Shown: piece after piece, positions 1-64,000 of the stretch
Numbering within the stretch: position 1 is the stretch's first letter
Layout: the number at the start of each line of letters is the position of its first letter
Source of the DNA: Williamsia maris
Lineage (GTDB): Bacteria; Actinomycetota; Actinomycetes; Mycobacteriales; Mycobacteriaceae
Length of the DNA stretch: 64,000 nucleotides
Assembly: GCF_024171815.1 (NCBI RefSeq)
Contig: NZ_JAMTCJ010000002.1
Location: 930,001-994,000, forward strand
Reading direction: 5' to 3'
Notes under the pieces: model-generated
What the model saw: the letters and a program-made list of their open reading frames with translations, nothing else
The model's database searches: none
Told to the model about the DNA's origin: nothing
Position numbers and translations under genes: made by a program

Positions 1-1
1 C

Positions 2-1549
2 CTCGGCGGGCTCGGTACCGGGGTCTCGACCTACCTGGTGACCAAGCTCGGGGAACAGACGCTGGCCGACCTCCGCGAATCGGTGCTCCGTCGCGCGCTG
101 GACCTGCCCGCCGACACCATCGACGAATCCGGACGCGGTGACCTGCTCTCGCGCGTCGGTGCCGACGTCGGCGCGGTCGGCAAGGCGGTGTCGCAGGTCG
201 TGCCCACGATGATCAACGCGTTCTTCCTCGGCGTGCTGAGCCTGGTCGGGATGGCGGGGATCGACTGGCGACTGGGACTGGCCGGGGCGCTTGCCATCCC
301 GGCCTACATCCTCGCGCTGCGGTGGTATCTGCCGCGCTCGGCGCCGCTGTACCGCGACGAGCGGATGGCCATCGCAGCGCGCGCGCAGGTGATGGTGGAA
401 TCGCTCCAGGGCATCAAGACGATCGACGCCTACGAGCGGCACGAGCATCACCGCGACGAGATCAGCGTCGCCTCGGCTCGTGCGCGTGATCTGTCGATCG
501 CCGTGTTCACCCAGTTCACCCGCTTCGTCGGGCGGATCAACCGGGCCGAGTTCGTCGGCCTCGCCGCCATCCTGGTCGTCGGCTTCCTGCTGGTCCGCGA
601 CAGTGACGACAGCGGTGGCGGGGTGACCGTCGGTGCGGTGACCGCGGCCGCGCTTCTCTTCCACCGCCTGTTCAACCCCATCGGCATGCTGATGTTCAAC
701 TTCGACGAGGTCCAGGCCGCCGGCGCCAGCCTCTCGCGACTGGTCGGCGTCGTCGACATCGCTGTGTCGGACAAGCGGTCCGGTGTCGCCGTTCCGCGGG
801 ACGCACGGGTCGAGGTCCGCGATGTCCGTTTCGCCTATCACCCCGATCACCCGGTGCTGCAGGGTGTCTCACTGACCATCCCCGCAGGCACGCGGACCGC
901 GCTGGTCGGGTCGACCGGTGCGGGCAAGACCACGCTCGCGGCGATCATCGCCGGCATGCGCGACGCCGACTCCGGATCGGTGACCATCGGCGGTGTACCC
1001 GTAGGGGACATCGACCCCGCCCGACTGCGGTCACACGTCGCGACCATCACGCAGGAGGTGCACGTCTTCGCCGGCCCCCTGATGGAGGATCTCCGGTTGG
1101 TCGCGCCCGACGCCACGCGCGACGAGGTCCTCGCCGCGGTCGACGCGGTCGGCGCACTCGACTGGGTCACCGCCCTGCCCGAGGGCATCGACACCCGTGT
1201 CGGCGAAGGCGGCCTGGCGCTGACCGCCGCGCAGGCACAGCACATCGCGCTGGCCCGTCTGGTCCTCGGCGACCCCCGTGTCGTCGTGCTGGACGAGGCC
1301 ACCGCGGAAGCGGGCAGCGCGAGCGCTCGCGACCTCGAGGACGCGGCTCTCGCGGCCACCGCGGGCCGCACCACACTGGTTGTCGCACACCGTCTCACGC
1401 AGGCCGCGGCGGCGGATGCCATCGCGGTCATGGAGCATGGACAGATCATCCAATTCGGTCCGCACTCCGAGCTGTTGAGAGATGGGAACGGACGGTACGC
1501 GCAGCTCTGGCGTGCATGGGAGACCGATGCGGTGACTCCGACAGGCTAG
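2..1549 (+). CDS. ABC exporter, membrane + ATPase domains (5' end outside window)
   Basis: The reading frame is open from base 2, so the start lies upstream of the window. The first half is a type-IV exporter membrane domain with hydrophobic helices, for example around 215-320 and 550-600. The second half is a nucleotide-binding domain: Walker [10 protein letters not shown] (about 910), Q-loop ITQE, Walker B VVVLDEAT (about 1280) and H-loop VVAHRL (about 1385). The signature loop reads LTAAQ instead of LSGGQ, and the D-loop is not SALD, so this half would form a degenerate ATP site, as in heterodimeric exporters. The stop codon lies inside the iron box of the following NRPS gene. The position matches the exporter next to mycobacterial exochelin synthetases (ExiT), so siderophore export is the likely role. 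This is inferred from context; the ABC family call is firm. Confidence 0.9.
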
Positions 1550-1559
1550 GCTATCCTTA
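1541..1559 (+). promoter_or_regulatory. Iron box (IdeR/DmdR-type) and promoter of the NRPS
   Basis: The 19 bases acaggctaggctatcctta match the actinobacterial iron-box consensus TTAGGTTAGGCTAACCTAA at 14 positions. A -10-like TATCCT (1552-1557) lies inside the box and ends 6 nt before the GTG at 1564. The transcript is therefore probably leaderless, and a bound repressor would cover the core promoter. The box also covers the stop codon of the ABC gene, so the NRPS has its own promoter. Confidence 0.75.
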
Positions 1560-1563
1560 CCGG

Positions 1564-4500
1564 GTGACCGACATATCTGTTTCCGAACTTCTCGAAGCCT
1601 GGAACGATCGGTCTGCACCTCCGTCGGTGAGCACCGTACCGGCCATGATCGCCCCGCAGTTCGCAGCGGGCGGCGACGCCATCGCGCTCGTCCACCGGGG
1701 TCGTCGGTGGAGCTACGACGAACTCGGTGCCCGCGTCGCGCAGCTCGCGCACAAGCTGCGCGCGGAGGATCCCGACCCCGAGGACATCATCGCCATCGGG
1801 GTCCCGCGCGGGGCGGAGATGGTGGTGGGCGTGCTGGCCGTCATGGCGGCCGGGTGCGCGTTCGTCCCTGTCGACCCGTCGTGGCCCGCGGCCCGAAGAG
1901 CGCAGGTCCTCACCGATTCACGGGCGACACGCGTCCTCGTCGAGCCCGGCCGGGGCGGGGCCGATTCGGGCGAGGGGTGGTCGATCCCGACCGTGGAGGT
2001 GTCGCTGGCGGACTGGGCCTTCGGCGACGAGCCCGCCGAACTGCCCGACATCGAGATCGAGACCAGCCGGCTGGCCTACGTGATCTTCACGTCCGGCTCG
2101 ACCGGGACGCCCAAGGGCGCGATGATCCGTCACGAGGCGATCTGTGAGCGCCTGCGGTGGCAGCGCGACGAGATCCTGCACTTCGGGCCCGATGACGCGT
2201 CGCTGTTCAAGGCGCCGTTGGCGTTCGACATCGCCATCAACGAGATCCTGCTGCCGCTGGTGACCGGAGGCCGGGTCGTGGTCGCCGAGCCGGACGGCGA
2301 GAAGGATCCCGAATACCTCCTCGACCTCATCGAGTCCGAGGGTGTCACCTACGTCTACCTCGTCTCGTCGATGCTCGACGCGCTGCTCCAGCTCGACGCA
2401 CTCTCGGTGGCCGAACGGGGCCGGGACGCGTCGTCGCTGGCGGGCCTGCGCCACGTGTGGTGTGGCGGTGAGGTCCTCACGCCGGATCTGTTCCGTCGCT
2501 TCCGTGATCAGCTCACGACCACGCTCTACCACGGTTACGGTCCCGCCGAGGCGACGATCGGTGTCTCCCATGTGATCTACCGCGACGTCGCCGAGCGCAT
2601 CGCGACCTCGATCGGGTCGCCCAATCCGCACACCCAGCTCTACGTCCTCGACGAGTCCCTCGCTCCGGTGCCGCCGGGCGTCGGTGGCGAGCTCTACGCG
2701 GCCGGGTTCCTGCTCGGTCGCGGATACGTCAACGCACCCGCCCTGACCGGATCGCGGTTCGTGGCCAACCCGTTCGACACCGACGGATCCCGGATGTACC
2801 GCACCGGTGACCTCGCCCGGTGGACGCCCGAGGGATCCCTGGAGTTCCTGGGACGCAGCGACAATCAGGTCAAGATCCGCGGACGCCGCATCGAACTCGA
2901 GGAGATCGAGGCGGCGCTGGCCGATCACCCGTCGGTGCACGCCGCGGTCGTGACCGTGCGCGAGAAGCCGAGCGCCACACTGGTCGCCTACGTCACGACG
3001 GTCGCGGGTGGCGCGGCGTCGGGCACGGGGACCGACGAGCTGTTGGCGTGGGCGGCGCAGACGCTGCCGGAGTACATGGTCCCGTCGGTGATCACCGTGC
3101 TCGTCTCGATGCCGGTGACCGCCAACGGCAAGGTCGACCGGGTCGCGCTGGTGCGCCGCACCGCCGAGAACGCCCCCACGCCTGCCGTTCCGGGGGAGTC
3201 GGCGCCGCCGGTGACCCCTCGTGAGGTCGCGCTCAGTGCGGTCTTCGCCGACGTCCTCGACCTCGATCCCGGGTGGGGTGACATCGACGCCGACTTCTTC
3301 GCCCTCGGCGGCGACAGCATCGTGGCCATCCGGGTCGTCTCCCGGTTGCGGGCGCACGGCTACACCCTGCGACCGCGGGACATGTTCGCCCACCGCACCG
3401 TTCGCGCACTCGCGCCGGTCCTCGGTGACGCCGCGTCGCTCACCCCACGCACCGACGTCGAGGCCACCGGGGCCATCGGCGCCACGCCCATCACCGCCTG
3501 GCTCGACGAGGTCGGGAACGCGGTGGACGGCTTCTACCAGGGCGTCACGCTGGTCACCCCGGACGACCTCACCGAGTCGGCGCTGGCGGCGGTCCTCGAC
3601 GCCGTGGTCGCCCGGCACGAGTTGCTGCGAGCCCACACCGACGGCCCGGCAAAGGATCTCGTCGTCGACAGCGGTGACGCACACGCATCGCTGACGGTGG
3701 TCGACTCCTCCGTGGAGGGTGATCTCGCTGTCGTCATCGACGCCGCGGTGGGTCGTCTCGACCCGACTGTCGGCCGGATGGTCTCGTTCGTCTGGCTCCG
3801 CGACCTGCGCCGACTGCTGGTCATCGCACACCACGTCGTGGTCGACGGCATCTCCCTGCGCATCCTCGCCGAGGACATCGCCGACGCGCATCGACGTCTG
3901 GTGACCGACGGCTCTCCCGTCGTGGACGACGTCCCGGTCTCGTTCCGTGGCTGGGCCCACGCCCTGCGCGAGACCACCGGTGACGGCGCCTTCGACCCTG
4001 ACATCGATTTCTGGACGCAGGTGGCCTCGACGGCCGACGCGCTTCTCGGTGATCGCCCGCTGGACCCGACGGTGGACACCGTCGCCACCGAATCCCGACT
4101 GCGGGTGCAGCTGCCGACCGACGTCACCGAACGACTGCTGACCGTCGTCCCGGACTCCATCCACGGTCGGGTCGACGACCCGATGATCGCGGCGCTGGCC
4201 ATCGCGATCGAGCGGTGGCGCGACGAGCGGGGGATCGCCGGTGCCGGCTCGAACCACGCCGACGCGGTGGTCCTCGAACTCGAGGGGCACGGCCGTGAGG
4301 GCGAACTCGTCGGCGACGCCGACGTGTCGAGGACCGTCGGGTGGTTCACCACGCTCTACCCGGCGAAGCTGACGATCGGTCCGGTCACCGACACCGACCT
4401 GCGCTCGGCCCGCCTCGGTGAGCTGGTCCGGTCGGTGAAGGATCAGCTCCGCGCCGTCCCGTCGCACGGATTGGGCTACGGCGCACTGCGCCACCTCGCC

Positions 4501-4900
4501 GGCCGCGACGATCTCGCCGTCGCACCCCAGGTGCTGTTCAACTACCTGGGCCGCTTCGCGGTCACCGACACCGACACCTCGCAGCCGTGGTCCATGGTCG
4601 CGCCGGAGATGGGGTCCGCCGAGACCACCGTCCTCGAGGGGCGCGGACCGGACATGCCGCTCCCTCGCCTGGTCGAGGTGAACGCCGAGACCGCCGACAC
4701 CGCAGCGGGTCCCGAGCTGTCCGCGGTCTTCAGCTGGCCCCGTGGGGCCGTGGGCGCCGAGGACATCTCACGCCTGGCCGACCTCTGGGTCGAGACGCTG
4801 ACCGCGATCACCGTCAACGACCACATCGCCGGCCACAGCGTCTCGGACTTTCCCCTCGTCGAACTCACCGCCGACGACGTCCGGCAGATCGACTCGTCCA
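1564..4900 (+). other. NRPS module 1: A(fhOrn)-T-E, loading module
   Basis: The protein begins directly with an A domain (about aa 25-530) and no C domain, so this is the loading module. The core [11 protein letters not shown] is at about 2085. The pocket reads D-I-N-Y-W-G-G-I-G, the code reported for formyl-hydroxy-ornithine in coelichelin synthetase. The T domain has FFALGGDS at about 3298-3320. The following domain has E-type motifs: HHVVVDG (about 3832), EGHGRE (about 4285), VGWFTT and FNYLGR (about 4540). The first residue should therefore be D-configured. Confidence 0.85.
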
Positions 4901-7900
4901 CACCGGGACTCACCGCGATCCTGCCTCTGACGTCGGTGCAGCAGGGGATCTGGTTCCACTCCACCTTCTCCGACGCCCACGACCCCTACGTCGTCCAGCA
5001 GATCGTCGAGATCGACGGGGACATCGACAGGGCACGCTTCGAGGCGGCGACCGCCGAGATCATCCGGCGCCACCAGGGTCTCGGCGCCGGGTTCACCACC
5101 GTCGCCGACGGATCACCGGTCGCCGTACACGGCCGCACCGCTGCGCCGGAGGTCCGCTGGATCGACAGCAGCGCCCATTCCGACAGCGTCGAGGACGACA
5201 GCGCCGACGTCGTCGAGTCCGCCGCACGCGCGGATCGCGACCGACGGTTCGACCTGTCCGCCCCGCCGCTCATGCGCTTCACCATGGTGCGGGACACCGC
5301 GGGTGCGGGTTACACGATGATCCAGACGGTGCATCACATCATCGCCGACGGGTGGTCGGTGCCGATCGTCCTGGACGACCTGCGCACCGCGTACCGAGGC
5401 GCCCGGTTCAGAGCGCCCGCAGCGCGTTTCGACACCTATCTGCGGTGGCTGTCGGACCGGGACGCCCCCGCGGATCGCGCCGCGTGGTCGGACTACCTGC
5501 GCGGCGTCCACGGCCCCACCCGCATCGCTGCCGTCGACGGTCCGATCAACCACGGTTCGGCTGCTGCCGAAGGGGACGACCGGTACGGACGTCGTCGTCG
5601 CACCGTCGATGTCGGCGCCCGCACCCGCGTCGGCGAGTTCGCGCGGACACAGTCGGTCACCACGAGCACCGTGGTGACGTCGCTGTGGGGAATCCTGCTG
5701 AGCCGGCTGACCGGCCGGACCGATGTCGTGTTCGGCACCGCGGTCTCCGGCCGCGGCGGGGACCTCCCGGGCATCGACGACATCGTCGGTCTGCTGATCA
5801 ACACCGTCCCCACGCGAGTGCGTCACGGCGGGGGATCGGCGGTCGCCGACACCGTCCGGGCGGTCGCCGCCGCGGATCTCGGTGTGATCGACCATCACCA
5901 CATCCCCCTCTCGGAGATCAACGAGCTGACGGGTTCCGGCGACCCCTTCGACACCCTCGTCGTGATCGAGAACCTCGACCGACCGGCCGCCGACGACGAC
6001 GGATTGCGCTTCGGGGACGTCCGGGTCATCGAGGCACCGCACTACCCCGTGACTGTGATGATCGCGCTGCACGACGACATCGCGATCACCGTCACCAACG
6101 ACCGATCGGTGATCAGCGATGAGTTCGCCGACACCCTGATCGACGAATACACCGCACTCCTCACCGATCTCGACGGATCGCCCGCCCGGACGACCGCCTC
6201 GCCGCGCCCGCCTGCGCTCGAGACGCGGACGGTGGACCGTCTCCTCGCCGACGCCGCGGAGCACCACGCCGCCGCCACCGCTCTGACGATCGGCACCGCG
6301 TCGGTGACCTACGCCGATCTGGCCGCGTCCGCCGCCTCGATCGCGGCCCGCCTGATCGACGTTGGTGCGGGCCGGGGCGACGTCGTCGCTCTGCTCGCGG
6401 AACGCTCGGTCGACACCGTCGCCGGTTTGTGGGCGATCATCGCCACGGGCGCGGCGTACCTGCCGATCGACCCGACCTATCCCACCGCCCGGATCGGCCA
6501 CATGCTCGACGCCGCGGCACCGGTCTGCGTCCTCGCCGACGCCACCGGTCGGTCGATCGTCGAGGCGATGGGCGGTTCGACACCGGTCGTCGAGATCGAT
6601 TCCGACGCCACCGATGTCGGGGGAACTCTGCCCCGCGTTGCCCTGACCGGCGCCGACGCCGTGTCGGTGATCTTCACGTCGGGATCGACGGGCACCCCAC
6701 GGGGAGTCGTCGGGACGCACGGGGCCCTGGCCAACCGCCTCGCGTGGGCGGGCCGGGAATGGACCGCCCAGGTGCGGCTCGCCAAGAGCTCGCTGTCCTT
6801 CATCGACGGCACCACCGAACTGCTCGGCGCCCTGATCGCCGGAGCAACCGTCGTCCTCGCCGACGACCGGGAGAGTCGCGACGGGTCCTCTCTCGCTCGG
6901 CTCATCGACGCCGGCTCGGTCGAGCAGGTGCTCGCGGTCCCCTCACTCGCCCGTGTCCTGGCCGAGGAGTTCGCCGACGAGGTCTCCGGCGTCCGCCGAT
7001 GGATCCTCAGCGGCGAGGCGCTCGGCGCCGACACCGTCGCCGCGCTGCGCACCGCCACACCCACCGCGACGATCGTCAACTCCTATGGCTCGTCCGAGGT
7101 CGCCGGTGACGTCGTCGCCGACCACGCCGTCGATGCCGGCGCGCCCATCTCGCTCGGTCACGCCGTCGCGGGCACCGACGTCGTCGTCCTGAGCCGCGAC
7201 CTCACGCCCCAGCCGAGCGGTGTGATCGGCGAGATCCACGTCGGCGGCGTCCAGCTCGCCCGCGGGTACCTCGACAACCCGACCGCGACCGCGACTCGTT
7301 TCGTCGCCGATCCGCGGTCGGGTGCGGCGGACGGTTCTCGGCTGTACCGGACCGGCGACCTCGGATGGATCGATGCCTCCGGTGCGGTGTTCTACGTCGG
7401 CCGCACCGACGACCAGGTCGCGATCAACGGGTTCCGCATCGAACCGCGCGAGGTCGAGACGGCGATCGTCGCCCTCGACGGTGTCGCCGACGCCGCGGTC
7501 GTCCCACACGAGTCCGCGGGGATCACCGAACTGCTCGCCGCGGTCGTCGCGTCCGATCCAGACCTCACCCCACAGGCCGTCAACACCCGACTCGCCGACG
7601 AGCTGCCGCGCCATCTCGTTCCGTCGTCGGTGGTGTTCGTCGACTCGATCCCGTTGTTGCCCAACGGTAAACGCGACCGGGCGTCGCTGCTGGCCGCACT
7701 CGCCGAGTCGAGGATCGACGGCGCACGCGACACCGACTCGGCCCTCGTGGCCCCCACCACCGACACCGAACGGGATGTCGTCGGGGTCATGACCGAAGTT
7801 CTCGGAACCGACACGCTCTCGGCCGACGCCGACTTCTTCCGCCAGGGTGGCGACAGCATCGCCGCGATCCGGCTCACCGGCCGCCTCACCCGTCTGGGCC

Positions 7901-10900
7901 ATCACATCACCGGCGAGGACGTCTTCCGCGGACGGACGGCCATCGGCATCGCCGCACGGGTGGGCCGGGCGCATACGGTGCCCCGCGAGCCGGTCGAGCG
8001 GTTCGGCACGGTGCGCCTGTCGCGCAGCGTTATCGACGCCGTGATCGCCGAGTCACCGTCGCGGGTCGACGACATCTGGGCGATGACCCCGCTGCAGCAG
8101 GGTGTCTATTTCCAGTGCGCCGACCTCGACGGCGACGACGCGAACGCCGCCACCTACATCGCGCAGAACACGTTCACCCTCGACCACCGCATCGACGTCG
8201 ACGCCATGCGTGTGGCGTTCGTCGCCCTGCTCGACCGCAACCCCCAGCTGCGAGCGGGTTTTCGATCCGTCGTCACCGACACCGACACCGGCGCCGAGTC
8301 CGACACATCACTCGTCGCGGTCATCGCCGGGGATCCGCCGACCGACATCACCGTCCACGACCTCGCACGAGACAACCTCGGCGGGGACACCGAACCGGCC
8401 GCGCGTCTCGCGGCGATCATCGACGCCGATCGCACCGCGCCGTTCGATCTCGTCGCACCACCACTGATCCGACTGAGCATCGTCGAACTGCCGGACGGCA
8501 CCGACCGGATGCTGCTGACCTATCACTTCCTCCTGTTCGACGGCTGGTCGCGAGAACTGGTGCTGCGGGATCTGTTCGCGCTCTACGACGCGGCCCGCGC
8601 GGGCGCAGACGGATCAGACGAGCCGACGCCATCGGCACCGTTCACCGACTACCTGCGGTGGCTGGCCGAGATAGACCCCGCCACCTCGCGCGCGACGTGG
8701 GCGCAGGTCCTGACTGATCTCACCGAGCCGACCCTCGTCGCGGGTACGGCACGGGACAGCGTGGATTCCGCACCGCTGCAGATCTTCTCCGAGATCCCGG
8801 CGGAGCTGACCGCCGCGGTGCGCACCACCGCCGACCGGCTCGGCGTCACCGACAACGCCGTGCTGACCACGGCCCTGGCCGTCGTCACCGGTCACCATGC
8901 GGGCACCTCGGACGTGGTGCTCGGCACGACGGTCGCGGGACGACCCGGGGAACTGGTCGGCATCGAGGAGACCATCGGTCTGTTCCTGAACACCGTCCCG
9001 GCGCGGATCGACCTGACACCCGCGCGGAGCATCGCCGACGTGATCCGCGGTGTCGCCGACCAGCGCGTGGCGACGATGCCGCACGACCACGTGGGTCTGG
9101 GCGAGGTGCAGCGGATCGCCGGCCACGCGCCGCTGTTCGACTCGCTGTTCGTGCTGCAGAACTTCCTCGACGACGACACCTTCGCCGATCTCGAACGTGC
9201 GCAGGGCATCACCGGCGTCGACTACACCGACACCACTCACTTCCCGCTGACCTGGGTGTTGACGCCCGGCGCGTCGATGGGAGTCAAGCTCGAGTACCGG
9301 CCCTCGTCGATCGACACCGACCTCGCGCAGTCCATGCTGACGCGCCTGACGACGGTGTTGTCGCAGATCGTCACCGACACCGACCGTGCCATCGGTGCGC
9401 TCACGTTGGTGACCCCCGCGGAGCAGTCGGCCCTCGAGGCCGATCGGCACGCAGGAGACCACGACTTCGAGCCGCTGACCGTCGCCGAGCTCCTCGCCGA
9501 TCAGTCGGCGCGACGCGGTGACACCGTCGCGCTGGTGTTCGGGCCGGCCGGCGATGAACAACAGCGCGTGACCTATTCCGAGCTCGACGCGCGCATCAAC
9601 CGGATGGCGCGTCTGCTGCTCGCCCACGGTGCCGGTCCGGAACGGATCGTCGCACTCGACCTGCCGCGATCCGTCGACATGGTGGTCGCACTGTTCGCCG
9701 TGCTGCGCAGCGGCGCTGCGTATCTCCCTCTCGAACGCGAGTACCCGACCGAACGGCTCGCCGCGATCGTCGACGACGCCCGACCCACCATCCTGCTCAC
9801 CGATCTCGGCGGGACCGAACTCACCACCGCGGCGGCCGAACGCGGCTGCGACGTCGTCGCTCTCGCCGATCCCGACGTGATCGCCGGCATGGCCGCCGCG
9901 CCGGCCGGTGCTCTGACCGCCGACGAGCTGGGTGCCTTCGCATTCGGCGCCGATCGCCTGCGCCACCCGGCCTACCTGATCTACACCTCGGGATCGACCG
10001 GCAAGCCCAAGGGGGTCGTCACCCCCTACGTCGGTCTGACGAACATGTATCACAATCACGCGACCGCGATCTTCGACCCGACCGTCGCGCGTGCCGACCG
10101 CGGCACGGATGTGCCTCTCGCCGTTGCCCATACGGTGTCGTTCTCCTTCGACATGTCCTGGGAGGAACTGTTCTGGCTCGTCGCCGGCCACGAGGTGCAC
10201 ATCTGCGACGAGGAACTTCGTCGCGACGCGGTCGGTCTGGTCGAGTACTGCCGTGCGCACACCGTCGACGTCATCAACGTCACACCGACCTACGCGCACC
10301 ACCTGATCGACGCCGGGCTGCTCGACACCGATCAGCACAACCCGGCCCTGGTCCTGCTCGGCGGCGAGGCCGTCACCGACACGGTCTGGTCCCGTCTGCT
10401 CGACGCCCCCGGCGTGGACGGCTACAACCTGTACGGTCCCACCGAGTACACGATCAACACCCTCGGTGCCGGTACCGCCGACAGCGTCACACCCACCGTG
10501 GGACAGGCGATCTGGAACACGCGCAGCCACATCCTCGACACCGCCCTGCGCCCGGTCCCCGACGGTGTGGTCGGCGAGTTGTTCATCGCCGGGGTCGGTC
10601 TGGCGCGCGGTTACCACCGCCGCCCGGACCTGACGGCGGCCGCGATGGTCGCCGATCCCTTCACCGCGGGCGGACGCATGTACCGCACCGGTGACCTCGT
10701 GCGTCGCCGACCCGACGGCAACCTCGACTACCTCGGCCGCAGCGACGACCAGATCAAGATCCGTGGCTACCGCGTGGAACTCGGCGAGATCGAGAGCGTG
10801 CTGTCGACGATCGAGGCCGTGGCACGGTGCGCTGTGATCGCCCGATCCGACGCCGCGGTCCCGGGGATGAAGACCCTGGTCGCCTACGTGATCCCGGTCG

Positions 10901-13900
10901 ACGCGGAGCGCGATCCGGCCGAGCTGATCGCCGACGTGCGCGACCGACTGGCCCAGGTCCTGCCCGCCTACATGGTGCCGACGCGTTACGGCGTCGTCGA
11001 CGACCTCCCGCTCACCGTCAACGGCAAACTCGACGTCGCGTCGCTCCCGGAGCCCGTCGCGGCCACCCGCGCCGACGCCCGTGACCCCCGCTCGGCCAGT
11101 GAGCAGATCGTCGCCGAGCTGTGTCAGACCATCCTCGGCATCGACCGCGTCGGCATCGACGACGACTTCTTCGCGCTCGGTGGCGACAGCATCTCGTCGA
11201 TCTCGCTGTCGAGCCGGGCCGCGGCCAAGGGGCTGCGGATCAGCTCCCGCGACGTCTTCCGTCGGCGCACGGTCCTCGCGATCGCCGCCGCCGCGACGAC
11301 CGTGTCGGGAGCGGGTGACACCGAGGACGTCGGTGTGGGCACCATCCCCGCGACCCCAATGCTCGCCGAGACCCGCACGGACGGGACATCGCTCGACGCG
11401 TTCTACCAGTCGATGGTGCTGCGGACCCCGGTCGGCATGACGCACGATCAGCTCACCGCGGTCCTCGACGCGCTGGTCACCCGACACGACCTGCTGCGTG
11501 CCGAGGTGGTCGGGTCAGACGCATGGGAGCTCGTCGTCCCGACCGACGTCACCGTGCGTGACCGCTACCGTCTCGATCTGTCGGACACCGACTTCGGCTC
11601 GGGTCGTCTCGACGGGGCCATCGCCGAACGGGCCGCGGCCCTCGACGCACGTGGCGGGGTCATGCTCACCGCGGCGTGGCACCCGGGTACCGACCCGGGC
11701 ACGAGCGGTCAGCTCCTGCTCGTCATCCACCACCTCGTGGTCGACGGTGTCTCGTGGCGCATCGTGGTCGAGCACCTCGCGCAGGCGTGGGCGCAGGTCC
11801 GCGCGGGCAAAGACCCCCGGATCGAGCCCGTGGGGACGTCCTTTCGCCGCTGGGCGGAGCTGCTGACCACGACGATGGCGGGTGGGGCGCAACGCGCCGA
11901 GATCGACCACTGGACTGCGACCCTCGAGCCGGTCCCACCCATCGGCGACCGTGTACTCGACCCCGCCGTGGACACCGCGGCCACCACCCGCACCATCACC
12001 GTGGACCTGCCCGCCGACGTCACAGCGGTGATCGCGGGACCACTGCCGTCGGCGATCTTCGGCGGCGTGGACGACGTGCTCCTGGCCGGGTTGTCGCTGG
12101 CGAGCCGAGCGTGGCGTGCGGACCGCCATCCCGGCGTCGACCCGACCGCGCGACTCCTGGTGAACCTCGAGGGACACGGTCGACGCCCCGAGGTCCTCGG
12201 CGCGGTCGGTGATCACGTCGGACTGGCCGAGACCCTCGGCTGGTTCACGGCCATCCATCCCGTCGCGGTCGACGCCGGCGACGTCGAGTGGGACGACGTC
12301 CTCGCCGGCGCACCCGTCCTCGACAGCGCGCTCAAGGCGGTCAAGGAACAGGTGCGGTCCACCCCGTCTCAGGGCATCGGTTACGGCATCCTGCGGTACG
12401 TCGACGAGGTCGGAGAGCTCGTCGACCTGCCGACCCCGGAGATCCTCTTCAACTACCTGGGTCGCTTCGACACCGCCGACGGGACGACGGACGTGCCCGA
12501 CTGGGCGTCGGTCCCCGGGATCGGCGAACTGCGCGAGGGCGTCGATCCGACCAACCCCGCCGCGGCACTCGAGATCAACGCCCGGATCGACGCGAACGGC
12601 CGTGGCGTGAACGGGGCCGCGCGTTTCGTCGCCGAGATCACCTGGCCCACCGGCATCCTCGACGACGCCGCGGTGACGGACCTGGCGGACCGCTGGATGG
12701 CGGCGTTGACCGGACTCAGCCGAGCGCAGGTCGGCGGGCACACACCGTCGGACTTCGGCCAGGTGGAGCTGACCGCCGACGACATCGCCGCCCTTGCCCC
12801 GGCCGACCGGCCGGCCGACGACATCCTGCCGCTGCTCCCGCTGCAGAGCGGCATGTACTTCCACTCGTTGCTGCTGGCCGGGGACCGGGCAGCGGGCGCC
12901 GACGTGACCGATCCCTATGTGGTGCAACAGGTCGCGGCCATCACCGGCCGGGTCGACGTCGACCGGTTCGCCGCGGCGATCGATGCCGTCGTCGCCCGCC
13001 ACGCGGCGCTGCGTGCGCGGTTCGCGACCACGTCATCCGGCGCCCTGGTGCAGGTCGTCGAATCCCACTCGAGCATCGAGTCCCACTCGCCCGTGCACGT
13101 CGAGCAGGTCGACCTGCGATCGGACGCCGATCCGGCTGCGAGCGCCGACACCTGGGCGGTGCAGGCGCTGGCCCGACCGTTCGATCTCGACGCCGCGCCA
13201 CCGATCCGTTTCGCGTTGCTGAGCGTGTCCGACACCGAACACCGACTCGTGCAGACGATGCATCACGCGCTCGCCGACGGCTGGTCGTACCCGCTGATGT
13301 TCGCGGACCTGTTGTCCGCGTACCGCTCCGGAGCCGCGTCCCTCCCGCCGGTCGCAGTGGATCTCGCCGACCACGTCGCCGCGGTCCATCGCGGCGACAT
13401 CGACGACGCCCGCGCGGTCTGGACCGAGGCGCTGTCCGGGGTCGACGGCCCGACGTCGATCGCGGAACACCTGCCGCCATCGGCGATGACGACGGTCGCG
13501 GCGACCGGACACCGTGACGTCTCGACCACCCTGTCCGAGGACGCCACGGGAGCACTGATCGCGGCCGCCCGCACCCGAGGGGTCACCGTCGGCGCCGTCG
13601 TCCACGCCGCGTGGGCACTGGTCCTGGGACGCATGACCGGCACCGACTCCGTCGTATTCGGCTCGACCGTGTCGGGTCGCGCGGGCACCGATCCCGACGT
13701 CACCGGTGTCGTCGGACTGCTCATCAACACCAACCCGCTCGCGGTGTCGTGGCAGGGCCACGACTCGCTGGCCGACGTGGTCGCCGGGGTGGCGGCCTTC
13801 CAGCTCGACGTCATGGACGCCCAGCAGGTGGGGCTCACCGAGATCGCCCGCTTCACCGGGCATCCGACACTGTTCGACACGATGGTCGTCGTCGAGAACT

Positions 13901-16900
13901 TCCCCGATGTCCCGGACGTGCCAGGGGCAGACCCTGACGCCCTGCGCGTCACCGGCTTCACCGGCACCGACACCCCGCACTACCCGGTGTCGCTGGTGGC
14001 GTTCCCCGGCGACGAGCTGACGCTGGAGATCAAGTACGACAGCGCCCTGGTCCCCGAGCACTACGCCACCGGTCTCACCCGCGCCGTGGCCACGGTGATC
14101 GACCAGTGGACCGCCGACCCCGAACGTCGGGTCGCCGCAACCGCTCTCGACAGCACGCAGACAGCCGCGACCTCGCAGGGAACGGGTCGCTCCGAGACCA
14201 CCCTCCTCGATCTCGTCGCCGCGTCCCACGCCCGCGATCTCGACGCTGCCGCCGTCACGTTCGACGGCGCCTCGGTGACCCGTCGCGAACTCGACGAGCG
14301 GTCGAATGCACTGGCTCGCATCCTGATCGACGCGGGGGCCGGACCCGAGACGCGCGTCGGTGTCGCACTGCCCCGCGGAATCGACCTCGTCGTCGCCGTC
14401 CTCGCCGCGGTCAAGTCCGGTGCGGCCTACGTCCCCCTTGACACCGATTCGCCATCGGAACGACTGCGGTACATCACCGGCGACGCCGGCCTGGCCGTCC
14501 TCATCACGTCGCAGACCCTCGCCGAACCGGTGCCCGTCTCCGACGTCACGACCACGATCCTGCTCGACGGCGCGAGCGATCGAGCCCGTATCGACAGCGC
14601 AGCAACCGATCCGATGACTGACGCCGACCGCGTCGCCCCGCTGCGGCCCGCGCACCCGGCGTACCTGATCTACACCTCGGGATCGACCGGTGCACCCAAG
14701 GCCGTCGAGATGCCGCACGCGTCGGTCGTCGACCTCTTCGCCGCGGCGAGGGTACGGATGTCGCTCGACGACCAGGTGTGGACCATGTTCCACTCCATCG
14801 CCTTCGACTTCTCGGTGTGGGAACTGTGGGGTGCTCTGTGCCACGGCGGACGTCTGGTGATCGTCGACGGTGAGACCTGCCGCGATCCCGAGCGTTTCGT
14901 CGACCTGCTCACCCGCGAGCGCGTCACGCTCCTCAGTCAGACCCCGTCGGCGTACTACCCCCTGGTCGATCAGCCCGGGTTCGCCGACCTGTCGGTGGAG
15001 ACCGTCGTCTTCGGCGGCGAGGCACTCGATCTCGACCGGGTGCCCGCCCGGGAGAACACCCGTCTGATCAACATGTACGGGATCACCGAGACCTGCGTGC
15101 ACGTGACCGATCACGACCTCGCAGTCGACTCCGGCGCCGGCCGGGCGAGCGTCATCGGCACGCCGCTTCCCGGCCTCGACGTGCACCTCCTCGACCACCA
15201 CCTACAGCCCGTCCCCGCCGGCCTGATCGGTGAGATCTACGTGTCCGGAACCCAACTCGCACGCGGTTACGCAGGTCGGGCGGCGCTGACGTCGACCCGA
15301 TTCGTCGCGCACGAGTCGGGCACCCGCATGTACCGCAGCGGCGACCTCGCCTACCGCGACACCGCAGGTGACCTCGTCTACCTCGGCCGCGCCGACCAGC
15401 AGGTCGCGCTGCGTGGCTACCGCATCGAGCTCGGCGAGGTCGAACACGCGTTGCGGCAGATCGACGGCATCGTCGACGCCGCGGCCGCGGTGGGCGACGA
15501 CCGCACCGGCCGCAGCATGTTGACCGCGGTCGTCGTCGGGCAGGACCCGAACGGGCCGGTCCCGCACATCGACGACCTCAGAGCAGAACTGACGCAGCAT
15601 CTCCCGGGCTACATGATCCCGGCGCGGGTGGCGTCGGTGGCGGCCCTCCCGCTCACCGTCAACGGCAAGATCGATCGGACGGCCGTGGTCGGTGCGGCGT
15701 TGGTCGAGCCGACCGCACCGGCGGAGTCCGCGGTGGCAGCCCCGACCTCGGCTGCGGCCGCACCGACCGACGCCGACGGACTCGCCGCGGTGGTCGCCGA
15801 CCTGCTGGGACTCGACCACGTCGGTCCCGACGACGACTTCTTCAGCCTCGGCGGCGACAGCATCGTCGCCATCTCGCTCGTCAACCGGGCGAAGGCGTTG
15901 GGCGTCACGCTCTCGCCGCGCGACGTCTTCACCCACCGCACGGCACGCGCCCTCGTCGAGGCCGGGGGAGTGGAGCCCGCGACGGTGAGCGTGAGCGTGG
16001 ATCCCGACCGCCACGATCCCGACCGTGACGGCGATGTCCTGCTGACCCCGATCGTGCACCGACTCAACGAACTCGGCGGGACCATCAGCCGACTCAACCA
16101 GGCCGAGGTGCTCTACACCCCGGCCGGCGCGAACGAGTCGCAGATCCGCGCCCTGCTCGACGCACTGGTCCGGCGACATGACGCGCTGCGCCTGCGGTTG
16201 ATCCGCATCAGCCCGCTGTTGTGGTCGACCGAGGTCGACGCACCCACCGCGTCGGCGGCGCCGATCCTGCGCATGGTCGACGGCACCGCCTCCGGTCTCG
16301 ACTCCGCCGACGGCACCGCCCTGACCGCGGCGATCGCCGAGTACTCCGACGAGCTCACGGGTCTGCTCGACCCGGACGCCGGTCAGATGGTCGCGGCGGC
16401 CTGGATCGACGCCGGCCCGGATACGCGTGGCCGGCTGATCCTGGTGATCCATCACCTGGCCGTCGACGGCGTGTCCTGGCGGATCCTGCTCGACGATCTC
16501 GCCGCCGCATGGACCGACGTCGCCCAGGGGCGGACCCCGGAACTGCCTGCCGCGACGACGTCGCTGCGCAGCCACGCCACCGCGCTCACACAGCGTGCCG
16601 CCCATCCGGACCTGCTGGGCGAGTTCGAGTTCTGGCGGGCGCAGATCGAGCCGGGCGCCGACCTCCTGCTCGACGTCTCGGCCGGTCCCGTGCCCGTCGG
16701 GCTGACCGTCGGCCAGACCGTGCAACGCACGATCACCGTCGACACCGCACTCACCGAGCGGCTGCTGACCTCGATCCCGGTGGCCTACGAGGCCGACATC
16801 ACCGAGACGCTCGTGGCGAGCTTGGCGCTGGCCGCCGCACGCGTCCGCGGCGGCGAGGGTGAACTGCTCATCGACCTCGAACGACACGGTCGTGACCTGG

Positions 16901-19900
16901 ACCTCGACGAGATGGACCTGACCCGGACGGTGGGATGGTTCACCACCATCGCCCCGGTCCGACTCCCGGCCGTGACCGCATCCGGTGACGTGGCCGCCTC
17001 GGTGGGCGCGGTTCGCGATGCGATGCGCGGTGTCCCGGACGGCGGTGTCGGTGCCCGGGGCATCGGCTTCGGGCTGTTGCGCTACGCCAACCCGCGGACC
17101 GCGGGTCTGCTCGCCCGCGGTGCGGCACCGCAGGTGCTGTTCAACTATCTGGGTCGGAGTTCCGAGGGGCGCGAACGTGATTGGCTGCCGGCCGCCGAGT
17201 CCTCGGCGCTACGGACTGCGCCGGACCCCGATCTCGGCACCCCGTACCTCCTCGAGATCAACGCCGTCTGTATCGACGGGCCGGACGGACCCGAACTGCG
17301 GATCCACCTCACCCATCCACGGGACGGGATCGCGGGCTTCGACGTCGACCGACTGGGCGACGACTGGCTCGCCGCCCTGGCCGATCTGGACTCCGCGGCC
17401 GCGTCGGCGTCGACCTTCACTCTGCGTTCACTTCCCGAGGACGATCGCACCGCGCTGACCGATCGCCACGGAACCGCCCTGAGCGACGTCTGGCCGCTGT
17501 CGCCGCTGCAGGAGGGCCTGTACTTCCAGGCCACCAGCTCCGACGTCGACGTCTACGTCGCCTGCAATGCCTTCGACCTGGACAACCGCCTCGACGCGGA
17601 CGCGCTGCGCGACGCGATGGGCGAGGTGATGGCGACCCATCGCGCCATGCGATCGGGGTTCGTCACCACGGCGAGCGGGCGACTCGTGACGGTGATCGTC
17701 GACGACCTCGAGGTGCCGCTCACCGAGATCGACCTGACCGACGTCGCCGCGCGCGACCTCGCCGAGCGCCTGGACGAGATAGCCGACGCCGATCGGGCGA
17801 TCCCGTTCGACCTGTCCGCGCCGCCGCTGCTACGGCTCACCCTGGTGCATCTGCCCGAGGGACGAGACCGGTTGATGTTCACCTACCACCTGCTGCTGTG
17901 GGACGGCTGGTCCCGCGAATTGGTGCTCACCGACTTCTTCGCGGCCTACGACCGGCGCGTCGGACGGACCCCATCGGTGATCGACGCACGACCGGAGGAT
18001 GTGCGTGCTGATTTCACCGACTACCTGCGCTGGGTGGACGAGCAGGACACCGACGCCTCGGCGCAGGCGTGGAGGGACCACTTCGCCGGACTCGAGGAGA
18101 CCTCGATCCTGTACCCGGCCGCGGTCGGCACCGACCCGGTGCTGGCCCGGCGGGTCGACGTGGAGTTCTCCGAGGCCGAGACCGAACAGCTCGGAACTGC
18201 GGCCCGCCGGGCAGGGGTGACGACCCACGCACTCATCAGCACCGCATTGGCACTGCTGCTCTCGCGCCGTCTCGGGCGCGCCGACGTCGTGTTCGGGACC
18301 ACCGTCGCCGGTCGTCCCACCGATCTCGACGGCATCGACTGGGTCGTGGGCGTCTTCCTCAACACCGTCCCGGTGCGGGTGACGATGGCGCCGTCCGATC
18401 GGGCCGCCGACGTCATGCGGCGCGTTCAGGACGACCGCATCGCGATGATGGACCACGAGTACCTGGGGCTGGGGGATGTCCAGCGGCAGGCCGCCCAGGG
18501 TCAGGGACGCAGCGATGGCGGCGCCCTGTTCGACAGTCTCTACGTGCTGCAGAACTTCCTCGGCGACGACACGTTCACCGAACTCGAACGGGCGCAGGGG
18601 ATCACCGCGGTCGACGCCGTCGACGCCACCCACTATCCACTCACCTGGGTGGCCATGCCCGGCCGCCGACTCTGGCTGAAACTCGAGTATCGGCCCGACG
18701 TCGTCGACGCCGACGAGGCACACGGTCTGCTCGACGAACTGCGCACGATCCTGCTCGCCGCGTCGCACGACGTCGACCGCGGTGTCGCCGCCCTCACCGG
18801 ACCGATCGACGGGGCAGGCGTCGAGATCGCCGGTCGTACAGTCGACATCGACGATGTGACCATCGCCGAGATGCTCGCCGAACAGGCCCGTCGGACCCCC
18901 GATGCGCCGGCACTCACCCAGGGTGGCGAGCACGTCGACTACCGCCGACTCGTCGAACGGGTCAACCGCACCGCCCGGCTGTTGCTCGACCACGGCGCGG
19001 GTCCGGAACAGATCATCGGCCTCGCGTTGCCGCGGTCGGTGGACATGGTGGTCGGGCTGTTCGCGGTGCTGTCGGTGGGCGCGGCCTATCTGCCGCTCGA
19101 CCTGTCGGCGCCCGACGAGCGCATCGCCGATCTCGTCGACGACGCCGCACCGCTGCTGGTCCTCGTCACCGAGGACACCCGGTCCCGGATCGACGGTGCC
19201 GCAAACGTTGTCATCTCCGACGCCGCCCGACACGCCGGTGACCCGCTCGATGCCGCGGAGCTCGGCGCGTTCGCCTCAGCCTCCTCCGGTCACAGCGGGG
19301 ACCTGCGTCTCGACCACCCGGCCTACGTCATCTACACCTCCGGGTCGACCGGGAAGCCCAAGGGCGTGGTCACCGGGTACCGCGGTCTGACCAACATGCA
19401 GATCAACCACCGGACCGAGATCTTCGCACCGGTGATCGCCGCGGCCGGTGGCGCCACACTCACCATCGCCCACACGGTCTCGTTCGCGTTCGACATGAGT
19501 TGGGAAGAACTCCTCTGGCTCGTCGAGGGCCACCACGTGCACATCTGCGACGAGGACCTGCGTCGCGACTCGGCCGCACTGGTCGCCTACTGCCGTGACC
19601 ACAGCGTCGACGTCATCAACGTGACCCCCACCTACGCCACGCAACTCCTCGAGCAGGGACTGCTCGCGCAGTCGTCTGACGGCGGTGCGGGCTGCCCGAA
19701 ACTCGTACTCCTCGGTGGCGAGGCGGTGTCGGATCAGCTGTGGACGGCGCTGCGCGACACCCCGGATCTGTTGGGCTACAACCTCTACGGACCCACCGAG
19801 TACACCATCAACACCCTCGGCGTCGGGACCGACGACTCGGATCGGTCGGCAGTGGGCACGCCGATCACCAACACCACCTGCTCCATCCTGGACGGATGGA

Positions 19901-22900
19901 TGCGGCCGGTCCCGGACGGCGTCAGCGGCGAGTTGTACATCCGCGGAGCCGGTCTCGCCCGCTGCTACCTGAACCGACCGGGACTGACCGCGGCCGCGTT
20001 CGTCGCCGACATCGCGGGCACCGGCGAGCGGATGTACCGCACCGGCGACCTCGTCCGCCGACGCCCGGACGGTCTCATCGACTACCTGGGTCGCACGGAT
20101 GACCAGGTGAAGATCCGCGGCCATCGCGTCGAACCCGGCGAGGTGACCGCGGTGATGCTGACGCTGCCCGGCGTGACCGGTGGATCGGTGATCGCCGCAG
20201 CCGACGACTCGGGGACGAAGCGATTGGTCGCCTACGTGATCCTCGACGATGGACGCCGGGACGGTGCGCACCAGGAAGAGGACTTCCTCGGCTCCGTGCG
20301 TACCGGGCTGGCGTCGAGCCTCCCCGGGTACCTCGTGCCGACCGCGTACGCGATCGTCGACGCGCTGCCGTTGACCATCAACGGCAAGCTCGACGTCGCG
20401 GCACTCCCGGAGCCGAAGGTAATCTCCACCCGCTCGCGCCCGGCCGCCGACGACACCGAGCGCGCGCTGTGCGAGCTGTTCGCGGTGGCGGTCGACGTCC
20501 CGGACGTGGGCGTGCAGGACGACTTCTTCGCCCTCGGCGGTCATTCGCTGCTGGCCACCCGTCTGCTCGGCATGATCAACGACCGCTTCGGTTCGTCGCT
20601 GCGGGTGCGCGACCTGTTCGACGCCCCGTCGCCCGAGGCGGTGGCCCGCCGGATCGCCGCGGCCGACTCGGAGGGTGCGGGTGCCGGGCAGCCGCTCGTG
20701 CCGCGCTCGGGCGTCGGACCGGCACCGCTCGCGCCACCGCAGCAACAGCTGTTCGTGATGTCGCGGATCGACCCGACGTCGACCTCGTACCTCTACCCCC
20801 TCGCGGTCCGGGTGCACGGGCACCTCGACGCCGACGCCCTGCGCGCCGCGCTGCTCGCGGTCATCGCTCGGCACGAACCGCTGCGCACCCGATTCGTCGA
20901 ACGTGACGGACACGTCGTCGCCGAGGTGCTCGACGCGTCCGCCGTCGACGCGGAGCTCGTGTCCCGGATCGAGCGGGTCGACGAGTCGGCGCTCGACACC
21001 GTCGTCGCGTCGGAGCTCAGCCGCCCCATCGACCCCGCGGCCGACCTGCCGATCCGATCGACACTGATCGAGGTCGGGAACGACTCGGTGCTGCTGCTGT
21101 GCCTGCACCACCTGGCGGCCGACGAGTGGTCCGACGCGGTCCTGCTCGGCGATCTCGACCGCGCCTACCGCGCGGCGGCCGCCGGCTCGGACCCGGCTGC
21201 GGCCCTGGACGCGGTCGAGGTCACCTACGGCGACTACGCGCAGTGGGCCCGCGACCGGCTGGGTGACCCGGCCGAGGACTCGAGTGCGTACTCCACGCAG
21301 ATCGGATACTGGCGAACACAACTCGCCGATCTCCCGCCGGAGGTCACCGTCAGCCCCGACCTCGTGTCCACCCGACCCGGCCGAGCCGACGAGGTGTCCG
21401 CACACGTCGACACCGCCGTCGCCGAGCGACTCCGGTCGGTGGCCGGGGACGCGGGAGCGACCGTGTTCATGGCGGTGCACGCCGCGCTCGCGGTCACGCT
21501 GCGCAGGTTCGGTGTCGGCGACGACGTCGTCATCGGCAGCCCGCAGTCCGGACGCACCGAGGCCGCCCTCGCCGACCTCGTCGGGTTCTTCGCCAACACC
21601 GTCGTCCTCCGGACGGACCTGACCGGCCGGCCCACGTTCGACGAGCTGTTGACCCGTGTGCGCACAGTCGATCTCGCCGCCCTCGACCATGCCGACGTGC
21701 CGTTCGCGGACGTGGTCGGTGCGCTCAACCCGGTCCGGTCCCCGGGCCGCAACCCGTTGTTCGCGGTGATGCTCGGGTACTTCCGCAGGCAGTCCGGCGG
21801 AGACGCGGCTGCGATGTTCGGTCTAGGCACGGCCGACGTCGACGTCACCCCCGCCGAGGCCAAGGTCGACCTCAACCTGACCTGCATCGACCACGGTCCC
21901 GGCGCCCCGATCGAGCTGGTGCTCGAGTACGACTCGTCGCGCTACCTCGAGGCGACTATGCGCGATCTGACCGACTGCCTGGCACGGGTGATCGACACCG
22001 CCGCAACCACTCCGCACACCGGTGTCGCCGACCTCGGCGTGGTGGCGACCACGGGTGCGCCGGACGAATCCGTCTCGACGCCCACCCGTTGGTACGCCGA
22101 ACTCGACGATTACGCAGCCCGCAGCCCGCGCACACCGGCGGTCGTCGCCGGGGGAGAGGACGTGTCCTACCGGGCGCTCACCGAGCGCAGCCAGGTCATC
22201 GCGGCCCGACTGGCGCACGCAGGAGTCGGGGCCGAGTCGGTCGTCGCGCTCGCCATCGACCGCACCGCGGACCTCGTGGCCGCGATGGCCGCCGTGCACC
22301 GACTGCACGCGGCATACCTGCCGCTCGACCTGACGTTGCCCACCGATCGGCTGGCCTACATCGTCGACGACGCCGCACCGGTGCTCGTACTGACCGACGG
22401 GCACGCCGACCTGAGTTGGTCATCGGTCCCGGTGCGAGCGGTCGACGACACCGGGTGGGCATCCGACGGTGACGACTCGTCCGCGGTGCCCGGCTCACCA
22501 CCGACGCCCGACCTGGCCGCGTATCTGATCTACACCTCGGGGTCGACGGGAAAGCCGAAGGGCGTCACCATCACCCACCGGGCACTGGACACCTTCCGGT
22601 CCGGGCTGGACCGGGCCCTCCCGATCGATGCGGACGACGTCGTCCTCGCCGTCACCACGGTGTCGTTCGACATCGCGGTGCTCGAGCTGATTGTCCCGCT
22701 GACCACCGGTGCCACCGTCGTGCTGGCGGGAGCGTCGGAGGCCGCCGATCCGCGTCGCCTCGGCGAGTTGATCGCGGCGAACGTCGTGACCGTTGCACAG
22801 GCCACCCCGTCGCTGTGGGCGATGGTGACCCGACACCGCGACGTCGACGGCCGATCGATCGACCTCTCCGGGATCCGCGTCGCCGTCGGCGGTGAGGCGT

Positions 22901-24645
22901 TGCCGTCGGACCTGGCAGGCGAATTGGTGCAGCGGGCCGCGCAGGTGACCAACATGTACGGGCCCACCGAGGTCACGGTCTGGGCCACCTCGGCGCAGAT
23001 CGACGCGGACTCGGCCGCCCGACCGCCGATCGGCTCGCCGTGGGACACCGTGGACGGGTACGTGCTCGACGCCGACCTGCACCCCGTGCCCGCGGGCGTC
23101 GTCGGCGAGCTCTACCTCGGCGGGGCGCAGGTCGCCCGCGGCTACCACGACCGCTTCGGTCTGACCTCGGAACGCTTTGTGGCCGATCCCTTCTCCGCCG
23201 ACGGCACCCGGATGTACCGCACCGGTGACGTGGTCCGCGTGCGACGTGACGGCACCCTCGAGTACCGGGGCCGATCGGATCACCAGGTCAAGATCCGCGG
23301 TCACCGGATCGAGCCCGACGAGGTCGCCGCGGCGTTGCGGCGGATCGACGGCGTGACCGACGCCGTCGTCGTCGCCGATGACCACGCCACGGTCGGATTG
23401 CGCCTCATCGGTCATGTCGTCGGCACCGACCTCGACGGGAGCGCGCTGCGCACCCGGTTGGGGTCGTCGCTCCCCGGGCACATGGTGCCCGCGCGCATCG
23501 AGATCCTCGACGCGTTGCCGCTGACGCCCAACGGCAAGGTCGACCGGAATGCGTTGCCGGCGCCGACCGACGCCGGATCTGACGGCGCGGCATCCGACGG
23601 TGCCGCGGCAGCCGACCTGACGGCCACCGAACGGGCGGTCGCCGACCTGTTCGGCGACATCCTCGACGTCCAGGCCACTGACGCGCACGCCGACTTCTTC
23701 GCACTCGGCGGGCATTCGCTGCTGCTGGTGCGGCTCGCCGAATCGCTGGCCGAGCGGTTCGATCTGCGCATCGAGGTCCGAGAACTGTTCGGCCTCAGCA
23801 CCGTCGGGGCGCTGGCCGCCCGGATCGACGATCCCGCGACCCGGTCCACCGGTGACGCCCTCGACCCGGTCGTCCGGTGGGGAGCCGACACAGGGTTCGC
23901 CACCACAGGGCCCACCGAGGCGACACCGGTGATCTGCCTGCCCCCGGCGAGCGGGATGTGTTGGGAATTCGCGGGACTGGCGCGGGCCCTCGGACCCCGC
24001 GTCCCGGTCATCGGACTGCAGTCGCGGTCGCTGACCGATCCGTCGGTGCTCGGTCGCCCGTTCGACGACGTGGTGATCGATTACTGCGACCGCATCGACG
24101 AGCTCGGTGTCGGCCCACGAATCGCCCTGGTGGGCTGGTCGTTCGGCGGCATCGTCGCCGTCGCGATCGTCGGTGAGCTCCGCCGCCGCGGCTACACCGT
24201 CGAGCCACTCATCGTGCTCGACGCGTACCGACCCGACGGCGCGCCTCCGGCCGATCGTCACCTCGTGACGCTGCTGCAGGAACTCGGGATCGACGTGCCC
24301 GCGGACGAGTCGGTCACGATGGACACCGCGGTTCGGCTGGTGGCCGACGACGACGACTTCCTCGCCGCACTCGGCGACGATGCCGTTCGGTCGGTGATCG
24401 ACACCTATCTCGACAGCGACCGGATCATCGCCGAAGCGGCACAGGCCGACTCGGGATCCACTCTCGACGCCGAGCCCGTGATGTTCCTGCAGTCGACGGT
24501 GCTCGAGGCCGGATTCGACGGCAACTCCGCCGCCGGGTGGCGGACGGCGCTGCCCGTGCTCGAGGTCGTCGACGTCGACGTCCCGCACTCGCAGATGCTC
24601 ACCGGACCCGCCGTCGAGATCATCGTCGGCCTGCTCAGACGCTGA
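1564..24645 (+). CDS. Six-module NRPS, predicted exochelin-like hydroxamate siderophore synthetase
   Basis: One uninterrupted frame encodes 7693 aa with the order A-T-E / C-A-T / C-A-T-E / C-A-T-E / C-A-T / C-A-T-TE. Aligning the A domains by eye to GrsA gives these pocket codes: module 1 DINYWGGIG (formyl/hydroxy-ornithine), module 2 IDTLISSGD (beta-alanine type, Asp235 absent), modules 3 and 5 DMENLGLIN (hydroxy-ornithine), module 4 DFWSVGMVH (threonine), module 6 DILQAGMVW (glycine-like). All six A domains keep the A10 NGK lysine. Predicted product: D-fhOrn, beta-Ala, D-hOrn, D-allo-Thr, L-hOrn, then possibly Gly. The first five residues equal exochelin MS. In mycobacteria the corresponding synthetase is split in two proteins (FxbB and FxbC, from memory). 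I chose GTG 1564 over ATG 1516 because the iron box and its -10 place transcription start at 1564, and 1516 lies inside the ABC gene. Confidence 0.93.
4901..8040 (+). other. NRPS module 2: C-A(beta-Ala)-T
   Basis: The C domain has an intact HHIIADG at 5332. The A domain has [11 protein letters not shown] at about 6673. In place of the usual FD at pocket 235 it has FID, giving I-D-T-L-I-S-S-G-D. Loss of Asp235 is expected when the substrate amine sits on a beta carbon, and the pattern fits the published beta-alanine consensus VDxVISxxDK. The T domain has FFRQGGDS at about 7837-7860. There is no E domain, as expected for achiral beta-alanine. Confidence 0.82.
8041..12810 (+). other. NRPS module 3: C(variant)-A(hOrn)-T-E
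   Basis: The C domain motif at 8524-8544 reads HFLLFDG, so the second His of HHxxxDG is Phe. The A domain ([11 protein letters not shown] at about 9982) has the pocket D-M-E-N-L-G-L-I-N, identical to the hydroxy-ornithine code of coelichelin module 3. The T domain has FFALGGDS (about 11170). The E domain has HHLVVDG, EGHGRR and FNYLGRF. C-A-T is closely similar to module 5. Confidence 0.85.
12811..17460 (+). other. NRPS module 4: C-A(Thr)-T-E
   Basis: The C domain has an intact HHALADG at 13261. The A domain ([10 protein letters not shown] at about 14672) has the pocket D-F-W-S-V-G-M-V-H, one change from the threonine code DFWNVGMVHK. The T domain has FFSLGGDS (about 15840). The E domain has HHLAVDG, but its second motif reads ERHGRD instead of EGHGRE; other E motifs (VGWFTT, FNYLGRS) are present. 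Epimerising L-Thr at C-alpha gives D-allo-Thr. Confidence 0.85.
17461..20690 (+). other. NRPS module 5: C(variant)-A(hOrn)-T
   Basis: The C domain motif at 17887-17907 reads HLLLWDG, so the second His of HHxxxDG is Leu. The A domain pocket is again D-M-E-N-L-G-L-I-N (hydroxy-ornithine). The T domain has FFALGGHS (about 20527), the form seen on carriers not followed by E. No E domain follows, so the residue stays L. Confidence 0.85.
20691..24645 (+). other. NRPS module 6: C-A(Gly-like)-T-TE, release module
   Basis: The C domain keeps both His residues (HHLAADE at 21106; the last Gly of the motif is Glu). The A domain pocket D-I-L-Q-A-G-M-V-W is closest to glycine codes of the DILQLGxxWK type. 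The T domain has FFALGGHS (about 23695). The C-terminal thioesterase has the nucleophile in GWSFGG (about 24133), Asp in VLDAY and His in VPHSQM. Exochelin MS has no glycine, so this module is either productive here, giving a longer product, or used only for release. Confidence 0.75.
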
Positions 24646-24666
24646 CGACACCAGCACCGGGAACAC

Positions 24667-24705
24667 GAAGAGCGCCGGCCCGAGGAATCGGAACCGGCGC
24701 TCTTC
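24667..24705. terminator. Bidirectional terminator hairpin after the NRPS
   Basis: A perfect 12-bp stem, gaagagcgccgg (24667-24678) with ccggcgctcttc (24694-24705), encloses a 15-nt loop. It lies between the convergent stops of the NRPS and the binding-protein gene. There is no long T tract, which is usual in high-GC actinomycetes. Confidence 0.8.
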
Positions 24706-24736
24706 CTGTGTGTGCGTTCTGGTGGTGGTTACCGGG

Positions 24737-25726
24737 TCATGCGGTCGCGAGATCGGCGACCGGCTTGCCGGTGAGCGCGTTGCTCAGCTGCGGGACGACG
24801 ACGTTGATCGCGTAAAGCAGCGCGTTGGGTCCGCTGTAGGACAGCGCACCCGCCAGCGGCGAGTCGAAGGTCGTGTACAGCGTCTTGTCGTCGCGGACCA
24901 CGTCGAGCCGCGTGAACGCAGGCGAGGCGGCCATCTGCGACTTGGTCGCACCCTCGACGAACAGCACGTCGCGGTCGAGCAGCGAGAGCTTCTCCTCCGA
25001 GACATCGCCGACGGTGTCCTGCGCGTTGAAGCCGAGGCCGTCGAACAGCGCGCGACGGGGATCGTTCTTGCCGATCAGGTAGTGCCCACCGTTCTCCGGG
25101 CCGTAGTCGACGACGAGCGTCTTGCCCGCGAACTCCGGGTGCGCGGCCTTGGCCTCGTCGATCTTCGCCTTCACCTGATCGACCAGGGCCTGCGCCTGCT
25201 GCTCCTTGCCGAGCGCCTTGCCGGTGGTGAGAAGCTGCACGTCCCAGGGGGTCTCCTCGTCCTTGTACTGGCTGGACTGGATGACCGTCGGTGCGATCTT
25301 CGACAGCTGGTCGTAGGTCTTCTGGTCGATGGTCTCGTAGATCGCGAAGATGACGTCGGGCTTGGCCTTCGCGATCTCCTCGAGGTTGATCGAGTCGCCG
25401 GCCATCGACGGGACGCCCTTGCCGCCGGTCGCCGCCTTGACCCACGGCAGATCGTTGTACGAATCGAAGAAGGCGCGAGTCTGGACCGGCACGACGCCGA
25501 GGGCGAGCGTGAAGTCCTGGTCGTTGTAGCCGACCGTCACGACGCGCTTGGGGTCCTTGGGCACCTGTGTGGTGCCGAACTTGCCTTCGACGGCGATCGT
25601 CGACCCCGCCGCCGCGGTGTCGTCGTCGGAGCTGCCGCAGGCAGCGAGGAGGCCCACGCCCAGCACGACGGCTGCGACGAGAGACAGGGCGCGGCGACCG
25701 CGCACAGAGAACATGTTCATCGACAT
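24737..25726 (-). CDS. Fe(III)-siderophore ABC transporter substrate-binding lipoprotein
   Basis: This 329-aa protein starts with a basic and hydrophobic signal ending in the lipobox LLAAC (Cys30), followed by a Ser/Asp-rich linker. The remainder has the FepB/FecB/FhuD-type periplasmic-binding fold, with PKRVVTVGYNDQDFTLALG early in the protein and KPDVIFAIYE near the middle. It should be a membrane-anchored receptor that captures the ferric siderophore outside the cytoplasmic membrane and passes it to a permease. No permease or ATPase gene is in the window. The gene has its own iron box 4 nt before the ATG, and its -10-like TACCCT sits so that the mRNA is probably leaderless. It converges on the NRPS and diverges from panD, so it most likely serves the siderophore made here, as FxuD does for exochelin. 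Confidence 0.9.
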   Translation of the reverse strand: MSMNMFSVRGRRALSLVAAVVLGVGLLAACGSSDDDTAAAGSTIAVEGKFGTTQVPKDPKRVVTVGYNDQDFTLALGVVPVQTRAFFDSYNDLPWVKAATGGKGVPSMAGDSINLEEIAKAKPDVIFAIYETIDQKTYDQLSKIAPTVIQSSQYKDEETPWDVQLLTTGKALGKEQQAQALVDQVKAKIDEAKAAHPEFAGKTLVVDYGPENGGHYLIGKNDPRRALFDGLGFNAQDTVGDVSEEKLSLLDRDVLFVEGATKSQMAASPAFTRLDVVRDDKTLYTTFDSPLAGALSYSGPNALLYAINVVVPQLSNALTGKPVADLATA

Positions 25727-25730
25727 TGCG

Positions 25731-25749
25731 TTAGGGTAGCATTACCTCG
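25731..25749 (-). promoter_or_regulatory. Iron box of the siderophore-binding lipoprotein gene
   Basis: The plus-strand bases ttagggtagcattacctcg match the iron-box consensus at 13 of 19 positions. On the minus strand TACCCT (25738-25733) is a -10 candidate, ending 6 nt before the ATG at 25726. The 4-nt gap between box and start codon is the same as at the NRPS. Confidence 0.7.
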
Positions 25750-25880
25750 CCTAGGTCCGGCTACCTGTCCGTTCGTACGGTCGAGGTGCCTGAACTGGCC
25801 GAAAAGTACAGCTGCACAGTTGCTTTCGAGCCGGTGACCGGCGTGGTCTACGTCACCACACGGTTGTCGAGCCGTTCTAA

Positions 25881-25899
25881 GTAGGTTAGCCTACGCTTT
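25881..25899 (+). promoter_or_regulatory. Iron box upstream of panD and the N-hydroxylase
   Basis: The sequence gtaggttagcctacgcttt matches the iron-box consensus at 13 of 19 positions and has the core palindrome GTAGGTTAGCCTAC. A -10 candidate, TAGCCT or TACGCT, lies within it. The leader to the ATG at 25953 is about 50 nt, with a GGAG ribosome-binding site at 25940-25943. The 226-bp divergent region (25727-25952) holds this box and that of the binding-protein gene. Confidence 0.72.
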
Positions 25900-25952
25900 G
25901 TAATTCCGTTCGCCCACCGCGGACGGCCCCGAACAGAGCGGAGTGCCAATCG

Positions 25953-26360
25953 ATGCGGCGAACAATGTTGGGTGGCAAGGTGCACCGGGCCACGGTGACC
26001 CAGGCCGACCTGCACTATGTCGGGTCGATCACGATCGACCACGACCTCATGCTGGCCGCCGACATTCTCGACGGCGAGCAGGTCCAGGTCGTCGACATCA
26101 CCAACGGTGCGCGGTTGTCCACCTACGTGATCGCCGGCGCGGCCGGGTCGGGAGTCATCGGGATCAACGGTGCCGCAGCACATCTCGTCGGTCCGGGTGA
26201 TCTGGTGATCATCATGTCGTTCCGTGAGGTCGAGGAATCCGAACTCGCCGGCCACGAGCCGCGGGTGGTGCACGTCGACTCCGACAACCGGATCGTCGCC
26301 CTGGGCAAGGATCCGTCGCAGCCGGTTCCCGGCGCGGTCGATCAGTGGGCGAGCGCCTGA
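25953..26360 (+). CDS. panD: Aspartate 1-decarboxylase, predicted siderophore-dedicated beta-alanine supplier
   Basis: PanD converts L-aspartate to beta-alanine and CO2. It is made as a proenzyme that cleaves itself at a Gly-Ser bond, and the Ser becomes the catalytic pyruvoyl group. The 135-aa protein has the normal family length, the start [16 protein letters not shown] and the cleavage site YVG-S at Gly24-Ser25. Its usual partner is panC in coenzyme A synthesis. Here it lies behind an iron box and its stop (TGA) shares one base with the ATG of the N-hydroxylase, so the two are translationally coupled. Together with the beta-alanine-specific A domain in NRPS module 2, this points to a siderophore-dedicated copy. 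Enzyme identity is very firm; the dedicated role is inferred. Confidence 0.95.
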
Positions 26361-27670
26361 TGTCGTTGGTGTTGAACGACGTGTTGTCCGCACGCTCCGG
26401 TGGCGGTGACGTCCTCGACGTGGTCGGCGTGGGTTTCGGCCCGTCGAACCTCGGCCTGGCCATCGCCATCGAGGAGTACAACGCCGAGCACGCCGACTCC
26501 CGCGCGATCTCCGCGGAATTCGTGGAGTCGCAGCAGCAATTCGGTTGGCACACCGGGATGTTGATCCCCGGGACCACCATGCAGATCTCGTTCCTCAAGG
26601 ACCTCGCCACCCAACGCAACGTGCGAAGCCGGTACAGCTTCCTGAACTACCTGACCGAGCGTGGTCGGCTGACCGAGTTCATCAACCACCAGACGTTCTT
26701 CCCCACCCGTCTCGAGTTCCACGACTACCTGTCCTGGGCGGCCTCGACGGTCGAGGCCACGGTGCACTGGGGCACCCGCGCGGTCGCCGTGCGCGACGAG
26801 GGCGATCACCTCGCGGTGGACCTCGTGGGCGTCGACCAGACCGGGGTTGCGGAGCGAACCACTCTGCACGCCCGCACGGTCGTCCTGGCCGGCGGTCTGC
26901 ACGCCCAGTTACCCGACGGTGTCGACGAGTCCGTGCGGCAGTTCCACAACCACCAGCTGCTGACCAAGCTCGCCGAGCTGCCGGAGCTCACCCACCGCCG
27001 GTTCGTCGTCGTCGGCGCCGGGCAGAGCGCGGCCGAGGTCGCCGACCACCTGCACGGGACCTACCCTGACGCCGAGGTGCACGGGGTGTTCGCGAAGTAC
27101 GGCTACAGCCCTGCCGACGACAGTCCCTACGCCAACCGGGTTTTCGACCCGATCGCGGTCGACGACTTCTACGCGGCCGACGAGCCGGTGCGTCGCCGAC
27201 TGCTCGACTATCACCGCTCGACCAACTACTCCTGCGTCGACCTGCCTCTCATCGAGGAGCTCTACACGCGGGAGTACGCCGAGCGGGTCTCCGGGAAGCG
27301 GCGGCTGTTCTTCCACGGGGCGTCGGGGATCAGCAGTGCCGAGGACACCGGTTCGGGTGTGCGGGTGACGGTGGATCACCACCCGACCCGTACCGCCGAG
27401 GTGCTCGAGTGCGACGCGGTCATCTATGCGACCGGGTTCACCCCGATGCCGTTGGACGAGATCGTCGGGGACCTGGTCGCCGACGGCCTGACCCCCGGCG
27501 TCGACCGCGACTACAAGCTGCAGACGACGCGCGAGATCCCCGGTGCGATCTATCTGCAGGGCGGCACCGAGCACACGCACGGCCTGACGTCGTCGCTGCT
27601 GTCGAACATCGCCGTGCGCAGCGGCGAGATCGTCGAGGCGATCGTGCGGGAGAACGCACTCACCCGCTGA
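26360..27670 (+). CDS. L-ornithine N5-monooxygenase (hydroxamate siderophore N-hydroxylase)
   Basis: This 436-aa flavoprotein belongs to the SidA/PvdA/IucD class B N-hydroxylases, which use NADPH, FAD and O2 to hydroxylate the side-chain amine of ornithine, lysine or a diamine. Visible motifs are FAD-binding GVGFGPSNL (about aa 23-31), NADPH-binding VVVGAGQSAAEV (about 214-225) and the C-terminal ATGF (about 357). Sequence alone does not settle ornithine versus lysine or putrescine; ornithine is inferred from the three hydroxy-ornithine A domains of the NRPS. The ATG at 26360 overlaps the panD stop by one base, so I preferred it to an in-frame start 15 nt upstream. The gene ends 4 bp before the stop of the convergent glycosyltransferase, with no room for a terminator. 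Confidence 0.9.
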   Translation: MSLVLNDVLSARSGGGDVLDVVGVGFGPSNLGLAIAIEEYNAEHADSRAISAEFVESQQQFGWHTGMLIPGTTMQISFLKDLATQRNVRSRYSFLNYLTERGRLTEFINHQTFFPTRLEFHDYLSWAASTVEATVHWGTRAVAVRDEGDHLAVDLVGVDQTGVAERTTLHARTVVLAGGLHAQLPDGVDESVRQFHNHQLLTKLAELPELTHRRFVVVGAGQSAAEVADHLHGTYPDAEVHGVFAKYGYSPADDSPYANRVFDPIAVDDFYAADEPVRRRLLDYHRSTNYSCVDLPLIEELYTREYAERVSGKRRLFFHGASGISSAEDTGSGVRVTVDHHPTRTAEVLECDAVIYATGFTPMPLDEIVGDLVADGLTPGVDRDYKLQTTREIPGAIYLQGGTEHTHGLTSSLLSNIAVRSGEIVEAIVRENALTR

Positions 27671-27674
27671 TCGG

Positions 27675-29525
27675 TCAGATCCCGTACAGGCGTGCCCAGT
27701 TCTCGACGCTGGTCAGCTGCGGCATCGCCGACCGGTAGTGGTCGGCGACCGCGGGTGCCTCACGGCGGAACCGCAGCGTGATTCGGACGAGTCGGTCGGA
27801 CATCTCCCGGGCCAGCTCGCGCTGGTAGCGACGTTCGCGGCAACCGTGCTGGGAGGCGTCGGTGACGAAGACGTGGTCGAACTGGGCCACGTGCCACCAC
27901 TTCGCGTCCTCGTAGGAGATCGCGACCGGGCCGCCGATCAGGCGCCCCCGGGCATGGGCCAGGGCACGTTTGGCCAGCACTGCGTTCTCCCAGCTGGGCT
28001 TCGGTGGCGGGGCCGCCCGTCGGATCGGGACCGAGGTGGGCACCGACGACATCGGCACCACGACGGTGTCGGCGAAACGGCGTCGTTCGTCGTTGATGTC
28101 GCGGAGTGCGGCGGCGCCCCCGTCGTCGAGGATCGTCGGTCCGACCAGGAAGTCCTCCAACGCGCGTAACTGGGTGTGCGCCAACCCGTACTGCATGCTC
28201 ACGATGGACTGGGTGATCGCGCGACCCATCTCCTTGGCGACGGCGTCGGGGGCGAAACCGGGTTGCAGCGCCGCGGTGATGAGGCCGTTGCGGGTGGCGA
28301 AGTAGTGCCCGAACCCGTCGACGTCCTTCCAGTAGAAGTCGGCGTGCCACACCCCGGCGCCCGGCAGTGTGATCGTCGGGACACCCGCGCGGGCGGCGCG
28401 CAAACCGTATTCGACGTCGTCCCACTGGAAGAACAGCGGCAGCGGCATCCCGATCCGCGCCAGCACCTCGGCCGGGATCAGGCACGTCCACCAGCCGTTG
28501 TAGCCGGCCTCCACGCGCCGGTCGGGGATCTTCTTGAGCATGTTCTTGTTCTGCTGCACGAACTTGTCGTCGGTCACCCCTCGACGCAGCGTCACCAGGT
28601 CCACCTTTTCGGCCGAGGCGAGCAGGTAGGTCGGGTTGTGCAGGAACAGCATCTGCGCGCCGACGATGGACGGGTTGCTCGTCATCGAGGCGAAGGCGCC
28701 GAGCCGCAGGACGGTCTCCGGTTCGCAGAGGATGTCGTCGTCCATGAGGATCACGTCCCCGTGCGGAAAGCGTTGTGCCGCCTCGTACAGGCCGCGGCTG
28801 AACCCGCCCGCCCCACCGAGATTGGCCTGCCGCAGGTAGTTCAGCTTGTCGCCGAGGTCGGGGCGGACCTGCTGGAACAAGGGGTGTTCGTCGACAGGGG
28901 AGTCGCCCTGGTCGACGACCCAGACCGATTCCACGTCGGCGAGTGCGACGGGGTCCGACGCCAGTGCGGCGACGGTCTCGGCGCACTGCAGGACGCGGTT
29001 GTGGGTACAGATGGCGATCGAGATCGGCCGTGTCGCGGCGGCGGTCTCCACCGACCACTCGACCTCGGCGATCCGTACGGTTCCGTCGATGGCCTCGAAG
29101 GCGGGCCAGATGGCGCCGCCGTCGGCGAATGCGACGAGCGGGGCGGTCATCGAGACCGTCTCGGTGCCGTGGACGTCGGTCGCGTCGACGATGCGCTGAT
29201 GACCGCCGATGTCCGACGCCATCACCACGACCCGGGCGCGCGCGGAGGCCTCGACGCGCACGGTGATCGTGACGGCGGTCGCGGTGGTCCAGCGCTGCCA
29301 GTAGCTGGCCGGGAAGCGGCCGAAGAAGGTGTTCATGTCCGCGCGGGCGCCGCGTTCGAGGTGCAGCTCCGAACGTGTGCGGCCGGCGCTTCCGCGATGC
29401 ACCACGGCGTAGAGCGCCTCGTTGGCGACCGGTGTGGTGCCCGCGAACAGTCCGCGGGCGACGACGCGTCGATCCGGTCGGGCCGCGGTCGTCGTGTCTG
29501 CGCTGGTCGTGTCGGGAGAAGTCAC
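27675..29525 (-). CDS. GlfT2-like galactofuranosyltransferase
   Basis: The 616-aa protein has the layout of mycobacterial GlfT2, which polymerises the galactan of arabinogalactan from UDP-galactofuranose: an N-terminal beta-sandwich (about aa 1-160, including FPASYWQRWTT), a GT-A domain starting at ISIAICTHNR, and a helical C-terminal region. The catalytic features are present: ILMDDDI (about 257-263) for metal and nucleotide binding, YNGWWTC, and FFQWDDVEYGLRA, with WHADFYWKD as the later His motif. It is slightly shorter than M. tuberculosis GlfT2 (637 aa), and the UDP-galactopyranose mutase gene glf is not next to it, so it may be a paralogue rather than the main galactan polymerase. The start is GTG, 20 nt from the divergent deacetylase start. 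Confidence 0.88.
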   Translation of the reverse strand: MTSPDTTSADTTTAARPDRRVVARGLFAGTTPVANEALYAVVHRGSAGRTRSELHLERGARADMNTFFGRFPASYWQRWTTATAVTITVRVEASARARVVVMASDIGGHQRIVDATDVHGTETVSMTAPLVAFADGGAIWPAFEAIDGTVRIAEVEWSVETAAATRPISIAICTHNRVLQCAETVAALASDPVALADVESVWVVDQGDSPVDEHPLFQQVRPDLGDKLNYLRQANLGGAGGFSRGLYEAAQRFPHGDVILMDDDILCEPETVLRLGAFASMTSNPSIVGAQMLFLHNPTYLLASAEKVDLVTLRRGVTDDKFVQQNKNMLKKIPDRRVEAGYNGWWTCLIPAEVLARIGMPLPLFFQWDDVEYGLRAARAGVPTITLPGAGVWHADFYWKDVDGFGHYFATRNGLITAALQPGFAPDAVAKEMGRAITQSIVSMQYGLAHTQLRALEDFLVGPTILDDGGAAALRDINDERRRFADTVVVPMSSVPTSVPIRRAAPPPKPSWENAVLAKRALAHARGRLIGGPVAISYEDAKWWHVAQFDHVFVTDASQHGCRERRYQRELAREMSDRLVRITLRFRREAPAVADHYRSAMPQLTSVENWARLYGI

Positions 29526-29545
29526 CGTCGCAGGGTATCGCGAGC

Positions 29546-30448
29546 ATGATGGGGGTCATGGCGCTCCCGACACCCGGACGGTTCGTTCACTCGGCGATCA
29601 CCTCGCGTCCGCAGTTCTCGTGGCCGGATGATGCCCGGTTGGCCGTGTACGTCGCGGTCAACTGCGAGCACTTCGCCTACGACGACGGGCCCACCGGTCT
29701 CGGATACACCCCGGGGATGGACCAACCCGACACCTACAACTGGGGGTGGCGCGAATACGGCAACCGCGTCGGCGGCGTCCGGATCGCGGACACATTGGCA
29801 CGGGTGGGCATCCGGCCGACACTGCTGGTCAACACCGAGGTCTACGACCACGCACCCGATCTCCTCGACGCGTTCCGGGCGCTCGACGCCGACGTCGTCG
29901 CGCACGGTCGGACGAACTCGGTGCAGCCGAACCACCTGGACCCCGACGCCGAGCGGCGGTCCATCGATGACGTGTACCGCGCCATCGAACGCCACGAGGG
30001 CATCGCGCCGCGGGGCTGGATGAGTCCGGGGGCGAACCCGAGTCGCGTCACCGAGGACTTGCTCGCCGAGCGCGGGTTCGACTACACCCTGGACTGGCCG
30101 ATCGACGATCAACCCGTCTGGTTGAGCACCGATGGCGGGCCGCTGCTCAGCGTTCCGTATCCCCACGAGGTCAACGACCTGCCGGTGTTCGTCCATCACC
30201 ACGGCACGGCAACCGATTTCGAGCGGATGATCGTCGACTCCTTCGACGAACTCAAGGAGAACTCACGGCAGCAACCGGTGGTGCTGGCGATCTCGGTGCA
30301 CACCTTCCTCACCGGCCAGCCGTACCGGCTGCGTCGGTTCCGGGCCGCGCTCGAGCACATGACGGCCAACGCGGACGGGGTGTGGTTCACGACCGCCGGC
30401 GACATCGCGGAGCACTACCGGGGTCTGTTCCCCGCACCCGATGCATGA
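29546..30448 (+). CDS. Polysaccharide deacetylase-family (PuuE/allantoinase-like) protein
   Basis: The roughly 300-aa protein resembles the NodB-fold family that includes PuuE-type allantoinases and peptidoglycan or chitin deacetylases. It has the early strand PDDARLAVYVAVNCEHFAY, a GWMSPGANPS segment, VNDLPVF and a late SVHTFLTGQPYR segment typical of this subgroup. The substrate cannot be told from the sequence. Start codons are ambiguous: ATGs occur at 29546, 29549 and 29558. I prefer 29546 because AGGG lies 10 nt upstream. It diverges from the GlfT2-like gene across 20 bp and is followed 25 bp later by a NIPSNAP gene with which it may be co-transcribed. Confidence 0.8.
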   Translation: MMGVMALPTPGRFVHSAITSRPQFSWPDDARLAVYVAVNCEHFAYDDGPTGLGYTPGMDQPDTYNWGWREYGNRVGGVRIADTLARVGIRPTLLVNTEVYDHAPDLLDAFRALDADVVAHGRTNSVQPNHLDPDAERRSIDDVYRAIERHEGIAPRGWMSPGANPSRVTEDLLAERGFDYTLDWPIDDQPVWLSTDGGPLLSVPYPHEVNDLPVFVHHHGTATDFERMIVDSFDELKENSRQQPVVLAISVHTFLTGQPYRLRRFRAALEHMTANADGVWFTTAGDIAEHYRGLFPAPDA

Positions 30449-30473
30449 CCGGCCCATCGAACGAGGAGACAAC

Positions 30474-31145
30474 ATGGATCTGACCACCCCGCCGGAGATC
30501 TCGGGGGAGGACGTATCGGATCGGGATCAGGCGATCCGTTACGAACTGGCAACCCTGGCATATCGGCTACCCGACACCGAGCGAGCGATCGCCGGGATCG
30601 CGCCGTGGGTGGAATCGGCTCCGGCCGGCGGAACACTGGTGGGTGCATGGCAATCCGAACACGGTGTCCTGGGGCGCGCGCACGTCCTACGGATGTTCGC
30701 CTCAACCGAGGACGTCGCCGTCGAACGGGAACGGGCTCGTCGCAGCGGTGCCGCGTTCGGGGCGGGGCCGCATCTGTCCGACCTCACGATGACGACCTAC
30801 GCTCCGTTCCCCTTCATGCCGCCCGTGCGGCCCGGTCACTATGGCTCGGTCTACGAGATGCGCGACTACCACCTGATCCCCGGCGGCCTACCGCCCTCGA
30901 TCGACGGGTGGCGCGTGGTCCTGCCCGGCCGGCATCGGGTGGATCCGATCGCGGTGGTGATGTATGCCGTCGACGGACCCGACCGGATCATCCAGATCTG
31001 GCCGTTCGCCGGGATGGACGACCGCCTCGGTATCCGCCGTCGGCTGGTCGAGGACGACATGTGGCCGCCGCCGGGCGGACCCGAGCACATCAGAGATGCG
31101 GTCTCGGAGATGTGGATTCCGCTGGACTTCTCTCCGCTGCACTAG
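30474..31145 (+). CDS. NIPSNAP-family protein
   Basis: The 223-aa protein contains the NIPSNAP signature YEMRDYHLIPG near the middle, followed by VMYAVDGPDRIIQIWPF, which matches the beta-strand pattern of this ferredoxin-like fold. The molecular function of bacterial NIPSNAP proteins is not established. The ATG at 30474 has a good AGGAGA ribosome-binding site 7 nt upstream, which excludes an in-frame start at 30441. It lies 25 bp after the deacetylase-family gene and 12 bp before the next gene, so the three probably form an operon. Confidence 0.82.
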   Translation: MDLTTPPEISGEDVSDRDQAIRYELATLAYRLPDTERAIAGIAPWVESAPAGGTLVGAWQSEHGVLGRAHVLRMFASTEDVAVERERARRSGAAFGAGPHLSDLTMTTYAPFPFMPPVRPGHYGSVYEMRDYHLIPGGLPPSIDGWRVVLPGRHRVDPIAVVMYAVDGPDRIIQIWPFAGMDDRLGIRRRLVEDDMWPPPGGPEHIRDAVSEMWIPLDFSPLH

Positions 31146-31157
31146 CCTCTTCGAGCC

Positions 31158-31919
31158 ATGGGGTTCTTCGACACCAACTGCATGATCACCGGCCTGCCTC
31201 TCACCGATTCGCGGGCGACGGCGGTCATCCTGCGGCGCACTCACCGCGTCGACGTCCCGACGTCAGTCGGGATCCACGGCACCTACGACCGGTACGGGAC
31301 CATCGACCTGATCGACGAGGACGCGGCGTCGGACCGGGTCCTCGAGCACTTCGTCGACGCCGCTCGGACGGGGTCGTTCGTCGGCGAGATCTACGAGCAG
31401 GGCGAGTCTTTCGGTCCCGACCGGGATCTCACCGATCGGGACATCGAAGGTCTGCTGCGGGTCCTCACCGACAGCAACCTCGTCTTCGAGAACATCGGTC
31501 AACCCACCTCGACACTCGACGGCGACCTGGTCACGTTCGCCCTCATCGCCTCCACCGTGTGGGAATCCATCTGTGCCGCTGCACTCCGCAGCCCGGACGG
31601 GCCGCCGTCGCTCGCGGTTCGGGCATTCGGGAACACGCCGTTGGCCGCATTCTTCGAGGCTGTGCCGTCTGATGACGTCGACATGGCCCTGCGCGAACTG
31701 ATCACCGTGAGTGCCACGCTCGCAGACGTCGGTCTCCGTTGGGCCTCGGTGTTCGACCCCGATCAGCGGTTCCCGGCCGGGGCGGCCTCCCAGTCCACCG
31801 ATGACATCGTGGCCTCGGTCGTCACTGCGCGCAGGCGCTATCGCGACCACCCGGCGATCCTGGCCGGCGTCGAGGCGTGCATCCAAGAATCAGAATGGGA
31901 CACCGAGCTAGGACTCTGA
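31158..31919 (+). CDS. Conserved hypothetical protein beginning GFFDTNCMITGLPL
   Basis: I do not recognise a defined domain. The 253-aa protein is soluble and acidic, without a signal peptide or membrane segment. The opening DTNCMITGLPL with a single Cys resembles the start of uncharacterised bacterial proteins of similar size. The middle contains VLEHFVDAARTGSFVGEIYEQ-type helical sequence, and the end is helical. It lies 12 bp after the NIPSNAP gene on the same strand, and codon use matches its neighbours. It converges on the DUF222-HNH gene with 19 bp between the stops. Confidence 0.75.
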   Translation: MGFFDTNCMITGLPLTDSRATAVILRRTHRVDVPTSVGIHGTYDRYGTIDLIDEDAASDRVLEHFVDAARTGSFVGEIYEQGESFGPDRDLTDRDIEGLLRVLTDSNLVFENIGQPTSTLDGDLVTFALIASTVWESICAAALRSPDGPPSLAVRAFGNTPLAAFFEAVPSDDVDMALRELITVSATLADVGLRWASVFDPDQRFPAGAASQSTDDIVASVVTARRRYRDHPAILAGVEACIQESEWDTELGL

Positions 31920-31938
31920 CTCACCCACCGTCGCTCGT

Positions 31939-33345
31939 TCAGTTCTCGAGGTGGCGCGGGTAGGTGGTGAACTGTTCGCCGGTGGTGGTGTTGGTCCAGG
32001 TGATCGAGCGGTCGTCGTGCATGACAGCTCGCCACAGCCCAGTCGTCTTGGCGTGATGGTGCAGGCGGCACAGAAGACCCAGGTTGATCCGCACGGTCCA
32101 GCCACCCGCGGACGGGTCGGTGTGATCGAACGGGATGACGTGGTCGATGTCGCAGGTCTCGCCAGGGTGATCGCAGCCGACGAATCGGCACGTGCCGTCA
32201 GCCCAGATGATCCACTCCCGCATCGATTGGGTCGGTTGGTATCTCAACGCTGCTGCCGGTGGCCCGGGCGGCGGGTGATGGCCATCATTGGTGTCGAAGC
32301 CATCGCGGATGATCCCGGCGGCGCGGGTCTTCCCGCGTCGGAACCCGGTCGCGTATGCATCAGTGGTGCGGGTAGAGGCGGTGGCGTCGTCGAACAATCC
32401 CTGCCACGTCGCGTCGGTGGCGAGGAGGCGGGCGTAGTCGGGATCGATCGGTCCCTGGCCGTCGATGTAGGGAACCATCGCGCCGGTCAGGCCGGCCAGG
32501 GTTGCGGCATCGACATGGACCATCACCTGCGGGGTGGCAGGCAGGAGGTCGGTGCACGGTTCGGTGTTGTCGCCGGATGCGGTTGCATCGGGGCACTGGT
32601 CGCGTCCGCAGTGGCATGCCAGCGAGTATTCGCGGCGGGTCATCGCCCGCACCGCGGCGACCCGACGCTGCCCCGGTGTGCGGGGATCGGCGTCGCACAG
32701 TCGGTTGGTCAGCCCGGTGATGACGGCTTCGAGCTCCGCACCGAGATCGGCGGGAACGCAGCCGTCGATCGTGGAGTGGCCGTGGCGGTCGGGACGGATC
32801 CTGACGTTCTGGTGTCGCTCGAAGTCCGTACGTTCTGCTGCGGCCAGTTCCGGGTCGATCTCGATCAGCAGCGAGTCGAGTCGATCGCGCATCTCACGCG
32901 TCGACATCGCCTGCTCTGCCATGGTCAGCCCAGCAGACTCCATGAGTTTGCGAGGCAGGTCGTCGAGATGGGCGGTGGTGTCGGCAATCGTGCGAACCCG
33001 AGCGAGGTCTAGGTCGCCGCGACAGAACGCCGCCCGCAGGTCCGGCAACCGATCGAGCTGCAGCGCCAACTCGATCCACGCCGACGCGACACCGGTCGAG
33101 ACCTTCAACGCGGTCGCGACCTCGATCGTGGCGCCCTTGTCACCGATGTGGCCGAACACCGCCCCGTGGCGCTCCATCGCGATCTCACCGCGCCTGAGCT
33201 CGAACAGGCGACGTGCGGCGAATACCTTCGCTGCCGCACAACGAAACTCAGAACGCTCCGCTTCCTGGAGGAGGAGCACCGCGTCGGAGGCACACGACGA
33301 TGCCAACTGGTCGTCGACCAAGCTGACATCCACCCCCGCGAACAT
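31939..33345 (-). CDS. DUF222 / HNH endonuclease domain protein (13E12 family)
   Basis: The 468-aa protein has an N-terminal helical DUF222 region (about aa 20-330) and a C-terminal HNH nuclease domain with CRFVGCDHPGETCDIDH, followed by NLGLLCRLHHHAKT. The Cys residues and the His-Asn-His core needed for metal binding are present, so the nuclease looks intact. Such proteins are numerous in mycolic-acid actinobacteria (the REP13E12 family of M. tuberculosis) and are often tied to repeats or phage-like elements, but their role is unclear. I see no flanking inverted repeats or attachment-like duplication. The ATG at 33345 is followed by a plausible N-terminus, MFAGVDVSLVDDQ. Confidence 0.88.
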   Translation of the reverse strand: MFAGVDVSLVDDQLASSCASDAVLLLQEAERSEFRCAAAKVFAARRLFELRRGEIAMERHGAVFGHIGDKGATIEVATALKVSTGVASAWIELALQLDRLPDLRAAFCRGDLDLARVRTIADTTAHLDDLPRKLMESAGLTMAEQAMSTREMRDRLDSLLIEIDPELAAAERTDFERHQNVRIRPDRHGHSTIDGCVPADLGAELEAVITGLTNRLCDADPRTPGQRRVAAVRAMTRREYSLACHCGRDQCPDATASGDNTEPCTDLLPATPQVMVHVDAATLAGLTGAMVPYIDGQGPIDPDYARLLATDATWQGLFDDATASTRTTDAYATGFRRGKTRAAGIIRDGFDTNDGHHPPPGPPAAALRYQPTQSMREWIIWADGTCRFVGCDHPGETCDIDHVIPFDHTDPSAGGWTVRINLGLLCRLHHHAKTTGLWRAVMHDDRSITWTNTTTGEQFTTYPRHLEN

Positions 33346-33420
33346 GACCCCACACTATCGGTCGCATCTGACAAAAAGACTGCGCCAGAGCAGGATTCCG
33401 GAGTTGTCCACAGTTCAAGA

Positions 33421-34275
33421 TCAATCCGCAGGCGGTGGGTCCCGGCGCATCTCGTCGAGTTCGGTGCTGACCTTGGCGCGCTCGGAGGTGCTGAATCGTC
33501 GAAGTTGCAGGGCCAGTACAGCTTCCGCGCTCGTCCGCTCGACATCCAGCAGGCGGCTGACCGCGTCCGCTGCCTCCGACGGCTCGGCGGACCGGGCTAT
33601 CACCTCGAACACCTCGTCTCGGCGATCGAGAGCCCGGTGGATGGCGGTGAGGATGTCGAGGCGCGCTCGGTGGCGATCGGCGTCGCGATCTCCTCGGTGT
33701 GATCGGTCGTCGGTGTCGGCGAGTGTGCCGTCCCAGGTGAACACCGAATCGGCGAGTTCGTCGTGGACGGAGATGTCGGAGGCCGCGGCGACGGCGATCT
33801 GTCCGGCGGACTCCATCCGCAACGTCATCCCGGTCTCGTCGTCGAGTACGACCGTCATCGCATCGGAGTCGCTCGTGCCGATCGGCACCGACCATCCTGG
33901 TCGCCCGTCGACGAGCACCGACGACGCGGGCCCGATGTACGCGTCCTGACTCATCTTCATCAGCATCGACTCCGAGCCCAGGAGGTCGAGAGGATTGACC
34001 TGCCCGAGGAGCGGTAGAACGATGTCGGCCACCTGGCGCCTCATCTGTCCGTCGCTGCCCCGCAGCACCGTCGCGTCGGGACCTCGGACGTAGACCACCT
34101 CATCGTTCGACTCGATCCGCCACCGGTTCTGCGGACCGTGCCAGAACCGGAACCGGTCGTCGACAGGCGCTGCGTCATCGGCGACGGTGAACCGCAGTGA
34201 TGCGCTGAGGAACGACGCCCCCGCCGCGGATTGACGGCCCATCAGCTCGATCCAGGAGGGAACTCGGACGTCCAT
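33421..34275 (-). CDS. Hypothetical protein with C-terminal GyrA-tail-like domain
   Basis: The 284-aa protein has two parts. Residues about 1-190 are beta-rich (RFWHGPQNRWRIES, VVYVRGPDATVLRG, AMTVVLDDETGMTLRME), resembling a LolA or sigma-regulator-like lipid-binding sandwich, but I cannot assign it firmly. Residues about 205-280 match the helical region of DNA gyrase subunit A near the tower/coiled coil: ILTAIHRALDRRDEVFEVI, then LLDVERTSAEAVLALQLRR. The GyrA catalytic Tyr and DNA-binding domains are absent, so this is not a gyrase. The start MDVRVPSW at 34275 was chosen over an upstream GTG frame (34299). It is 60 bp from the divergent MTA phosphorylase gene. Confidence 0.75.
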   Translation of the reverse strand: MDVRVPSWIELMGRQSAAGASFLSASLRFTVADDAAPVDDRFRFWHGPQNRWRIESNDEVVYVRGPDATVLRGSDGQMRRQVADIVLPLLGQVNPLDLLGSESMLMKMSQDAYIGPASSVLVDGRPGWSVPIGTSDSDAMTVVLDDETGMTLRMESAGQIAVAAASDISVHDELADSVFTWDGTLADTDDRSHRGDRDADRHRARLDILTAIHRALDRRDEVFEVIARSAEPSEAADAVSRLLDVERTSAEAVLALQLRRFSTSERAKVSTELDEMRRDPPPAD

Positions 34276-34335
34276 GCGCCGAGACGCTACCCCCGCCACC
34301 TGTAGGACCGGGCGTCATCGGGCAGTGTTGTCACC

Positions 34336-35142
34336 ATGAGCGACCAGCAGCACCGCGCAACGATCGGCGTGATCGGCGGCACCGGCTTCTACTCCTTCTT
34401 CGACTCGGGATCGGAAGAGGTGGTCGTCGACACCCCGTTCGGTGCGCCGAGCGCACCGATCTCCGTCGGGACCGTCGATGGCGTGCAGGTCGCCTTCGTA
34501 CCCCGTCACGGCCGCAACCACGAATACGCGCCGCACACCGTTCCCTACCGCGCCACGATGTGGGCGCTGCGCTCGCTCGGCGTGCAGCGGGTGTTCGCCC
34601 CGTGCGCCGTCGGCAGCCTCACCACCGACATCGGGCCCGGGACGCTGGTCATCCCCGACCAGCTCGTCGACCGCACGTCCGGACGCGTCCACACCTTCTT
34701 CGACACCTCCGCGGTGCACGTCAGCTTCGCCGACCCGTACTGCCCGCAGCTGCGGACCGCGGCCCGCGGTGCGGCGACGGAGGCGATCGACGGCGGCACG
34801 ATGGTCGTCATCGAGGGACCGCGCTTCTCCACCCGCGCCGAGAGCCAGTGGTACGCCCGACAGGGTTGGACGCTGGTCAACATGACCGGACACCCCGAGG
34901 CCGTCCTGGCCCGCGAGCTCAAGATGTGTTACGCCGCAGTCGCTCTCGTCACCGACACCGACGCCGGGGTGAGTGAGGGTGAAGGTGTCTCGGAGGCCGA
35001 GGTCTACGCCGTCTTCGAGAAGAGCCTCGACATGCTCAAGGACGTTCTCGCACGATCGGTGGTGGCGGCCGACGCCATCGCCGACTGTGACTGTGCCCAG
35101 GGCGGCCACGACGTCGACGCGCTGCTGGGGAGCGTCGGATGA
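34336..35142 (+). CDS. mtnP: S-methyl-5'-thioadenosine phosphorylase
   Basis: This 268-aa cytoplasmic enzyme splits 5'-methylthioadenosine with phosphate into adenine and methylthioribose-1-phosphate, recycling the by-product of polyamine synthesis and other S-adenosylmethionine reactions. Family motifs are IGVIGGTGFY, the phosphate-binding RHGRNHEYAPH, IEGPRFSTRAES and NMTGHPEAVLARE. The length is normal. Its stop overlaps the start of the epimerase gene by 4 nt. The pair matches M. tuberculosis Rv0535 and Rv0536. Related family members prefer inosine or guanosine; MTA is likeliest from the RFSTRAES and NMTGHPE segments. Confidence 0.9.
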   Translation: MSDQQHRATIGVIGGTGFYSFFDSGSEEVVVDTPFGAPSAPISVGTVDGVQVAFVPRHGRNHEYAPHTVPYRATMWALRSLGVQRVFAPCAVGSLTTDIGPGTLVIPDQLVDRTSGRVHTFFDTSAVHVSFADPYCPQLRTAARGAATEAIDGGTMVVIEGPRFSTRAESQWYARQGWTLVNMTGHPEAVLARELKMCYAAVALVTDTDAGVSEGEGVSEAEVYAVFEKSLDMLKDVLARSVVAADAIADCDCAQGGHDVDALLGSVG

Positions 35143-36164
35143 GCACCGTCCTGCTGACCGGCGCCGCCGGGTTCATCGGCTCACACATCCGCGCGCAACT
35201 CGAGGCACGCGGCCATGAGGTCGTCGCCGTCGACGGCATGATCCCGGCCGCACACGGTCCCGACGCCATCGCGCCCGAGGGTGTCGCGGTGGCCAATCTC
35301 CGTACCGCGGACATCGATTCGATGCTGCGCGGTGTCGACGTCGTGTGCCACCAGGCCGCGATGGTCGGAGCGGGGGTCGACGCCCGGGACGCTCCCGACT
35401 ACGCCGCCGACAACGACCTCGTCACCGCGCGACTGCTCGCCGCGATGTACCGGGCGGGCGTCAGCAGGCTGGTGCTCGCGTCGTCGATGGTGGTCTACGG
35501 CGACGGCACCTACACCGACGCCGTCGGTGCCACGGTCGACCCGCCCGCGCGCACGACCGAGGCCCTCGAGGCCGGACACTTCGAGCGCTACCTCGCCGAC
35601 GGCACCCCCGCGCAGTGGGCGCTGACCCCCGAGAGCGCCCCGATCGCGCCCCGAAGCTATTACGCGGCAAGCAAAGCCGCGCAGGAGGCGTTCGCCAAGG
35701 CGTGGACCCTGGAGACCGGCGGTCAGGTCACCGCGCTGCGATATCACAACGTCTACGGCCCGCACATGCCCCGCGACACCCCGTACGCGGGCGTCGCGGC
35801 GATCTTCCGGTCGCAGCTGGAGTCGGGCATGGCGCCGACGGTGTTCGAGGACGGCGGTCAGATGCGCGACTTCGTCCACGTCGACGACATCGCGCGCGCC
35901 AACGTCACCGCCATCGAGAGCACCCCGCCGGGCTTCGACGCGTTCAATGTCTGCTCCGGACAACCGATCACGATCGGCGAGGTGGCGGCGGAGCTGTGTA
36001 AGGCCATCGACGGTCCGGACCCGGTGACCACCGGTCGCTTCCGGCCCGGCGACGTCCGACACATCGTCGCCGACCCGGCCCGCGCCACCGAGGTGCTCGG
36101 GTTCACCGCGTCGGTGTCGCCTGCCGACGGCATCGCTGCGTTCGCGACGGCGCCGCTGCGCTGA
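35139..36164 (+). CDS. NAD-dependent nucleotide-sugar epimerase/dehydratase (extended SDR)
   Basis: The 341-aa protein has the extended SDR fold with the N-terminal NAD-binding motif TGAAGFIGSH, the Ser of LASSMVVYGDG, and the catalytic YYAASK (Tyr-x3-Lys). The RDFVHVDDIARAN segment is typical of UDP-glucose 4-epimerase and dTDP-glucose dehydratase relatives. The sugar substrate cannot be fixed by eye. By position it corresponds to galE3 (Rv0536) of M. tuberculosis. The ATG shares the ATGA overlap with mtnP, so the two are co-translated. It converges on the histidine kinase gene with 7 bp between the stops. Confidence 0.85.
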   Translation: MSTVLLTGAAGFIGSHIRAQLEARGHEVVAVDGMIPAAHGPDAIAPEGVAVANLRTADIDSMLRGVDVVCHQAAMVGAGVDARDAPDYAADNDLVTARLLAAMYRAGVSRLVLASSMVVYGDGTYTDAVGATVDPPARTTEALEAGHFERYLADGTPAQWALTPESAPIAPRSYYAASKAAQEAFAKAWTLETGGQVTALRYHNVYGPHMPRDTPYAGVAAIFRSQLESGMAPTVFEDGGQMRDFVHVDDIARANVTAIESTPPGFDAFNVCSGQPITIGEVAAELCKAIDGPDPVTTGRFRPGDVRHIVADPARATEVLGFTASVSPADGIAAFATAPLR

Positions 36165-36171
36165 TCGGCGC

Positions 36172-37200
36172 TCAATCGCGGTGCAGCGGCAGCGTGACCT
36201 CGAAGCGGCTGCCCGGGTTGCGGTTGCTCACCGAGATCCGTCCCTGGTGTGCCAGGACGAGCCCCTCGGCGATGGCCAGTCCCATGCCCGATCCGGCGGG
36301 GAGACCGCGCTCCGAGGGTGGCGTTCGGGCCGCGGTGCCGCGGTAGGCGACGTCGAAGATCCGCGCCAGGTCGTGGTCCTCGATGCCGGGCCCGGTGTCG
36401 TCGACCCGGACCACCGCGGTGTCGGCGACCACCTCGATCCCGATGGTGACCGTCCCACCCTCCGGGGTGTGCGCGATCGCGTTGATCACCAGGTTGGTCA
36501 CCACCCGCGCGAGCGCACGGGTGTCGGCGAAGACGGGGACCACCGCAGGCGGCACCGACAACTCGAACTCGACCCCCGCACGGGCGGCGGTCGGGGTCGA
36601 GGCCGCGGCGACCTCGTCGACCACCTCGCGCAGATCCACAGCCTCACGGTCCAGGCGCAATGCGCCGGAGTTGATCTTCGACATCTCGAACAGGTCGTCG
36701 ACCATGGCCGAGAGCCGGATCGCGTCCTGGTCGATCAGCCGGGCGAAGCGGGTCACCTCGGTGGTGTCGGTGACGACGCTGTCGGTCAACGCCTCGGCGA
36801 CGGCGCGGATGTCGGCGAGCGGGGTCCGCAGATCGTGACTGATCCACGCGATCAGCTCACGCCGTGAGTGCTCGGCGGCGCGTTCCTGTTCCCAGACCTG
36901 GCGCTCCCACACCGTGCGGCGGGCCTGGAACCGCGCGAGCGCCACCGAGGCGGGGATCGCGACCAGGAAGACCGTCGCCAGGACGGTCACCGTGCGTTTG
37001 AGGTCGTTGGTGAACATGAACCCGCTGACGCCGATCAGTCCGGAGAGCAGCGCGACCAGCGGCGTCAGCACCAGGATCACGTTGCTCACGACCAGCGAAC
37101 GTCGCCGGACCAGGATCAGGACCGCGGTGCCGGCCACGATGACCGGGGTGGACCACATCAGCGCCGTGACGACGATGGATCCGATGTCGTTGTCCATCAT
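36172..37200 (-). CDS. Sensor histidine kinase of a two-component system
   Basis: The 342-aa protein has about four N-terminal hydrophobic segments (IVVTALMWSTPVIVAGTAVLI; then about aa 35-95) with very short loops and no large sensor domain outside the cell. The kinase core is complete: H-box ISHDLRTPL with the phosphoacceptor His, N-box NLVINAIAHTPEGG, G1 VDDTGPGI and G2 GSGMGLAIAEG. It is translated from the ATG overlapping the stop of the response regulator gene; ATG codons at 37200 and 37197 are equally possible. With so little extracytoplasmic sequence, it probably senses the membrane or a partner, and the upstream membrane protein is the obvious candidate. Confidence 0.9.
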   Translation of the reverse strand: MMDNDIGSIVVTALMWSTPVIVAGTAVLILVRRRSLVVSNVILVLTPLVALLSGLIGVSGFMFTNDLKRTVTVLATVFLVAIPASVALARFQARRTVWERQVWEQERAAEHSRRELIAWISHDLRTPLADIRAVAEALTDSVVTDTTEVTRFARLIDQDAIRLSAMVDDLFEMSKINSGALRLDREAVDLREVVDEVAAASTPTAARAGVEFELSVPPAVVPVFADTRALARVVTNLVINAIAHTPEGGTVTIGIEVVADTAVVRVDDTGPGIEDHDLARIFDVAYRGTAARTPPSERGLPAGSGMGLAIAEGLVLAHQGRISVSNRNPGSRFEVTLPLHRD

Positions 37201-37934
37201 CTGCTCCGGTCCCAGCGGTACCCCTGGCCCCACACCGTCTCCAACGACGCGGCGTCGCCGAGCTTCGCGCGGAGCCGTTTGACGTGCACCGTGACCGTGG
37301 ACATGTCTCCGAATGTCCACTCCCAGACCTCGGAGAGCAACTGTTCGCGGCTGAAGACGACGCCGGGGTTGCCCAGGAAGAACGCGAGCAGGTCGAATTC
37401 CCGCTTGGTGGTCGAGATCGCCCGGCCCGCCACGGTCACCGTGCGGGCGTCGGGGTCGAGCACGATCGCGCCGTCGCGGATCACCGGGGACGCACCCTCG
37501 CCGGTGGGGTCGGCGCTCGGCATGACGGGGTTCGAGCGACGCAGTACCGAGGCCACCCGCAACGCCAGTTCGCGCGGACTGAAGGGTTTGGTGACGTAGT
37601 CGTCGGCGCCCGCCTCGAATCCGACGACCCGGTCCTCCTCCTCGCCGAGCGCGGTCAGCAGGATGACCGGCACGTGGCGGTGGGCACCCGAACGCATCGC
37701 GCGCAGCGCGCTGAGACCGTCGAGCACCGGCATCATCACGTCCAGGATGACCAGGTCGATCTCGGCGTCGCCGCCGCCGGCCCGGTCGAGGATCTCCAAC
37801 GCCTGCGCCCCGTCGTCGACCATCTCCACCTCGACGCCGTCGCGCTCGAGATAACGCCGGACGACGTCGCTGACCACGGGGTTGTCATCGGCGAGGAGGA
37901 CTCGTGAGGGCCGGGCGTCGGCGGGGTCGCTCAC
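37197..37934 (-). CDS. OmpR/PhoB-type response regulator
   Basis: The 245-aa protein has a receiver domain (about aa 10-125) with acidic pocket ADDN, phosphoacceptor Asp in VILDVMMP, Thr in LLTA and Lys in VTKPFSPREL. A winged-helix DNA-binding domain follows (about 150-245), with LTKREF-type STTKREFDLLAFF, a VTVHVKRLRAKL recognition helix and the ending GYRWDR. It is sandwiched in the operon: its GTG start overlaps the membrane-protein stop by 4 nt (GTGA), and its stop overlaps the kinase start. The frame is open further upstream, but that part is a shadow of the membrane-protein gene. Confidence 0.92.
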   Translation of the reverse strand: MSDPADARPSRVLLADDNPVVSDVVRRYLERDGVEVEMVDDGAQALEILDRAGGGDAEIDLVILDVMMPVLDGLSALRAMRSGAHRHVPVILLTALGEEEDRVVGFEAGADDYVTKPFSPRELALRVASVLRRSNPVMPSADPTGEGASPVIRDGAIVLDPDARTVTVAGRAISTTKREFDLLAFFLGNPGVVFSREQLLSEVWEWTFGDMSTVTVHVKRLRAKLGDAASLETVWGQGYRWDRSR

Positions 37935-39304
37935 CAGTACGTGAAGACCAGGTGGTTGATCAGCAGCGCGGTGGCCACCTGCCCGGCCAGCCACACGCGG
38001 GTCCAGCGCGGCGGGATCAGGGCGGTGGTCACCAGCGTCCACATGCTGAACGGCAGCCAGATGCGTTCGGTCTCGGCCTTGCTCAGGGCGCTGAGGTCGG
38101 CGATCAGCATCGCGAGCAGCGCGGCGAGTCCGAGGATCACGACGGCGTTGCGTGTGCGGATCGGCGTCCAGCGCATGCTGCGGCCGAGACCGATCGCGAC
38201 CGCGGGACCCACCGCGCACAGTGTCGCCGCGAAGTTGCCCCACACCCAGTACGAGAACGGACGGTCGCTGGCGATGCCCTGGTAGTACCGGTCGGTGACC
38301 AGGTGATAGCCGTCGAGCCACCAGAACCCGAAGGCCGCGAAGACGCCCACCACCACGAGTGCGGCGGGGATCGCATAGATCAGCGGGCGCCATTGCCGGG
38401 CGATGATCAGGACGGCGAGTGCGATCACCCCCATCAGGGTGAGTCCGTAGTTGAGGAAGATGCCCCACCCCAGGACGAGGCCGGCCGCGATGCCCGCGGT
38501 GGCCTTCCATCGGGTCTGCGTCGAGGTCGAGGCGATGGCCAGCAACGCGATGCCCCACGCCGCGACGCCCATGAAGTAGCCGTCGGCCGAGACGCCGATC
38601 CACACCGCACCCGGTGTGAGGACCAGGAACGGCGCGATGCGGCGGGCGGTGGCCTCGTCACCGAGGCGGCGGACGGTCACCAGCAGCGCGATGACCGCGC
38701 TCATGCCGGCGAGGATGCAGAACACGCCCGCCCAGGCGCCGCCACCGAGACCGATGCGGTTGAGCCAGACGAAGGTCAGCAGTGCACCCGGGGGGTGGCC
38801 TGCGACGTGCGTCGGCCAGGAGATCGGGGTGTAGTCGATGATCCGGCTGCTGAACTCGTCGAGCATGGTCGGGATGCTGCGGACCAGGTTCACCGACAGC
38901 AGGTACTCGTCCGGCCGGAGGAGTCGCTGGACGACACCCCGGTTCCAACCGTCGATCAGGGCGAGGCTGAACGTCCAGCCGAGGCCCGTCGCGTACGAGA
39001 TGGCCAGCAGGCCGCCCCAGCGGACCCGGGCCGCGACCGCGGGCCCGACGGCGATGGTCAGCAGCGCGACCAGGACCGCGGAGATCGTGCCGTAGTCCCA
39101 GTGCGGGCCGTACTTCGCGAACAGCGGCGGCGCCTGCACGAAGATCTTGAGCTTGAGCTCGTCGGATCCGTAGAACGGGACCAGGATGGCCGCCAGCAAC
39201 AGGGCCGTCGCCACGAGCAGGGAGGCGGTGTCGCGGATCCATCGTGGACGCCCGACGTCCGGGTCGTCCTCGATGTCCGTTTTGTCGGCGCGCGTCTCGG
39301 TCAC
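37931..39304 (-). CDS. Multispanning membrane protein, GT-C glycosyltransferase-like (Rv0541c type)
   Basis: The 457-aa protein has about 11-12 hydrophobic helices distributed along its length and an N-terminal cytoplasmic stretch rich in Asp, Glu and Arg. The first loop contains KIFVQAPPLFAKYGPHWDYG, and a later loop YTPISWPTHVAGHPPG. Asp/His-rich first loops and this layout recall polyprenyl-phosphate-dependent GT-C transferases, but I see no decisive motif. Its place beside an mtnP-galE pair and a GT2-DUF2064 pair corresponds to Rv0541c, an uncharacterised membrane protein. It is first in an operon with the response regulator and kinase. The 107-bp gap to the divergent GT2 gene must hold both promoters. 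Confidence 0.82.
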   Translation of the reverse strand: MTETRADKTDIEDDPDVGRPRWIRDTASLLVATALLLAAILVPFYGSDELKLKIFVQAPPLFAKYGPHWDYGTISAVLVALLTIAVGPAVAARVRWGGLLAISYATGLGWTFSLALIDGWNRGVVQRLLRPDEYLLSVNLVRSIPTMLDEFSSRIIDYTPISWPTHVAGHPPGALLTFVWLNRIGLGGGAWAGVFCILAGMSAVIALLVTVRRLGDEATARRIAPFLVLTPGAVWIGVSADGYFMGVAAWGIALLAIASTSTQTRWKATAGIAAGLVLGWGIFLNYGLTLMGVIALAVLIIARQWRPLIYAIPAALVVVGVFAAFGFWWLDGYHLVTDRYYQGIASDRPFSYWVWGNFAATLCAVGPAVAIGLGRSMRWTPIRTRNAVVILGLAALLAMLIADLSALSKAETERIWLPFSMWTLVTTALIPPRWTRVWLAGQVATALLINHLVFTYW

Positions 39305-39411
39305 CCCACCAACCTAGGGTGAATTCACGATGGCTCGCCGCAGCGGGGCCACACGTTATGGTTCCGTCATGGCATTTCCGTGGCGAGACGACCTGGCGAA
39401 ACAATAATCTT

Positions 39412-40086
39412 GTGAGTGATGAGCAACTTCTGCCGACCGATGAGGTCACTGTCGTGATCCCGTGCCGCGACGAGGCCGGGGCACTTCCCGGTGTGCTGGC
39501 GCGTATCCCCGAGGGATACCGCGCGCTGGTCGTGGACAACGGGAGCACCGACGGTACCGCCGACGTCGCGCGTGCGCACGGGGCCGACGTTGTGCACCAG
39601 CCGATCCCGGGTTACGGCAGCGCCGTCGACGCGGGTGTCCGCGCCGCGCGCTCGGGCATCGTGTGCACGATCGACGGTGACGGGTCGATGGAACCGACCG
39701 ACCTGATCGAGCTCGTCGCATTGCTGTCCGACGGGGCCGACCTCGCCGTCGGTCGCCGCCGGCCCGTCGAACGTGGTGTGTGGCCGTTGCATTCGCAACT
39801 GGGCAGCCGGGCGGCCGCCCGCCGGTTGAGCCGCAGACACGGGCTGGACATTCACGACATCGGACCGATGCGGGCCGCTCGCCGTGAACGCCTGTTGGAG
39901 TTGAAGATCAGCGACATGCGCTTCGGCTATCCGGTGGAATTGCTGGCCCTCGCAGGCGCAGCCGGGTGGAAGGTCGCCGAGACCGATGTGGCGTACAGCC
40001 CGCGCACCGCGGGCGAATCCAAGGTGTCCGGATCACTGGTGGGATCGCTGCGGGCAGCGCGCGATTTCCTCGGTGCGCTGCGGTGA
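39412..40086 (+). CDS. Family 2 glycosyltransferase
   Basis: This 224-aa GT-A-fold protein has VTVVIPCRDEAGALPGVL, the nucleotide-binding VVDNGSTDGTADVA and the metal-binding CTIDGDGSMEP (DxD type). No membrane helix follows, so it is a soluble or peripheral enzyme, shorter than dolichol-phosphate mannose synthase relatives with membrane tails. Polyprenyl-phosphate glycosyltransfer is likely by family. The GTG at 39412 follows TAATCT almost directly, so the message may be nearly leaderless; the open frame further upstream lacks a protein-like sequence. Its stop overlaps the next gene by 4 nt. It corresponds in position to Rv0539. Confidence 0.85.
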   Translation: MSDEQLLPTDEVTVVIPCRDEAGALPGVLARIPEGYRALVVDNGSTDGTADVARAHGADVVHQPIPGYGSAVDAGVRAARSGIVCTIDGDGSMEPTDLIELVALLSDGADLAVGRRRPVERGVWPLHSQLGSRAAARRLSRRHGLDIHDIGPMRAARRERLLELKISDMRFGYPVELLALAGAAGWKVAETDVAYSPRTAGESKVSGSLVGSLRAARDFLGALR

Positions 40087-40760
40087 CCCGTCGCGCAGTT
40101 CTCGTCGTCGCCAAGGCGCCGGTGCCCGGACAGGTGAAGACTAGGTTGATGGCAGCCTATTCAGCGGTCGACGCGGCGCGACTGGCCGCAGCCGCGCTCG
40201 TCGACACCCTCGACGTGGCGCTGGCGGTCCCGGACACCGAGGTGGTGGTCTCGCTCGCCGGCGACCTCGACGACGCGATCGACGCCGAGGCCATCGCGGC
40301 CCGGCTGGCGCGCACGACGGTGATCGGCCAGGTCGGCGACACCCTCGGCGACCGGCTGCATCGTGCGCACGTCGATGCCGCCGAGGTCGTCGACGGTGGC
40401 GCGGTGATGCAGGTCGGTATGGACACCCCGCAGCTGACCGTCACACTGTTGACCAGTGGTTTCGATGCGCTCGGCGTCCACGACGCGGCGCTCGGCCTGG
40501 CCGCGGACGGCGGCTGGTGGGGCCTCGGCGTGGTCGGTGCGCGCGGCGCGCAGACACTGCCGTCGGTGCAGATGTCGCAACCCGACACCGGCGCCCGTAC
40601 CCTCGACGCACTCCGGGCCGACGGTTCGACCGTCGCCCTCCTCGACTCGTTGTCCGATGTCGATCATCCCGCAGACGTTCCGGAGGTGGCGAAGAAGTGC
40701 GCCCCGACCAGCGCGTTCGCGACCACGGCAGCAGAACTCCGATCGGCGGTGCGCCCATGA
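40083..40760 (+). CDS. DUF2064 / TIGR04282-type glycosyltransferase-like protein
   Basis: The 225-aa protein begins VTRRAVLVVAKAPVPGQVKTRL, the typical opening of the DUF2064 family, a GT-A-like nucleotidyl or glycosyl transferase fold. MQVGMDTPQLT and LAADGGWWGLGVVG correspond to the family's GMDTPQ and DGGWW(A)L motifs. The substrate is unknown. The GTG start is in a GTGA overlap with the GT2 gene, and the stop overlaps the methyltransferase start, so the three products are made together. It matches Rv0540 in order. Confidence 0.86.
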   Translation: MTRRAVLVVAKAPVPGQVKTRLMAAYSAVDAARLAAAALVDTLDVALAVPDTEVVVSLAGDLDDAIDAEAIAARLARTTVIGQVGDTLGDRLHRAHVDAAEVVDGGAVMQVGMDTPQLTVTLLTSGFDALGVHDAALGLAADGGWWGLGVVGARGAQTLPSVQMSQPDTGARTLDALRADGSTVALLDSLSDVDHPADVPEVAKKCAPTSAFATTAAELRSAVRP

Positions 40761-41443
40761 GCGTCCCAGATGACCTCCAGCCCGACGCGGCAGCCGAGGA
40801 CGAACCGCATTTCGACGATGCGTTCCTCGACGCCCTGCGTGGGCAGAACAGCTGGCTGCGACATGCCGACGGCACCCGTGCCCGTCTGCCCGTCACGCGG
40901 TGGCTGGGTACCAGCGGCAACCGCGACGACGCCGCGTTCGACCGGCACGTGGCGGGGCTGTGCAGCGGCCCCACCATCGATCTCGGCTGCGGCCCTGGTC
41001 GTCTCGTGTGCGAGCTGATCGAGAGCGGTGTCTCGGCGCTGGGCGTCGACCGCAGTGAGCGTGCGGTCGCCATGACCCGTCGCCGTGGCGGGGTGGCGTT
41101 GCGCCGCAGCATCTTCGAGCGCATGCCCGCCGAAGGGCGTTGGCATCACGCGCTGCTCATCGACGGCAACATCGGCATCGGCGGCGACCCGTACGAGACG
41201 GTCACACGCGCCGGCGAGTTGGTCTCGTCGGGCGGCAGTGTCGTGATCGAACTCGACGCGGGCGTGCACAACGTCTGGCGTGGCGCCGTGCGGGTGGAGT
41301 CACGGCACGTGGCCGGGCCCTGGTTCCCGTGGGCGCGTGCCGGCGTCGGTTCGACGCGCGAGATCGCGGAACGGGCGGGCCTCGAGATGGGCACCGCGCA
41401 CGTCATCTCCGGCCGACACCTCGTCGAGCTCATCAAGCCCTAG
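40757..41443 (+). CDS. Class I SAM-dependent methyltransferase
   Basis: The 228-aa protein has the SAM-binding motif I TIDLGCGPGRLVCEL (about aa 75-90), the acidic loop end LGVDRS, and motif-IV-like HALLIDGNIGIGGDP. The N-terminal 60 residues are specific to this subgroup, with FLDALRGQNSWLRHADG and LPVTRWLG. Such methyltransferases often accompany GT2-DUF2064 pairs in actinobacteria; the acceptor is unknown but probably the product of those enzymes. The ATG at 40757 overlaps the preceding stop by 4 nt. It is the last gene of the three-gene operon; 68 bp separate it from the SDR gene. Confidence 0.87.
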   Translation: MSVPDDLQPDAAAEDEPHFDDAFLDALRGQNSWLRHADGTRARLPVTRWLGTSGNRDDAAFDRHVAGLCSGPTIDLGCGPGRLVCELIESGVSALGVDRSERAVAMTRRRGGVALRRSIFERMPAEGRWHHALLIDGNIGIGGDPYETVTRAGELVSSGGSVVIELDAGVHNVWRGAVRVESRHVAGPWFPWARAGVGSTREIAERAGLEMGTAHVISGRHLVELIKP

Positions 41444-41511
41444 CGGCCCGCGGAACTGAAGGCGGATTCAACAACCGGTTGATACGTCGCGGCCCACGAT
41501 CGTAGGCTGCG

Positions 41512-42291
41512 GTGGTGGACATAACTGGAGCAAGTGCAATCGTCACCGGCGGAGCCTCGGGAATCGGCGCAGCCGCCGCCCGTCAGCTCGCCGCCAAGGG
41601 CGCCAAGGTGGTCGTCGCCGACCTGCAGGCCGAGAAGGGTGAGGCCCTGGCCAAGGAGATCGGCGGCGTGTTCGTCAGCGTCGACGTCACCGACACCGAG
41701 CAGATCAAGGCCGCCGTCGACAAGTCGCTGGAGCTGGGACCGCTTCGCGCACTGGTCAACTCGGCCGGCATCGGCTGGGCGACCAGGACCATCGGTCGCG
41801 ACGGCGAATACGACTCGGCCTTCGACATCAACGCCTACAAGAAGGTCATCGCGATCAACCTGGTCGGCACCTTCGACTGCATCCGCCTGGCCGCGACGGC
41901 CATGACCCGCGGCGACGAACTGCCCTCGGGGGAGAAGGGTGCCATCGTCTCGATGGCCAGCGTCGCCGCGTTCGACGGTCAGATCGGACAGGCCGCGTAC
42001 TCGTCGTCCAAGGGCGGCGTCGTGGGCATGACCCTGCCGGTGGCGCGTGACCTCGCTGCCGCGAAGATCCGCGTGAACACCGTCGCCCCCGGCCTCATCG
42101 ACACCCCGATCTACGGCGAGGGCGAGGACGCGGAGAAGTTCAAGGCGCACCTCGGTCAGAGCGTGCTGTTCCCGAACCGTCTCGGCAGCCCGGACGAGCT
42201 GGCCTCGATGGTTCTCGAGCTCATCACCAACTCGTACATGAACGCCGAGGTCGTCCGCGTCGACGGCGGCATCCGGATGCCCCCGAAGTAG
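41512..42291 (+). CDS. Short-chain dehydrogenase, 3-hydroxyacyl-CoA dehydrogenase type
   Basis: The 259-aa protein has the classical SDR motifs: NAD-binding TGGASGIG, structural NSAG, catalytic Ser in SMASVAA and AYSSSKGG (Tyr-x3-Lys), then VAPGLIDTP. NAD preference is suggested by the Asp after the second beta strand (VVADLQ). The insertion with GDELPSGEKGAIVSMAS resembles mammalian HSD17B10 and mycobacterial 3-hydroxyacyl-CoA dehydrogenases, so a step of fatty acid or steroid side-chain oxidation is likely. Two adjacent GTG codons (41512, 41515) could start it. It converges on an alpha/beta hydrolase gene with 14 bp between the stops. Confidence 0.87.
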   Translation: MVDITGASAIVTGGASGIGAAAARQLAAKGAKVVVADLQAEKGEALAKEIGGVFVSVDVTDTEQIKAAVDKSLELGPLRALVNSAGIGWATRTIGRDGEYDSAFDINAYKKVIAINLVGTFDCIRLAATAMTRGDELPSGEKGAIVSMASVAAFDGQIGQAAYSSSKGGVVGMTLPVARDLAAAKIRVNTVAPGLIDTPIYGEGEDAEKFKAHLGQSVLFPNRLGSPDELASMVLELITNSYMNAEVVRVDGGIRMPPK

Positions 42292-42305
42292 GTCGCGACT
42301 CCGGA

Positions 42306-43097
42306 TCAGCCGGTTCGGCCGAGGATGAGTTCCACGGTCTGGGCCGGCTGATCCCACATCGGGAAGTGCCCGCACTTGTCGAACCAGTGCAACTCCGAGT
42401 CCGGGAACGCCGCCTGCGCACGTGCGGCCTGCTTGGGCAGCGTGACGCGGTCCTGCCGACCCCATCCGATGGTGACCCGGCCGGGCGTCGTACCCGCGGG
42501 AGCGCCCTCCTGCAGCGGACCGTCGACGAGCGCGTTGAGTGCGTCGCGCAACGACGTCGCCTTCTTGAAACTGCGCATCTCGTGCAGGGCCACCGATGCG
42601 GGCAGCTTCCACGGCGCGGCCGAGAACTGGGTGAGCAACGCCGTGCGTCCGACCGGGTTGCCGGTGAGCGCGGGCATCACCGGCTGCAACCCGAGAACCA
42701 GCGGCAGCGATGCCTTGAGTGCGGTGCTGAAGAAGCGGAGTTCACCAGGGCTCCAGAAGCCGCCGGGATCCAGCGCGACGGTGTCGCCACCCACGCCGCG
42801 GCGCGCCAGCTCGAGGACCATGCGCGCGCCCATCGAGCTGCCGACGGTGTCGATGCCTGCGAGATCGTGGGAGTCGATGAAGTCGGAGACCGCGTCGGTG
42901 AGCGACGCGATGGTCACCTCGCCCGGCAGAGGCGGCGTCTCCCCGAACCCGGGGAGGTCGATGCTGATCACCTCGCGGTGGCGCGCCAGCTCATCGAGGA
43001 TCGGCGACCACGACGGCCAGCTCGCGCCGAGGCCGTGGACCAGCAGCAATGGGGTGCCGCTACCGCGGCGATCGAAGTTGAGTGAACCGACAGACAT
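42306..43097 (-). CDS. Alpha/beta hydrolase
   Basis: The 263-aa protein has the oxyanion-hole LLLVHGLGASW, nucleophile elbow VGSSMGAR (Ser), acid in GRQDRV and His in CGHFPMWDQP, so the catalytic triad is complete. There is no signal peptide. The cap region contains PVGRTALLTQFSAAPWKLP. The substrate is not predictable. A good AAGGAC ribosome-binding sequence lies just upstream of the ATG. It diverges from the MDR oxidoreductase across a 301-bp region, so the two may share control. Confidence 0.88.
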   Translation of the reverse strand: MSVGSLNFDRRGSGTPLLLVHGLGASWPSWSPILDELARHREVISIDLPGFGETPPLPGEVTIASLTDAVSDFIDSHDLAGIDTVGSSMGARMVLELARRGVGGDTVALDPGGFWSPGELRFFSTALKASLPLVLGLQPVMPALTGNPVGRTALLTQFSAAPWKLPASVALHEMRSFKKATSLRDALNALVDGPLQEGAPAGTTPGRVTIGWGRQDRVTLPKQAARAQAAFPDSELHWFDKCGHFPMWDQPAQTVELILGRTG

Positions 43098-43398
43098 GGG
43101 GCAGGTCCTTTCACCAGTGAGATTTCCCGGTGCGACGACTTCTCCGTCGCGAAAAAGCTTGTGACGTCAACGCTACCGGCTGCACACGCCACCCCGTCAG
43201 ACGAGACCGCCGGTGATCGCGTCGACCAGGGCTTCGAGACCGTGGATCGGCGAGCACCGATTACGTTTCCCACCCTGACGGGTATGACGCCGAGTCGAGC
43301 CCATGCCGCGCAGTCATGCCCGACATGCCTGTTCAGCGCTTTTCGCATGCCCGTGTCCTGGCTAGCGTCGGACACAGAAACGAACCGAGAGGACGAAT
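43098..43398. other. 301-bp divergent intergenic region with one clear operator candidate
   Basis: This gap separates an alpha/beta hydrolase gene from an MDR oxidoreductase gene. I see no protein-like frame in it. It contains promoter space for both genes and the inverted repeat listed separately at 43353-43375. Nothing else stands out. Confidence 0.6.
43353..43375 (+). promoter_or_regulatory. LysR-type T-N11-A operator candidate
   Basis: Perfect 6-bp arms GTGTCC and GGACAC are separated by exactly 11 bp, the classic geometry of a LysR-family site. It ends 23 bp before the GTG at 43399. A LysR-family gene lies just downstream of the regulated gene in convergent orientation and is the natural candidate regulator; that pairing is inferred. 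Confidence 0.55.
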
Positions 43399-44490
43399 GT
43401 GATGCTGGCCGCGGTGATGGACGATTTCGGTACGCCGTTGGATGTCCGTGAGGTGCCCGATCCGGGCGCGCACGGCGGCGAGGTGGTGGTCGAGGTGTTG
43501 GCCACCTGCGTGTTGCCGTACGCGTCCGAGGTGTTCGGAGGTGCGCGGCGGTACCCCCTCGAACCGCCGGTGATCCCGGGCCTCGGTGGGGTCGGGCGTG
43601 TGGTGACGGCAGGACCCGACTCCACGCGCCTGACTCCCGGGGAACTGGTCTGGTGTGACGCAACGGTGCGGTCCCGCGACGACGCGACGACCCCGGACAT
43701 CACGTTGCAGGGATGGAGTTCGCGAGGCGACGGGGGACTGCGGTTGTCGCGGCACTTCCACGACGGGTCCTTCGCCGAGCGGATGTCGGTACCGACCGAA
43801 TGTGTCCACCGCCTGTCGGACGTCGACACGGTCGACGCGGCACGGTGGGCGGCGCTCGGGGTGTACCTCGTGCCGTACGGCGGCTTGCTGGCCGCCGAGT
43901 TCCGGGCGGGCGAGTCGCTGCTGGTCAGCAGCGCGACCGGGAACTTCGGTAGCGCGGCGGTGTCGGTGGGCCTCGCGATGGGTGCCCGTCGGGTAGTCGC
44001 CGTGGGCCGAAATCGGCACGTCCTGGACGACCTGCGTACGCGCTTCGGCGACCGCGTTCGTGCCGTTGCGCTGACGGGAGATGCCGAGGCGGACCGGGCC
44101 GCCATGCTCGCCGCCGCGGGCGGCCCGGTCGACATGGTGCTCGATCTTCTCCCGCCGTCGGTCGATGCCTCCGTGGTCCGTGCCGCGGCGATGACGGTGC
44201 GCGAGTACGGACGCGTCGTCCTGATGGGCGGGGTGGGCATGCTCGGTGGCGACGATCTGTCGTTGCCCTACCCGTGGCTGATGCGGAACTCGGTCACGGT
44301 CCGCGGTCAGTGGATGTATCCGCGCGACGCGAACGGTCGATTGATCGAACTGGCCAGGGCCGGGCTGCTCGACCTCGGTCAGGACTCTGTCCACACCTTT
44401 CCGCTGGCGCACATCAACGAGGCCATCGCGCACGCTGCCGCGCACGGCGGCCCGTTCACGAGGACCGTTCTCACGCCCGGTGATCGGTGA
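43399..44490 (+). CDS. Zinc-independent MDR alcohol dehydrogenase/quinone oxidoreductase-like protein
   Basis: The 363-aa protein is a medium-chain dehydrogenase/reductase: an N-terminal GroES-like domain with PVIPGLGGVGRVV, then a Rossmann domain with SSATGNFGSAAVSVGLAMGA for NAD(P) binding. The catalytic-zinc Cys and His positions of classical alcohol dehydrogenases are not evident (for example, GLGGVGRV replaces GHE), so it is more like a quinone-oxidoreductase or reductase member. The ribosome-binding sequence GAGAGGACGA precedes GTG 43399; ATG 43402 is an alternative. A LysR-like operator lies directly upstream. It converges on the LysR gene with 10 bp between the stops. Confidence 0.84.
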   Translation: MMLAAVMDDFGTPLDVREVPDPGAHGGEVVVEVLATCVLPYASEVFGGARRYPLEPPVIPGLGGVGRVVTAGPDSTRLTPGELVWCDATVRSRDDATTPDITLQGWSSRGDGGLRLSRHFHDGSFAERMSVPTECVHRLSDVDTVDAARWAALGVYLVPYGGLLAAEFRAGESLLVSSATGNFGSAAVSVGLAMGARRVVAVGRNRHVLDDLRTRFGDRVRAVALTGDAEADRAAMLAAAGGPVDMVLDLLPPSVDASVVRAAAMTVREYGRVVLMGGVGMLGGDDLSLPYPWLMRNSVTVRGQWMYPRDANGRLIELARAGLLDLGQDSVHTFPLAHINEAIAHAAAHGGPFTRTVLTPGDR

Positions 44491-44500
44491 CGTGTCCGCG

Positions 44501-45397
44501 TCAGGCAGCGGTGGTTCGGAGCGTGTCGATCATCGCTCCGATCGCGGGATCGACGTCATCGGTGCGATGTGCGAGGACGATGCGCCGCGACTCGGCCGGT
44601 CCATCGGCCACCCGGAGGAGTCGGACGCCGGCGGGCAGGGCGTCGGCCATGTTCGACGCCACCGTCGTCACACCGAGGCCCGCCGCGACGAGGCCCGACT
44701 TGGTCATCCAATCGCGGGCCACGTGCGCGACGTGCGGTCGTCCCGGAAGAGACGGCCATGCGCCGAGCAGCGGTTCCTCGGTGCGTGACGGCGCCACGAT
44801 CCACCGCTGGTCCATCAGCTCTGCGCGAGTGGCAGATTCGCGATCTCCGAGCGGCCCCGAGGCCGCGACCGCGACCATCAGCGTCACCTCGGTGATCGTG
44901 GTGACGGAGAGGCTCGGTGACTCGGAGTCGAGCGGCCGGTGTGGAGGGCGCGAGGTCACGATCGCCGCGTCGAGGGAGCCGGCACGAATGGCCCGGATGA
45001 GCGCGGGGGACGATCCCTCTCGCGTGGTCACGGCGATGTCCGGCCGGTTGCGGCTCAGCGCGGCCAGTGCCCGTGGCACGAGAACCGTTCCGGCGCTGAA
45101 GAACATCCCGAGACGGATCACGGATTCGGTCCGCGTCGGCCCACGTAGCGTGCGCTCGACGGCGTCCATCTCGTCGAGAACGCGCGCCGCGTGTGGCAGC
45201 AGTCGGGACCCGGCGGGCGTCAGGACCACACCGCCGGGCACGCGGTCGAATAGCCGGGTGTGTGCCGCCTTCTCCAGGGCGGCCACCTGACGTGAGATCC
45301 CCGACTGCGTGTACCCCAGGGCGTGCGCCGCCGCGGTGAAGGTGCCTCGCTCTGCGACCTCGCGGAGTACGCGGAGACCGGGGATCGACATGTCCAT
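44501..45397 (-). CDS. LysR-family transcriptional regulator
   Basis: The 298-aa protein has the N-terminal winged helix-turn-helix typical of LysR (LREVAERGTFTAAAHALGYTQ, then SGISRQVAALE and PAGSRLLPHA) and a C-terminal type-2 periplasmic-binding-like effector domain. The length is normal. It lies 15 bp downstream of a TetR gene on the same strand, so the two regulators may share a transcript. Candidate targets are its own operon and the MDR gene, which carries a T-N11-A repeat. Confidence 0.92.
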   Translation of the reverse strand: MDMSIPGLRVLREVAERGTFTAAAHALGYTQSGISRQVAALEKAAHTRLFDRVPGGVVLTPAGSRLLPHAARVLDEMDAVERTLRGPTRTESVIRLGMFFSAGTVLVPRALAALSRNRPDIAVTTREGSSPALIRAIRAGSLDAAIVTSRPPHRPLDSESPSLSVTTITEVTLMVAVAASGPLGDRESATRAELMDQRWIVAPSRTEEPLLGAWPSLPGRPHVAHVARDWMTKSGLVAAGLGVTTVASNMADALPAGVRLLRVADGPAESRRIVLAHRTDDVDPAIGAMIDTLRTTAA

Positions 45398-45412
45398 GAC
45401 GATCGATGATAG

Positions 45413-46039
45413 CTACCGGACGGGTGTGTCGATTCCGTCATCACCGGGTCCGGTGGACGTCACGAGCGCCACGATCGCGTCGGTCACCGAGTCGAGGTAG
45501 GCGGCATCCACCGGCTGTGCGCGCACCGCCGACCGCCAGTAGACGGGACCGGCGAGCAGATCCATCGCGAGTTCGATGTCGGCGTCGTCGCCGACCTCTC
45601 CGCGTTCGCGGGCGCGGGCGAAGATCGCGGCGGCGCGTTCACGTCGGGGGACCCCGATCATTCTCGTGTGGAGTTCGGCGAGTTCGGGATCGCGGCCGGA
45701 CTCGGCCACGAGGTCGGGGAGGATCCGCGAGAAGAGCGGGTGATCGAGCCAGAGTCGAAGCGCCTCGACCGATTCACGGATGTCAGCACGGAGTGACCCG
45801 GTGTCCGGCGTGGCGGCGAGCTCGACGCTGAACTCCGACAGCACCGCGATCGTCATCGCGGTCTTCGAGGGCCATCGCCGATACAGGGCGCTCTTGCCGA
45901 CCCCGGCACGCCGGGCGACGGCCTCCATCGAGAGTCGTCCGATGCCGACCTCGGCCAGCATCTCGAGCGCTGCGCTGTTGATCGATTCCGTGGTGTCGGC
46001 GTTCAGGACGGCGGCTCCGCTGGGACTGCGTCGGATCAT
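45413..46039 (-). CDS. TetR-family transcriptional regulator
   Basis: The 208-aa protein has the TetR N-terminal DNA-binding domain, with SINSAALEMLAEVGIGRLSMEAVARRAGVGKSALYRRW forming helices 1-4 over about aa 20-60, and a helical ligand-binding domain resembling TetR_C_16-type members. I chose ATG 46039 (MIRRSPSG); the frame continues upstream but would run through its own operator region. It diverges from the SnoaL-like gene across 85 bp containing two similar palindromes, so it probably represses both directions. Confidence 0.9.
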   Translation of the reverse strand: MIRRSPSGAAVLNADTTESINSAALEMLAEVGIGRLSMEAVARRAGVGKSALYRRWPSKTAMTIAVLSEFSVELAATPDTGSLRADIRESVEALRLWLDHPLFSRILPDLVAESGRDPELAELHTRMIGVPRRERAAAIFARARERGEVGDDADIELAMDLLAGPVYWRSAVRAQPVDAAYLDSVTDAIVALVTSTGPGDDGIDTPVR

Positions 46040-46061
46040 CGTCGGATCGTAGCAACGGACG

Positions 46062-46104
46062 AGACGGTTCCGTTCTGTTAACGTGGTCGGGACGGTACCG
46101 TTCC
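46062..46104. promoter_or_regulatory. Paired TetR operator candidates in a divergent promoter
   Basis: Two related palindromic elements occur in the 85-bp region between the TetR gene and the SnoaL-like gene: ACGGTTCCGT (46064-46073) and ACGGTACCGT (46092-46101, a perfect palindrome). Their centres are 28 bp apart. Both are flanked by GA on the left and TC on the right. Confidence 0.65.
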
Positions 46105-46124
46105 GTCCAACAGGAGGTAACTGA

Positions 46125-46544
46125 ATGAGAGCCGTTGACGTCGTCGATCGGACCCTTGACCTTCTCGTCGACCACGACATGCACGCGTTCGTCGAGATGT
46201 TCGCCCCGGACGGGGTGATGGAGTTCCCGCTGGCGACCGGCGACGCGACACGTGCGGTGCGGGGACACCTCGCACTGCACGACTACCTCGACGACTACGC
46301 GTCGATCCTCGACATCCGCTCCCTGGACCGCACCGTGCACGTGACCACCGATCCCGAGGTGGTCATCGTCGAGTTCACCGTGGACGGGGTGGTCGTCGCG
46401 ACCGACCGGCCGTATCGAATGGTCTACATCGCGGTGATCACCGTCCGTGACGACGCGATAAACCGCTACCGCGACTACTGGAATTCGGCGGCGGTCGTCG
46501 ACATCGTGGGTGCCGACGCCCAGCTCGCGGGCGGGCAGGCGTGA
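46125..46544 (+). CDS. SnoaL-like / NTF2-fold protein
   Basis: The 139-aa protein fits the SnoaL-like NTF2 superfamily: an N-terminal helix (VDVVDRTLDLLVDHDMHAFVEMFAPDG), GVMEFP, and C-terminal strands YIAVITVRDDAINRYRDYWNS. Members include cyclases, isomerases and small ligand-binding proteins; which applies here cannot be told. It has a strong AGGAGG ribosome-binding site 7 nt before the ATG. It is translationally coupled to the NmrA-like gene by a 4-nt GTGA overlap and probably controlled by the divergent TetR regulator. Confidence 0.84.
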   Translation: MRAVDVVDRTLDLLVDHDMHAFVEMFAPDGVMEFPLATGDATRAVRGHLALHDYLDDYASILDIRSLDRTVHVTTDPEVVIVEFTVDGVVVATDRPYRMVYIAVITVRDDAINRYRDYWNSAAVVDIVGADAQLAGGQA

Positions 46545-47374
46545 GCGCCGTTCTGGTGCTCGGTTCGACCGGGACCGTGGGCAGTTCGGTGTCGGCGCTG
46601 CTCGCCGAGGAGGGGGTGGGCGCCCGACGGGCGACACGAAGCCCGCGGTCGGCAGGACAGATCCGATTCGACTGGTTCGACGCCGACACCTGGGCGTCCG
46701 CGCTGACCGGGACGTCGGCGGTGTATCTGATCGCGCCCGTCGGCGCTGCCGATCCAGCCGTGGTCGTCGAACCGTTCCTTCGCGCCGCACGTGACGCGGG
46801 AGTGCGGCGAGTGGTCGTGCAGAGCGCGTCCGCGGTGTCCGCCGGCGATCCGGGTCTCGGTGAGATCCACACTCTGGCGGAGCAATTGGTGCCGGAGTGG
46901 ACGGTGCTGCGGCCGTCGTGGTTCATGCAGAACTTCGCCGGTGAATCCGCTCTCGCCGACGGCGTGCGCCGGGGCGAGATCGTCACGGCGACCGGTGACG
47001 GCCCGGTGGCCTTCATCGACGCACGCGACATCGCCGCGGTCGGTGTCCGCGCACTGCTCGACCCGACTCCGTACGTGGGTGCGCACGTCCTGACCGGCCC
47101 GCAGGCGCTGACCTACACGCAGGCCGCGGAGATCATCACGCGCGTCACGGGCACGCCGGTCACCCACCGGTCGGTCACGGTGGATGAACTCGCCGCCCAG
47201 CACGTCGAGCACGGTCTGCCCGCCGAGTACGCCCCGATCCTGGCGGGACTCGACCTCGACATCCGCAACGGGTCGGAGAACCGCGTCACCGACACCGTCG
47301 AGCGGGTCACCGGTCGAGCGCCGAGATCGTTCGAGGACTTCGTCCGCGAGTACCTCGCCGCCGACACAGCGTGA
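46541..47374 (+). CDS. NmrA-like NAD(P)-binding atypical SDR
   Basis: The 277-aa protein opens with the Rossmann motif VLVLGSTGTVGSSV, and contains VYLIAPVG, VVVQSASAV, VLRPSWFMQNF and FIDARDIAAVGV, the pattern of NmrA/ergot-biosynthesis-AgnoG-like SDRs. These act as NAD(P)H-dependent reductases or redox sensors. The Tyr-x3-Lys of classical SDRs is not in place. It overlaps the SnoaL-like gene, and the pair plus TetR control suggests a small inducible detoxification or reduction unit; that is inference. Confidence 0.87.
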   Translation: MSAVLVLGSTGTVGSSVSALLAEEGVGARRATRSPRSAGQIRFDWFDADTWASALTGTSAVYLIAPVGAADPAVVVEPFLRAARDAGVRRVVVQSASAVSAGDPGLGEIHTLAEQLVPEWTVLRPSWFMQNFAGESALADGVRRGEIVTATGDGPVAFIDARDIAAVGVRALLDPTPYVGAHVLTGPQALTYTQAAEIITRVTGTPVTHRSVTVDELAAQHVEHGLPAEYAPILAGLDLDIRNGSENRVTDTVERVTGRAPRSFEDFVREYLAADTA

Positions 47375-47451
47375 ACGCGCGTCTCCCGTTCGCCCGCGCG
47401 CGCAGGTCGGCGCGCGTCTGAACGGTGGGCGCGCGCTGATGGTCCGGACAG

Positions 47452-47490
47452 CACTCAGCCCGGCCTCCCTACGGGCGACCGGGCTGAGTG
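47452..47490. terminator. Bidirectional terminator between the NmrA-like and acyl-CoA dehydrogenase genes
   Basis: A perfect 12-bp stem, cactcagcccgg (47452-47463) with ccgggctgagtg (47479-47490), encloses a 15-nt loop. It lies between convergent genes. No T tract follows. Stem and loop lengths equal those of the terminator after the NRPS. Confidence 0.8.
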
Positions 47491-47506
47491 GGTGGATCAG
47501 TTCAGA

Positions 47507-49339
47507 TCAGAACGCGGCTTCGTCGAGCTCCATCGGATCGTTGTCGATGTTGTCGATGATGGCCTTGGTGGAGGTCAGCTGCGGGAGCATGTTCTTCGCG
47601 AAGAACGATGCGACCGCGATCTTGCCCTCGTAGAACGGCTTGTCCGTGCCCTCGGCGCCGGCGTCGAGAGCCGCGAGTGCGACCTCGGCCTGACGCAGCA
47701 GGAGCCAGCCGATGACCAGGTCGCCGACCGAGAGCAGGAAGCGGACCGAGCCGAGGCCGACCTTGTAGAGCTGGGTCGAGTCCTCCTGGGCTCCCATGAG
47801 GAACCCGGTCAGCGTCGCCGCCATGCCCTGGACGTCGTCGAGAGCGGTCTTGAGCAGCGCGCGCTCGGCCTTGAGGCGACCGTTGCCCGCCTCGGAGTCG
47901 ATGAACGAGCTGATCTGGCCGGCGATGTGGGCCAGGGCCTGGCCCTTGTCGCGGATGATCTTGCGGAAGAAGAAGTCCTGCGCCTGGATCGCGGTGGTGC
48001 CCTCGTACAGCGAGTCGATCTTGGCGTCGCGGATGTACTGCTCGATCGGGTAGTCCTGCAGGAAGCCGGATCCGCCGAGCGTCTGCAGCGACTCGGTGAG
48101 GACGCTGTAGGCGCGCTCGGAGCCGACGCCCTTGACAATCGGGAGCAGCAGGTCGTTGACGCGGAACGCGAGGTCCTTGTCGGCGCCGGAGACGATCTTC
48201 GCCGCGGCCTCGTCCTGGTGCGACGCGGTGAACAGGTACACCGCACGCAGGCCCTCGGCGTACGCCTTCTGCGTGAGCAGTGCGCGACGTACGTCGGGGT
48301 GGTGGGTGATCGACACGCGCGGGGCGGTCTTGTCGGTCATCTGGGTCATGTCGGCACCCTGGATGCGCAGCTTGGCGTAGTCCAGGGCCTGCAGGTAACC
48401 GGCGGACAGGGTGGCGATGGCCTTGGTGCCCACCATCATCCGGGCGTGCTCGATGACGTCGAACATCTGCGCGATGCCGTCGTGGACCTCGCCGACGAGC
48501 CAGCCCTTGGCCGGGATGCCGTGCTGGCCGAAGGTGACCTCACAGGTGGCCGAGACCTTCAGGCCCATCTTGTGCTCGACGTTGGTGACGAAGACGCCGT
48601 TGCGCTCGCCCAGTTCGCCGGTCTCGTGGTCGAAGTGGAACTTGGGGAGGAAGAACAGCGACAGACCCTTGGTGCCCGCGCGGGCACCCTCGGGACGGGC
48701 GAGAACCAGGTGGAAGATGTTCTCGGTCATGTCCTGGTCGGCGGAGGTGATGAAGCGCTTCACGCCGTCGATGTGCCAGGTGCCGTCGTCCTGCTGCACT
48801 GCCTTGGTGCGGGCCGCGCCGACGTCGGATCCGGCGTCGGGCTCGGTGAGCACCATGGTGGCGCCCCAGCCGCGCTCGGCACAGATCTGCGCCCACTTCT
48901 TCTGCTCGTCGGTGCCGTTGCGCCAGAAGATCTCGGCGAAGCCGGTGCCGGCGCCGTACATGAACAGTGCCGGGTTGGCGCCGAGGACCATCTCGCTGAT
49001 CGCCCAGAACAGCGACCGCGGGGCGGGCATGCCGCCGAGCTCCTCGGCGATACCGACCTTGTCCCAGCCGGCGTCCATGAAGGCCTTGTAGGACTTCTTG
49101 AAGGGCTCGGGGAGGGTGACGGAGTGCTCGTCGGGGTCGAAGACGGGCGGGTTGCGATCGGAATCGGTGAACGACTCGGCGATGGGCCCCTCGGCGAGGG
49201 TGCGCACCTCCTTGAGCATGTCCACCGCGGTCTCGTGGTCGAGATCGCCGAAGTCGCCGCTCTCCAGGACCTTGTCGAGCTGGAACAGCTCGAAGAGGTT
49301 GAACTGCAGGTCGCGCAGATTGCTCTTGTAATGGCCCAT
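47507..49339 (-). CDS. fadE5: Acyl-CoA dehydrogenase, FadE5 type
   Basis: The 610-aa protein matches the long mycobacterial FadE5 type, which removes two hydrogens from acyl-CoA thioesters in fatty acid beta-oxidation and uses FAD. It starts [17 protein letters not shown], as FadE5 does, followed by the acyl-CoA dehydrogenase domains ([41 protein letters not shown]). The catalytic Glu lies in [16 protein letters not shown]. The extra C-terminal domain (about aa 470-610) is typical of this subgroup. The ribosome-binding site AAAGGA precedes the ATG. A promoter with an operator-like palindrome lies about 100 bp upstream. Confidence 0.93.
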
Positions 49340-49420
49340 GATGGCGTTCCTTTGTTGCGGGGCTGGATCGAGGCTGCTTCAGCGAGACCACATGCGAAAC
49401 CCCGGGCACTCCGTTGTTCC

Positions 49421-49477
49421 AGTAAGTTACTCGCCAGTAATAACGCCGAATATACCTTCGGATCCGCTGTGGAACAA
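49421..49477 (-). promoter_or_regulatory. fadE5 promoter with overlapping palindromic operator
   Basis: On the minus strand TTGTTC (49477-49472) and TATATT (49454-49449) are spaced by 17 bp, a good -35/-10 pair. Just downstream lies the inverted repeat TTACT-CGCC-AGTAA (49427-49440), with a further AGTAA half at 49421. The position would let a TetR-type regulator block transcription. This AT-rich patch stands out in the GC-rich region. The rest of the 202-bp gap holds no other clear element. Confidence 0.65.
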
Positions 49478-49541
49478 CTCACGATTCGGAGATGTGCGCC
49501 ATAGCCGGAGGCCACTGTGACGTGGACTCACGAGCCGCCGT

Positions 49542-50321
49542 TCAGGAGAGCGTCGAGCGGAGATATGCCAGGTCATCGGCCACGCCCTCGGACGGGGTCT
49601 CGAGGATCACCGGTGCACCGGCGGCCCGCACGATCTCCACCAGAACGTCGGCATCGATGTGGCCGGATTCGAGATTCGCGTGCCGGTCGCGACCCGAATC
49701 GAATTCGTCGCGCGAATTGTTCAGATGTATCAGGTCGATTCGGCCGGTGATGTTCTTGATCCGTTCGACCAGTCCGACGAGATCTTCGCCGCCCGCCCAC
49801 GCGTGGCAGGTGTCCAGGCAGAAGCCGGCCTGATCGAACCCGCCGACGGCGTCCCAGAGACGCTCGATGGATTCGAGGGTGCGGGCCATCGCGTGGTCGC
49901 CGCCTGCGGTGTTCTCGATGAGGATCGGGACGCCGAACCCGCCCTTGTCGGCCTGGCGCTCGAAGAGTTTCGCCCAGTTCTCGAAGCCCTTGGCGTCGTC
50001 GTCTCCGTCGCCGAGGTGTCCACCGTGGACGACGAGGCCGAAGGCGCCGATCTCCGCGGCCGCGGCCGCCTGCTGCTCGACAGCCTTGCGCGACGGCATC
50101 CGTAGCCGGTTGTTCAGGCTCGCGACGTTGATGATGTAGGAGGAGTGCACCACGACATCGATCGGCGAGGACCGGATGCGCTCGGCGTCGGGGTGCGGCG
50201 CGGGCTTGGGCATCTTCCGGTCCTGCGGATCGGTGACGAACATCTGCAGCAGGTCCGCCCCCATCGCCTCGGCGGTCCCGATCGGATCGGCGTCCTCGCG
50301 TACATGTGCTCCCAATCGCAT
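49542..50321 (-). CDS. Endonuclease IV-like AP endonuclease (TIM barrel)
   Basis: The 259-aa protein has the metal-ligand pattern of endonuclease IV (Nfo), which cuts DNA at abasic sites: HSSYIINVA, VVHGGHLGDG, LIENTAGG, CLDTCHAWAGG, HLNNSRDEFDSGRDRHANL and a final ILETP. All the His, Glu and Asp zinc ligands expected for the three-metal site are present. It begins MRLGAHVRED, the usual start, so an open frame further upstream is rejected. It diverges from the WS/DGAT gene with 58 bp between. Confidence 0.9.
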   Translation of the reverse strand: MRLGAHVREDADPIGTAEAMGADLLQMFVTDPQDRKMPKPAPHPDAERIRSSPIDVVVHSSYIINVASLNNRLRMPSRKAVEQQAAAAAEIGAFGLVVHGGHLGDGDDDAKGFENWAKLFERQADKGGFGVPILIENTAGGDHAMARTLESIERLWDAVGGFDQAGFCLDTCHAWAGGEDLVGLVERIKNITGRIDLIHLNNSRDEFDSGRDRHANLESGHIDADVLVEIVRAAGAPVILETPSEGVADDLAYLRSTLS

Positions 50322-50379
50322 GTCGTCCACGATAGGAGTAGTCCAGAGTGGAAGCACAGTCGCGGGAGAGGGCAGCACT

Positions 50380-51786
50380 ATGGAGCGGTTGAGTGGTCTG
50401 GACGCGTCGTTCCTGTACCTGGAATCGCGATCGATGCTGATGCAGGTGGTCGGGATCATCGAACTCGACCCCAGCACGATGATCGGCGGCTACTCCTTCG
50501 ACCGACTCCGCACGGAGATGAGCAGGCGGATCACGGCCATGCCGACCTTCCGTCGCAAGCTGCACGACTCGTTCCTCAACATCGACCATCCGGTCTGGAT
50601 CGAGGACCGGTCCTTCGACATCGAGCGTCACGTCCACCGGGTCGCACTGCCTGCGCCCGGCAGCGACGCCGAACTGGCCGAGTTCTGCTCCCACATCGCC
50701 GGCGTCCCGCTCGATCGCAGCAAGCCGCTGTGGGAGATCTGGGTCATCGAGGGACGGGCCGACGACAACGTCTCGATCATGCTGCGCATGCACCACGCGG
50801 GCGTCGACGGCGTCTCGGCGGCCGACCTGCTCAACCAGTTGTGCTCGCTGACCCCGGAGAACCCCGAGCTCGACGAGCAGATGATCGGCAAGTCCGCGGG
50901 CGGCTCGTCGTTCGCGGGCCTGGTGGCCGACGGACTCGTGAACTTCACCATCCGCCGGCCCATCTCGGTCGCCCGGTTGCTGCCCCAGACGGTGGCGGTC
51001 CCGTTCCAGTGGTTCAACCGGTCACGCAACGACGAGGCGATGCCGACACCGTTCAGCGCTCCTCGCGTCGCCTTCAACGGCACGATCACACCGCATCGCT
51101 CCATCGCGTTCACCCAGGTGTCGCTGGACGACGTCAAGCGGATCAAGAGCCACTTCGACGTCAAGCTCAACGACGTGGTGATGGCTGTGTGCGCGGGCGG
51201 TCTGCGAAAGTACCTGGCCGACACCGACGATCTGCCCGACCGCGGCCTCATCGCGGCCGTCCCGGTCTCGACGCACGACGAGGGCGACGACGGGAAGCTG
51301 GTGGTGCAGGGCACCAACAAGGTCACCGCGATGATGATGCGCCTGCCCACCGACCTCGACGACCCGGTCGATCGGATCGACGCCGTGCGGACCTCGTCGG
51401 TGAAGGCCAAGTCGCACCACAAGTCGCTCGACGCAAGCCTCCTACGGGGGTGGGCGCAACTGATCCCGCCGAACACGCTCAACGCCGCGATGCGCGTCTA
51501 CGCCAATTATGAACTGGCCGAACGACATCCGGCAGTGGTCAACGTGATCATCTCCAACGTCCCCGGCCCGGCCTTCCCGTTGTACTTCCTCGGGTCCCGC
51601 ATCAAGGGACTGTTCCCGCTCGGTCCGGTGATGCACGGGATGGGACTCAACATCACCGTGTTCTCCTGCGACGGGCAGCTCAACATCGGTGCCATCGCCT
51701 GCAAGGAGCAGATGCCCGACGCGTGGCCGCTGATGCGCGCCATCGAGGACGACATCAAGTTGCTGCTCGAGGCCTGCGACGCCTGA
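50380..51786 (+). CDS. Wax ester synthase / diacylglycerol acyltransferase (WS/DGAT)
   Basis: The 468-aa protein is a bacterial WS/DGAT, which transfers acyl groups from acyl-CoA to diacylglycerol or fatty alcohols to make storage lipid. It starts MERLSGLDASFLYLES, has the catalytic HHAGVDG (about aa 146-152) and ends with the conserved NVIISNVPGP motif (about 385-395). The length is normal. The ATG at 50380 has GGGAGAGG upstream. Several paralogues are usual in Gordonia, Rhodococcus and mycobacteria, so no specific symbol is given. Confidence 0.93.
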   Translation: MERLSGLDASFLYLESRSMLMQVVGIIELDPSTMIGGYSFDRLRTEMSRRITAMPTFRRKLHDSFLNIDHPVWIEDRSFDIERHVHRVALPAPGSDAELAEFCSHIAGVPLDRSKPLWEIWVIEGRADDNVSIMLRMHHAGVDGVSAADLLNQLCSLTPENPELDEQMIGKSAGGSSFAGLVADGLVNFTIRRPISVARLLPQTVAVPFQWFNRSRNDEAMPTPFSAPRVAFNGTITPHRSIAFTQVSLDDVKRIKSHFDVKLNDVVMAVCAGGLRKYLADTDDLPDRGLIAAVPVSTHDEGDDGKLVVQGTNKVTAMMMRLPTDLDDPVDRIDAVRTSSVKAKSHHKSLDASLLRGWAQLIPPNTLNAAMRVYANYELAERHPAVVNVIISNVPGPAFPLYFLGSRIKGLFPLGPVMHGMGLNITVFSCDGQLNIGAIACKEQMPDAWPLMRAIEDDIKLLLEACDA

Positions 51787-51824
51787 GGTCGGCGGGCAGG
51801 TTGGGCACGCTCGGCGGCGCGGGC

Positions 51825-52718
51825 TCAGGTCGTGGCGTCGCGCGCGGTCTGATCGACCCATGTGCAGGCCGCGACGAACTCGGGGTTGAACTTGTCGGCC
51901 TCGAGCACGCAGCACGCGTGACCCGCGGCGATGTCGAAACGCCGCGCGCCGGGTATGCCGCCGACCAGGAGCTGCTGTCGCGCAATCGGTATGACGCGAT
52001 CGCGGGTGGTGACGCACACCGCCGTGGGGACATCGATCTCGCTTAGCCACGGCCGTGAGTCGAACCTGCCGAGCTCGTAGCCGATCTCGCTGATGTGCGA
52101 CAACCGCGTCGACCGCACCTGCCGCAGGGCCCAGGCCCCGTCGGACAACCCGCGCTCGTCGAGGACGTGTCCGCGCAGCGACCGCACCGGGGCGGTGAAC
52201 TTGGTGGCCACCACGTTGACCACCCGGTCGATGGCGAGGCGGCCGGTGGTCGAGGTCCCGAAGTACGGGCCGGTCGACGCCAGGACCAACCCGCGTACTC
52301 GGTCGGGATGCGCACGCCACGTGAGCTGCGAGGTCCCGCCGCCCATCGAGAACCCGCCGACGAGGAACGTCTCGAGGCCCAGGACGTCGGCCAGCGCGAC
52401 CACGTCATCGGCGCAGTCGGCCAGGCGGAAGTGGTCGGATCGGATCCCTCGGCCGTGCCAGCGCTGGTCCATGGTGATCACCCGGAACGTCTCGCTCAAC
52501 GCGGGGATCACGGAGTACCAGGACAGCAGCCCCGTCGTCACGACCGCGTGCAGCAGGACGATGGGCGGCTTGGTCCCGGTCGGGTCGGAGTCGGTGACGA
52601 ACGTCGTCCCGCGCCCGGGGAGGTCGACCATCGACCCGTCGGGGACGTCGTGGGTCGGGTAGGTCCGGAAGAGGCGACTGACGCCGCCTGCGGCCCGGTC
52701 GACGAGGGTGACGGCCAT
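51825..52718 (-). CDS. Alpha/beta hydrolase
   Basis: The 297-aa protein has the oxyanion region PPIVLLHAVVTTG, nucleophile elbow VGGFSMGGGTS, an acid in TTRDRVIP and His in AAGHACCVLEAD. The N-terminal 45 residues are an extension specific to this subgroup. No signal peptide is evident. The function is unknown; esterase or haloperoxidase-like activity is possible by fold. I took MAVTLVDRA (52718) as the start; a longer frame begins 39 nt upstream. It converges on the WS/DGAT gene, 38 bp apart, so a role in lipid metabolism is possible but not shown. Confidence 0.86.
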   Translation of the reverse strand: MAVTLVDRAAGGVSRLFRTYPTHDVPDGSMVDLPGRGTTFVTDSDPTGTKPPIVLLHAVVTTGLLSWYSVIPALSETFRVITMDQRWHGRGIRSDHFRLADCADDVVALADVLGLETFLVGGFSMGGGTSQLTWRAHPDRVRGLVLASTGPYFGTSTTGRLAIDRVVNVVATKFTAPVRSLRGHVLDERGLSDGAWALRQVRSTRLSHISEIGYELGRFDSRPWLSEIDVPTAVCVTTRDRVIPIARQQLLVGGIPGARRFDIAAGHACCVLEADKFNPEFVAACTWVDQTARDATT

Positions 52719-52822
52719 CAACCGATCGTAGCCACGGCCCTCGAAATGACGTGGCACCGAACCTCGGACAAACTATGGTTTAACAGAAGTGAACAACCGG
52801 CTTTCTCGGTGAAGGGTGTTGC

Positions 52823-53971
52823 GTGACGATTTCCGAGGCCGACCGGTCGTCCGGGGGGACTGCATCTGCGCCGGACGATTCTGCCGCGGTCGAGGCCCCG
52901 GAGCCGTCGACCGACGAACGATCGGGCAGTCGCTCGCTCCTGCGCAACCTCCGGATGTGGCGATACCTCGCCCTGACCGTGTGGCTCGCCGTCCTCATCT
53001 GGCAGTTCATCGAGGTCGGCCTGGCCTTCGACCGCACCCGGCTGATCCTCTGGATGTGCCTGGGACTGGCAGCCGCGAGCATCGGCAGGCGACGGGTCAT
53101 CACCGTGCTGATCGACTGGTTGCCGTTCGTCGGGATCCTGATGCTCTACGACCTCACCCGCAACGTCGCCCAGTGGATGGGGATGCCCACGCACTGGCAT
53201 CTCGCCGTCGACGCCGACCACGCCCTGTTCGGGGTCAACCCCACGGTGTGGCTGCAGGGCCACATCAAGATGGCCTCGCCGCCGTGGTGGGAGGTCTTCA
53301 CCAGCGTCGTCTACATCTCGTACTTCGTCGTGCCCTACGTGGTGGCCGGTGTCCTGTGGCTCAGGGACCGCTCCGCCTGGCGTCGCTACGCCGTCGCCTT
53401 CGTGGCCACGACGTTCCTCGCGCTCGTCGTCTACACGCTGGTCCCCGGCGCCCCGCCGTGGGCGGCCGCGCGCTGTTCGGCCGAGCAGGTCGTCGACCAC
53501 CCGCGCGACCCCGCCTGCATGTACAACGAGATCCCGGACGCCTCCGGTGGACTCCTCGGACCGGTGACCACCACCCATCCGGGCGCGCAGCCCTACGTGG
53601 AGCGCATCTCGGCCCGTGGCTGGGAGGTGCTCGACATCCGCGCCGCCTCGACCCTGATCTCGGTGGGGCAGTCCAAGGCCAACCTGGTCGCCGCCATCCC
53701 GTCGCTGCACGCGGGCCTGACCATGCTGCTCGCGCTGTTCATGTGGCCCCGCGTCCGTGCCCTGGGGCGAACGCTGTTCATGGGTTATGCCGTGGTCATG
53801 GCGTTCACGCTCGTCTACACCGGTGAGCACTACGTGTTCGACATCCTCGCCGGCTGGGGACTGGCGGCCGCCGTCATCGCGGTGCAGTACCTGTACCTGC
53901 GCAGGCGGGCGAAGAAAACCGCCGACGTCACCGAGAGCGCGGACGACTCCGGGGTGCCGACGACGGCCTGA
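52823..53971 (+). CDS. PAP2-family membrane protein, inositol phosphorylceramide synthase-like
   Basis: The 382-aa protein has a polar acidic N-terminus (about 40 aa) and about six membrane helices. The PAP2 phosphatase/transferase signature is present: IPSLHAG (about aa 292-298), then YTGEHYVFDILAGW, with the catalytic His and Asp. A long loop with two Cys (ARCSAEQ and PACMYNE) lies between helices, a feature of the AUR1/inositol phosphorylceramide synthase-like subgroup. It probably transfers or hydrolyses a phospholipid head group outside the membrane. The start is GTG. Confidence 0.85.
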   Translation: MTISEADRSSGGTASAPDDSAAVEAPEPSTDERSGSRSLLRNLRMWRYLALTVWLAVLIWQFIEVGLAFDRTRLILWMCLGLAAASIGRRRVITVLIDWLPFVGILMLYDLTRNVAQWMGMPTHWHLAVDADHALFGVNPTVWLQGHIKMASPPWWEVFTSVVYISYFVVPYVVAGVLWLRDRSAWRRYAVAFVATTFLALVVYTLVPGAPPWAAARCSAEQVVDHPRDPACMYNEIPDASGGLLGPVTTTHPGAQPYVERISARGWEVLDIRAASTLISVGQSKANLVAAIPSLHAGLTMLLALFMWPRVRALGRTLFMGYAVVMAFTLVYTGEHYVFDILAGWGLAAAVIAVQYLYLRRRAKKTADVTESADDSGVPTTA

Positions 53972-54006
53972 TCGTCGGCCCGGACGGTGAGCGCGGCGAG
54001 TCGACG

Positions 54007-54975
54007 TCAGCTCGTCGGGCCGGCGTGAGCCGAGTCCGTGTGCTGCTTCGGGCGACGGCGCCAGCCGCCTTCGGTGGGTGGCGCCTCGCCGAAGTGGTCG
54101 GCCTCGGCCGATCCGTAGTAGGCCACCGCGATGGCGCCGATGACCGCACCGATGAACCCGACGATGGCCAGCCATCCGAGACCGGGCTCGGCCTTGTCGC
54201 CGAGGAACAGCACGCCGATGATCCCCGGAGCCGCGGTCTCACCGACGACCAGCACCGCGGTCACACCGTTGACCGCGCCCAGCTGTAGGGCGACGGTCTG
54301 CACGTAGAAGCCGATGGCGCCCGCGATGGCGATGGTCCACGCGGCGGGATCGGTGAGCAGCGTGACGGGGTCGAACGGATCGACGCCGCGCAGGATCCGC
54401 ACGGCGATGGCGATCACGCCGAACAGCAGACCGGCCGCGGCGCCACCGATGAGGGAGCCCCGCGCACCGAGCTTGTAGACGACGAGGACCGCGGCCGCCG
54501 ACAGGGCTACGGTCGCGGCGAAGAGCGCCCAGTGGAACGAGAAGGAATCCGAACCCTGGGTCGGGTGATGCGTCGAGGAGAACCCCAGCATGCACAGCGA
54601 GGCGATGACCGCGATGATCGCGATCCAGTCACGCGTGTGCAGCCGGATGCCGAGCACAGCCGTCCCGAGCAACGCCGTGACGATGAGGTTGGCCGAGACG
54701 ATGGTCTGCGAGAGGAACAGCGGCAGGAATCGCGCCGCGATCGCGCCCCCTCCGAAGCCGAGCACGACCAGACCTGTCCCCATGAGGAAGGCGGGATCGC
54801 GCAGGGTGGCGGCAGTGGATCCGAGCGAGGGGCCGCCGGCCGCGGTGGTCATCGGTGCGCCGCCTGCGTCCCGCGCGGTGACCGCGGCACGACGCGCCCC
54901 GAGAGCGCGCAAAACGGACGAGAGGCCGTAGCCCAGGGCGGCGAGACAGGCGAACACGATGCCGATGACGAACAC
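54007..54975 (-). CDS. DMT-superfamily (EamA-like) integral membrane protein
   Basis: The 322-aa protein has about nine or ten hydrophobic helices in two halves, as in the drug/metabolite transporter superfamily and related small-molecule permeases. The second half ends GIIGVLFLGDKAEPGLGWLAIVG, the typical EamA closing pattern, followed by a charged cytoplasmic tail. The substrate is unknown. The GTG start at 54975 has a strong GGAGGT ribosome-binding site. It converges on the PAP2 gene, 35 bp apart, and diverges from the ATP-grasp gene across 137 bp. Confidence 0.83.
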   Translation of the reverse strand: MFVIGIVFACLAALGYGLSSVLRALGARRAAVTARDAGGAPMTTAAGGPSLGSTAATLRDPAFLMGTGLVVLGFGGGAIAARFLPLFLSQTIVSANLIVTALLGTAVLGIRLHTRDWIAIIAVIASLCMLGFSSTHHPTQGSDSFSFHWALFAATVALSAAAVLVVYKLGARGSLIGGAAAGLLFGVIAIAVRILRGVDPFDPVTLLTDPAAWTIAIAGAIGFYVQTVALQLGAVNGVTAVLVVGETAAPGIIGVLFLGDKAEPGLGWLAIVGFIGAVIGAIAVAYYGSAEADHFGEAPPTEGGWRRRPKQHTDSAHAGPTS

Positions 54976-55112
54976 GTGGACACCTCCGCGGCCGGGTCGC
55001 GCCCCGAATGGGGCCGCGCGCAGGCTGATCCGGTGAAACCGTGCCTGACCGTTGCTTAAGCTACCATGGTGAGATTCTGTCCTTGATCTCGGTGTGAGAG
55101 TAATGGAGTTCC

Positions 55113-56279
55113 ATGTCAGCCCCAGGGAGCAAACGTGTCCTGATCACGTTTGCCCGGTCGTTCCTCACCCTTGACCTCGCACGGCTGATGTCCGCGGCCG
55201 GCCACGATGTCACCGTGGTCGACAGCATCAGTCTTCCCGTCTCCCGGTTCTCCAACGCGACCTCGGCCTTCGAGAAGGTCCCGTCGCCCACGTTCGAACC
55301 GCGCGCCTACTGCCGCGAACTGGCGCGGATCGTCACCGAACGCGAGATCGATCTCCTCATCCCGGTGCACGAGGAGACCGACATCATCGCGATGTTGCGC
55401 GCCGATTTCCCCGACACCTGCGAGCTGTTCCTCTCCGACTTCGAGGTGGAGAACAACCTGCACAACAAATTCGAGTTCCAGCGGGTCCTCGCCGAGCGCG
55501 GCATCCCGACCCTCAAGTTCGCGCAGGTGCGAAGCCAGGCTGACCTCGAGGCTCTCGACTTCGACACCCCCTTCGCCCTCAAGGAGTGCTACTCCCGCGG
55601 GTCGCAGAAGGTCTACAAGGTCACCCCGGGTGAGCTGCCCACCGACATCGAGTTCTCGCCCACGAATCCCTGGATCGCGCAGGAGTGGATGAAGGGCACG
55701 CCCTACTGCTCCTACTCGGTGTGTCGTGACGGAGAAGTGTTGGCACACACCGTTTATCCGGTCGGCTACGCGATCGACGGCCGCTCCTGCATCGCATTCG
55801 ACGCGATCGAGCACGCCGGGATCCTGGACTGGATCACCTCGTTCGTGAAGCAGATGAACTTCACCGGTCAGGTCGGCTTCGATTTCATCGAGGACGCCGA
55901 GGGCAACCTGTTCACCATCGAGTGCAACCCGCGCGGCACCAGCGGCATCATGCTGTTCGAGCCACACAACCGGGTCGACAAGGCGTTCACCGGTGAGGCG
56001 ACGGAGCTGATCACCCCGGATCCGGGTACCCGCAAGATGATCGGGTTCGGCATGGGCCTCTACGGGTGGACGAAGGCGTCGCGCAGTGGCCGCACCATGC
56101 GCGAGTTCGTGCGCGACTTCCGTGCGTACGACGACGTCATCACCAACCGCCGCGATCGGTTGCCGGCGTTCATGATGGTGGTCGCCTACATCGACATCGC
56201 CCGCATGTGCTTCAAGTACCGCGTCGGCCTGGCCGAGGCGTTCATGCACGACCACGAGTGGGACGGCCAACCCGTCTAG
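55113..56279 (+). CDS. ATP-grasp domain ligase
   Basis: The 388-aa protein has the ATP-grasp layout: a Rossmann-like N-terminal part (RVLITFARSFLTLDLARLMSAAG), a central region with FALKECYSRGSQKVYKV, IAQEWMKGTPYCSYSV (the EW-G element contacting ATP), and the metal-binding end GFDFIEDAEGNLFTIECNPRGTSG with Glu and Asn ligands. Such enzymes join a carboxylate to an amine or thiol through an acyl phosphate. The acceptor is unknown. The C-terminal about 80 aa are outside the core. GGAG lies 6 nt before the ATG. An arginase-fold gene starts 27 bp downstream, probably in the same operon. Confidence 0.86.
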   Translation: MSAPGSKRVLITFARSFLTLDLARLMSAAGHDVTVVDSISLPVSRFSNATSAFEKVPSPTFEPRAYCRELARIVTEREIDLLIPVHEETDIIAMLRADFPDTCELFLSDFEVENNLHNKFEFQRVLAERGIPTLKFAQVRSQADLEALDFDTPFALKECYSRGSQKVYKVTPGELPTDIEFSPTNPWIAQEWMKGTPYCSYSVCRDGEVLAHTVYPVGYAIDGRSCIAFDAIEHAGILDWITSFVKQMNFTGQVGFDFIEDAEGNLFTIECNPRGTSGIMLFEPHNRVDKAFTGEATELITPDPGTRKMIGFGMGLYGWTKASRSGRTMREFVRDFRAYDDVITNRRDRLPAFMMVVAYIDIARMCFKYRVGLAEAFMHDHEWDGQPV

Positions 56280-56306
56280 CGCAGACCGATGGGGATGTGA
56301 TCGCCG

Positions 56307-57215
56307 ATGTCGACCCTTGCCGTGCTCGGGGTGCCGAGCAGCGCAGCCAGTTACGCCGCCGGACAAGACCAGGCGCCGCGGGCGTTACGCGCGGCCGGAC
56401 TGTTCGACGCACTCGCCGACGCGGGCATCGAAGCCCTCGACGCGGGTGACGCGACCGAACAGGTGTGGGCACCGGACCCGTCCGCCCCGCACGCGCAGAA
56501 CGCGGCGCAGGCGGTCGACTCGGTGCGGGAGACGGCCGAGCGGGTCGCGACGTTGCTCGGGTCCGGTCACCGCGTCGTGGTCATCGGCGGCAACTGCACC
56601 ATCGCCACGGGCGCCGCTGCCGGACTGACGCAGCGGTCGGACGACCGACCGGGCCTCGTCTACATCGACCGCCACTTCGACATGAACACACCCGAGACGA
56701 CGAACGAGGGTGCGATCGACTGGATGGGCGTCGGTCACGCGTTGGCTCTCCCCGGAGCGCTGGACTCCTACCTCGACGTGCTCGGTGACCGACCGCTCCT
56801 GCAGCCGGACCGGCTCGTGTTCTTCGGCGTCGACCCCACGCAGTCAACGCAATTCGAGCGGGACCACGTCGACCGCCTGGACATCCCCGTCACCACCCAG
56901 GCCGATCTCATGGCCGATCCGGTGGAGTCCGCCCGCGGTGTGCTCGCCACGTTGCCGGACGTGTCGTTCGTGGTGCACGTCGATGTCGACGTGCTCGACT
57001 TCACGCGAGCGCCGTTGTCGGAGAACACCAGTGGCCGCAACATCGGTCCGTCCCTGGCGCAGCTCGAGGCCGCCCTGAGCGTGCTCGTCGCCGATCCGAG
57101 ATGGCGCGTGCTGACGGTGGGGGAGATCAACCCGACCCGGTCGGCGGGCGTCCCGGGCCTGCTCACCGACTTCTGCGCCCTGCTGGCCCGGGTGCTCGCG
57201 TCCGCGCGGTCCTAG
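56307..57215 (+). CDS. Arginase/agmatinase-superfamily protein (ureohydrolase fold)
   Basis: The 302-aa protein has the ureohydrolase fold and most metal ligands: YIDRHFDMN (DxHxD) and HVDVDVLDF (DxDxxD). The first motif, normally GGDHS, reads GGNCT here, so the His ligand of the first manganese is a Cys and the neighbouring Asp an Asn. Similar GGxCT versions occur in actinobacterial members. The segments that recognise arginine or agmatine are not evident, so the substrate is open: a guanidine or another C-N substrate. The ATP-grasp gene upstream suggests a shared small-molecule pathway. Confidence 0.85.
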   Translation: MSTLAVLGVPSSAASYAAGQDQAPRALRAAGLFDALADAGIEALDAGDATEQVWAPDPSAPHAQNAAQAVDSVRETAERVATLLGSGHRVVVIGGNCTIATGAAAGLTQRSDDRPGLVYIDRHFDMNTPETTNEGAIDWMGVGHALALPGALDSYLDVLGDRPLLQPDRLVFFGVDPTQSTQFERDHVDRLDIPVTTQADLMADPVESARGVLATLPDVSFVVHVDVDVLDFTRAPLSENTSGRNIGPSLAQLEAALSVLVADPRWRVLTVGEINPTRSAGVPGLLTDFCALLARVLASARS

Positions 57216-57221
57216 GGTCGG

Positions 57222-58067
57222 TCAGCTCGCTGCGGGCCGGTTGGTCTCGCAGAAGGTGGTGATCCGCGCGACCGTGTCGGTCTGGCCGGTGAACAGGCCG
57301 CCGTGGGCGACGCCGTCGATCTGCGCGTACTCGGCGTTCGGCATCTTCGACGCCGCGGCGCGGCATCCCACCGGTGGGAAGAACAGGTCGTGCTCGAAGG
57401 CCAGCACGAGGGCGGGCGGGTCGAACGCCGCGAGGTGCTCGGGGAGGGGCTCGTTCGCGGTGATCCACGAATACGACGCCTGCAGTTGACCTCTCATGCC
57501 GGCGTCGTTCGTCCAGACCTCCGAACTCGCGCCCAGTACCTGCTCCCATCCCACCACCGAGGCCGGATCCTGCAGCAGTGCGGGCTGCAGGGTGGTCATC
57601 AGCTGCTCGAAGGTCATGACGTCGGCGGGGATCTCGCCGTACTTGTCGAGCAGACCCAATTCCATGCGTCCGACCAGCTCGCCGATCGGGGAGGGCTGCA
57701 GCCCGGCGAGCAGCACGGCCGCGCGCACGATGCCCGGCTGTCGGCGTACCAACGCCTGCGTCGTGTAGCAGCCCATGGAGTACCCGACGACGATGATCTC
57801 GTCGAGACCCAGTGTCTGCAGCAGACACTGGGCGTCGAAGGCCAGGTCGTCGACCGTGTAGGGCGGCTCGGGAGCAGACGATGGTGCGACGCCGCGGGCG
57901 CTGTAGGAGATGACCTCGAAGCCGGCGTCGACCAGCGCGCCGCTCACCCCGGTGAACTCCCACACCCCGGCCGGCTGGCCGAGCCCGCCGACCAGCAGCA
58001 CCGCCGGGCCGGATCCGACTCGTTCCACCCCGAGGGTGACGCCGTTGCCGATGTCGATGTTCTCCAT
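57222..58067 (-). CDS. Alpha/beta hydrolase
   Basis: The 281-aa protein has PAVLLVGGLGQPAGVW for the oxyanion hole, nucleophile elbow VVGYSMGCYT (Ser), acid in LAFEHDLFFPP and His in VAHGGLFTGQ. It begins MENIDIGNGVTLGVERVGSG, the usual first strand pair. No signal peptide is present. The substrate is not predictable. It converges on the ureohydrolase gene with 6 bp between the stops and lies 26 bp downstream of the thioesterase gene on the same strand, so it may be the last gene of an MFS-thioesterase-hydrolase operon. Confidence 0.86.
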   Translation of the reverse strand: MENIDIGNGVTLGVERVGSGPAVLLVGGLGQPAGVWEFTGVSGALVDAGFEVISYSARGVAPSSAPEPPYTVDDLAFDAQCLLQTLGLDEIIVVGYSMGCYTTQALVRRQPGIVRAAVLLAGLQPSPIGELVGRMELGLLDKYGEIPADVMTFEQLMTTLQPALLQDPASVVGWEQVLGASSEVWTNDAGMRGQLQASYSWITANEPLPEHLAAFDPPALVLAFEHDLFFPPVGCRAAASKMPNAEYAQIDGVAHGGLFTGQTDTVARITTFCETNRPAAS

Positions 58068-58093
58068 GTCCCGCTCCCGGTGTCGTCGTGTTT

Positions 58094-58879
58094 CTAGTGC
58101 CCGCTGAAGTCGATCTGCGCGGCGGCGTTGCCCAGCGCGGTCACCATGCCGGTGCCCAGCGGCCCGAGGTGGTCGAACAGGGTCGCGGTGCCGACCGCGA
58201 TCCCGTCGGAGGTGATGTGGGTGTCGGCGGTCAGGCCGATCCGCTCACCGGCGGGCAAGCGCGAGATGGCAACGGTCAGATCGCAGTTGATGTAACCGAT
58301 CCCGTCCGAGCCCCAGTTGGTCACGAGGCTGGTGGCCTCGGCGGCCATCACGAGTTGTACGAACGGTGTGTTCTCCGTGTCGAGGACGGCAGGGATGCTC
58401 TTCGCCCACAACTGCTTCCGGCTGCCGTTCTGGTGATCACCCATCGTCTGGGTCCACCCGGCGTCGGTGCTGCCGTACCAGCGGCGGTGGCCCTCGGTCT
58501 CCGGCGGGTCGAACGGGTGCTCGGAGTGCCATTCCTGTCCGGGAGGTGCGGTCGCGCGACGCAACTGCACCAGTGTCGCCTGCGCGACGACCGTCTCGCC
58601 CTGGCAGACGTTCGCCTCGCTGATGTGGATGCGGCGTCCGGCCCGGACCGCGCGCGTGCGGACCTCGAGGGGGGCGTTGCGGGCGGCCTTGAACAGATCG
58701 ATCGTGATGCGCGCGGGCACGAAGTCGTCGAGTCCGAAGTCGTGCTCGAGAGACCGCGCCACCGCCGCGCACACCGCGGGACCGTTGAGCATGTCCGGCG
58801 CCCAGCGCCCGAGGGCATATTTCGACGGCAGGTAGTGCCCGTCGTCGTCGATGGTGAAGAAGTAGGGGATCGCCGTCAC
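58094..58879 (-). CDS. Acyl-CoA thioesterase-like double-hotdog protein
   Basis: The 261-aa protein resembles TesB-like acyl-CoA thioesterases, with two hotdog repeats. The first contains YALGRWAPDMLNGPAVCAAVAR and ARITIDLFKAA; the second VMAAEATSLVTNWG and YINCDLTVAISRLP. The catalytic residues of TesB are not clear by eye, so thioesterase activity is inferred from fold only. GTG 58879 was chosen because it lies 4 nt after the stop of the upstream MFS gene and has AGGATGAG just before it; a longer frame would overlap that gene. Confidence 0.78.
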   Translation of the reverse strand: MTAIPYFFTIDDDGHYLPSKYALGRWAPDMLNGPAVCAAVARSLEHDFGLDDFVPARITIDLFKAARNAPLEVRTRAVRAGRRIHISEANVCQGETVVAQATLVQLRRATAPPGQEWHSEHPFDPPETEGHRRWYGSTDAGWTQTMGDHQNGSRKQLWAKSIPAVLDTENTPFVQLVMAAEATSLVTNWGSDGIGYINCDLTVAISRLPAGERIGLTADTHITSDGIAVGTATLFDHLGPLGTGMVTALGNAAAQIDFSGH

Positions 58880-58883
58880 CGGC

Positions 58884-60161
58884 TCATCCTGTCCTAACCG
58901 ATTCGTCGGCCGTCTCACGGACCCGGTACTGGGTCAGCACGGCCACCAGCGACGCGATCGCCAGCACCACGCCGAAGGCGAACAGCACCGGATAGGTGAG
59001 CGCGGGAACCGCATCGTGCACGAGGGCGAGGACGACCGGTGCGGCGAAGCCCAGGTAGGTCAGTGAGTAGAAGACCGCGGTCAGACCGGCCAGATCCGCG
59101 GGCTCGGCGATGCGACCGACCTCGGCCAGACCCGCGACGAGGGCCATGCCGTATCCGCAGCCGAGAACGGCACCGGTGACGAGGGTGAGCCAGGGGTTGA
59201 GCACGGTCGACGCCCAGGCGCCCATCGCCATGCCGACGATCAGCAGACCGAGCGCGGTCACCGAGCTGCGCGCCCGGTCGGGGCGGTCGATGCGTCGGGC
59301 GACCGACTGGACGCCGAATCCTGCGCTCAGCGTGACCAGGGTGACCAGGGCGGCGTAGGCGATCTGCAGGTCGCCGACCTTCTGGGCCATCAGGGTGGGC
59401 AGCACGGCGTAGGCGGCCGCGGCGGCACCGAACACCCACGGCGCGACCGGGATGACGACCCGGATGAACCGGCGATGACCGGCGGCGGTGATCGTGAGGT
59501 CCTCACGCAACGACCGCGGCGCGGTGCTGGGGTCCACCGTCTCCGGCGGCCGCATGACCCAGATCGCACCGATGGCGCAGAGGGCGACGTTGACGAGGTA
59601 GGCGAGGGAATCGGGGAGCGGCGCCCACTGCGCGAGGACACCGGCGGCTGCGGCCCCGATACCGAATCCGGCGGTCAGGCTCATCGCGGCGCGGCGGGCA
59701 CCACGCGTCGCCGACCCGGCCGCCTCGAACGGCGGGCCGGACAGCTCCTTGATCCAGCTGCTGCCGACCGCCATGGCGAGCCCGAGCGCGACACCACTGC
59801 AGATACGGCCGATGACCAGCAGTGACACGTGATCGGCGCCGACCGCCAGGATGATCGAACCGATCGCGGCGATGATCGGCGCCGGACGCATCAGCGGTGC
59901 GCGACCGAACCGGTCGGACAACGGACCGCCGATCATCAGCGCGGGGACGATGCCGACGACGTAGGCGAACAGCAGGGCGTCGACCACCGGACCGGACAGG
60001 CCGTGGCTGTTCTTGTACATGACCAGCAGCGGGGTGAACTCGTTCCCGCCCCAGGCGATGGCGAAGATCGCTGCGCCTACGCCCCACCACTGTCCGCGAC
60101 GCGTCGGACCGGTGGTGGTCCGTTCGGTGGGGACTGAGGAGGTGGCGGACACGTCCCCCAT
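58884..60161 (-). CDS. MFS transporter
   Basis: The 425-aa protein has about 12 hydrophobic helices in two halves. The motif-A loop reads GGPLSDRFGRAPLM (about aa 78-91), and motif C-like glycines lie in the fifth helix. The N-terminal 22 residues are polar and Thr-rich. It is of the sugar/drug-transporter-like type; the substrate is unknown. It is first in a likely operon with the thioesterase-like and hydrolase genes, which could mean export or uptake of a compound those enzymes handle, but nothing in the sequence names it. Confidence 0.88.
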   Translation of the reverse strand: MGDVSATSSVPTERTTTGPTRRGQWWGVGAAIFAIAWGGNEFTPLLVMYKNSHGLSGPVVDALLFAYVVGIVPALMIGGPLSDRFGRAPLMRPAPIIAAIGSIILAVGADHVSLLVIGRICSGVALGLAMAVGSSWIKELSGPPFEAAGSATRGARRAAMSLTAGFGIGAAAAGVLAQWAPLPDSLAYLVNVALCAIGAIWVMRPPETVDPSTAPRSLREDLTITAAGHRRFIRVVIPVAPWVFGAAAAAYAVLPTLMAQKVGDLQIAYAALVTLVTLSAGFGVQSVARRIDRPDRARSSVTALGLLIVGMAMGAWASTVLNPWLTLVTGAVLGCGYGMALVAGLAEVGRIAEPADLAGLTAVFYSLTYLGFAAPVVLALVHDAVPALTYPVLFAFGVVLAIASLVAVLTQYRVRETADESVRTG

Positions 60162-60200
60162 CCAATCCCGCGCCTGTGCGCGAGTGCAAAACGGTCGGCC

Positions 60201-60758
60201 TCAGCGGATGAGGCGAAGGCCGTCCATCGTGAGCGACCCGTCGGGCGCGGGGAGACCGGCTGCGAGCGACACGGCGGCGGTCTGCAGATCCGGCCCGTTG
60301 CACAACCCGTCGAACGTCAGCGTCGCCGGCGCATCGGACTCGCCGTTCTGTCGATGCACCACCGCGGCCCCCAGCAGGGCGAGCGACCCGGCGCGGTCAC
60401 CGGCCGTCCAGAGCGCGTCGGCGGTCGCGAGGTAGAGCGCGACGGCGGGATCGGTCTTGTGGAGTTGCACGAGGGCCCAGGCGTAGCGCTTGGCGGCGTC
60501 GACGGTGTCGGCCTCACCGGGGCCGTGGGTGCGGCGGTACTTGCCGTACAGCTCGCGGCAGAGCGGCTCGGAGTCCGACCACAACTCCAGGTGGCACATG
60601 CAGCGGACCGAGTCGTGCAGGTTGGAGAGGTACATCAACGAGTACGGCCCGTCGCGTCGCGAACGGATCTCGCGCAGAACGGAGAACTCGGCGAGCGCGT
60701 GGGTCCACTCACCCGCCGCGAGCAGCGCCGCCGCCTCGTCCTGCAGCTCATCGATCAC
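60201..60758 (-). CDS. Conserved hypothetical protein, helical repeat (TPR-like)
   Basis: I do not recognise a named family. The 185-aa protein is soluble and largely helical, with Ala- and Leu-rich stretches spaced like tetratricopeptide repeats (EAAALLAAGEWTHALAEFSVL, then SDSEPLCRELYGKYRRTHG, then DAAKRYAWALVQLHKTDPAVALYLATADALW). There is no signal or membrane segment. It is 61 bp from the YibE/F gene, which diverges from it. Confidence 0.72.
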   Translation of the reverse strand: MIDELQDEAAALLAAGEWTHALAEFSVLREIRSRRDGPYSLMYLSNLHDSVRCMCHLELWSDSEPLCRELYGKYRRTHGPGEADTVDAAKRYAWALVQLHKTDPAVALYLATADALWTAGDRAGSLALLGAAVVHRQNGESDAPATLTFDGLCNGPDLQTAAVSLAAGLPAPDGSLTMDGLRLIR

Positions 60759-60819
60759 CGCTCCATGATGACCCTCCGCACACCGTTCGGGTCGGTGTTT
60801 GCCGCATAGAGTGTGCCGG

Positions 60820-62298
60820 GTGAGCGAGCCTGACGATCCGCGCGACGACCACCCGCACGCTCCCCCCTCAGGGCACGGTCACACGCACAGTCCGTCGGCG
60901 ATCGCCGTGCACATGCAACCCACGGTCGCCCGCGTCGTGGTCGGACTGATCATCGCAGCCGCGGTGGCCGTCGTCGTCGGCGCGATCGTGCTGTGGCCGT
61001 CGCACCGCCAGCACGAGGTGCCCGTGCAGTTCCAGTCGTCGGCCCCCGACGGCCGTCTGGCCACCGCGACCGGGACGGTGATCGCGCAGACCCGGTCGGC
61101 GTGCCTCAACCGGCAGGCGGGAACCGTGTTCGGCGGCGCCGCGCAGGTCACACCGACCGACGACGGGCCGTGCATCCAGAGCACCGTCCGCATCACCTCC
61201 GGCAAGGACACCGACGCCAACACCCTCGTCGAGGTGCCCACCAACCGCGCGCAGTCGGGGACAGCGCCGGGCACGGTGGCCCAGAACTTCACACCGTCCC
61301 AACTCGACCAGGTCCAACCCGGTCAACCGTCGCTGGGTCTCGGCGACAAGATCCGACTCGTCGTGTCGCCGGGGTCCGACGGGGCTGCGTCGTACGCGTT
61401 CTACGACTACAGCCGCGGGACGTCGACCATCATCTGGGCGTTGCTGTTCGTCGCGGCCATCGTCCTGGTGGCGGCGTGGCGCGGCCTGCGGTCGGTGATC
61501 GGTCTCGTCATCGCGTTCGTCGTGCTGCTCGGGTTCACCCTGCCCGCGATCCTCGACGGCAAATCGCCGGTGGCGGTGGCCATCACGTCGTCGGCGGCGA
61601 TCCTGCTGATCGTCATCTACCTGGCGCACGGGGTGAGTCTGCGGACGAGCGCCGCGCTGTTGGGGACCTTGGCGTCGCTCGGGGTCGCGGCGGTGCTGTC
61701 GTATCTCTCGGTGGAGACGATGCACATCACCGGGCTGTCCGGCGAGCAGACCACGAACCTGCAGGTGTATCAGAACGGCATCTCCACCAACGGGATCCTG
61801 TTGGCGGGCTTCATCATCGGTGCACTCGGTGTCCTCAACGACGTCACCATCACCCAGGCGTCGGCGGTGTTCGAACTCGCGGGCGGCGGACGCACCCGGC
61901 GGGCGTCGTTCGCGGCCGCGATGCGCGTGGGTCGCGACCACATCGCCAGCACCGTCTACACGCTCGTCTTCGCCTACGCGGGCAGCGCGCTCCCGTTGCT
62001 GCTCTTGTTCTCCGTCGCCGGGCAGTCGTTCTCGAATCTCGCGACCACCGACACCGTCGCGGTCGAACTCGCCCGGTCGTTCGTCGGCGGCATCGCGATC
62101 GCGTTGTCGGTGCCGCTCACCACGGCCATCGCGGTCGCGCTGGTGCACCGGCACGAACGACCGGACGGCAAGCGCGGACACCGGCCGGTGCCCCCGCCGA
62201 CCCCGCCGAGGTCCCAACCACCGAGGTCCCAGCCGCCGAGACCGGCGGAACCGCAGGCCCCCGCGGCCCGTCGATCACGGCACTCGCTACCCGATTGA
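60820..62298 (+). CDS. YibE/F-family integral membrane protein
   Basis: The 492-aa protein starts with a His-rich cytoplasmic tail (DDHPHAPPSGHGHTHS, about aa 7-25), has one helix (about 40-60), an extracytoplasmic domain with two Cys (CLNRQAG and CIQSTV) up to about aa 195, then about seven helices typical of YibE/F (LGALGVLNDVTITQAS, FAYAGSALPLLLLF). The tail is Pro-rich. The function of the family is not established. The His-rich start could bind metal; that is speculation. GTG 60820 is preferred; GTG 60811 is possible. Its last 12 bp overlap the convergent diguanylate cyclase gene. Confidence 0.85.
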   Translation: MSEPDDPRDDHPHAPPSGHGHTHSPSAIAVHMQPTVARVVVGLIIAAAVAVVVGAIVLWPSHRQHEVPVQFQSSAPDGRLATATGTVIAQTRSACLNRQAGTVFGGAAQVTPTDDGPCIQSTVRITSGKDTDANTLVEVPTNRAQSGTAPGTVAQNFTPSQLDQVQPGQPSLGLGDKIRLVVSPGSDGAASYAFYDYSRGTSTIIWALLFVAAIVLVAAWRGLRSVIGLVIAFVVLLGFTLPAILDGKSPVAVAITSSAAILLIVIYLAHGVSLRTSAALLGTLASLGVAAVLSYLSVETMHITGLSGEQTTNLQVYQNGISTNGILLAGFIIGALGVLNDVTITQASAVFELAGGGRTRRASFAAAMRVGRDHIASTVYTLVFAYAGSALPLLLLFSVAGQSFSNLATTDTVAVELARSFVGGIAIALSVPLTTAIAVALVHRHERPDGKRGHRPVPPPTPPRSQPPRSQPPRPAEPQAPAARRSRHSLPD

Positions 62299-63948
62299 CC
62301 GCATCCTGATGCGCATGCGTTCGCGGAGACCGGGCACGTAGAACTGGGTTCTGCCGCGGCCCTCGGTCTTGGCCGCGTACATCGCGATGTCGGCGTCGCG
62401 CAGGATGTCGTCGGCGGTGCGGATGTCGCGCTCACCGATCAGCGCCACCCCGATGCTGGCGCCGATGTCGACCAGTTCCCCGTCGACGACGAACGGCTTG
62501 CGCAGGGTGCGGTGCAACTCGTCGGCCAGTTGCTCGATGGCCGCGCGGTCGGGGCGGTCGAACACGATGGCGACGAACTCGTCGCCACCGACACGACCGA
62601 TCAGGTCGGAACCCGACACCAGCGATTTGAGTCGGCGCGCGGCGACCTGCAGGACGCGATCGCCCGCGCTGTGGCCGAGGGAGTCGTTGATGAGCTTCAG
62701 TCGGTCGAGGTCGATGAACAGCGCCGCGACCGACCCCGTGCGTGGGATGGCCGCGAGGGCCTCACCGAGATGGGAGACCACCGAGCCACGGTTGGGCAGT
62801 TCGGTCAACGAGTCGTGTGTGGCCGCGAACTCGAGGTCGGCCCGGATGGTCTGCTGCTCGGAGATGTCGGTGAACGAACAGACCGCCGACGAGGTGGACG
62901 GCGAACCCGGATCCATCAGCCGGACGCTCGTCGAGATCCAGACGCGACGCCCCGACGGCAGGTCCACGCCCAGCACCACACCGGCGAGCGGGATCCCGGT
63001 TGTCATCACCTGACAGATGGGGTGCTGATCGTCGGCCAGTGCGTGACCCTCGTGGTCGAAGACCTCGAAGTCGAGGAATCTCGTCGCGTCGTCGCCGGTC
63101 CCGACCGGCAGGTCCACGCCGGTGATGGCCTTCGCCGCGGGGTTCGCGGTGGTCACCCGGCCCCCGCGATCGACGACGATGATGCCCTCGGCGATCGAGT
63201 CGACGACGGTGCGGAAGTAGCGTTCGGCCTGCTGCAGCGCGGTCTTGTCCGAGCAGATCACCACGTATCCGTCGTCGACGGCGGTCACGGCGACCGAGAT
63301 GGCCAGCTCACGCCCGTCGGCGGCGCGATGGATCTGCGTGGCGGTGCCGCCGGCGGCGACGATCGCACTCGCATCGAATCCGACTCCGAGCGCGTCGCCG
63401 ATCGGGGCGCCGATGACCTCCACGATCGGCCGTCGGTAGATGGCCGCGGCAGCGGCGTTCCAGCTCGCGATCCGACCGTCGTCGGAGACCGCGATGACGG
63501 CGTCGGTGACGTGGTCGACGACCGCCTCCTGATACCGGAGGGCATCGCGGACCGCCACCCGCGCGGCGACATCCCGCAGGATCACGAGGTAGGCGGGCCG
63601 GTCGTCCCAGGTGACGCGGATCGACGTCGCCTCGACATCGATCGTCGTGCCGTCCACCCGCACCATCGTGGCCTCGGACGGCTCCGAGGAATCGCCCTGC
63701 TGCGCCAGCGCCGCGATCCGTTCGAGCATGGAGCCCACCGAGTCCGGATGGACGAAGTCGGTGATCGGTCGGCCGATGATCTCGCTGTCGGCGGCCGCGC
63801 CTGCCCACGCGACGCCCGCGGTGTTGATCGCGACGACGATGCCGTCGGAGTGCACGCAGACCGCATCGGGGTAGTCGACGAGACGCCCGTAGGACCGGTC
63901 GGTGATCGAGGAGAGATCGGCGACCTCGCGTTCGCGTTCCGCGTCCAT
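62287..63948 (-). CDS. PAS-domain diguanylate cyclase (GGDEF)
   Basis: The 553-aa protein has about three PAS sensor domains (about aa 25-130, 140-250 and 258-372) and a C-terminal GGDEF domain (about 380-545) that makes cyclic di-GMP from GTP. The active-site motif GGDEF is intact (62577-62591), with the DLDRLKLINDSLGHSAGD substrate-binding segment before it. The inhibitory I-site, RxxD five residues before GGDEF, is not conserved (SGSD), so product inhibition at that site is unlikely. No membrane segments are seen, so it is a cytoplasmic sensor. An in-frame stop 9 nt upstream of the ATG confirms the start is inside the window. Confidence 0.93.
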   Translation of the reverse strand: MDAEREREVADLSSITDRSYGRLVDYPDAVCVHSDGIVVAINTAGVAWAGAAADSEIIGRPITDFVHPDSVGSMLERIAALAQQGDSSEPSEATMVRVDGTTIDVEATSIRVTWDDRPAYLVILRDVAARVAVRDALRYQEAVVDHVTDAVIAVSDDGRIASWNAAAAAIYRRPIVEVIGAPIGDALGVGFDASAIVAAGGTATQIHRAADGRELAISVAVTAVDDGYVVICSDKTALQQAERYFRTVVDSIAEGIIVVDRGGRVTTANPAAKAITGVDLPVGTGDDATRFLDFEVFDHEGHALADDQHPICQVMTTGIPLAGVVLGVDLPSGRRVWISTSVRLMDPGSPSTSSAVCSFTDISEQQTIRADLEFAATHDSLTELPNRGSVVSHLGEALAAIPRTGSVAALFIDLDRLKLINDSLGHSAGDRVLQVAARRLKSLVSGSDLIGRVGGDEFVAIVFDRPDRAAIEQLADELHRTLRKPFVVDGELVDIGASIGVALIGERDIRTADDILRDADIAMYAAKTEGRGRTQFYVPGLRERMRIRMRSIG

Positions 63949-64000
63949 TCGACGACCTCAGTCCGTTCGGGCACCGGATCCGGCGCGATTCCGATGTCGA

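Follow-up and report, generated by a model that had tools for sequence, protein, structure and literature searches.

The window analysed here, a stretch of 64,000 nucleotides from Williamsia maris, carries a six-module non-ribosomal peptide synthetase (NRPS) in which the condensation (C) domains of both N5-hydroxyornithine (hOrn) modules, C3 and C5, do not contain the second histidine of the HHxxxDG motif. We read the locus as a Williamsia pathway for an exochelin-type hydroxamate, in which C3 and C5 would link the chain through the delta-nitrogen of hOrn and module 6 would contribute a residue specified by a glycine code, and we give this explanation as a whole a probability of roughly 75%. 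The exochelin-type identity of the cluster, taken alone, is highly probable. The exochelins would thereby be extended from the mycobacteria to Williamsia, and a new congener is predicted.

Gene content and proposed pathway

The first ATG of the NRPS reading frame and a GTG 15 bases past the end of the upstream ABC transporter gene are equally possible start codons (Table 1). The reading frame is coding-like, with a GC content of 0.88 at third codon positions. The initial annotation of this region as one six-module NRPS on a single ORF is confirmed with either start.

Table 1. Features of the NRPS locus (positions in the window)
Feature	Position	Strand	Reading or evidence
ABC exporter half-transporter (ExiT-like), second of a pair	38-1549	+	Pfam ABC_membrane and ABC_tran; cut by window start
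Six-module NRPS	1516-24645	+	7709 aa from ATG 1516; 7693 aa from GTG 1564
A1	1651-3168	+	DINYWGGIGK (putative fhOrn); followed by T1
E1	3469-4845	+	TIGR01720, 97.1 bits
A2	6247-7707	+	IDTLISSGDK (beta-alanine)
C3	8053-9489	+	Phe in place of the second HHxxxDG His
A3	9496-11064	+	DMENLGLINK (hOrn)
E3	11338-12750	+	TIGR01720, 93.1 bits
A4	14218-15705	+	DFWSVGMVHK (Thr)
E4	16030-17421	+	own profile; TIGR01720, 63.7 bits (cut-off 74.2)
C5	17437-18870	+	Leu in place of the second HHxxxDG His
A5	18877-20424	+	DMENLGLINK (hOrn)
C6	20689-22089	+	HHLAADE (HHxxxDE type)
A6	22105-23574	+	DILQAGMVWK (Gly-type)
Thioesterase domain	23911-24645	+	GWSFGG
Siderophore-binding protein (FxuD-like)	24737-25726	-	Pfam Peripla_BP_2, 1.6e-25
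Aspartate 1-decarboxylase (PanD), cluster copy	25953-26360	+	TIGR00223, 161.8 bits (cut-off 106)
Ornithine N-monooxygenase	26345-27670	+	Pfam Lys_Orn_oxgnase, 1.1e-96; start overlaps panD

The ABC gene directly before the NRPS gene, complete at L009:14756-16549, has a counterpart of 56-68% identity in mycobacterial loci and of 94% in G315. An FxbA-like formyltransferase gene (L009:11729-12727), 68-76% identical in mycobacterial loci, lies 2.3 kb before the window and adjoins an MbtH-like gene. The exporter pair, the binding protein and the MbtH-like gene, all features of the exochelin MS cluster, are present; an MbtH-like gene (MSMEG_0016) is placed inside the M. smegmatis cluster in an excerpt of PMC3537567. 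The gene order formyltransferase, ABC, ABC, NRPS, binding protein, panD and monooxygenase, together with the MbtH-like gene, is shared by the M. smegmatis-type loci G100 and G367 (perhaps not M. smegmatis itself). In these two loci tRNA-Ile and tRNA-Ala genes are found upstream, as on the M. smegmatis map excerpted from PMC2170428.

In the proposed pathway, the monooxygenase would form N5-hydroxyornithine, the formyltransferase encoded outside the window would convert it to fhOrn, and the cluster PanD would supply beta-alanine. The single NRPS would couple D-fhOrn, beta-Ala, D-hOrn, D-allo-Thr and L-hOrn, and module 6 would append a residue with a glycine code before the thioesterase frees the chain. 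By putting the chain on the delta-N-hydroxyl group of hOrn, C3 and C5 would generate two of the three hydroxamates. The siderophore would be exported by the ABC pair and taken up by way of the binding protein. Expression would presumably respond to iron; in a search with a single consensus, no IdeR-type box was detected in the window or in L009 at up to three mismatches.

A second PanD gene is located elsewhere in the genome. We considered whether PanD beside the monooxygenase reliably indicates a beta-Ala module. This rule is weakened by L306 and L307 of the Gly/Ser/hOrn cluster, which carry PanD although the stretches inspected there revealed no beta-Ala code. Two Rhodococcus loci examined carry the beta-Ala code.

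Domain order and adenylation codes

Profiles built from the synthetase's own domains, and in that sense self-labelled, give the order A-T-E-C-A-T-C-A-T-E-C-A-T-E-C-A-T-C-A-T-TE. Independent of these profiles, Pfam AMP-binding, Condensation and PP-binding were matched in a scan that covered residues 1-2495. The E domains assigned earlier to modules 1, 3 and 4 were recovered with the own profiles; TIGR01720 scores E1 and E3 above and E4 below its cut-off, and does not match C2.

Pocket residues were read by eye from the translation, in the GrsA register. Alignment columns extracted by script match these codes, except that a MAFFT gap displays A3 and A5 as DMWN; one script table gave wrong last letters for some codes. 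The codes of A1, of A3 and A5, and of A4 are taken to stand for fhOrn, hOrn and Thr, respectively. A2 is assigned to beta-alanine because its code also occurs in the M. neoaurum synthetase (G014), whose product presumably holds beta-alanine, and because panD lies nearby. The A1 code DINYWGGIG is found in 33 of 33 synthetases, and the codes of modules 1-5 are of matching types across all 33 intact synthetases compared. The pocket residues support the predicted order fhOrn, beta-amino acid, hOrn, Thr, hOrn and a Gly-like residue. Modules 1-5, with their codes read from motifs, correspond to the exochelin MS order fhOrn, beta-Ala, hOrn, Thr, hOrn. The initial statement that the synthetase reproduces exochelin MS holds for modules 1-5 and the E domains but passes over a sixth module that has another code in the mycobacterial relatives.

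Condensation domains of the hydroxyornithine modules

For the comparison of orthologues, 38 related loci were fetched, six of which were excluded because they were broken or cut (G001, G009, G215) or had another order (G014, G017, G020). The C motif was scored from alignment columns, as a regular expression misread many domains. In 33 of 33 synthetases, the C domains of both hOrn modules lack the second His of HHxxxDG, whereas it is present in every other C and E domain. C3 and C5 of the present synthetase retain the first His and the Asp. The replacing residue is Phe in all 33 C3 domains, and Phe (28) or Leu (5) in C5. The predicted structure of C5 (pLDDT 91.4) adopts a C-domain fold, and its best matches are solved NRPS C domains.

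The same association was observed among 207 further actinobacterial C-A pairs, in which the His is missing in 95 of 103 pairs with an hOrn code as compared to 0 of 104 others, a Fisher comparison that ignores kinship. Rows had been dropped when the C domain was 381 residues or shorter, when C and A were at least 80 residues apart or when sequences were identical, as had L304-L305 (repeats) and L283 (split ORF). With one sequence per cluster at below 60% identity, some orthologues included, the numbers are 27 of 31 and 0 of 65. Searches with a C-A query favour C3-like domains, and loci were taken from their best matches only; another search was run with the A domain alone. Its 55 matches comprise 30 loci, 22 fetched ones, L172 and L247, which were already included, and one without upstream sequence; here the His is missing in 31 of 36 hOrn pairs and in 0 of 11 others. 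Streptomyces likewise has hOrn modules with a His-less C domain, on reading frames some 3650 aa long.

Eight of the 103 hOrn pairs outside the orthologues retain the His: two Nocardia brasiliensis loci (L045 and L048; L176 is not counted as distinct), L293 from G837, four Gly/Ser/hOrn-cluster loci (L280, L281, L284, L289) and the second hOrn module of G860 (L251). In wider stretches (G1007, G1057, G974, G421, G837, G860), most of these exceptions sit on the last or a single module. It may be guessed that they are alpha-N linked.

We propose that C3 and C5 acylate the delta-N-hydroxylamine of hOrn, giving hydroxamates, and that the second His would not be needed for this reaction. Somewhat more probable than not is the more general view that actinobacterial C domains adjacent to hOrn A domains form a subtype for delta-N-hydroxylamine acylation without the second His, and that the five-residue exochelin core is constant while the last module is exchangeable. 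Alternatively, the His loss could mark an ancient lineage of C domains in which another residue serves the acylation of an alpha-amine, and would then carry no information on the nitrogen acylated. This we consider rather unlikely, although a single clade holds 105 of the 107 His-less C domains; the loss may be single and old, so that counts over genomes are not independent. Residues that mark the His-less group, and might stand in for the His, include Arg at C5 position 334 (97% versus 1%). Some C domains also remain active after mutation of the His, as described in an excerpt of PMC11546977. On the other hand, no pair with another code shares the loss, and the replacing residue varies between Leu, Phe, Val and Thr. 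Moreover, the M. neoaurum synthetase lacks the His only before its DMEN-coded module and retains it before the last two modules, which is the pattern that the structure of its product, exochelin MN, would require.

If the subtype exists, delta-N versus alpha-N linkage could be read from sequence, and the structures of hydroxamate siderophores would be predicted better, since the A-domain code is silent on which hOrn nitrogen is linked. In addition, naturally occurring enzymes would allow the debated role of the second His to be tested, in a His-less group that is associated with a single type of acceptor whose nucleophile is unusual.

The sixth module

The Gly-like reading of module 6 in the initial annotation is supported by the A6 code, which is identical in 8 of 10 positions to the Gly code DILQLGMIWK quoted in an excerpt of PMC12283262. 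A Gly-type code is present in all five intact Williamsia genes and another one, DTWDTG(L/N)VD in the exochelin MS type, in all 28 mycobacterial genes; the module 6 code is a real difference between the synthetases of Williamsia and of mycobacteria.

An excerpt of PMC2170428 presents the exochelin of M. smegmatis as derived from a pentapeptide, yet G100 and G367 encode six modules; module 6 may therefore add nothing to the final product. The Williamsia product could accordingly be plain pentapeptide exochelin MS, with module 6 skipped or its residue removed and the Gly code without effect. We regard this as doubtful, since A6, C6, T6 and the thioesterase retain every motif checked and the code is fixed by genus. 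In addition, dN/dS against G315 is 0.20 for A6 and 0.26 for C6, similar to the 0.10-0.25 of the remaining A, C and E domains, while constraint is weakest on T6 (0.33).

A further, likewise tentative possibility is that Gly is added and the alpha-amine of hOrn5 then attacks the Gly thioester, giving a diketopiperazine end such as that of erythrochelin. This amine would be free beside the thioester if C5 links via delta-N. However, the synthetase ends in a thioesterase whose GWSFGG motif is intact, which also permits hydrolysis; GWSFG is kept in 33 of 33 compared synthetases. The calculated desferri [M+H]+ values are 609.320 for the pentapeptide, 666.342 with Gly added and 648.331 for Gly in a diketopiperazine; the ferri forms of the first two are at 662.232 and 719.253.

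The HHxxxDE motif of C6 is shared with the fuscachelin C3 domain, for which it is reported with a Gly acceptor in an excerpt of PMC8097023, and with mycobacterial C6 domains, although their sixth code is non-Gly. HHxxxDE does not strictly indicate that the preceding donor is hOrn across the C domains compared.

Comparison with known systems

The closest system named is the exochelin MS cluster of M. smegmatis (fxbA, exiT, MSMEG_0019 = fxbB+fxbC, fxuD). G100 and G367 have the same codes 1-5, the same E domains and six modules on one ORF; domain identity between Williamsia and mycobacterial synthetases is 31-68%.

The initial annotation contrasted one protein here with two in M. smegmatis. The single ORF stands, but not as a distinguishing trait or a novelty: in 32 of the 38 fetched relatives a single ORF carries all modules in this order, and of the 33 mycobacterial matches, 28 belong to open frames at least 7475 aa long (some of the five shorter ones were examined). 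The M. smegmatis annotation fuses FxbB and FxbC (PMC5550956, excerpt), both of which are listed under MSMEG_0019 in an excerpt of PMC8371482. One polypeptide is thus the usual form of an exochelin-type synthetase, and separate FxbB and FxbC proteins are not counted as defining.

The exochelin MN synthetase (G014) resembles the present one in its beta-Ala code, a DMEN-coded A domain that is preceded by a His-less C domain and followed by C domains of the HHxxxDE type, and a panD-monooxygenase pair. It differs in its start, an A-less module after beta-Ala, an insertion within the DMEN-coded A domain and its last modules.

A coelichelin-like or other fhOrn siderophore is very improbable: fhOrn and hOrn codes occur also in coelichelin-type synthetases, and the Streptomyces ORFs with a His-less C domain in an hOrn module are presumably CchH, but the coelichelin synthetase has three modules without beta-Ala, whereas the locus described here matches the mycobacterial exochelin locus in its beta-Ala module, its panD, the number of six modules, the exporter pair and the order of genes.

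The assignment of the host as probably Gordonia is not supported, as the closest named relatives are Williamsia. The monooxygenase is 91% identical to a protein from a Williamsia MAG, and genus-mates carry the gene at contig positions that coincide with those in W. deligens, W. serinedens and further genomes of Williamsia.

The synthetase and its relatives

Profiles built from the domains of the NRPS itself gave the order A-T-E-C-A-T-C-A-T-E-C-A-T-E-C-A-T-C-A-T-TE (A, adenylation; C, condensation; E, epimerization; numbered by module). TIGR01720 supports E1 and E3 and, weakly, E4, with no match in C2 in the profile search of the NRPS. On these grounds and the codes read from the translation, the module and substrate assignment of the initial annotation (fhOrn, beta-Ala, hOrn, Thr, hOrn, Gly-like; hOrn, N5-hydroxyornithine; fhOrn, its formylated form) stands; its start at 1564 is no less plausible than the one at 1516. 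The pathway is confirmed as exochelin type.

The nearest named relatives are Williamsia, and the organism belongs there rather than to Gordonia, as had been thought probable. The gene is present in 6 of 8 genomes of the genus Williamsia and in 33 of the 396 Mycobacterium genomes searched. An intact synthetase of the same module order is encoded by a single ORF in 32 of 38 related loci fetched, and the M. smegmatis synthetase is likewise annotated as one ORF in excerpts of two reports (PMC5550956, PMC8371482); the supposed contrast between one protein here and two in M. smegmatis is thus not upheld. Three of those 32 have an additional, seventh module with the same A code as module 6 (relatives' genomes G015, loci L110-L111; G022, L096-L097; G165, L149-L151). 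The gene order of the cluster equals that of loci in G100 and G367, which are M. smegmatis-type by their upstream tRNA-Ile and tRNA-Ala, a mark of type only and not of species identity.

Condensation domains of the hOrn modules

In all 33 synthetases (5 Williamsia, 28 mycobacterial) both hOrn modules have a C domain in which the second His of HHxxxDG is replaced, by Phe in C3 (33/33) and by Phe (28) or Leu (5) in C5, while the first His and the Asp are kept. C2, C4, C6, E1, E3 and E4 retain the second His throughout (33/33). The C-domain motif aligns gap-free, PvdL included, and C5 is predicted as a normal C-domain fold (pLDDT 91.4) with solved C domains as best structural matches.

Among 207 distinct C-A pairs outside the orthologue set, the His was missing from 95 of the 103 coded for hOrn and from 0 of the 104 coded otherwise. 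In the sample retrieved with the A domain as sole query, the figures are 31/36 versus 0/11; keeping a single representative of each cluster at under 60% identity, a set that takes in some orthologues, gives 27/31 versus 0/65. The His-less domains resemble a subtype that carries marks of its own, rather than many separate losses, since 105 of 107 fall in one clade without a His-bearing member (support only 0.30). The eight His-bearing hOrn pairs may be alpha-N linked.

Both hOrn residues of exochelin MS are hydroxamates because they are acylated on the delta-nitrogen. The acceptor at the hOrn modules would then be a hydroxylamine, which may need no assistance from His; a protonated hydroxylamine is far more acidic than a protonated amine. 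The role of the second His is debated (PMC11546977, PMC8097023). A natural contrast is offered by the M. neoaurum synthetase, where, in the stretch read, the second His is absent only before the DMEN-coded module. Our search of titles and abstracts, mostly directed at other questions and with most subscription papers outside it, returned no report linking hOrn modules to His-less C domains. These domains are the part worth following.

In C6 the Asp is also kept in 33/33, and DE closes each of the common forms shown (HHxxxDE). PMC8097023 reports this motif from the fuscachelin system, where the acceptor is Gly, whereas most of the C6 domains compared sit with a non-Gly code.

The sixth module

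All synthetases compared share the same kind of code at each of modules 1-5. Code 6 is DILQAGMVW in 5/5 intact Williamsia genes and DT(W/V)DTG(L/N)VD in 28/28 mycobacterial ones, compared by alignment columns that lack the last letter or misprint it in some rows. A tree built from 210 A domains places Williamsia A6 closest to Gly-coded domains and mycobacterial A6 closest to one of the M. neoaurum A domains (smallest clade with both, 67 members, support 0.27). The constraint on A6 and C6 resembles that on other NRPS domains. Therefore, Williamsia is expected to make the exochelin core extended by Gly, in acid or diketopiperazine form, provided that this residue is retained. The Williamsia synthetase is a new variant by virtue of this module.

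The M. neoaurum synthetase reads beta-Ala, an A-less module, a DMEN-coded A with an insert, DTWDTGLVD and DAWEGGLVD. Exochelin MN consists of beta-Ala, beta-Ala, alpha-methyl-Orn, Orn and cyclic hOrn, which this order fits; the fit supports IDTLISSGD as a beta-Ala code and makes Orn a candidate substrate of module 6 in mycobacteria.

Cluster surroundings

The first base of the window falls within the cluster, which continues upstream in L009, the locus just before it. Since a second PanD gene lies elsewhere in the genome, the cluster PanD (70-98% identity with the PanD proteins of related clusters, 67% with the second copy) is probably a dedicated beta-alanine source.

Features of the cluster and its neighbourhood (A codes read from the translation; G000, W. 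maris genome)
Feature	Location	Strand	Remark
NRPS, six modules	window:1516-24645	+	7709 aa, ORF reading
A1 code			DINYWGGIGK
A2 code			IDTLISSGDK
A3 code			DMENLGLINK
A4 code			DFWSVGMVHK
A5 code			DMENLGLINK
A6 code			DILQAGMVWK
C6	window:20689-22089		
Siderophore-binding protein (minus strand)	downstream of NRPS		
PanD, then ornithine monooxygenase	downstream of NRPS		monooxygenase start overlaps panD
ABC exporter pair, remainder	L009, before window		
Formyltransferase	L009, before window	opposite	
MbtH-like gene	G000:C2:927823-927978		between formyltransferase and ABC exporter pair
GlfT2-like galactofuranosyltransferase	window:27675-29525		directly 3' of cluster
P450-like gene, first	L009:8212-9432 (genome C2, before window)		adjoins cluster
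P450-like gene, second	L009:9490-10973 (genome C2, before window)		adjoins cluster; may be frameshift-split
Three more ABC transporter genes in a row	L009:392-5915		upstream of cluster
ATP-grasp-like gene	window:55113-56279		
Arginase-family gene	window:56307-57215		beside ATP-grasp-like gene
Very large NRPS open frames	G000:C3 ~809102-905828 (loci L003-L008), outside window		13802 and 11325 aa

An orthologue of the GlfT2-like gene is found near the cluster in three Williamsia loci (L010, L013, L019). The arginase-family gene may or may not be relevant to the supply of ornithine.

Follow-up and report, generated by a model that had tools for sequence, protein, structure and literature searches.

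The window, that is the whole stretch of DNA analyzed here, comprises 64,000 nt of Williamsia maris (NZ_JAMTCJ010000002.1, positions 930,001-994,000, forward strand), and all the features described below lie on its plus strand. A single ORF at 1516-24645 encodes a six-module nonribosomal peptide synthetase (NRPS) of 7,709 aa in the exochelin order, with the layout A(fhOrn)-T-E / C2-A(bAla)-T / C3-A(hOrn)-T-E / C4-A(Thr)-T-E / C5-A(hOrn)-T / C6-A-T-TE. The first module carries A1 (1651-3195), with a code of the formyl-hydroxyornithine type (DIxYWGGIG), and the epimerization domain E1 (3463-4845). It is followed by C2 (4903-6195), preceding the beta-Ala-like A2 (6241-7695, code IDELISSGD); by C3 (8068-9390), A3 (9478-11025) and E3 (11338-12750); by C4 (12808-14145), preceding the Thr-like A4 (14191-15675), and E4 (16018-17400); and by C5 (17479-18825) and A5 (18826-20385). 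The sixth module starts with C6 (20707-22035), and a thioesterase is recognized from its Pfam PF00975 core at 23926-24294. All substrates were assigned from the A-domain codes; since the hydroxyornithine A domains have a one-residue deletion at position 239, the codes of the other substrates are one residue off there, which leaves the assignments used here unaffected.

Directly 5' of the synthetase lies an ABC exporter gene (2-1549), truncated by the window edge; an L-lysine/L-ornithine N-monooxygenase (PF13434, 26345-27670), which supplies N-hydroxyornithine, is found downstream, and a formyltransferase gene is located 2.3 kb beyond the window. The order fhOrn-E, bAla, hOrn-E, Thr-E, hOrn, together with the nearby N-hydroxylase and formyltransferase, places the synthetase in the exochelin MS type, its predicted product being an exochelin-like siderophore. 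The same module order, substrate codes, E positions and nearby formyltransferase and exporter are found for the exochelin MS synthetases FxbB/FxbC of Mycobacterium smegmatis; unlike these, the Williamsia enzyme is one fused protein.

The second His of the condensation-domain motif HHxxxDG has long been regarded as catalytic, and its usual role is taken to be removal of a proton from the amine or positioning of it. Both His residues are present in C2 (HHIIADG, 5332-5352), C4 (HHALADG, 13261-13281) and C6 (HHLAADE, 21106-21126), as the first-pass annotation had reported for modules 2, 4 and 6. It had also described the second His as missing from modules 3 and 5, and this is borne out: C3 reads HFLLFDG (8524-8544) and C5 HLLLWDG (17887-17907), and an alignment of all eight C and E domains of the synthetase matches F2338 (8527-8529) and L5459 (17890-17892) to the second His, with the Asp and Gly of the motif preserved. 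The further claim that these two domains feed hydroxyornithine modules agrees with the codes, since A3 and A5, which follow C3 and C5, each carry the hydroxyornithine code DMENLGLIN, the arrangement expected for the proposed hydroxamate-forming subfamily.

Apart from this change, C3 and C5 are recognizable C domains. The PF00668 profile matches along the entire domain, the tree places both among the DCL-type domains, which are their nearest relatives, and likeness to these extends to the fold, the place in the module and the Asp-Gly-Trp-Ser of the motif; the DCL-type domains, however, keep the second His, while C3 and C5 belong to a group having Phe, Leu, Val or Met there and altered core motifs C5, C6 and C7. 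A sequence search of the PDB ranked first a C domain of PvdL located after an E domain. The AlphaFold model of C3 is a confident C-domain fold (mean pLDDT 89.7), and its best structural matches in the PDB are C domains, with a Z score of 40.7 for the C domain of SrfA-C. X domains of glycopeptide synthetases are also among the structural neighbors; they combine the C fold with an altered active-site motif, as C3 and C5 do, and are non-catalytic recruiters of P450. This likeness, the loss of a catalytic His and the loss of both His in one subclade would suit an idle scaffold, the hydroxamate being formed spontaneously or by another enzyme. Such a role is unlikely, however: C3 and C5 are each the sole C domain of their module, with no spare acyltransferase in the line, the motif's Asp, Gly, Trp and Ser do not vary within the clade, and dN/dS values of 0.18-0.23, against 0.14-0.24 for the C domains with HH, indicate purifying selection equal to that on active domains.

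The loss extends well beyond this synthetase. Among 166 distinct C domains preceding a hydroxyornithine A domain (DMENLGLIN) in many actinobacteria, 164 lack the second His, which is kept in 320/320 C domains with other acceptors (252/252 from the same set and 68/68 from the background). In exochelin-type synthetases it is missing from both hydroxyornithine-accepting domains, those of modules 3 and 5, in 44/44 cases, and HH is kept in module 2 (35/35) and module 4 (45/45). Coelichelin-type and erythrochelin-like hydroxyornithine-accepting domains also lack it, and in the Nocardia/Rhodococcus type both His are gone. The coelichelin synthetase CchH, which differs from the Williamsia NRPS in having three modules, a Thr donor and no thioesterase domain, carries a C domain of this kind in module 3, preceding hydroxyornithine and belonging to the same clade ([10 protein letters not shown]073, L074). 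In the erythrochelin-like lines the next domain, a hydroxyornithine acceptor with a predicted alpha linkage, has HH in 33/33 cases, and these 33 are counted within the 320. The erythrochelin-like sequences SHHLVAWDG and THHLILWDG were considered as instances of retained HH and rejected; counted from the Asp, the His pair sits one residue out of register, which leaves Leu or Val at position 2.

Comparison of the clade with other C domains indicates the second-His column as the most discriminating of all (Jensen-Shannon divergence 1.00); because of this, and of the contrast between 164/166 and 0/320, the pattern is not due to chance. The alignment across NRPSs proposed in the first-pass annotation thus gives a divided answer: the loss follows the hydroxyornithine acceptors in the exochelin, coelichelin and erythrochelin-like lines, but the sole two exceptions among the 166, both fuscachelin domains of Thermobifida, keep HH. 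A wide occurrence of the variant in domains forming ordinary alpha-peptide bonds had been named as the case against the idea. In an unbiased scan of 198 genomes for H[hydrophobic]xxxDGWS the pattern stays within one clade, since all 14 C-domain matches (14/14) fall in the hydroxyornithine-accepting one; loss of the second His is, however, also seen among terminal C domains. Those concerned read HY, and their nucleophile is probably an ordinary amine.

In a tree built with the motif columns removed, the His-less domains fall in one 81-row clade (SH-aLRT 98) with one loss, and the fuscachelin domains are basal in it; since these have HH, the loss was one old event, never reversed. In the termination module of fuscachelin (Thermobifida fusca, L178) the C domain precedes a DMENLGLIN A domain but, unlike C3 and C5, retains HH and lacks the carboxylate in core motif C6. 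Judging from the 10-membered ring that fuscachelin presumably contains, this module probably forms a hydroxamate despite its HH. The suggestion that the variant motif is a sequence marker for hydroxamate-forming domains therefore survives in a narrower form: His loss marks the subfamily, without a two-way rule, and is not required for hydroxamate formation.

As the loss is single, the correlation with chemistry has no replication by independent losses and rests on conservation. The His could also have disappeared by drift in one hydroxyornithine-loading ancestor and been inherited with no causal tie to hydroxamate chemistry, a history to which the single loss and the probable existence of a hydroxamate former with HH would both be suited. 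It is nevertheless improbable, because the His was never regained across many actinobacterial families, its substitute is always hydrophobic (Phe, Leu, Val or Met), and no loss is seen with other acceptors. Moreover, in the Gly-accepting C3 domain of fuscachelin synthesis, which forms an alpha-amide, replacement of His by Gln is nearly fatal, leaving about 1% activity (PMC8097023); with an amine as nucleophile, the His is thus important.

The His-less subfamily is altered in core motifs C5, C6 and C7 together. At one position in core motif C6, all 164 His-less hydroxyornithine domains have a carboxylate, which is Glu in 121 of them and Asp in 43; among 273 other HH domains this position is Glu in 11 and Asp in 0, being mostly Gln, Ala or His, and it is His in the two HH-keeping fuscachelin domains. 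The carboxylate corresponds to D2524 in C3 (9085-9087) and to E5648 in C5 (18457-18459). In core motif C5, C3 has L2491 (8986-8988) in the sequence FLNT, where most other C domains of the type have FINT; in addition, VLQN contains Q2548 in C3 (9157-9159) and Q5679 in C5 (18550-18552), where most other domains have Glu, and Q2548 aligns with the pocket residue Q2921 of fuscachelin C3. The distribution of the carboxylate suggests a different account, in which the Glu or Asp would replace the second His as a relocated base, or bind the N-OH group. This is a tentative alternative to a hydroxylamine that needs no base, since the coupling arose a single time, on a single branch, and may reflect no more than recognition of the substrate. 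Its broader version, a separate catalytic class of hydroxamate-forming C domains in which the His base gave way to the core motif C6 carboxylate and the acceptor pocket was rebuilt for the side-chain hydroxylamine, is possible but doubtful.

The preferred reading, to which we give a probability of roughly three in four, is that C3 and C5 represent a hydroxamate-forming, DCL-like C subfamily whose nucleophile, a neutral hydroxylamine, rendered the second His unnecessary. They would accept N5-hydroxyornithine through its side-chain hydroxylamine, generating a hydroxamate and not an alpha-peptide bond. This group is mostly unprotonated near neutral pH and is an alpha-effect nucleophile, so that the second His is proposed to be dispensable; that no base is needed is plausible. 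The subfamily's ancestor exchanged the His, a single time, for a hydrophobic residue, Asp-Gly, fold and selection being retained, and the acceptor site was rebuilt alongside: core motif C6 went from Gln/His to Glu/Asp, VLQN gained Gln in place of Glu, and FINT became FLNT. The analysis shows the loss and its conservation throughout the clade, its link with hydroxyornithine A domains, the accompanying substitutions, the fold and the purifying selection. We infer the catalysis of the bond by C3 and C5, the side-chain nitrogen as its target in the Williamsia strain, and the chemical reason.

The connectivities of exochelin, coelichelin, erythrochelin and fuscachelin are published, and in exochelin MS and coelichelin hydroxyornithine is acylated on the side chain. 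These structures weigh against an ordinary alpha-amine bond in which the His loss reflects some other property, such as donor stereochemistry; this is very unlikely also because the loss is common to C3, with a beta-Ala donor and no E domain, and C5, with a D-Thr donor. Activity in the lack of a second His has a precedent in the C domain of streptothricin ORF18 (HQxxxDM; PMC11546977), which, differently from C3 and C5, has Gln in its place, uses an aminoglycoside amine as substrate and forms no hydroxamate.

Among the papers found by a literature search, which did not extend to the original descriptions of exochelin, coelichelin, erythrochelin and fuscachelin, none describes C domains that form hydroxamates as a subfamily or notes that such domains lose the His, and none assays an enzyme from the His-less subfamily. 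Whether the second His acts as a base, as a positioning group or is dispensable is disputed (PMC11546977, PMC8097023). Here it has been removed naturally in one clade, whose nucleophile is of another kind, and is retained by the sister domains of the very same protein; such proteins thus offer matched pairs for a direct test of its role. The marker would let siderophore genome mining call side-chain versus alpha-amine linkage of hydroxyornithine, which is not given by A-domain codes alone. It has been concluded that C domains possess no acceptor code (PMC8097023), to which the His-less subfamily is an exception, and a separate catalytic class, if true, would make hydroxamate linkages predictable from the C-domain sequence alone.

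The NRPS is encoded by an ORF on the forward strand (1516..24645) that translates to 7,709 aa and holds five condensation (C) domain motifs: HHIIADG in C2 (5332), HFLLFDG in C3 (8524), HHALADG in C4 (13261), HLLLWDG in C5 (17887) and HHLAADE in C6 (21106), all on the forward strand and concordant between ORF translation and raw sequence. When the C and epimerization (E) domains of the protein are all aligned, the second His (position 2 of HHxxxDG, long taken as catalytic) is matched by F in C3 and L in C5. With adenylation (A) codes in brackets, the order is A(DIxYWGGIG)-E, C2-A(IDELISSGD), C3-A(DMENLGLIN)-E, C4-A(Thr-like)-E, C5-A(DMENLGLIN), C6-A and thioesterase, which is the module order known from exochelin MS. 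Beyond the five exochelin-like modules come a sixth, with A code DIEQAGMVW and C motif HHLAADE, and the thioesterase (20707-24645). An ABC exporter gene sits at the left edge of the window and an ornithine/lysine N-monooxygenase gene at 26345-27670; 2.3 kb beyond the window there is a formyltransferase gene. The same Williamsia genome also contains very large NRPS ORFs, open over about 11,300 and 13,800 aa (G000:C3:805000-905000, loci L164-L168), with HH in every C domain whose motif is readable.

The absence of the second His from C3 and C5, reported by the first-pass annotation, proved right and general beyond the window, on the basis of translation, alignment and relatives. The latter were gathered by whole-genome profile searches (family and class) and by a scan of named genome contigs; the flanks of their loci (L-numbers) were retrieved and then annotated. 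C domains directly preceding the hydroxy-ornithine (hydroxyOrn) A domain, DMENLGLIN, lack the second His in 164 of 166 distinct cases, the other two being HH; the motif types are HF (65), HL (50), QV (19), QF (15), EF (12) and three singletons. Before any other A domain it is kept in 252/252 distinct C domains, 33 of which accept a second hydroxyOrn type (hydroxyOrn', code DVxILGAVN) and two formyl-hydroxyOrn; background C-A pairs, from NRPS stretches in other genomes of the class, have it in 68/68. Across 198 genomes, H[FLIMV]xxxDGWS searched as a DNA pattern gave 42 matches; among the 39 that were read, 25 lie outside C domains and 14 inside, the latter all in the hydroxyOrn clade, one on a contig ending before its A domain. 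At L079, the C domain at residue 1200 reads PHVIADG, with the first His lost and the second kept, and is followed by a non-hydroxyOrn A domain.

In exochelin-type synthetases where modules 3 and 5 are both readable, neither module has the second His (44/44), and HH is kept in modules 2 (35/35) and 4 (45/45). The second His is also missing from module 3 of coelichelin-type trimodular synthetases (L073, L074, L156, L161) and from erythrochelin-synthetase-like lines (starter C, hydroxyOrn-type, X, hydroxyOrn, hydroxyOrn', terminal C), where SHHLVAWDG and THHLILWDG were rejected as retained HH, since counting from the Asp places Leu or Val at the second-His position. Both His are gone (NRQF, NREF, NRQV, NRRF) in hydroxyOrn C domains of Nocardia/Rhodococcus-type, Streptosporangiaceae-like and Nocardioides loci (L009-L011, L014-L043, L045-L049, L095-L102, L151). 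Named hosts belong to Mycobacteriaceae, Nocardiaceae, Streptosporangiaceae, Micromonosporaceae, Pseudonocardiaceae, Streptomycetaceae and Nocardioidaceae. In Rhodococcus, L093 and L142 extend a coelichelin-like line by two modules, one Thr-like and one of formyl-hydroxyOrn type with an E domain. The C-terminal C domain past the last module of erythrochelin-like NRPSs, presumably the diketopiperazine-releasing domain, reads HYLAVDEWS (L068, L072, L095, L097, L145, L149, L153, L155, L157, L159, L160, L163, L182 and others), with Tyr for the second His in 14 and TY in one; this is a second, different loss, distinct from that of the hydroxyOrn clade. No report of a His-less hydroxyOrn C subfamily was found in the literature searched.

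A maximum-likelihood tree was built from 142 C domains with the motif columns left out. In it all hydroxyOrn-accepting domains fall in one clade (SH-aLRT 99), whose basal member is the HH domain from a fuscachelin-type cluster; the remaining 81 rows, every one lacking the second His, form one clade (SH-aLRT 98). By this topology the second His was lost once, long ago. The C3 AlphaFold model is confident (pLDDT 89.7), with C domains as best matches, and dN/dS is 0.18-0.23 for C3/C5 versus 0.14-0.24 for the HH domains of the same protein, indicating similar purifying selection. Position 2 is restricted to Phe, Leu, Val and Met, unlike what decay would leave. Fold, selection and this restriction suggest, indirectly, that the domains are active.

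When all columns were ranked, the second His was the best separator of the hydroxyOrn clade from other C domains (divergence 1.00). Next came core motif C5, where FINT becomes FLNT, the VLQN strand, where Gln replaces Glu, and the position before the Asp, occupied by Trp. In fuscachelin C3 the residue aligned with the VLQN Gln is Q2921, named among residues possibly contacting the acceptor side chain (PMC8097023). In core motif C6, the His-less domains invariably carry a carboxylate (Glu 121, Asp 43; 164/164), encoded in the window at 9085-9087 and 18457-18459 and at the aligned positions in relatives; both fuscachelin-type domains have His there, and elsewhere the residue is mostly Gln, Ala or His, with Glu in just 11/273. 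A relocated base, with this carboxylate taking over from the second His, may be envisaged as a rival to the simplest reading of the loss, by which no base would be needed for a hydroxylamine, since this is an alpha-effect nucleophile and uncharged at physiological pH. The role of the second His is itself under dispute (PMC11546977), and in fuscachelin C3, which forms an alpha-amide to Gly, the His to Gln change retains about 1% activity (PMC8097023).

C3 and C5 share the loss despite different donors, beta-Ala and D-Thr respectively; therefore the loss follows the acceptor. HydroxyOrn acceptors that appear to be alpha-linked keep HH, namely the hydroxyOrn' domains of erythrochelin-like lines and, probably, that of Streptomyces locus L179, which resembles the kasichelin line, where the product bears a hydroxyOrn lactam (PMC12305651).

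At locus L178, a C-A-T-TE protein has the C motif TFHHIVMDG and the hydroxyOrn code; in a neighbouring synthetase, the match to 7KVW, the crystallised PCP2-C3 didomain of fuscachelin synthesis, covers all its 528 residues, identifying the locus as the fuscachelin cluster. Fuscachelin A, a Ser-hydroxyOrn depsipeptide, has a 10-membered ring; this size would fit acylation of the hydroxyOrn side-chain nitrogen, as against a seven-membered ring from an alpha linkage. On that reading, HH is compatible with hydroxamate formation by a C domain, and loss of the second His would be permitted, not required. The proposal that this loss marks C domains acylating the side-chain N-OH is supported in one direction, and not as a requirement: in its motif context, absence of the second His indicates the hydroxyOrn clade, for which we infer hydroxamate formation.
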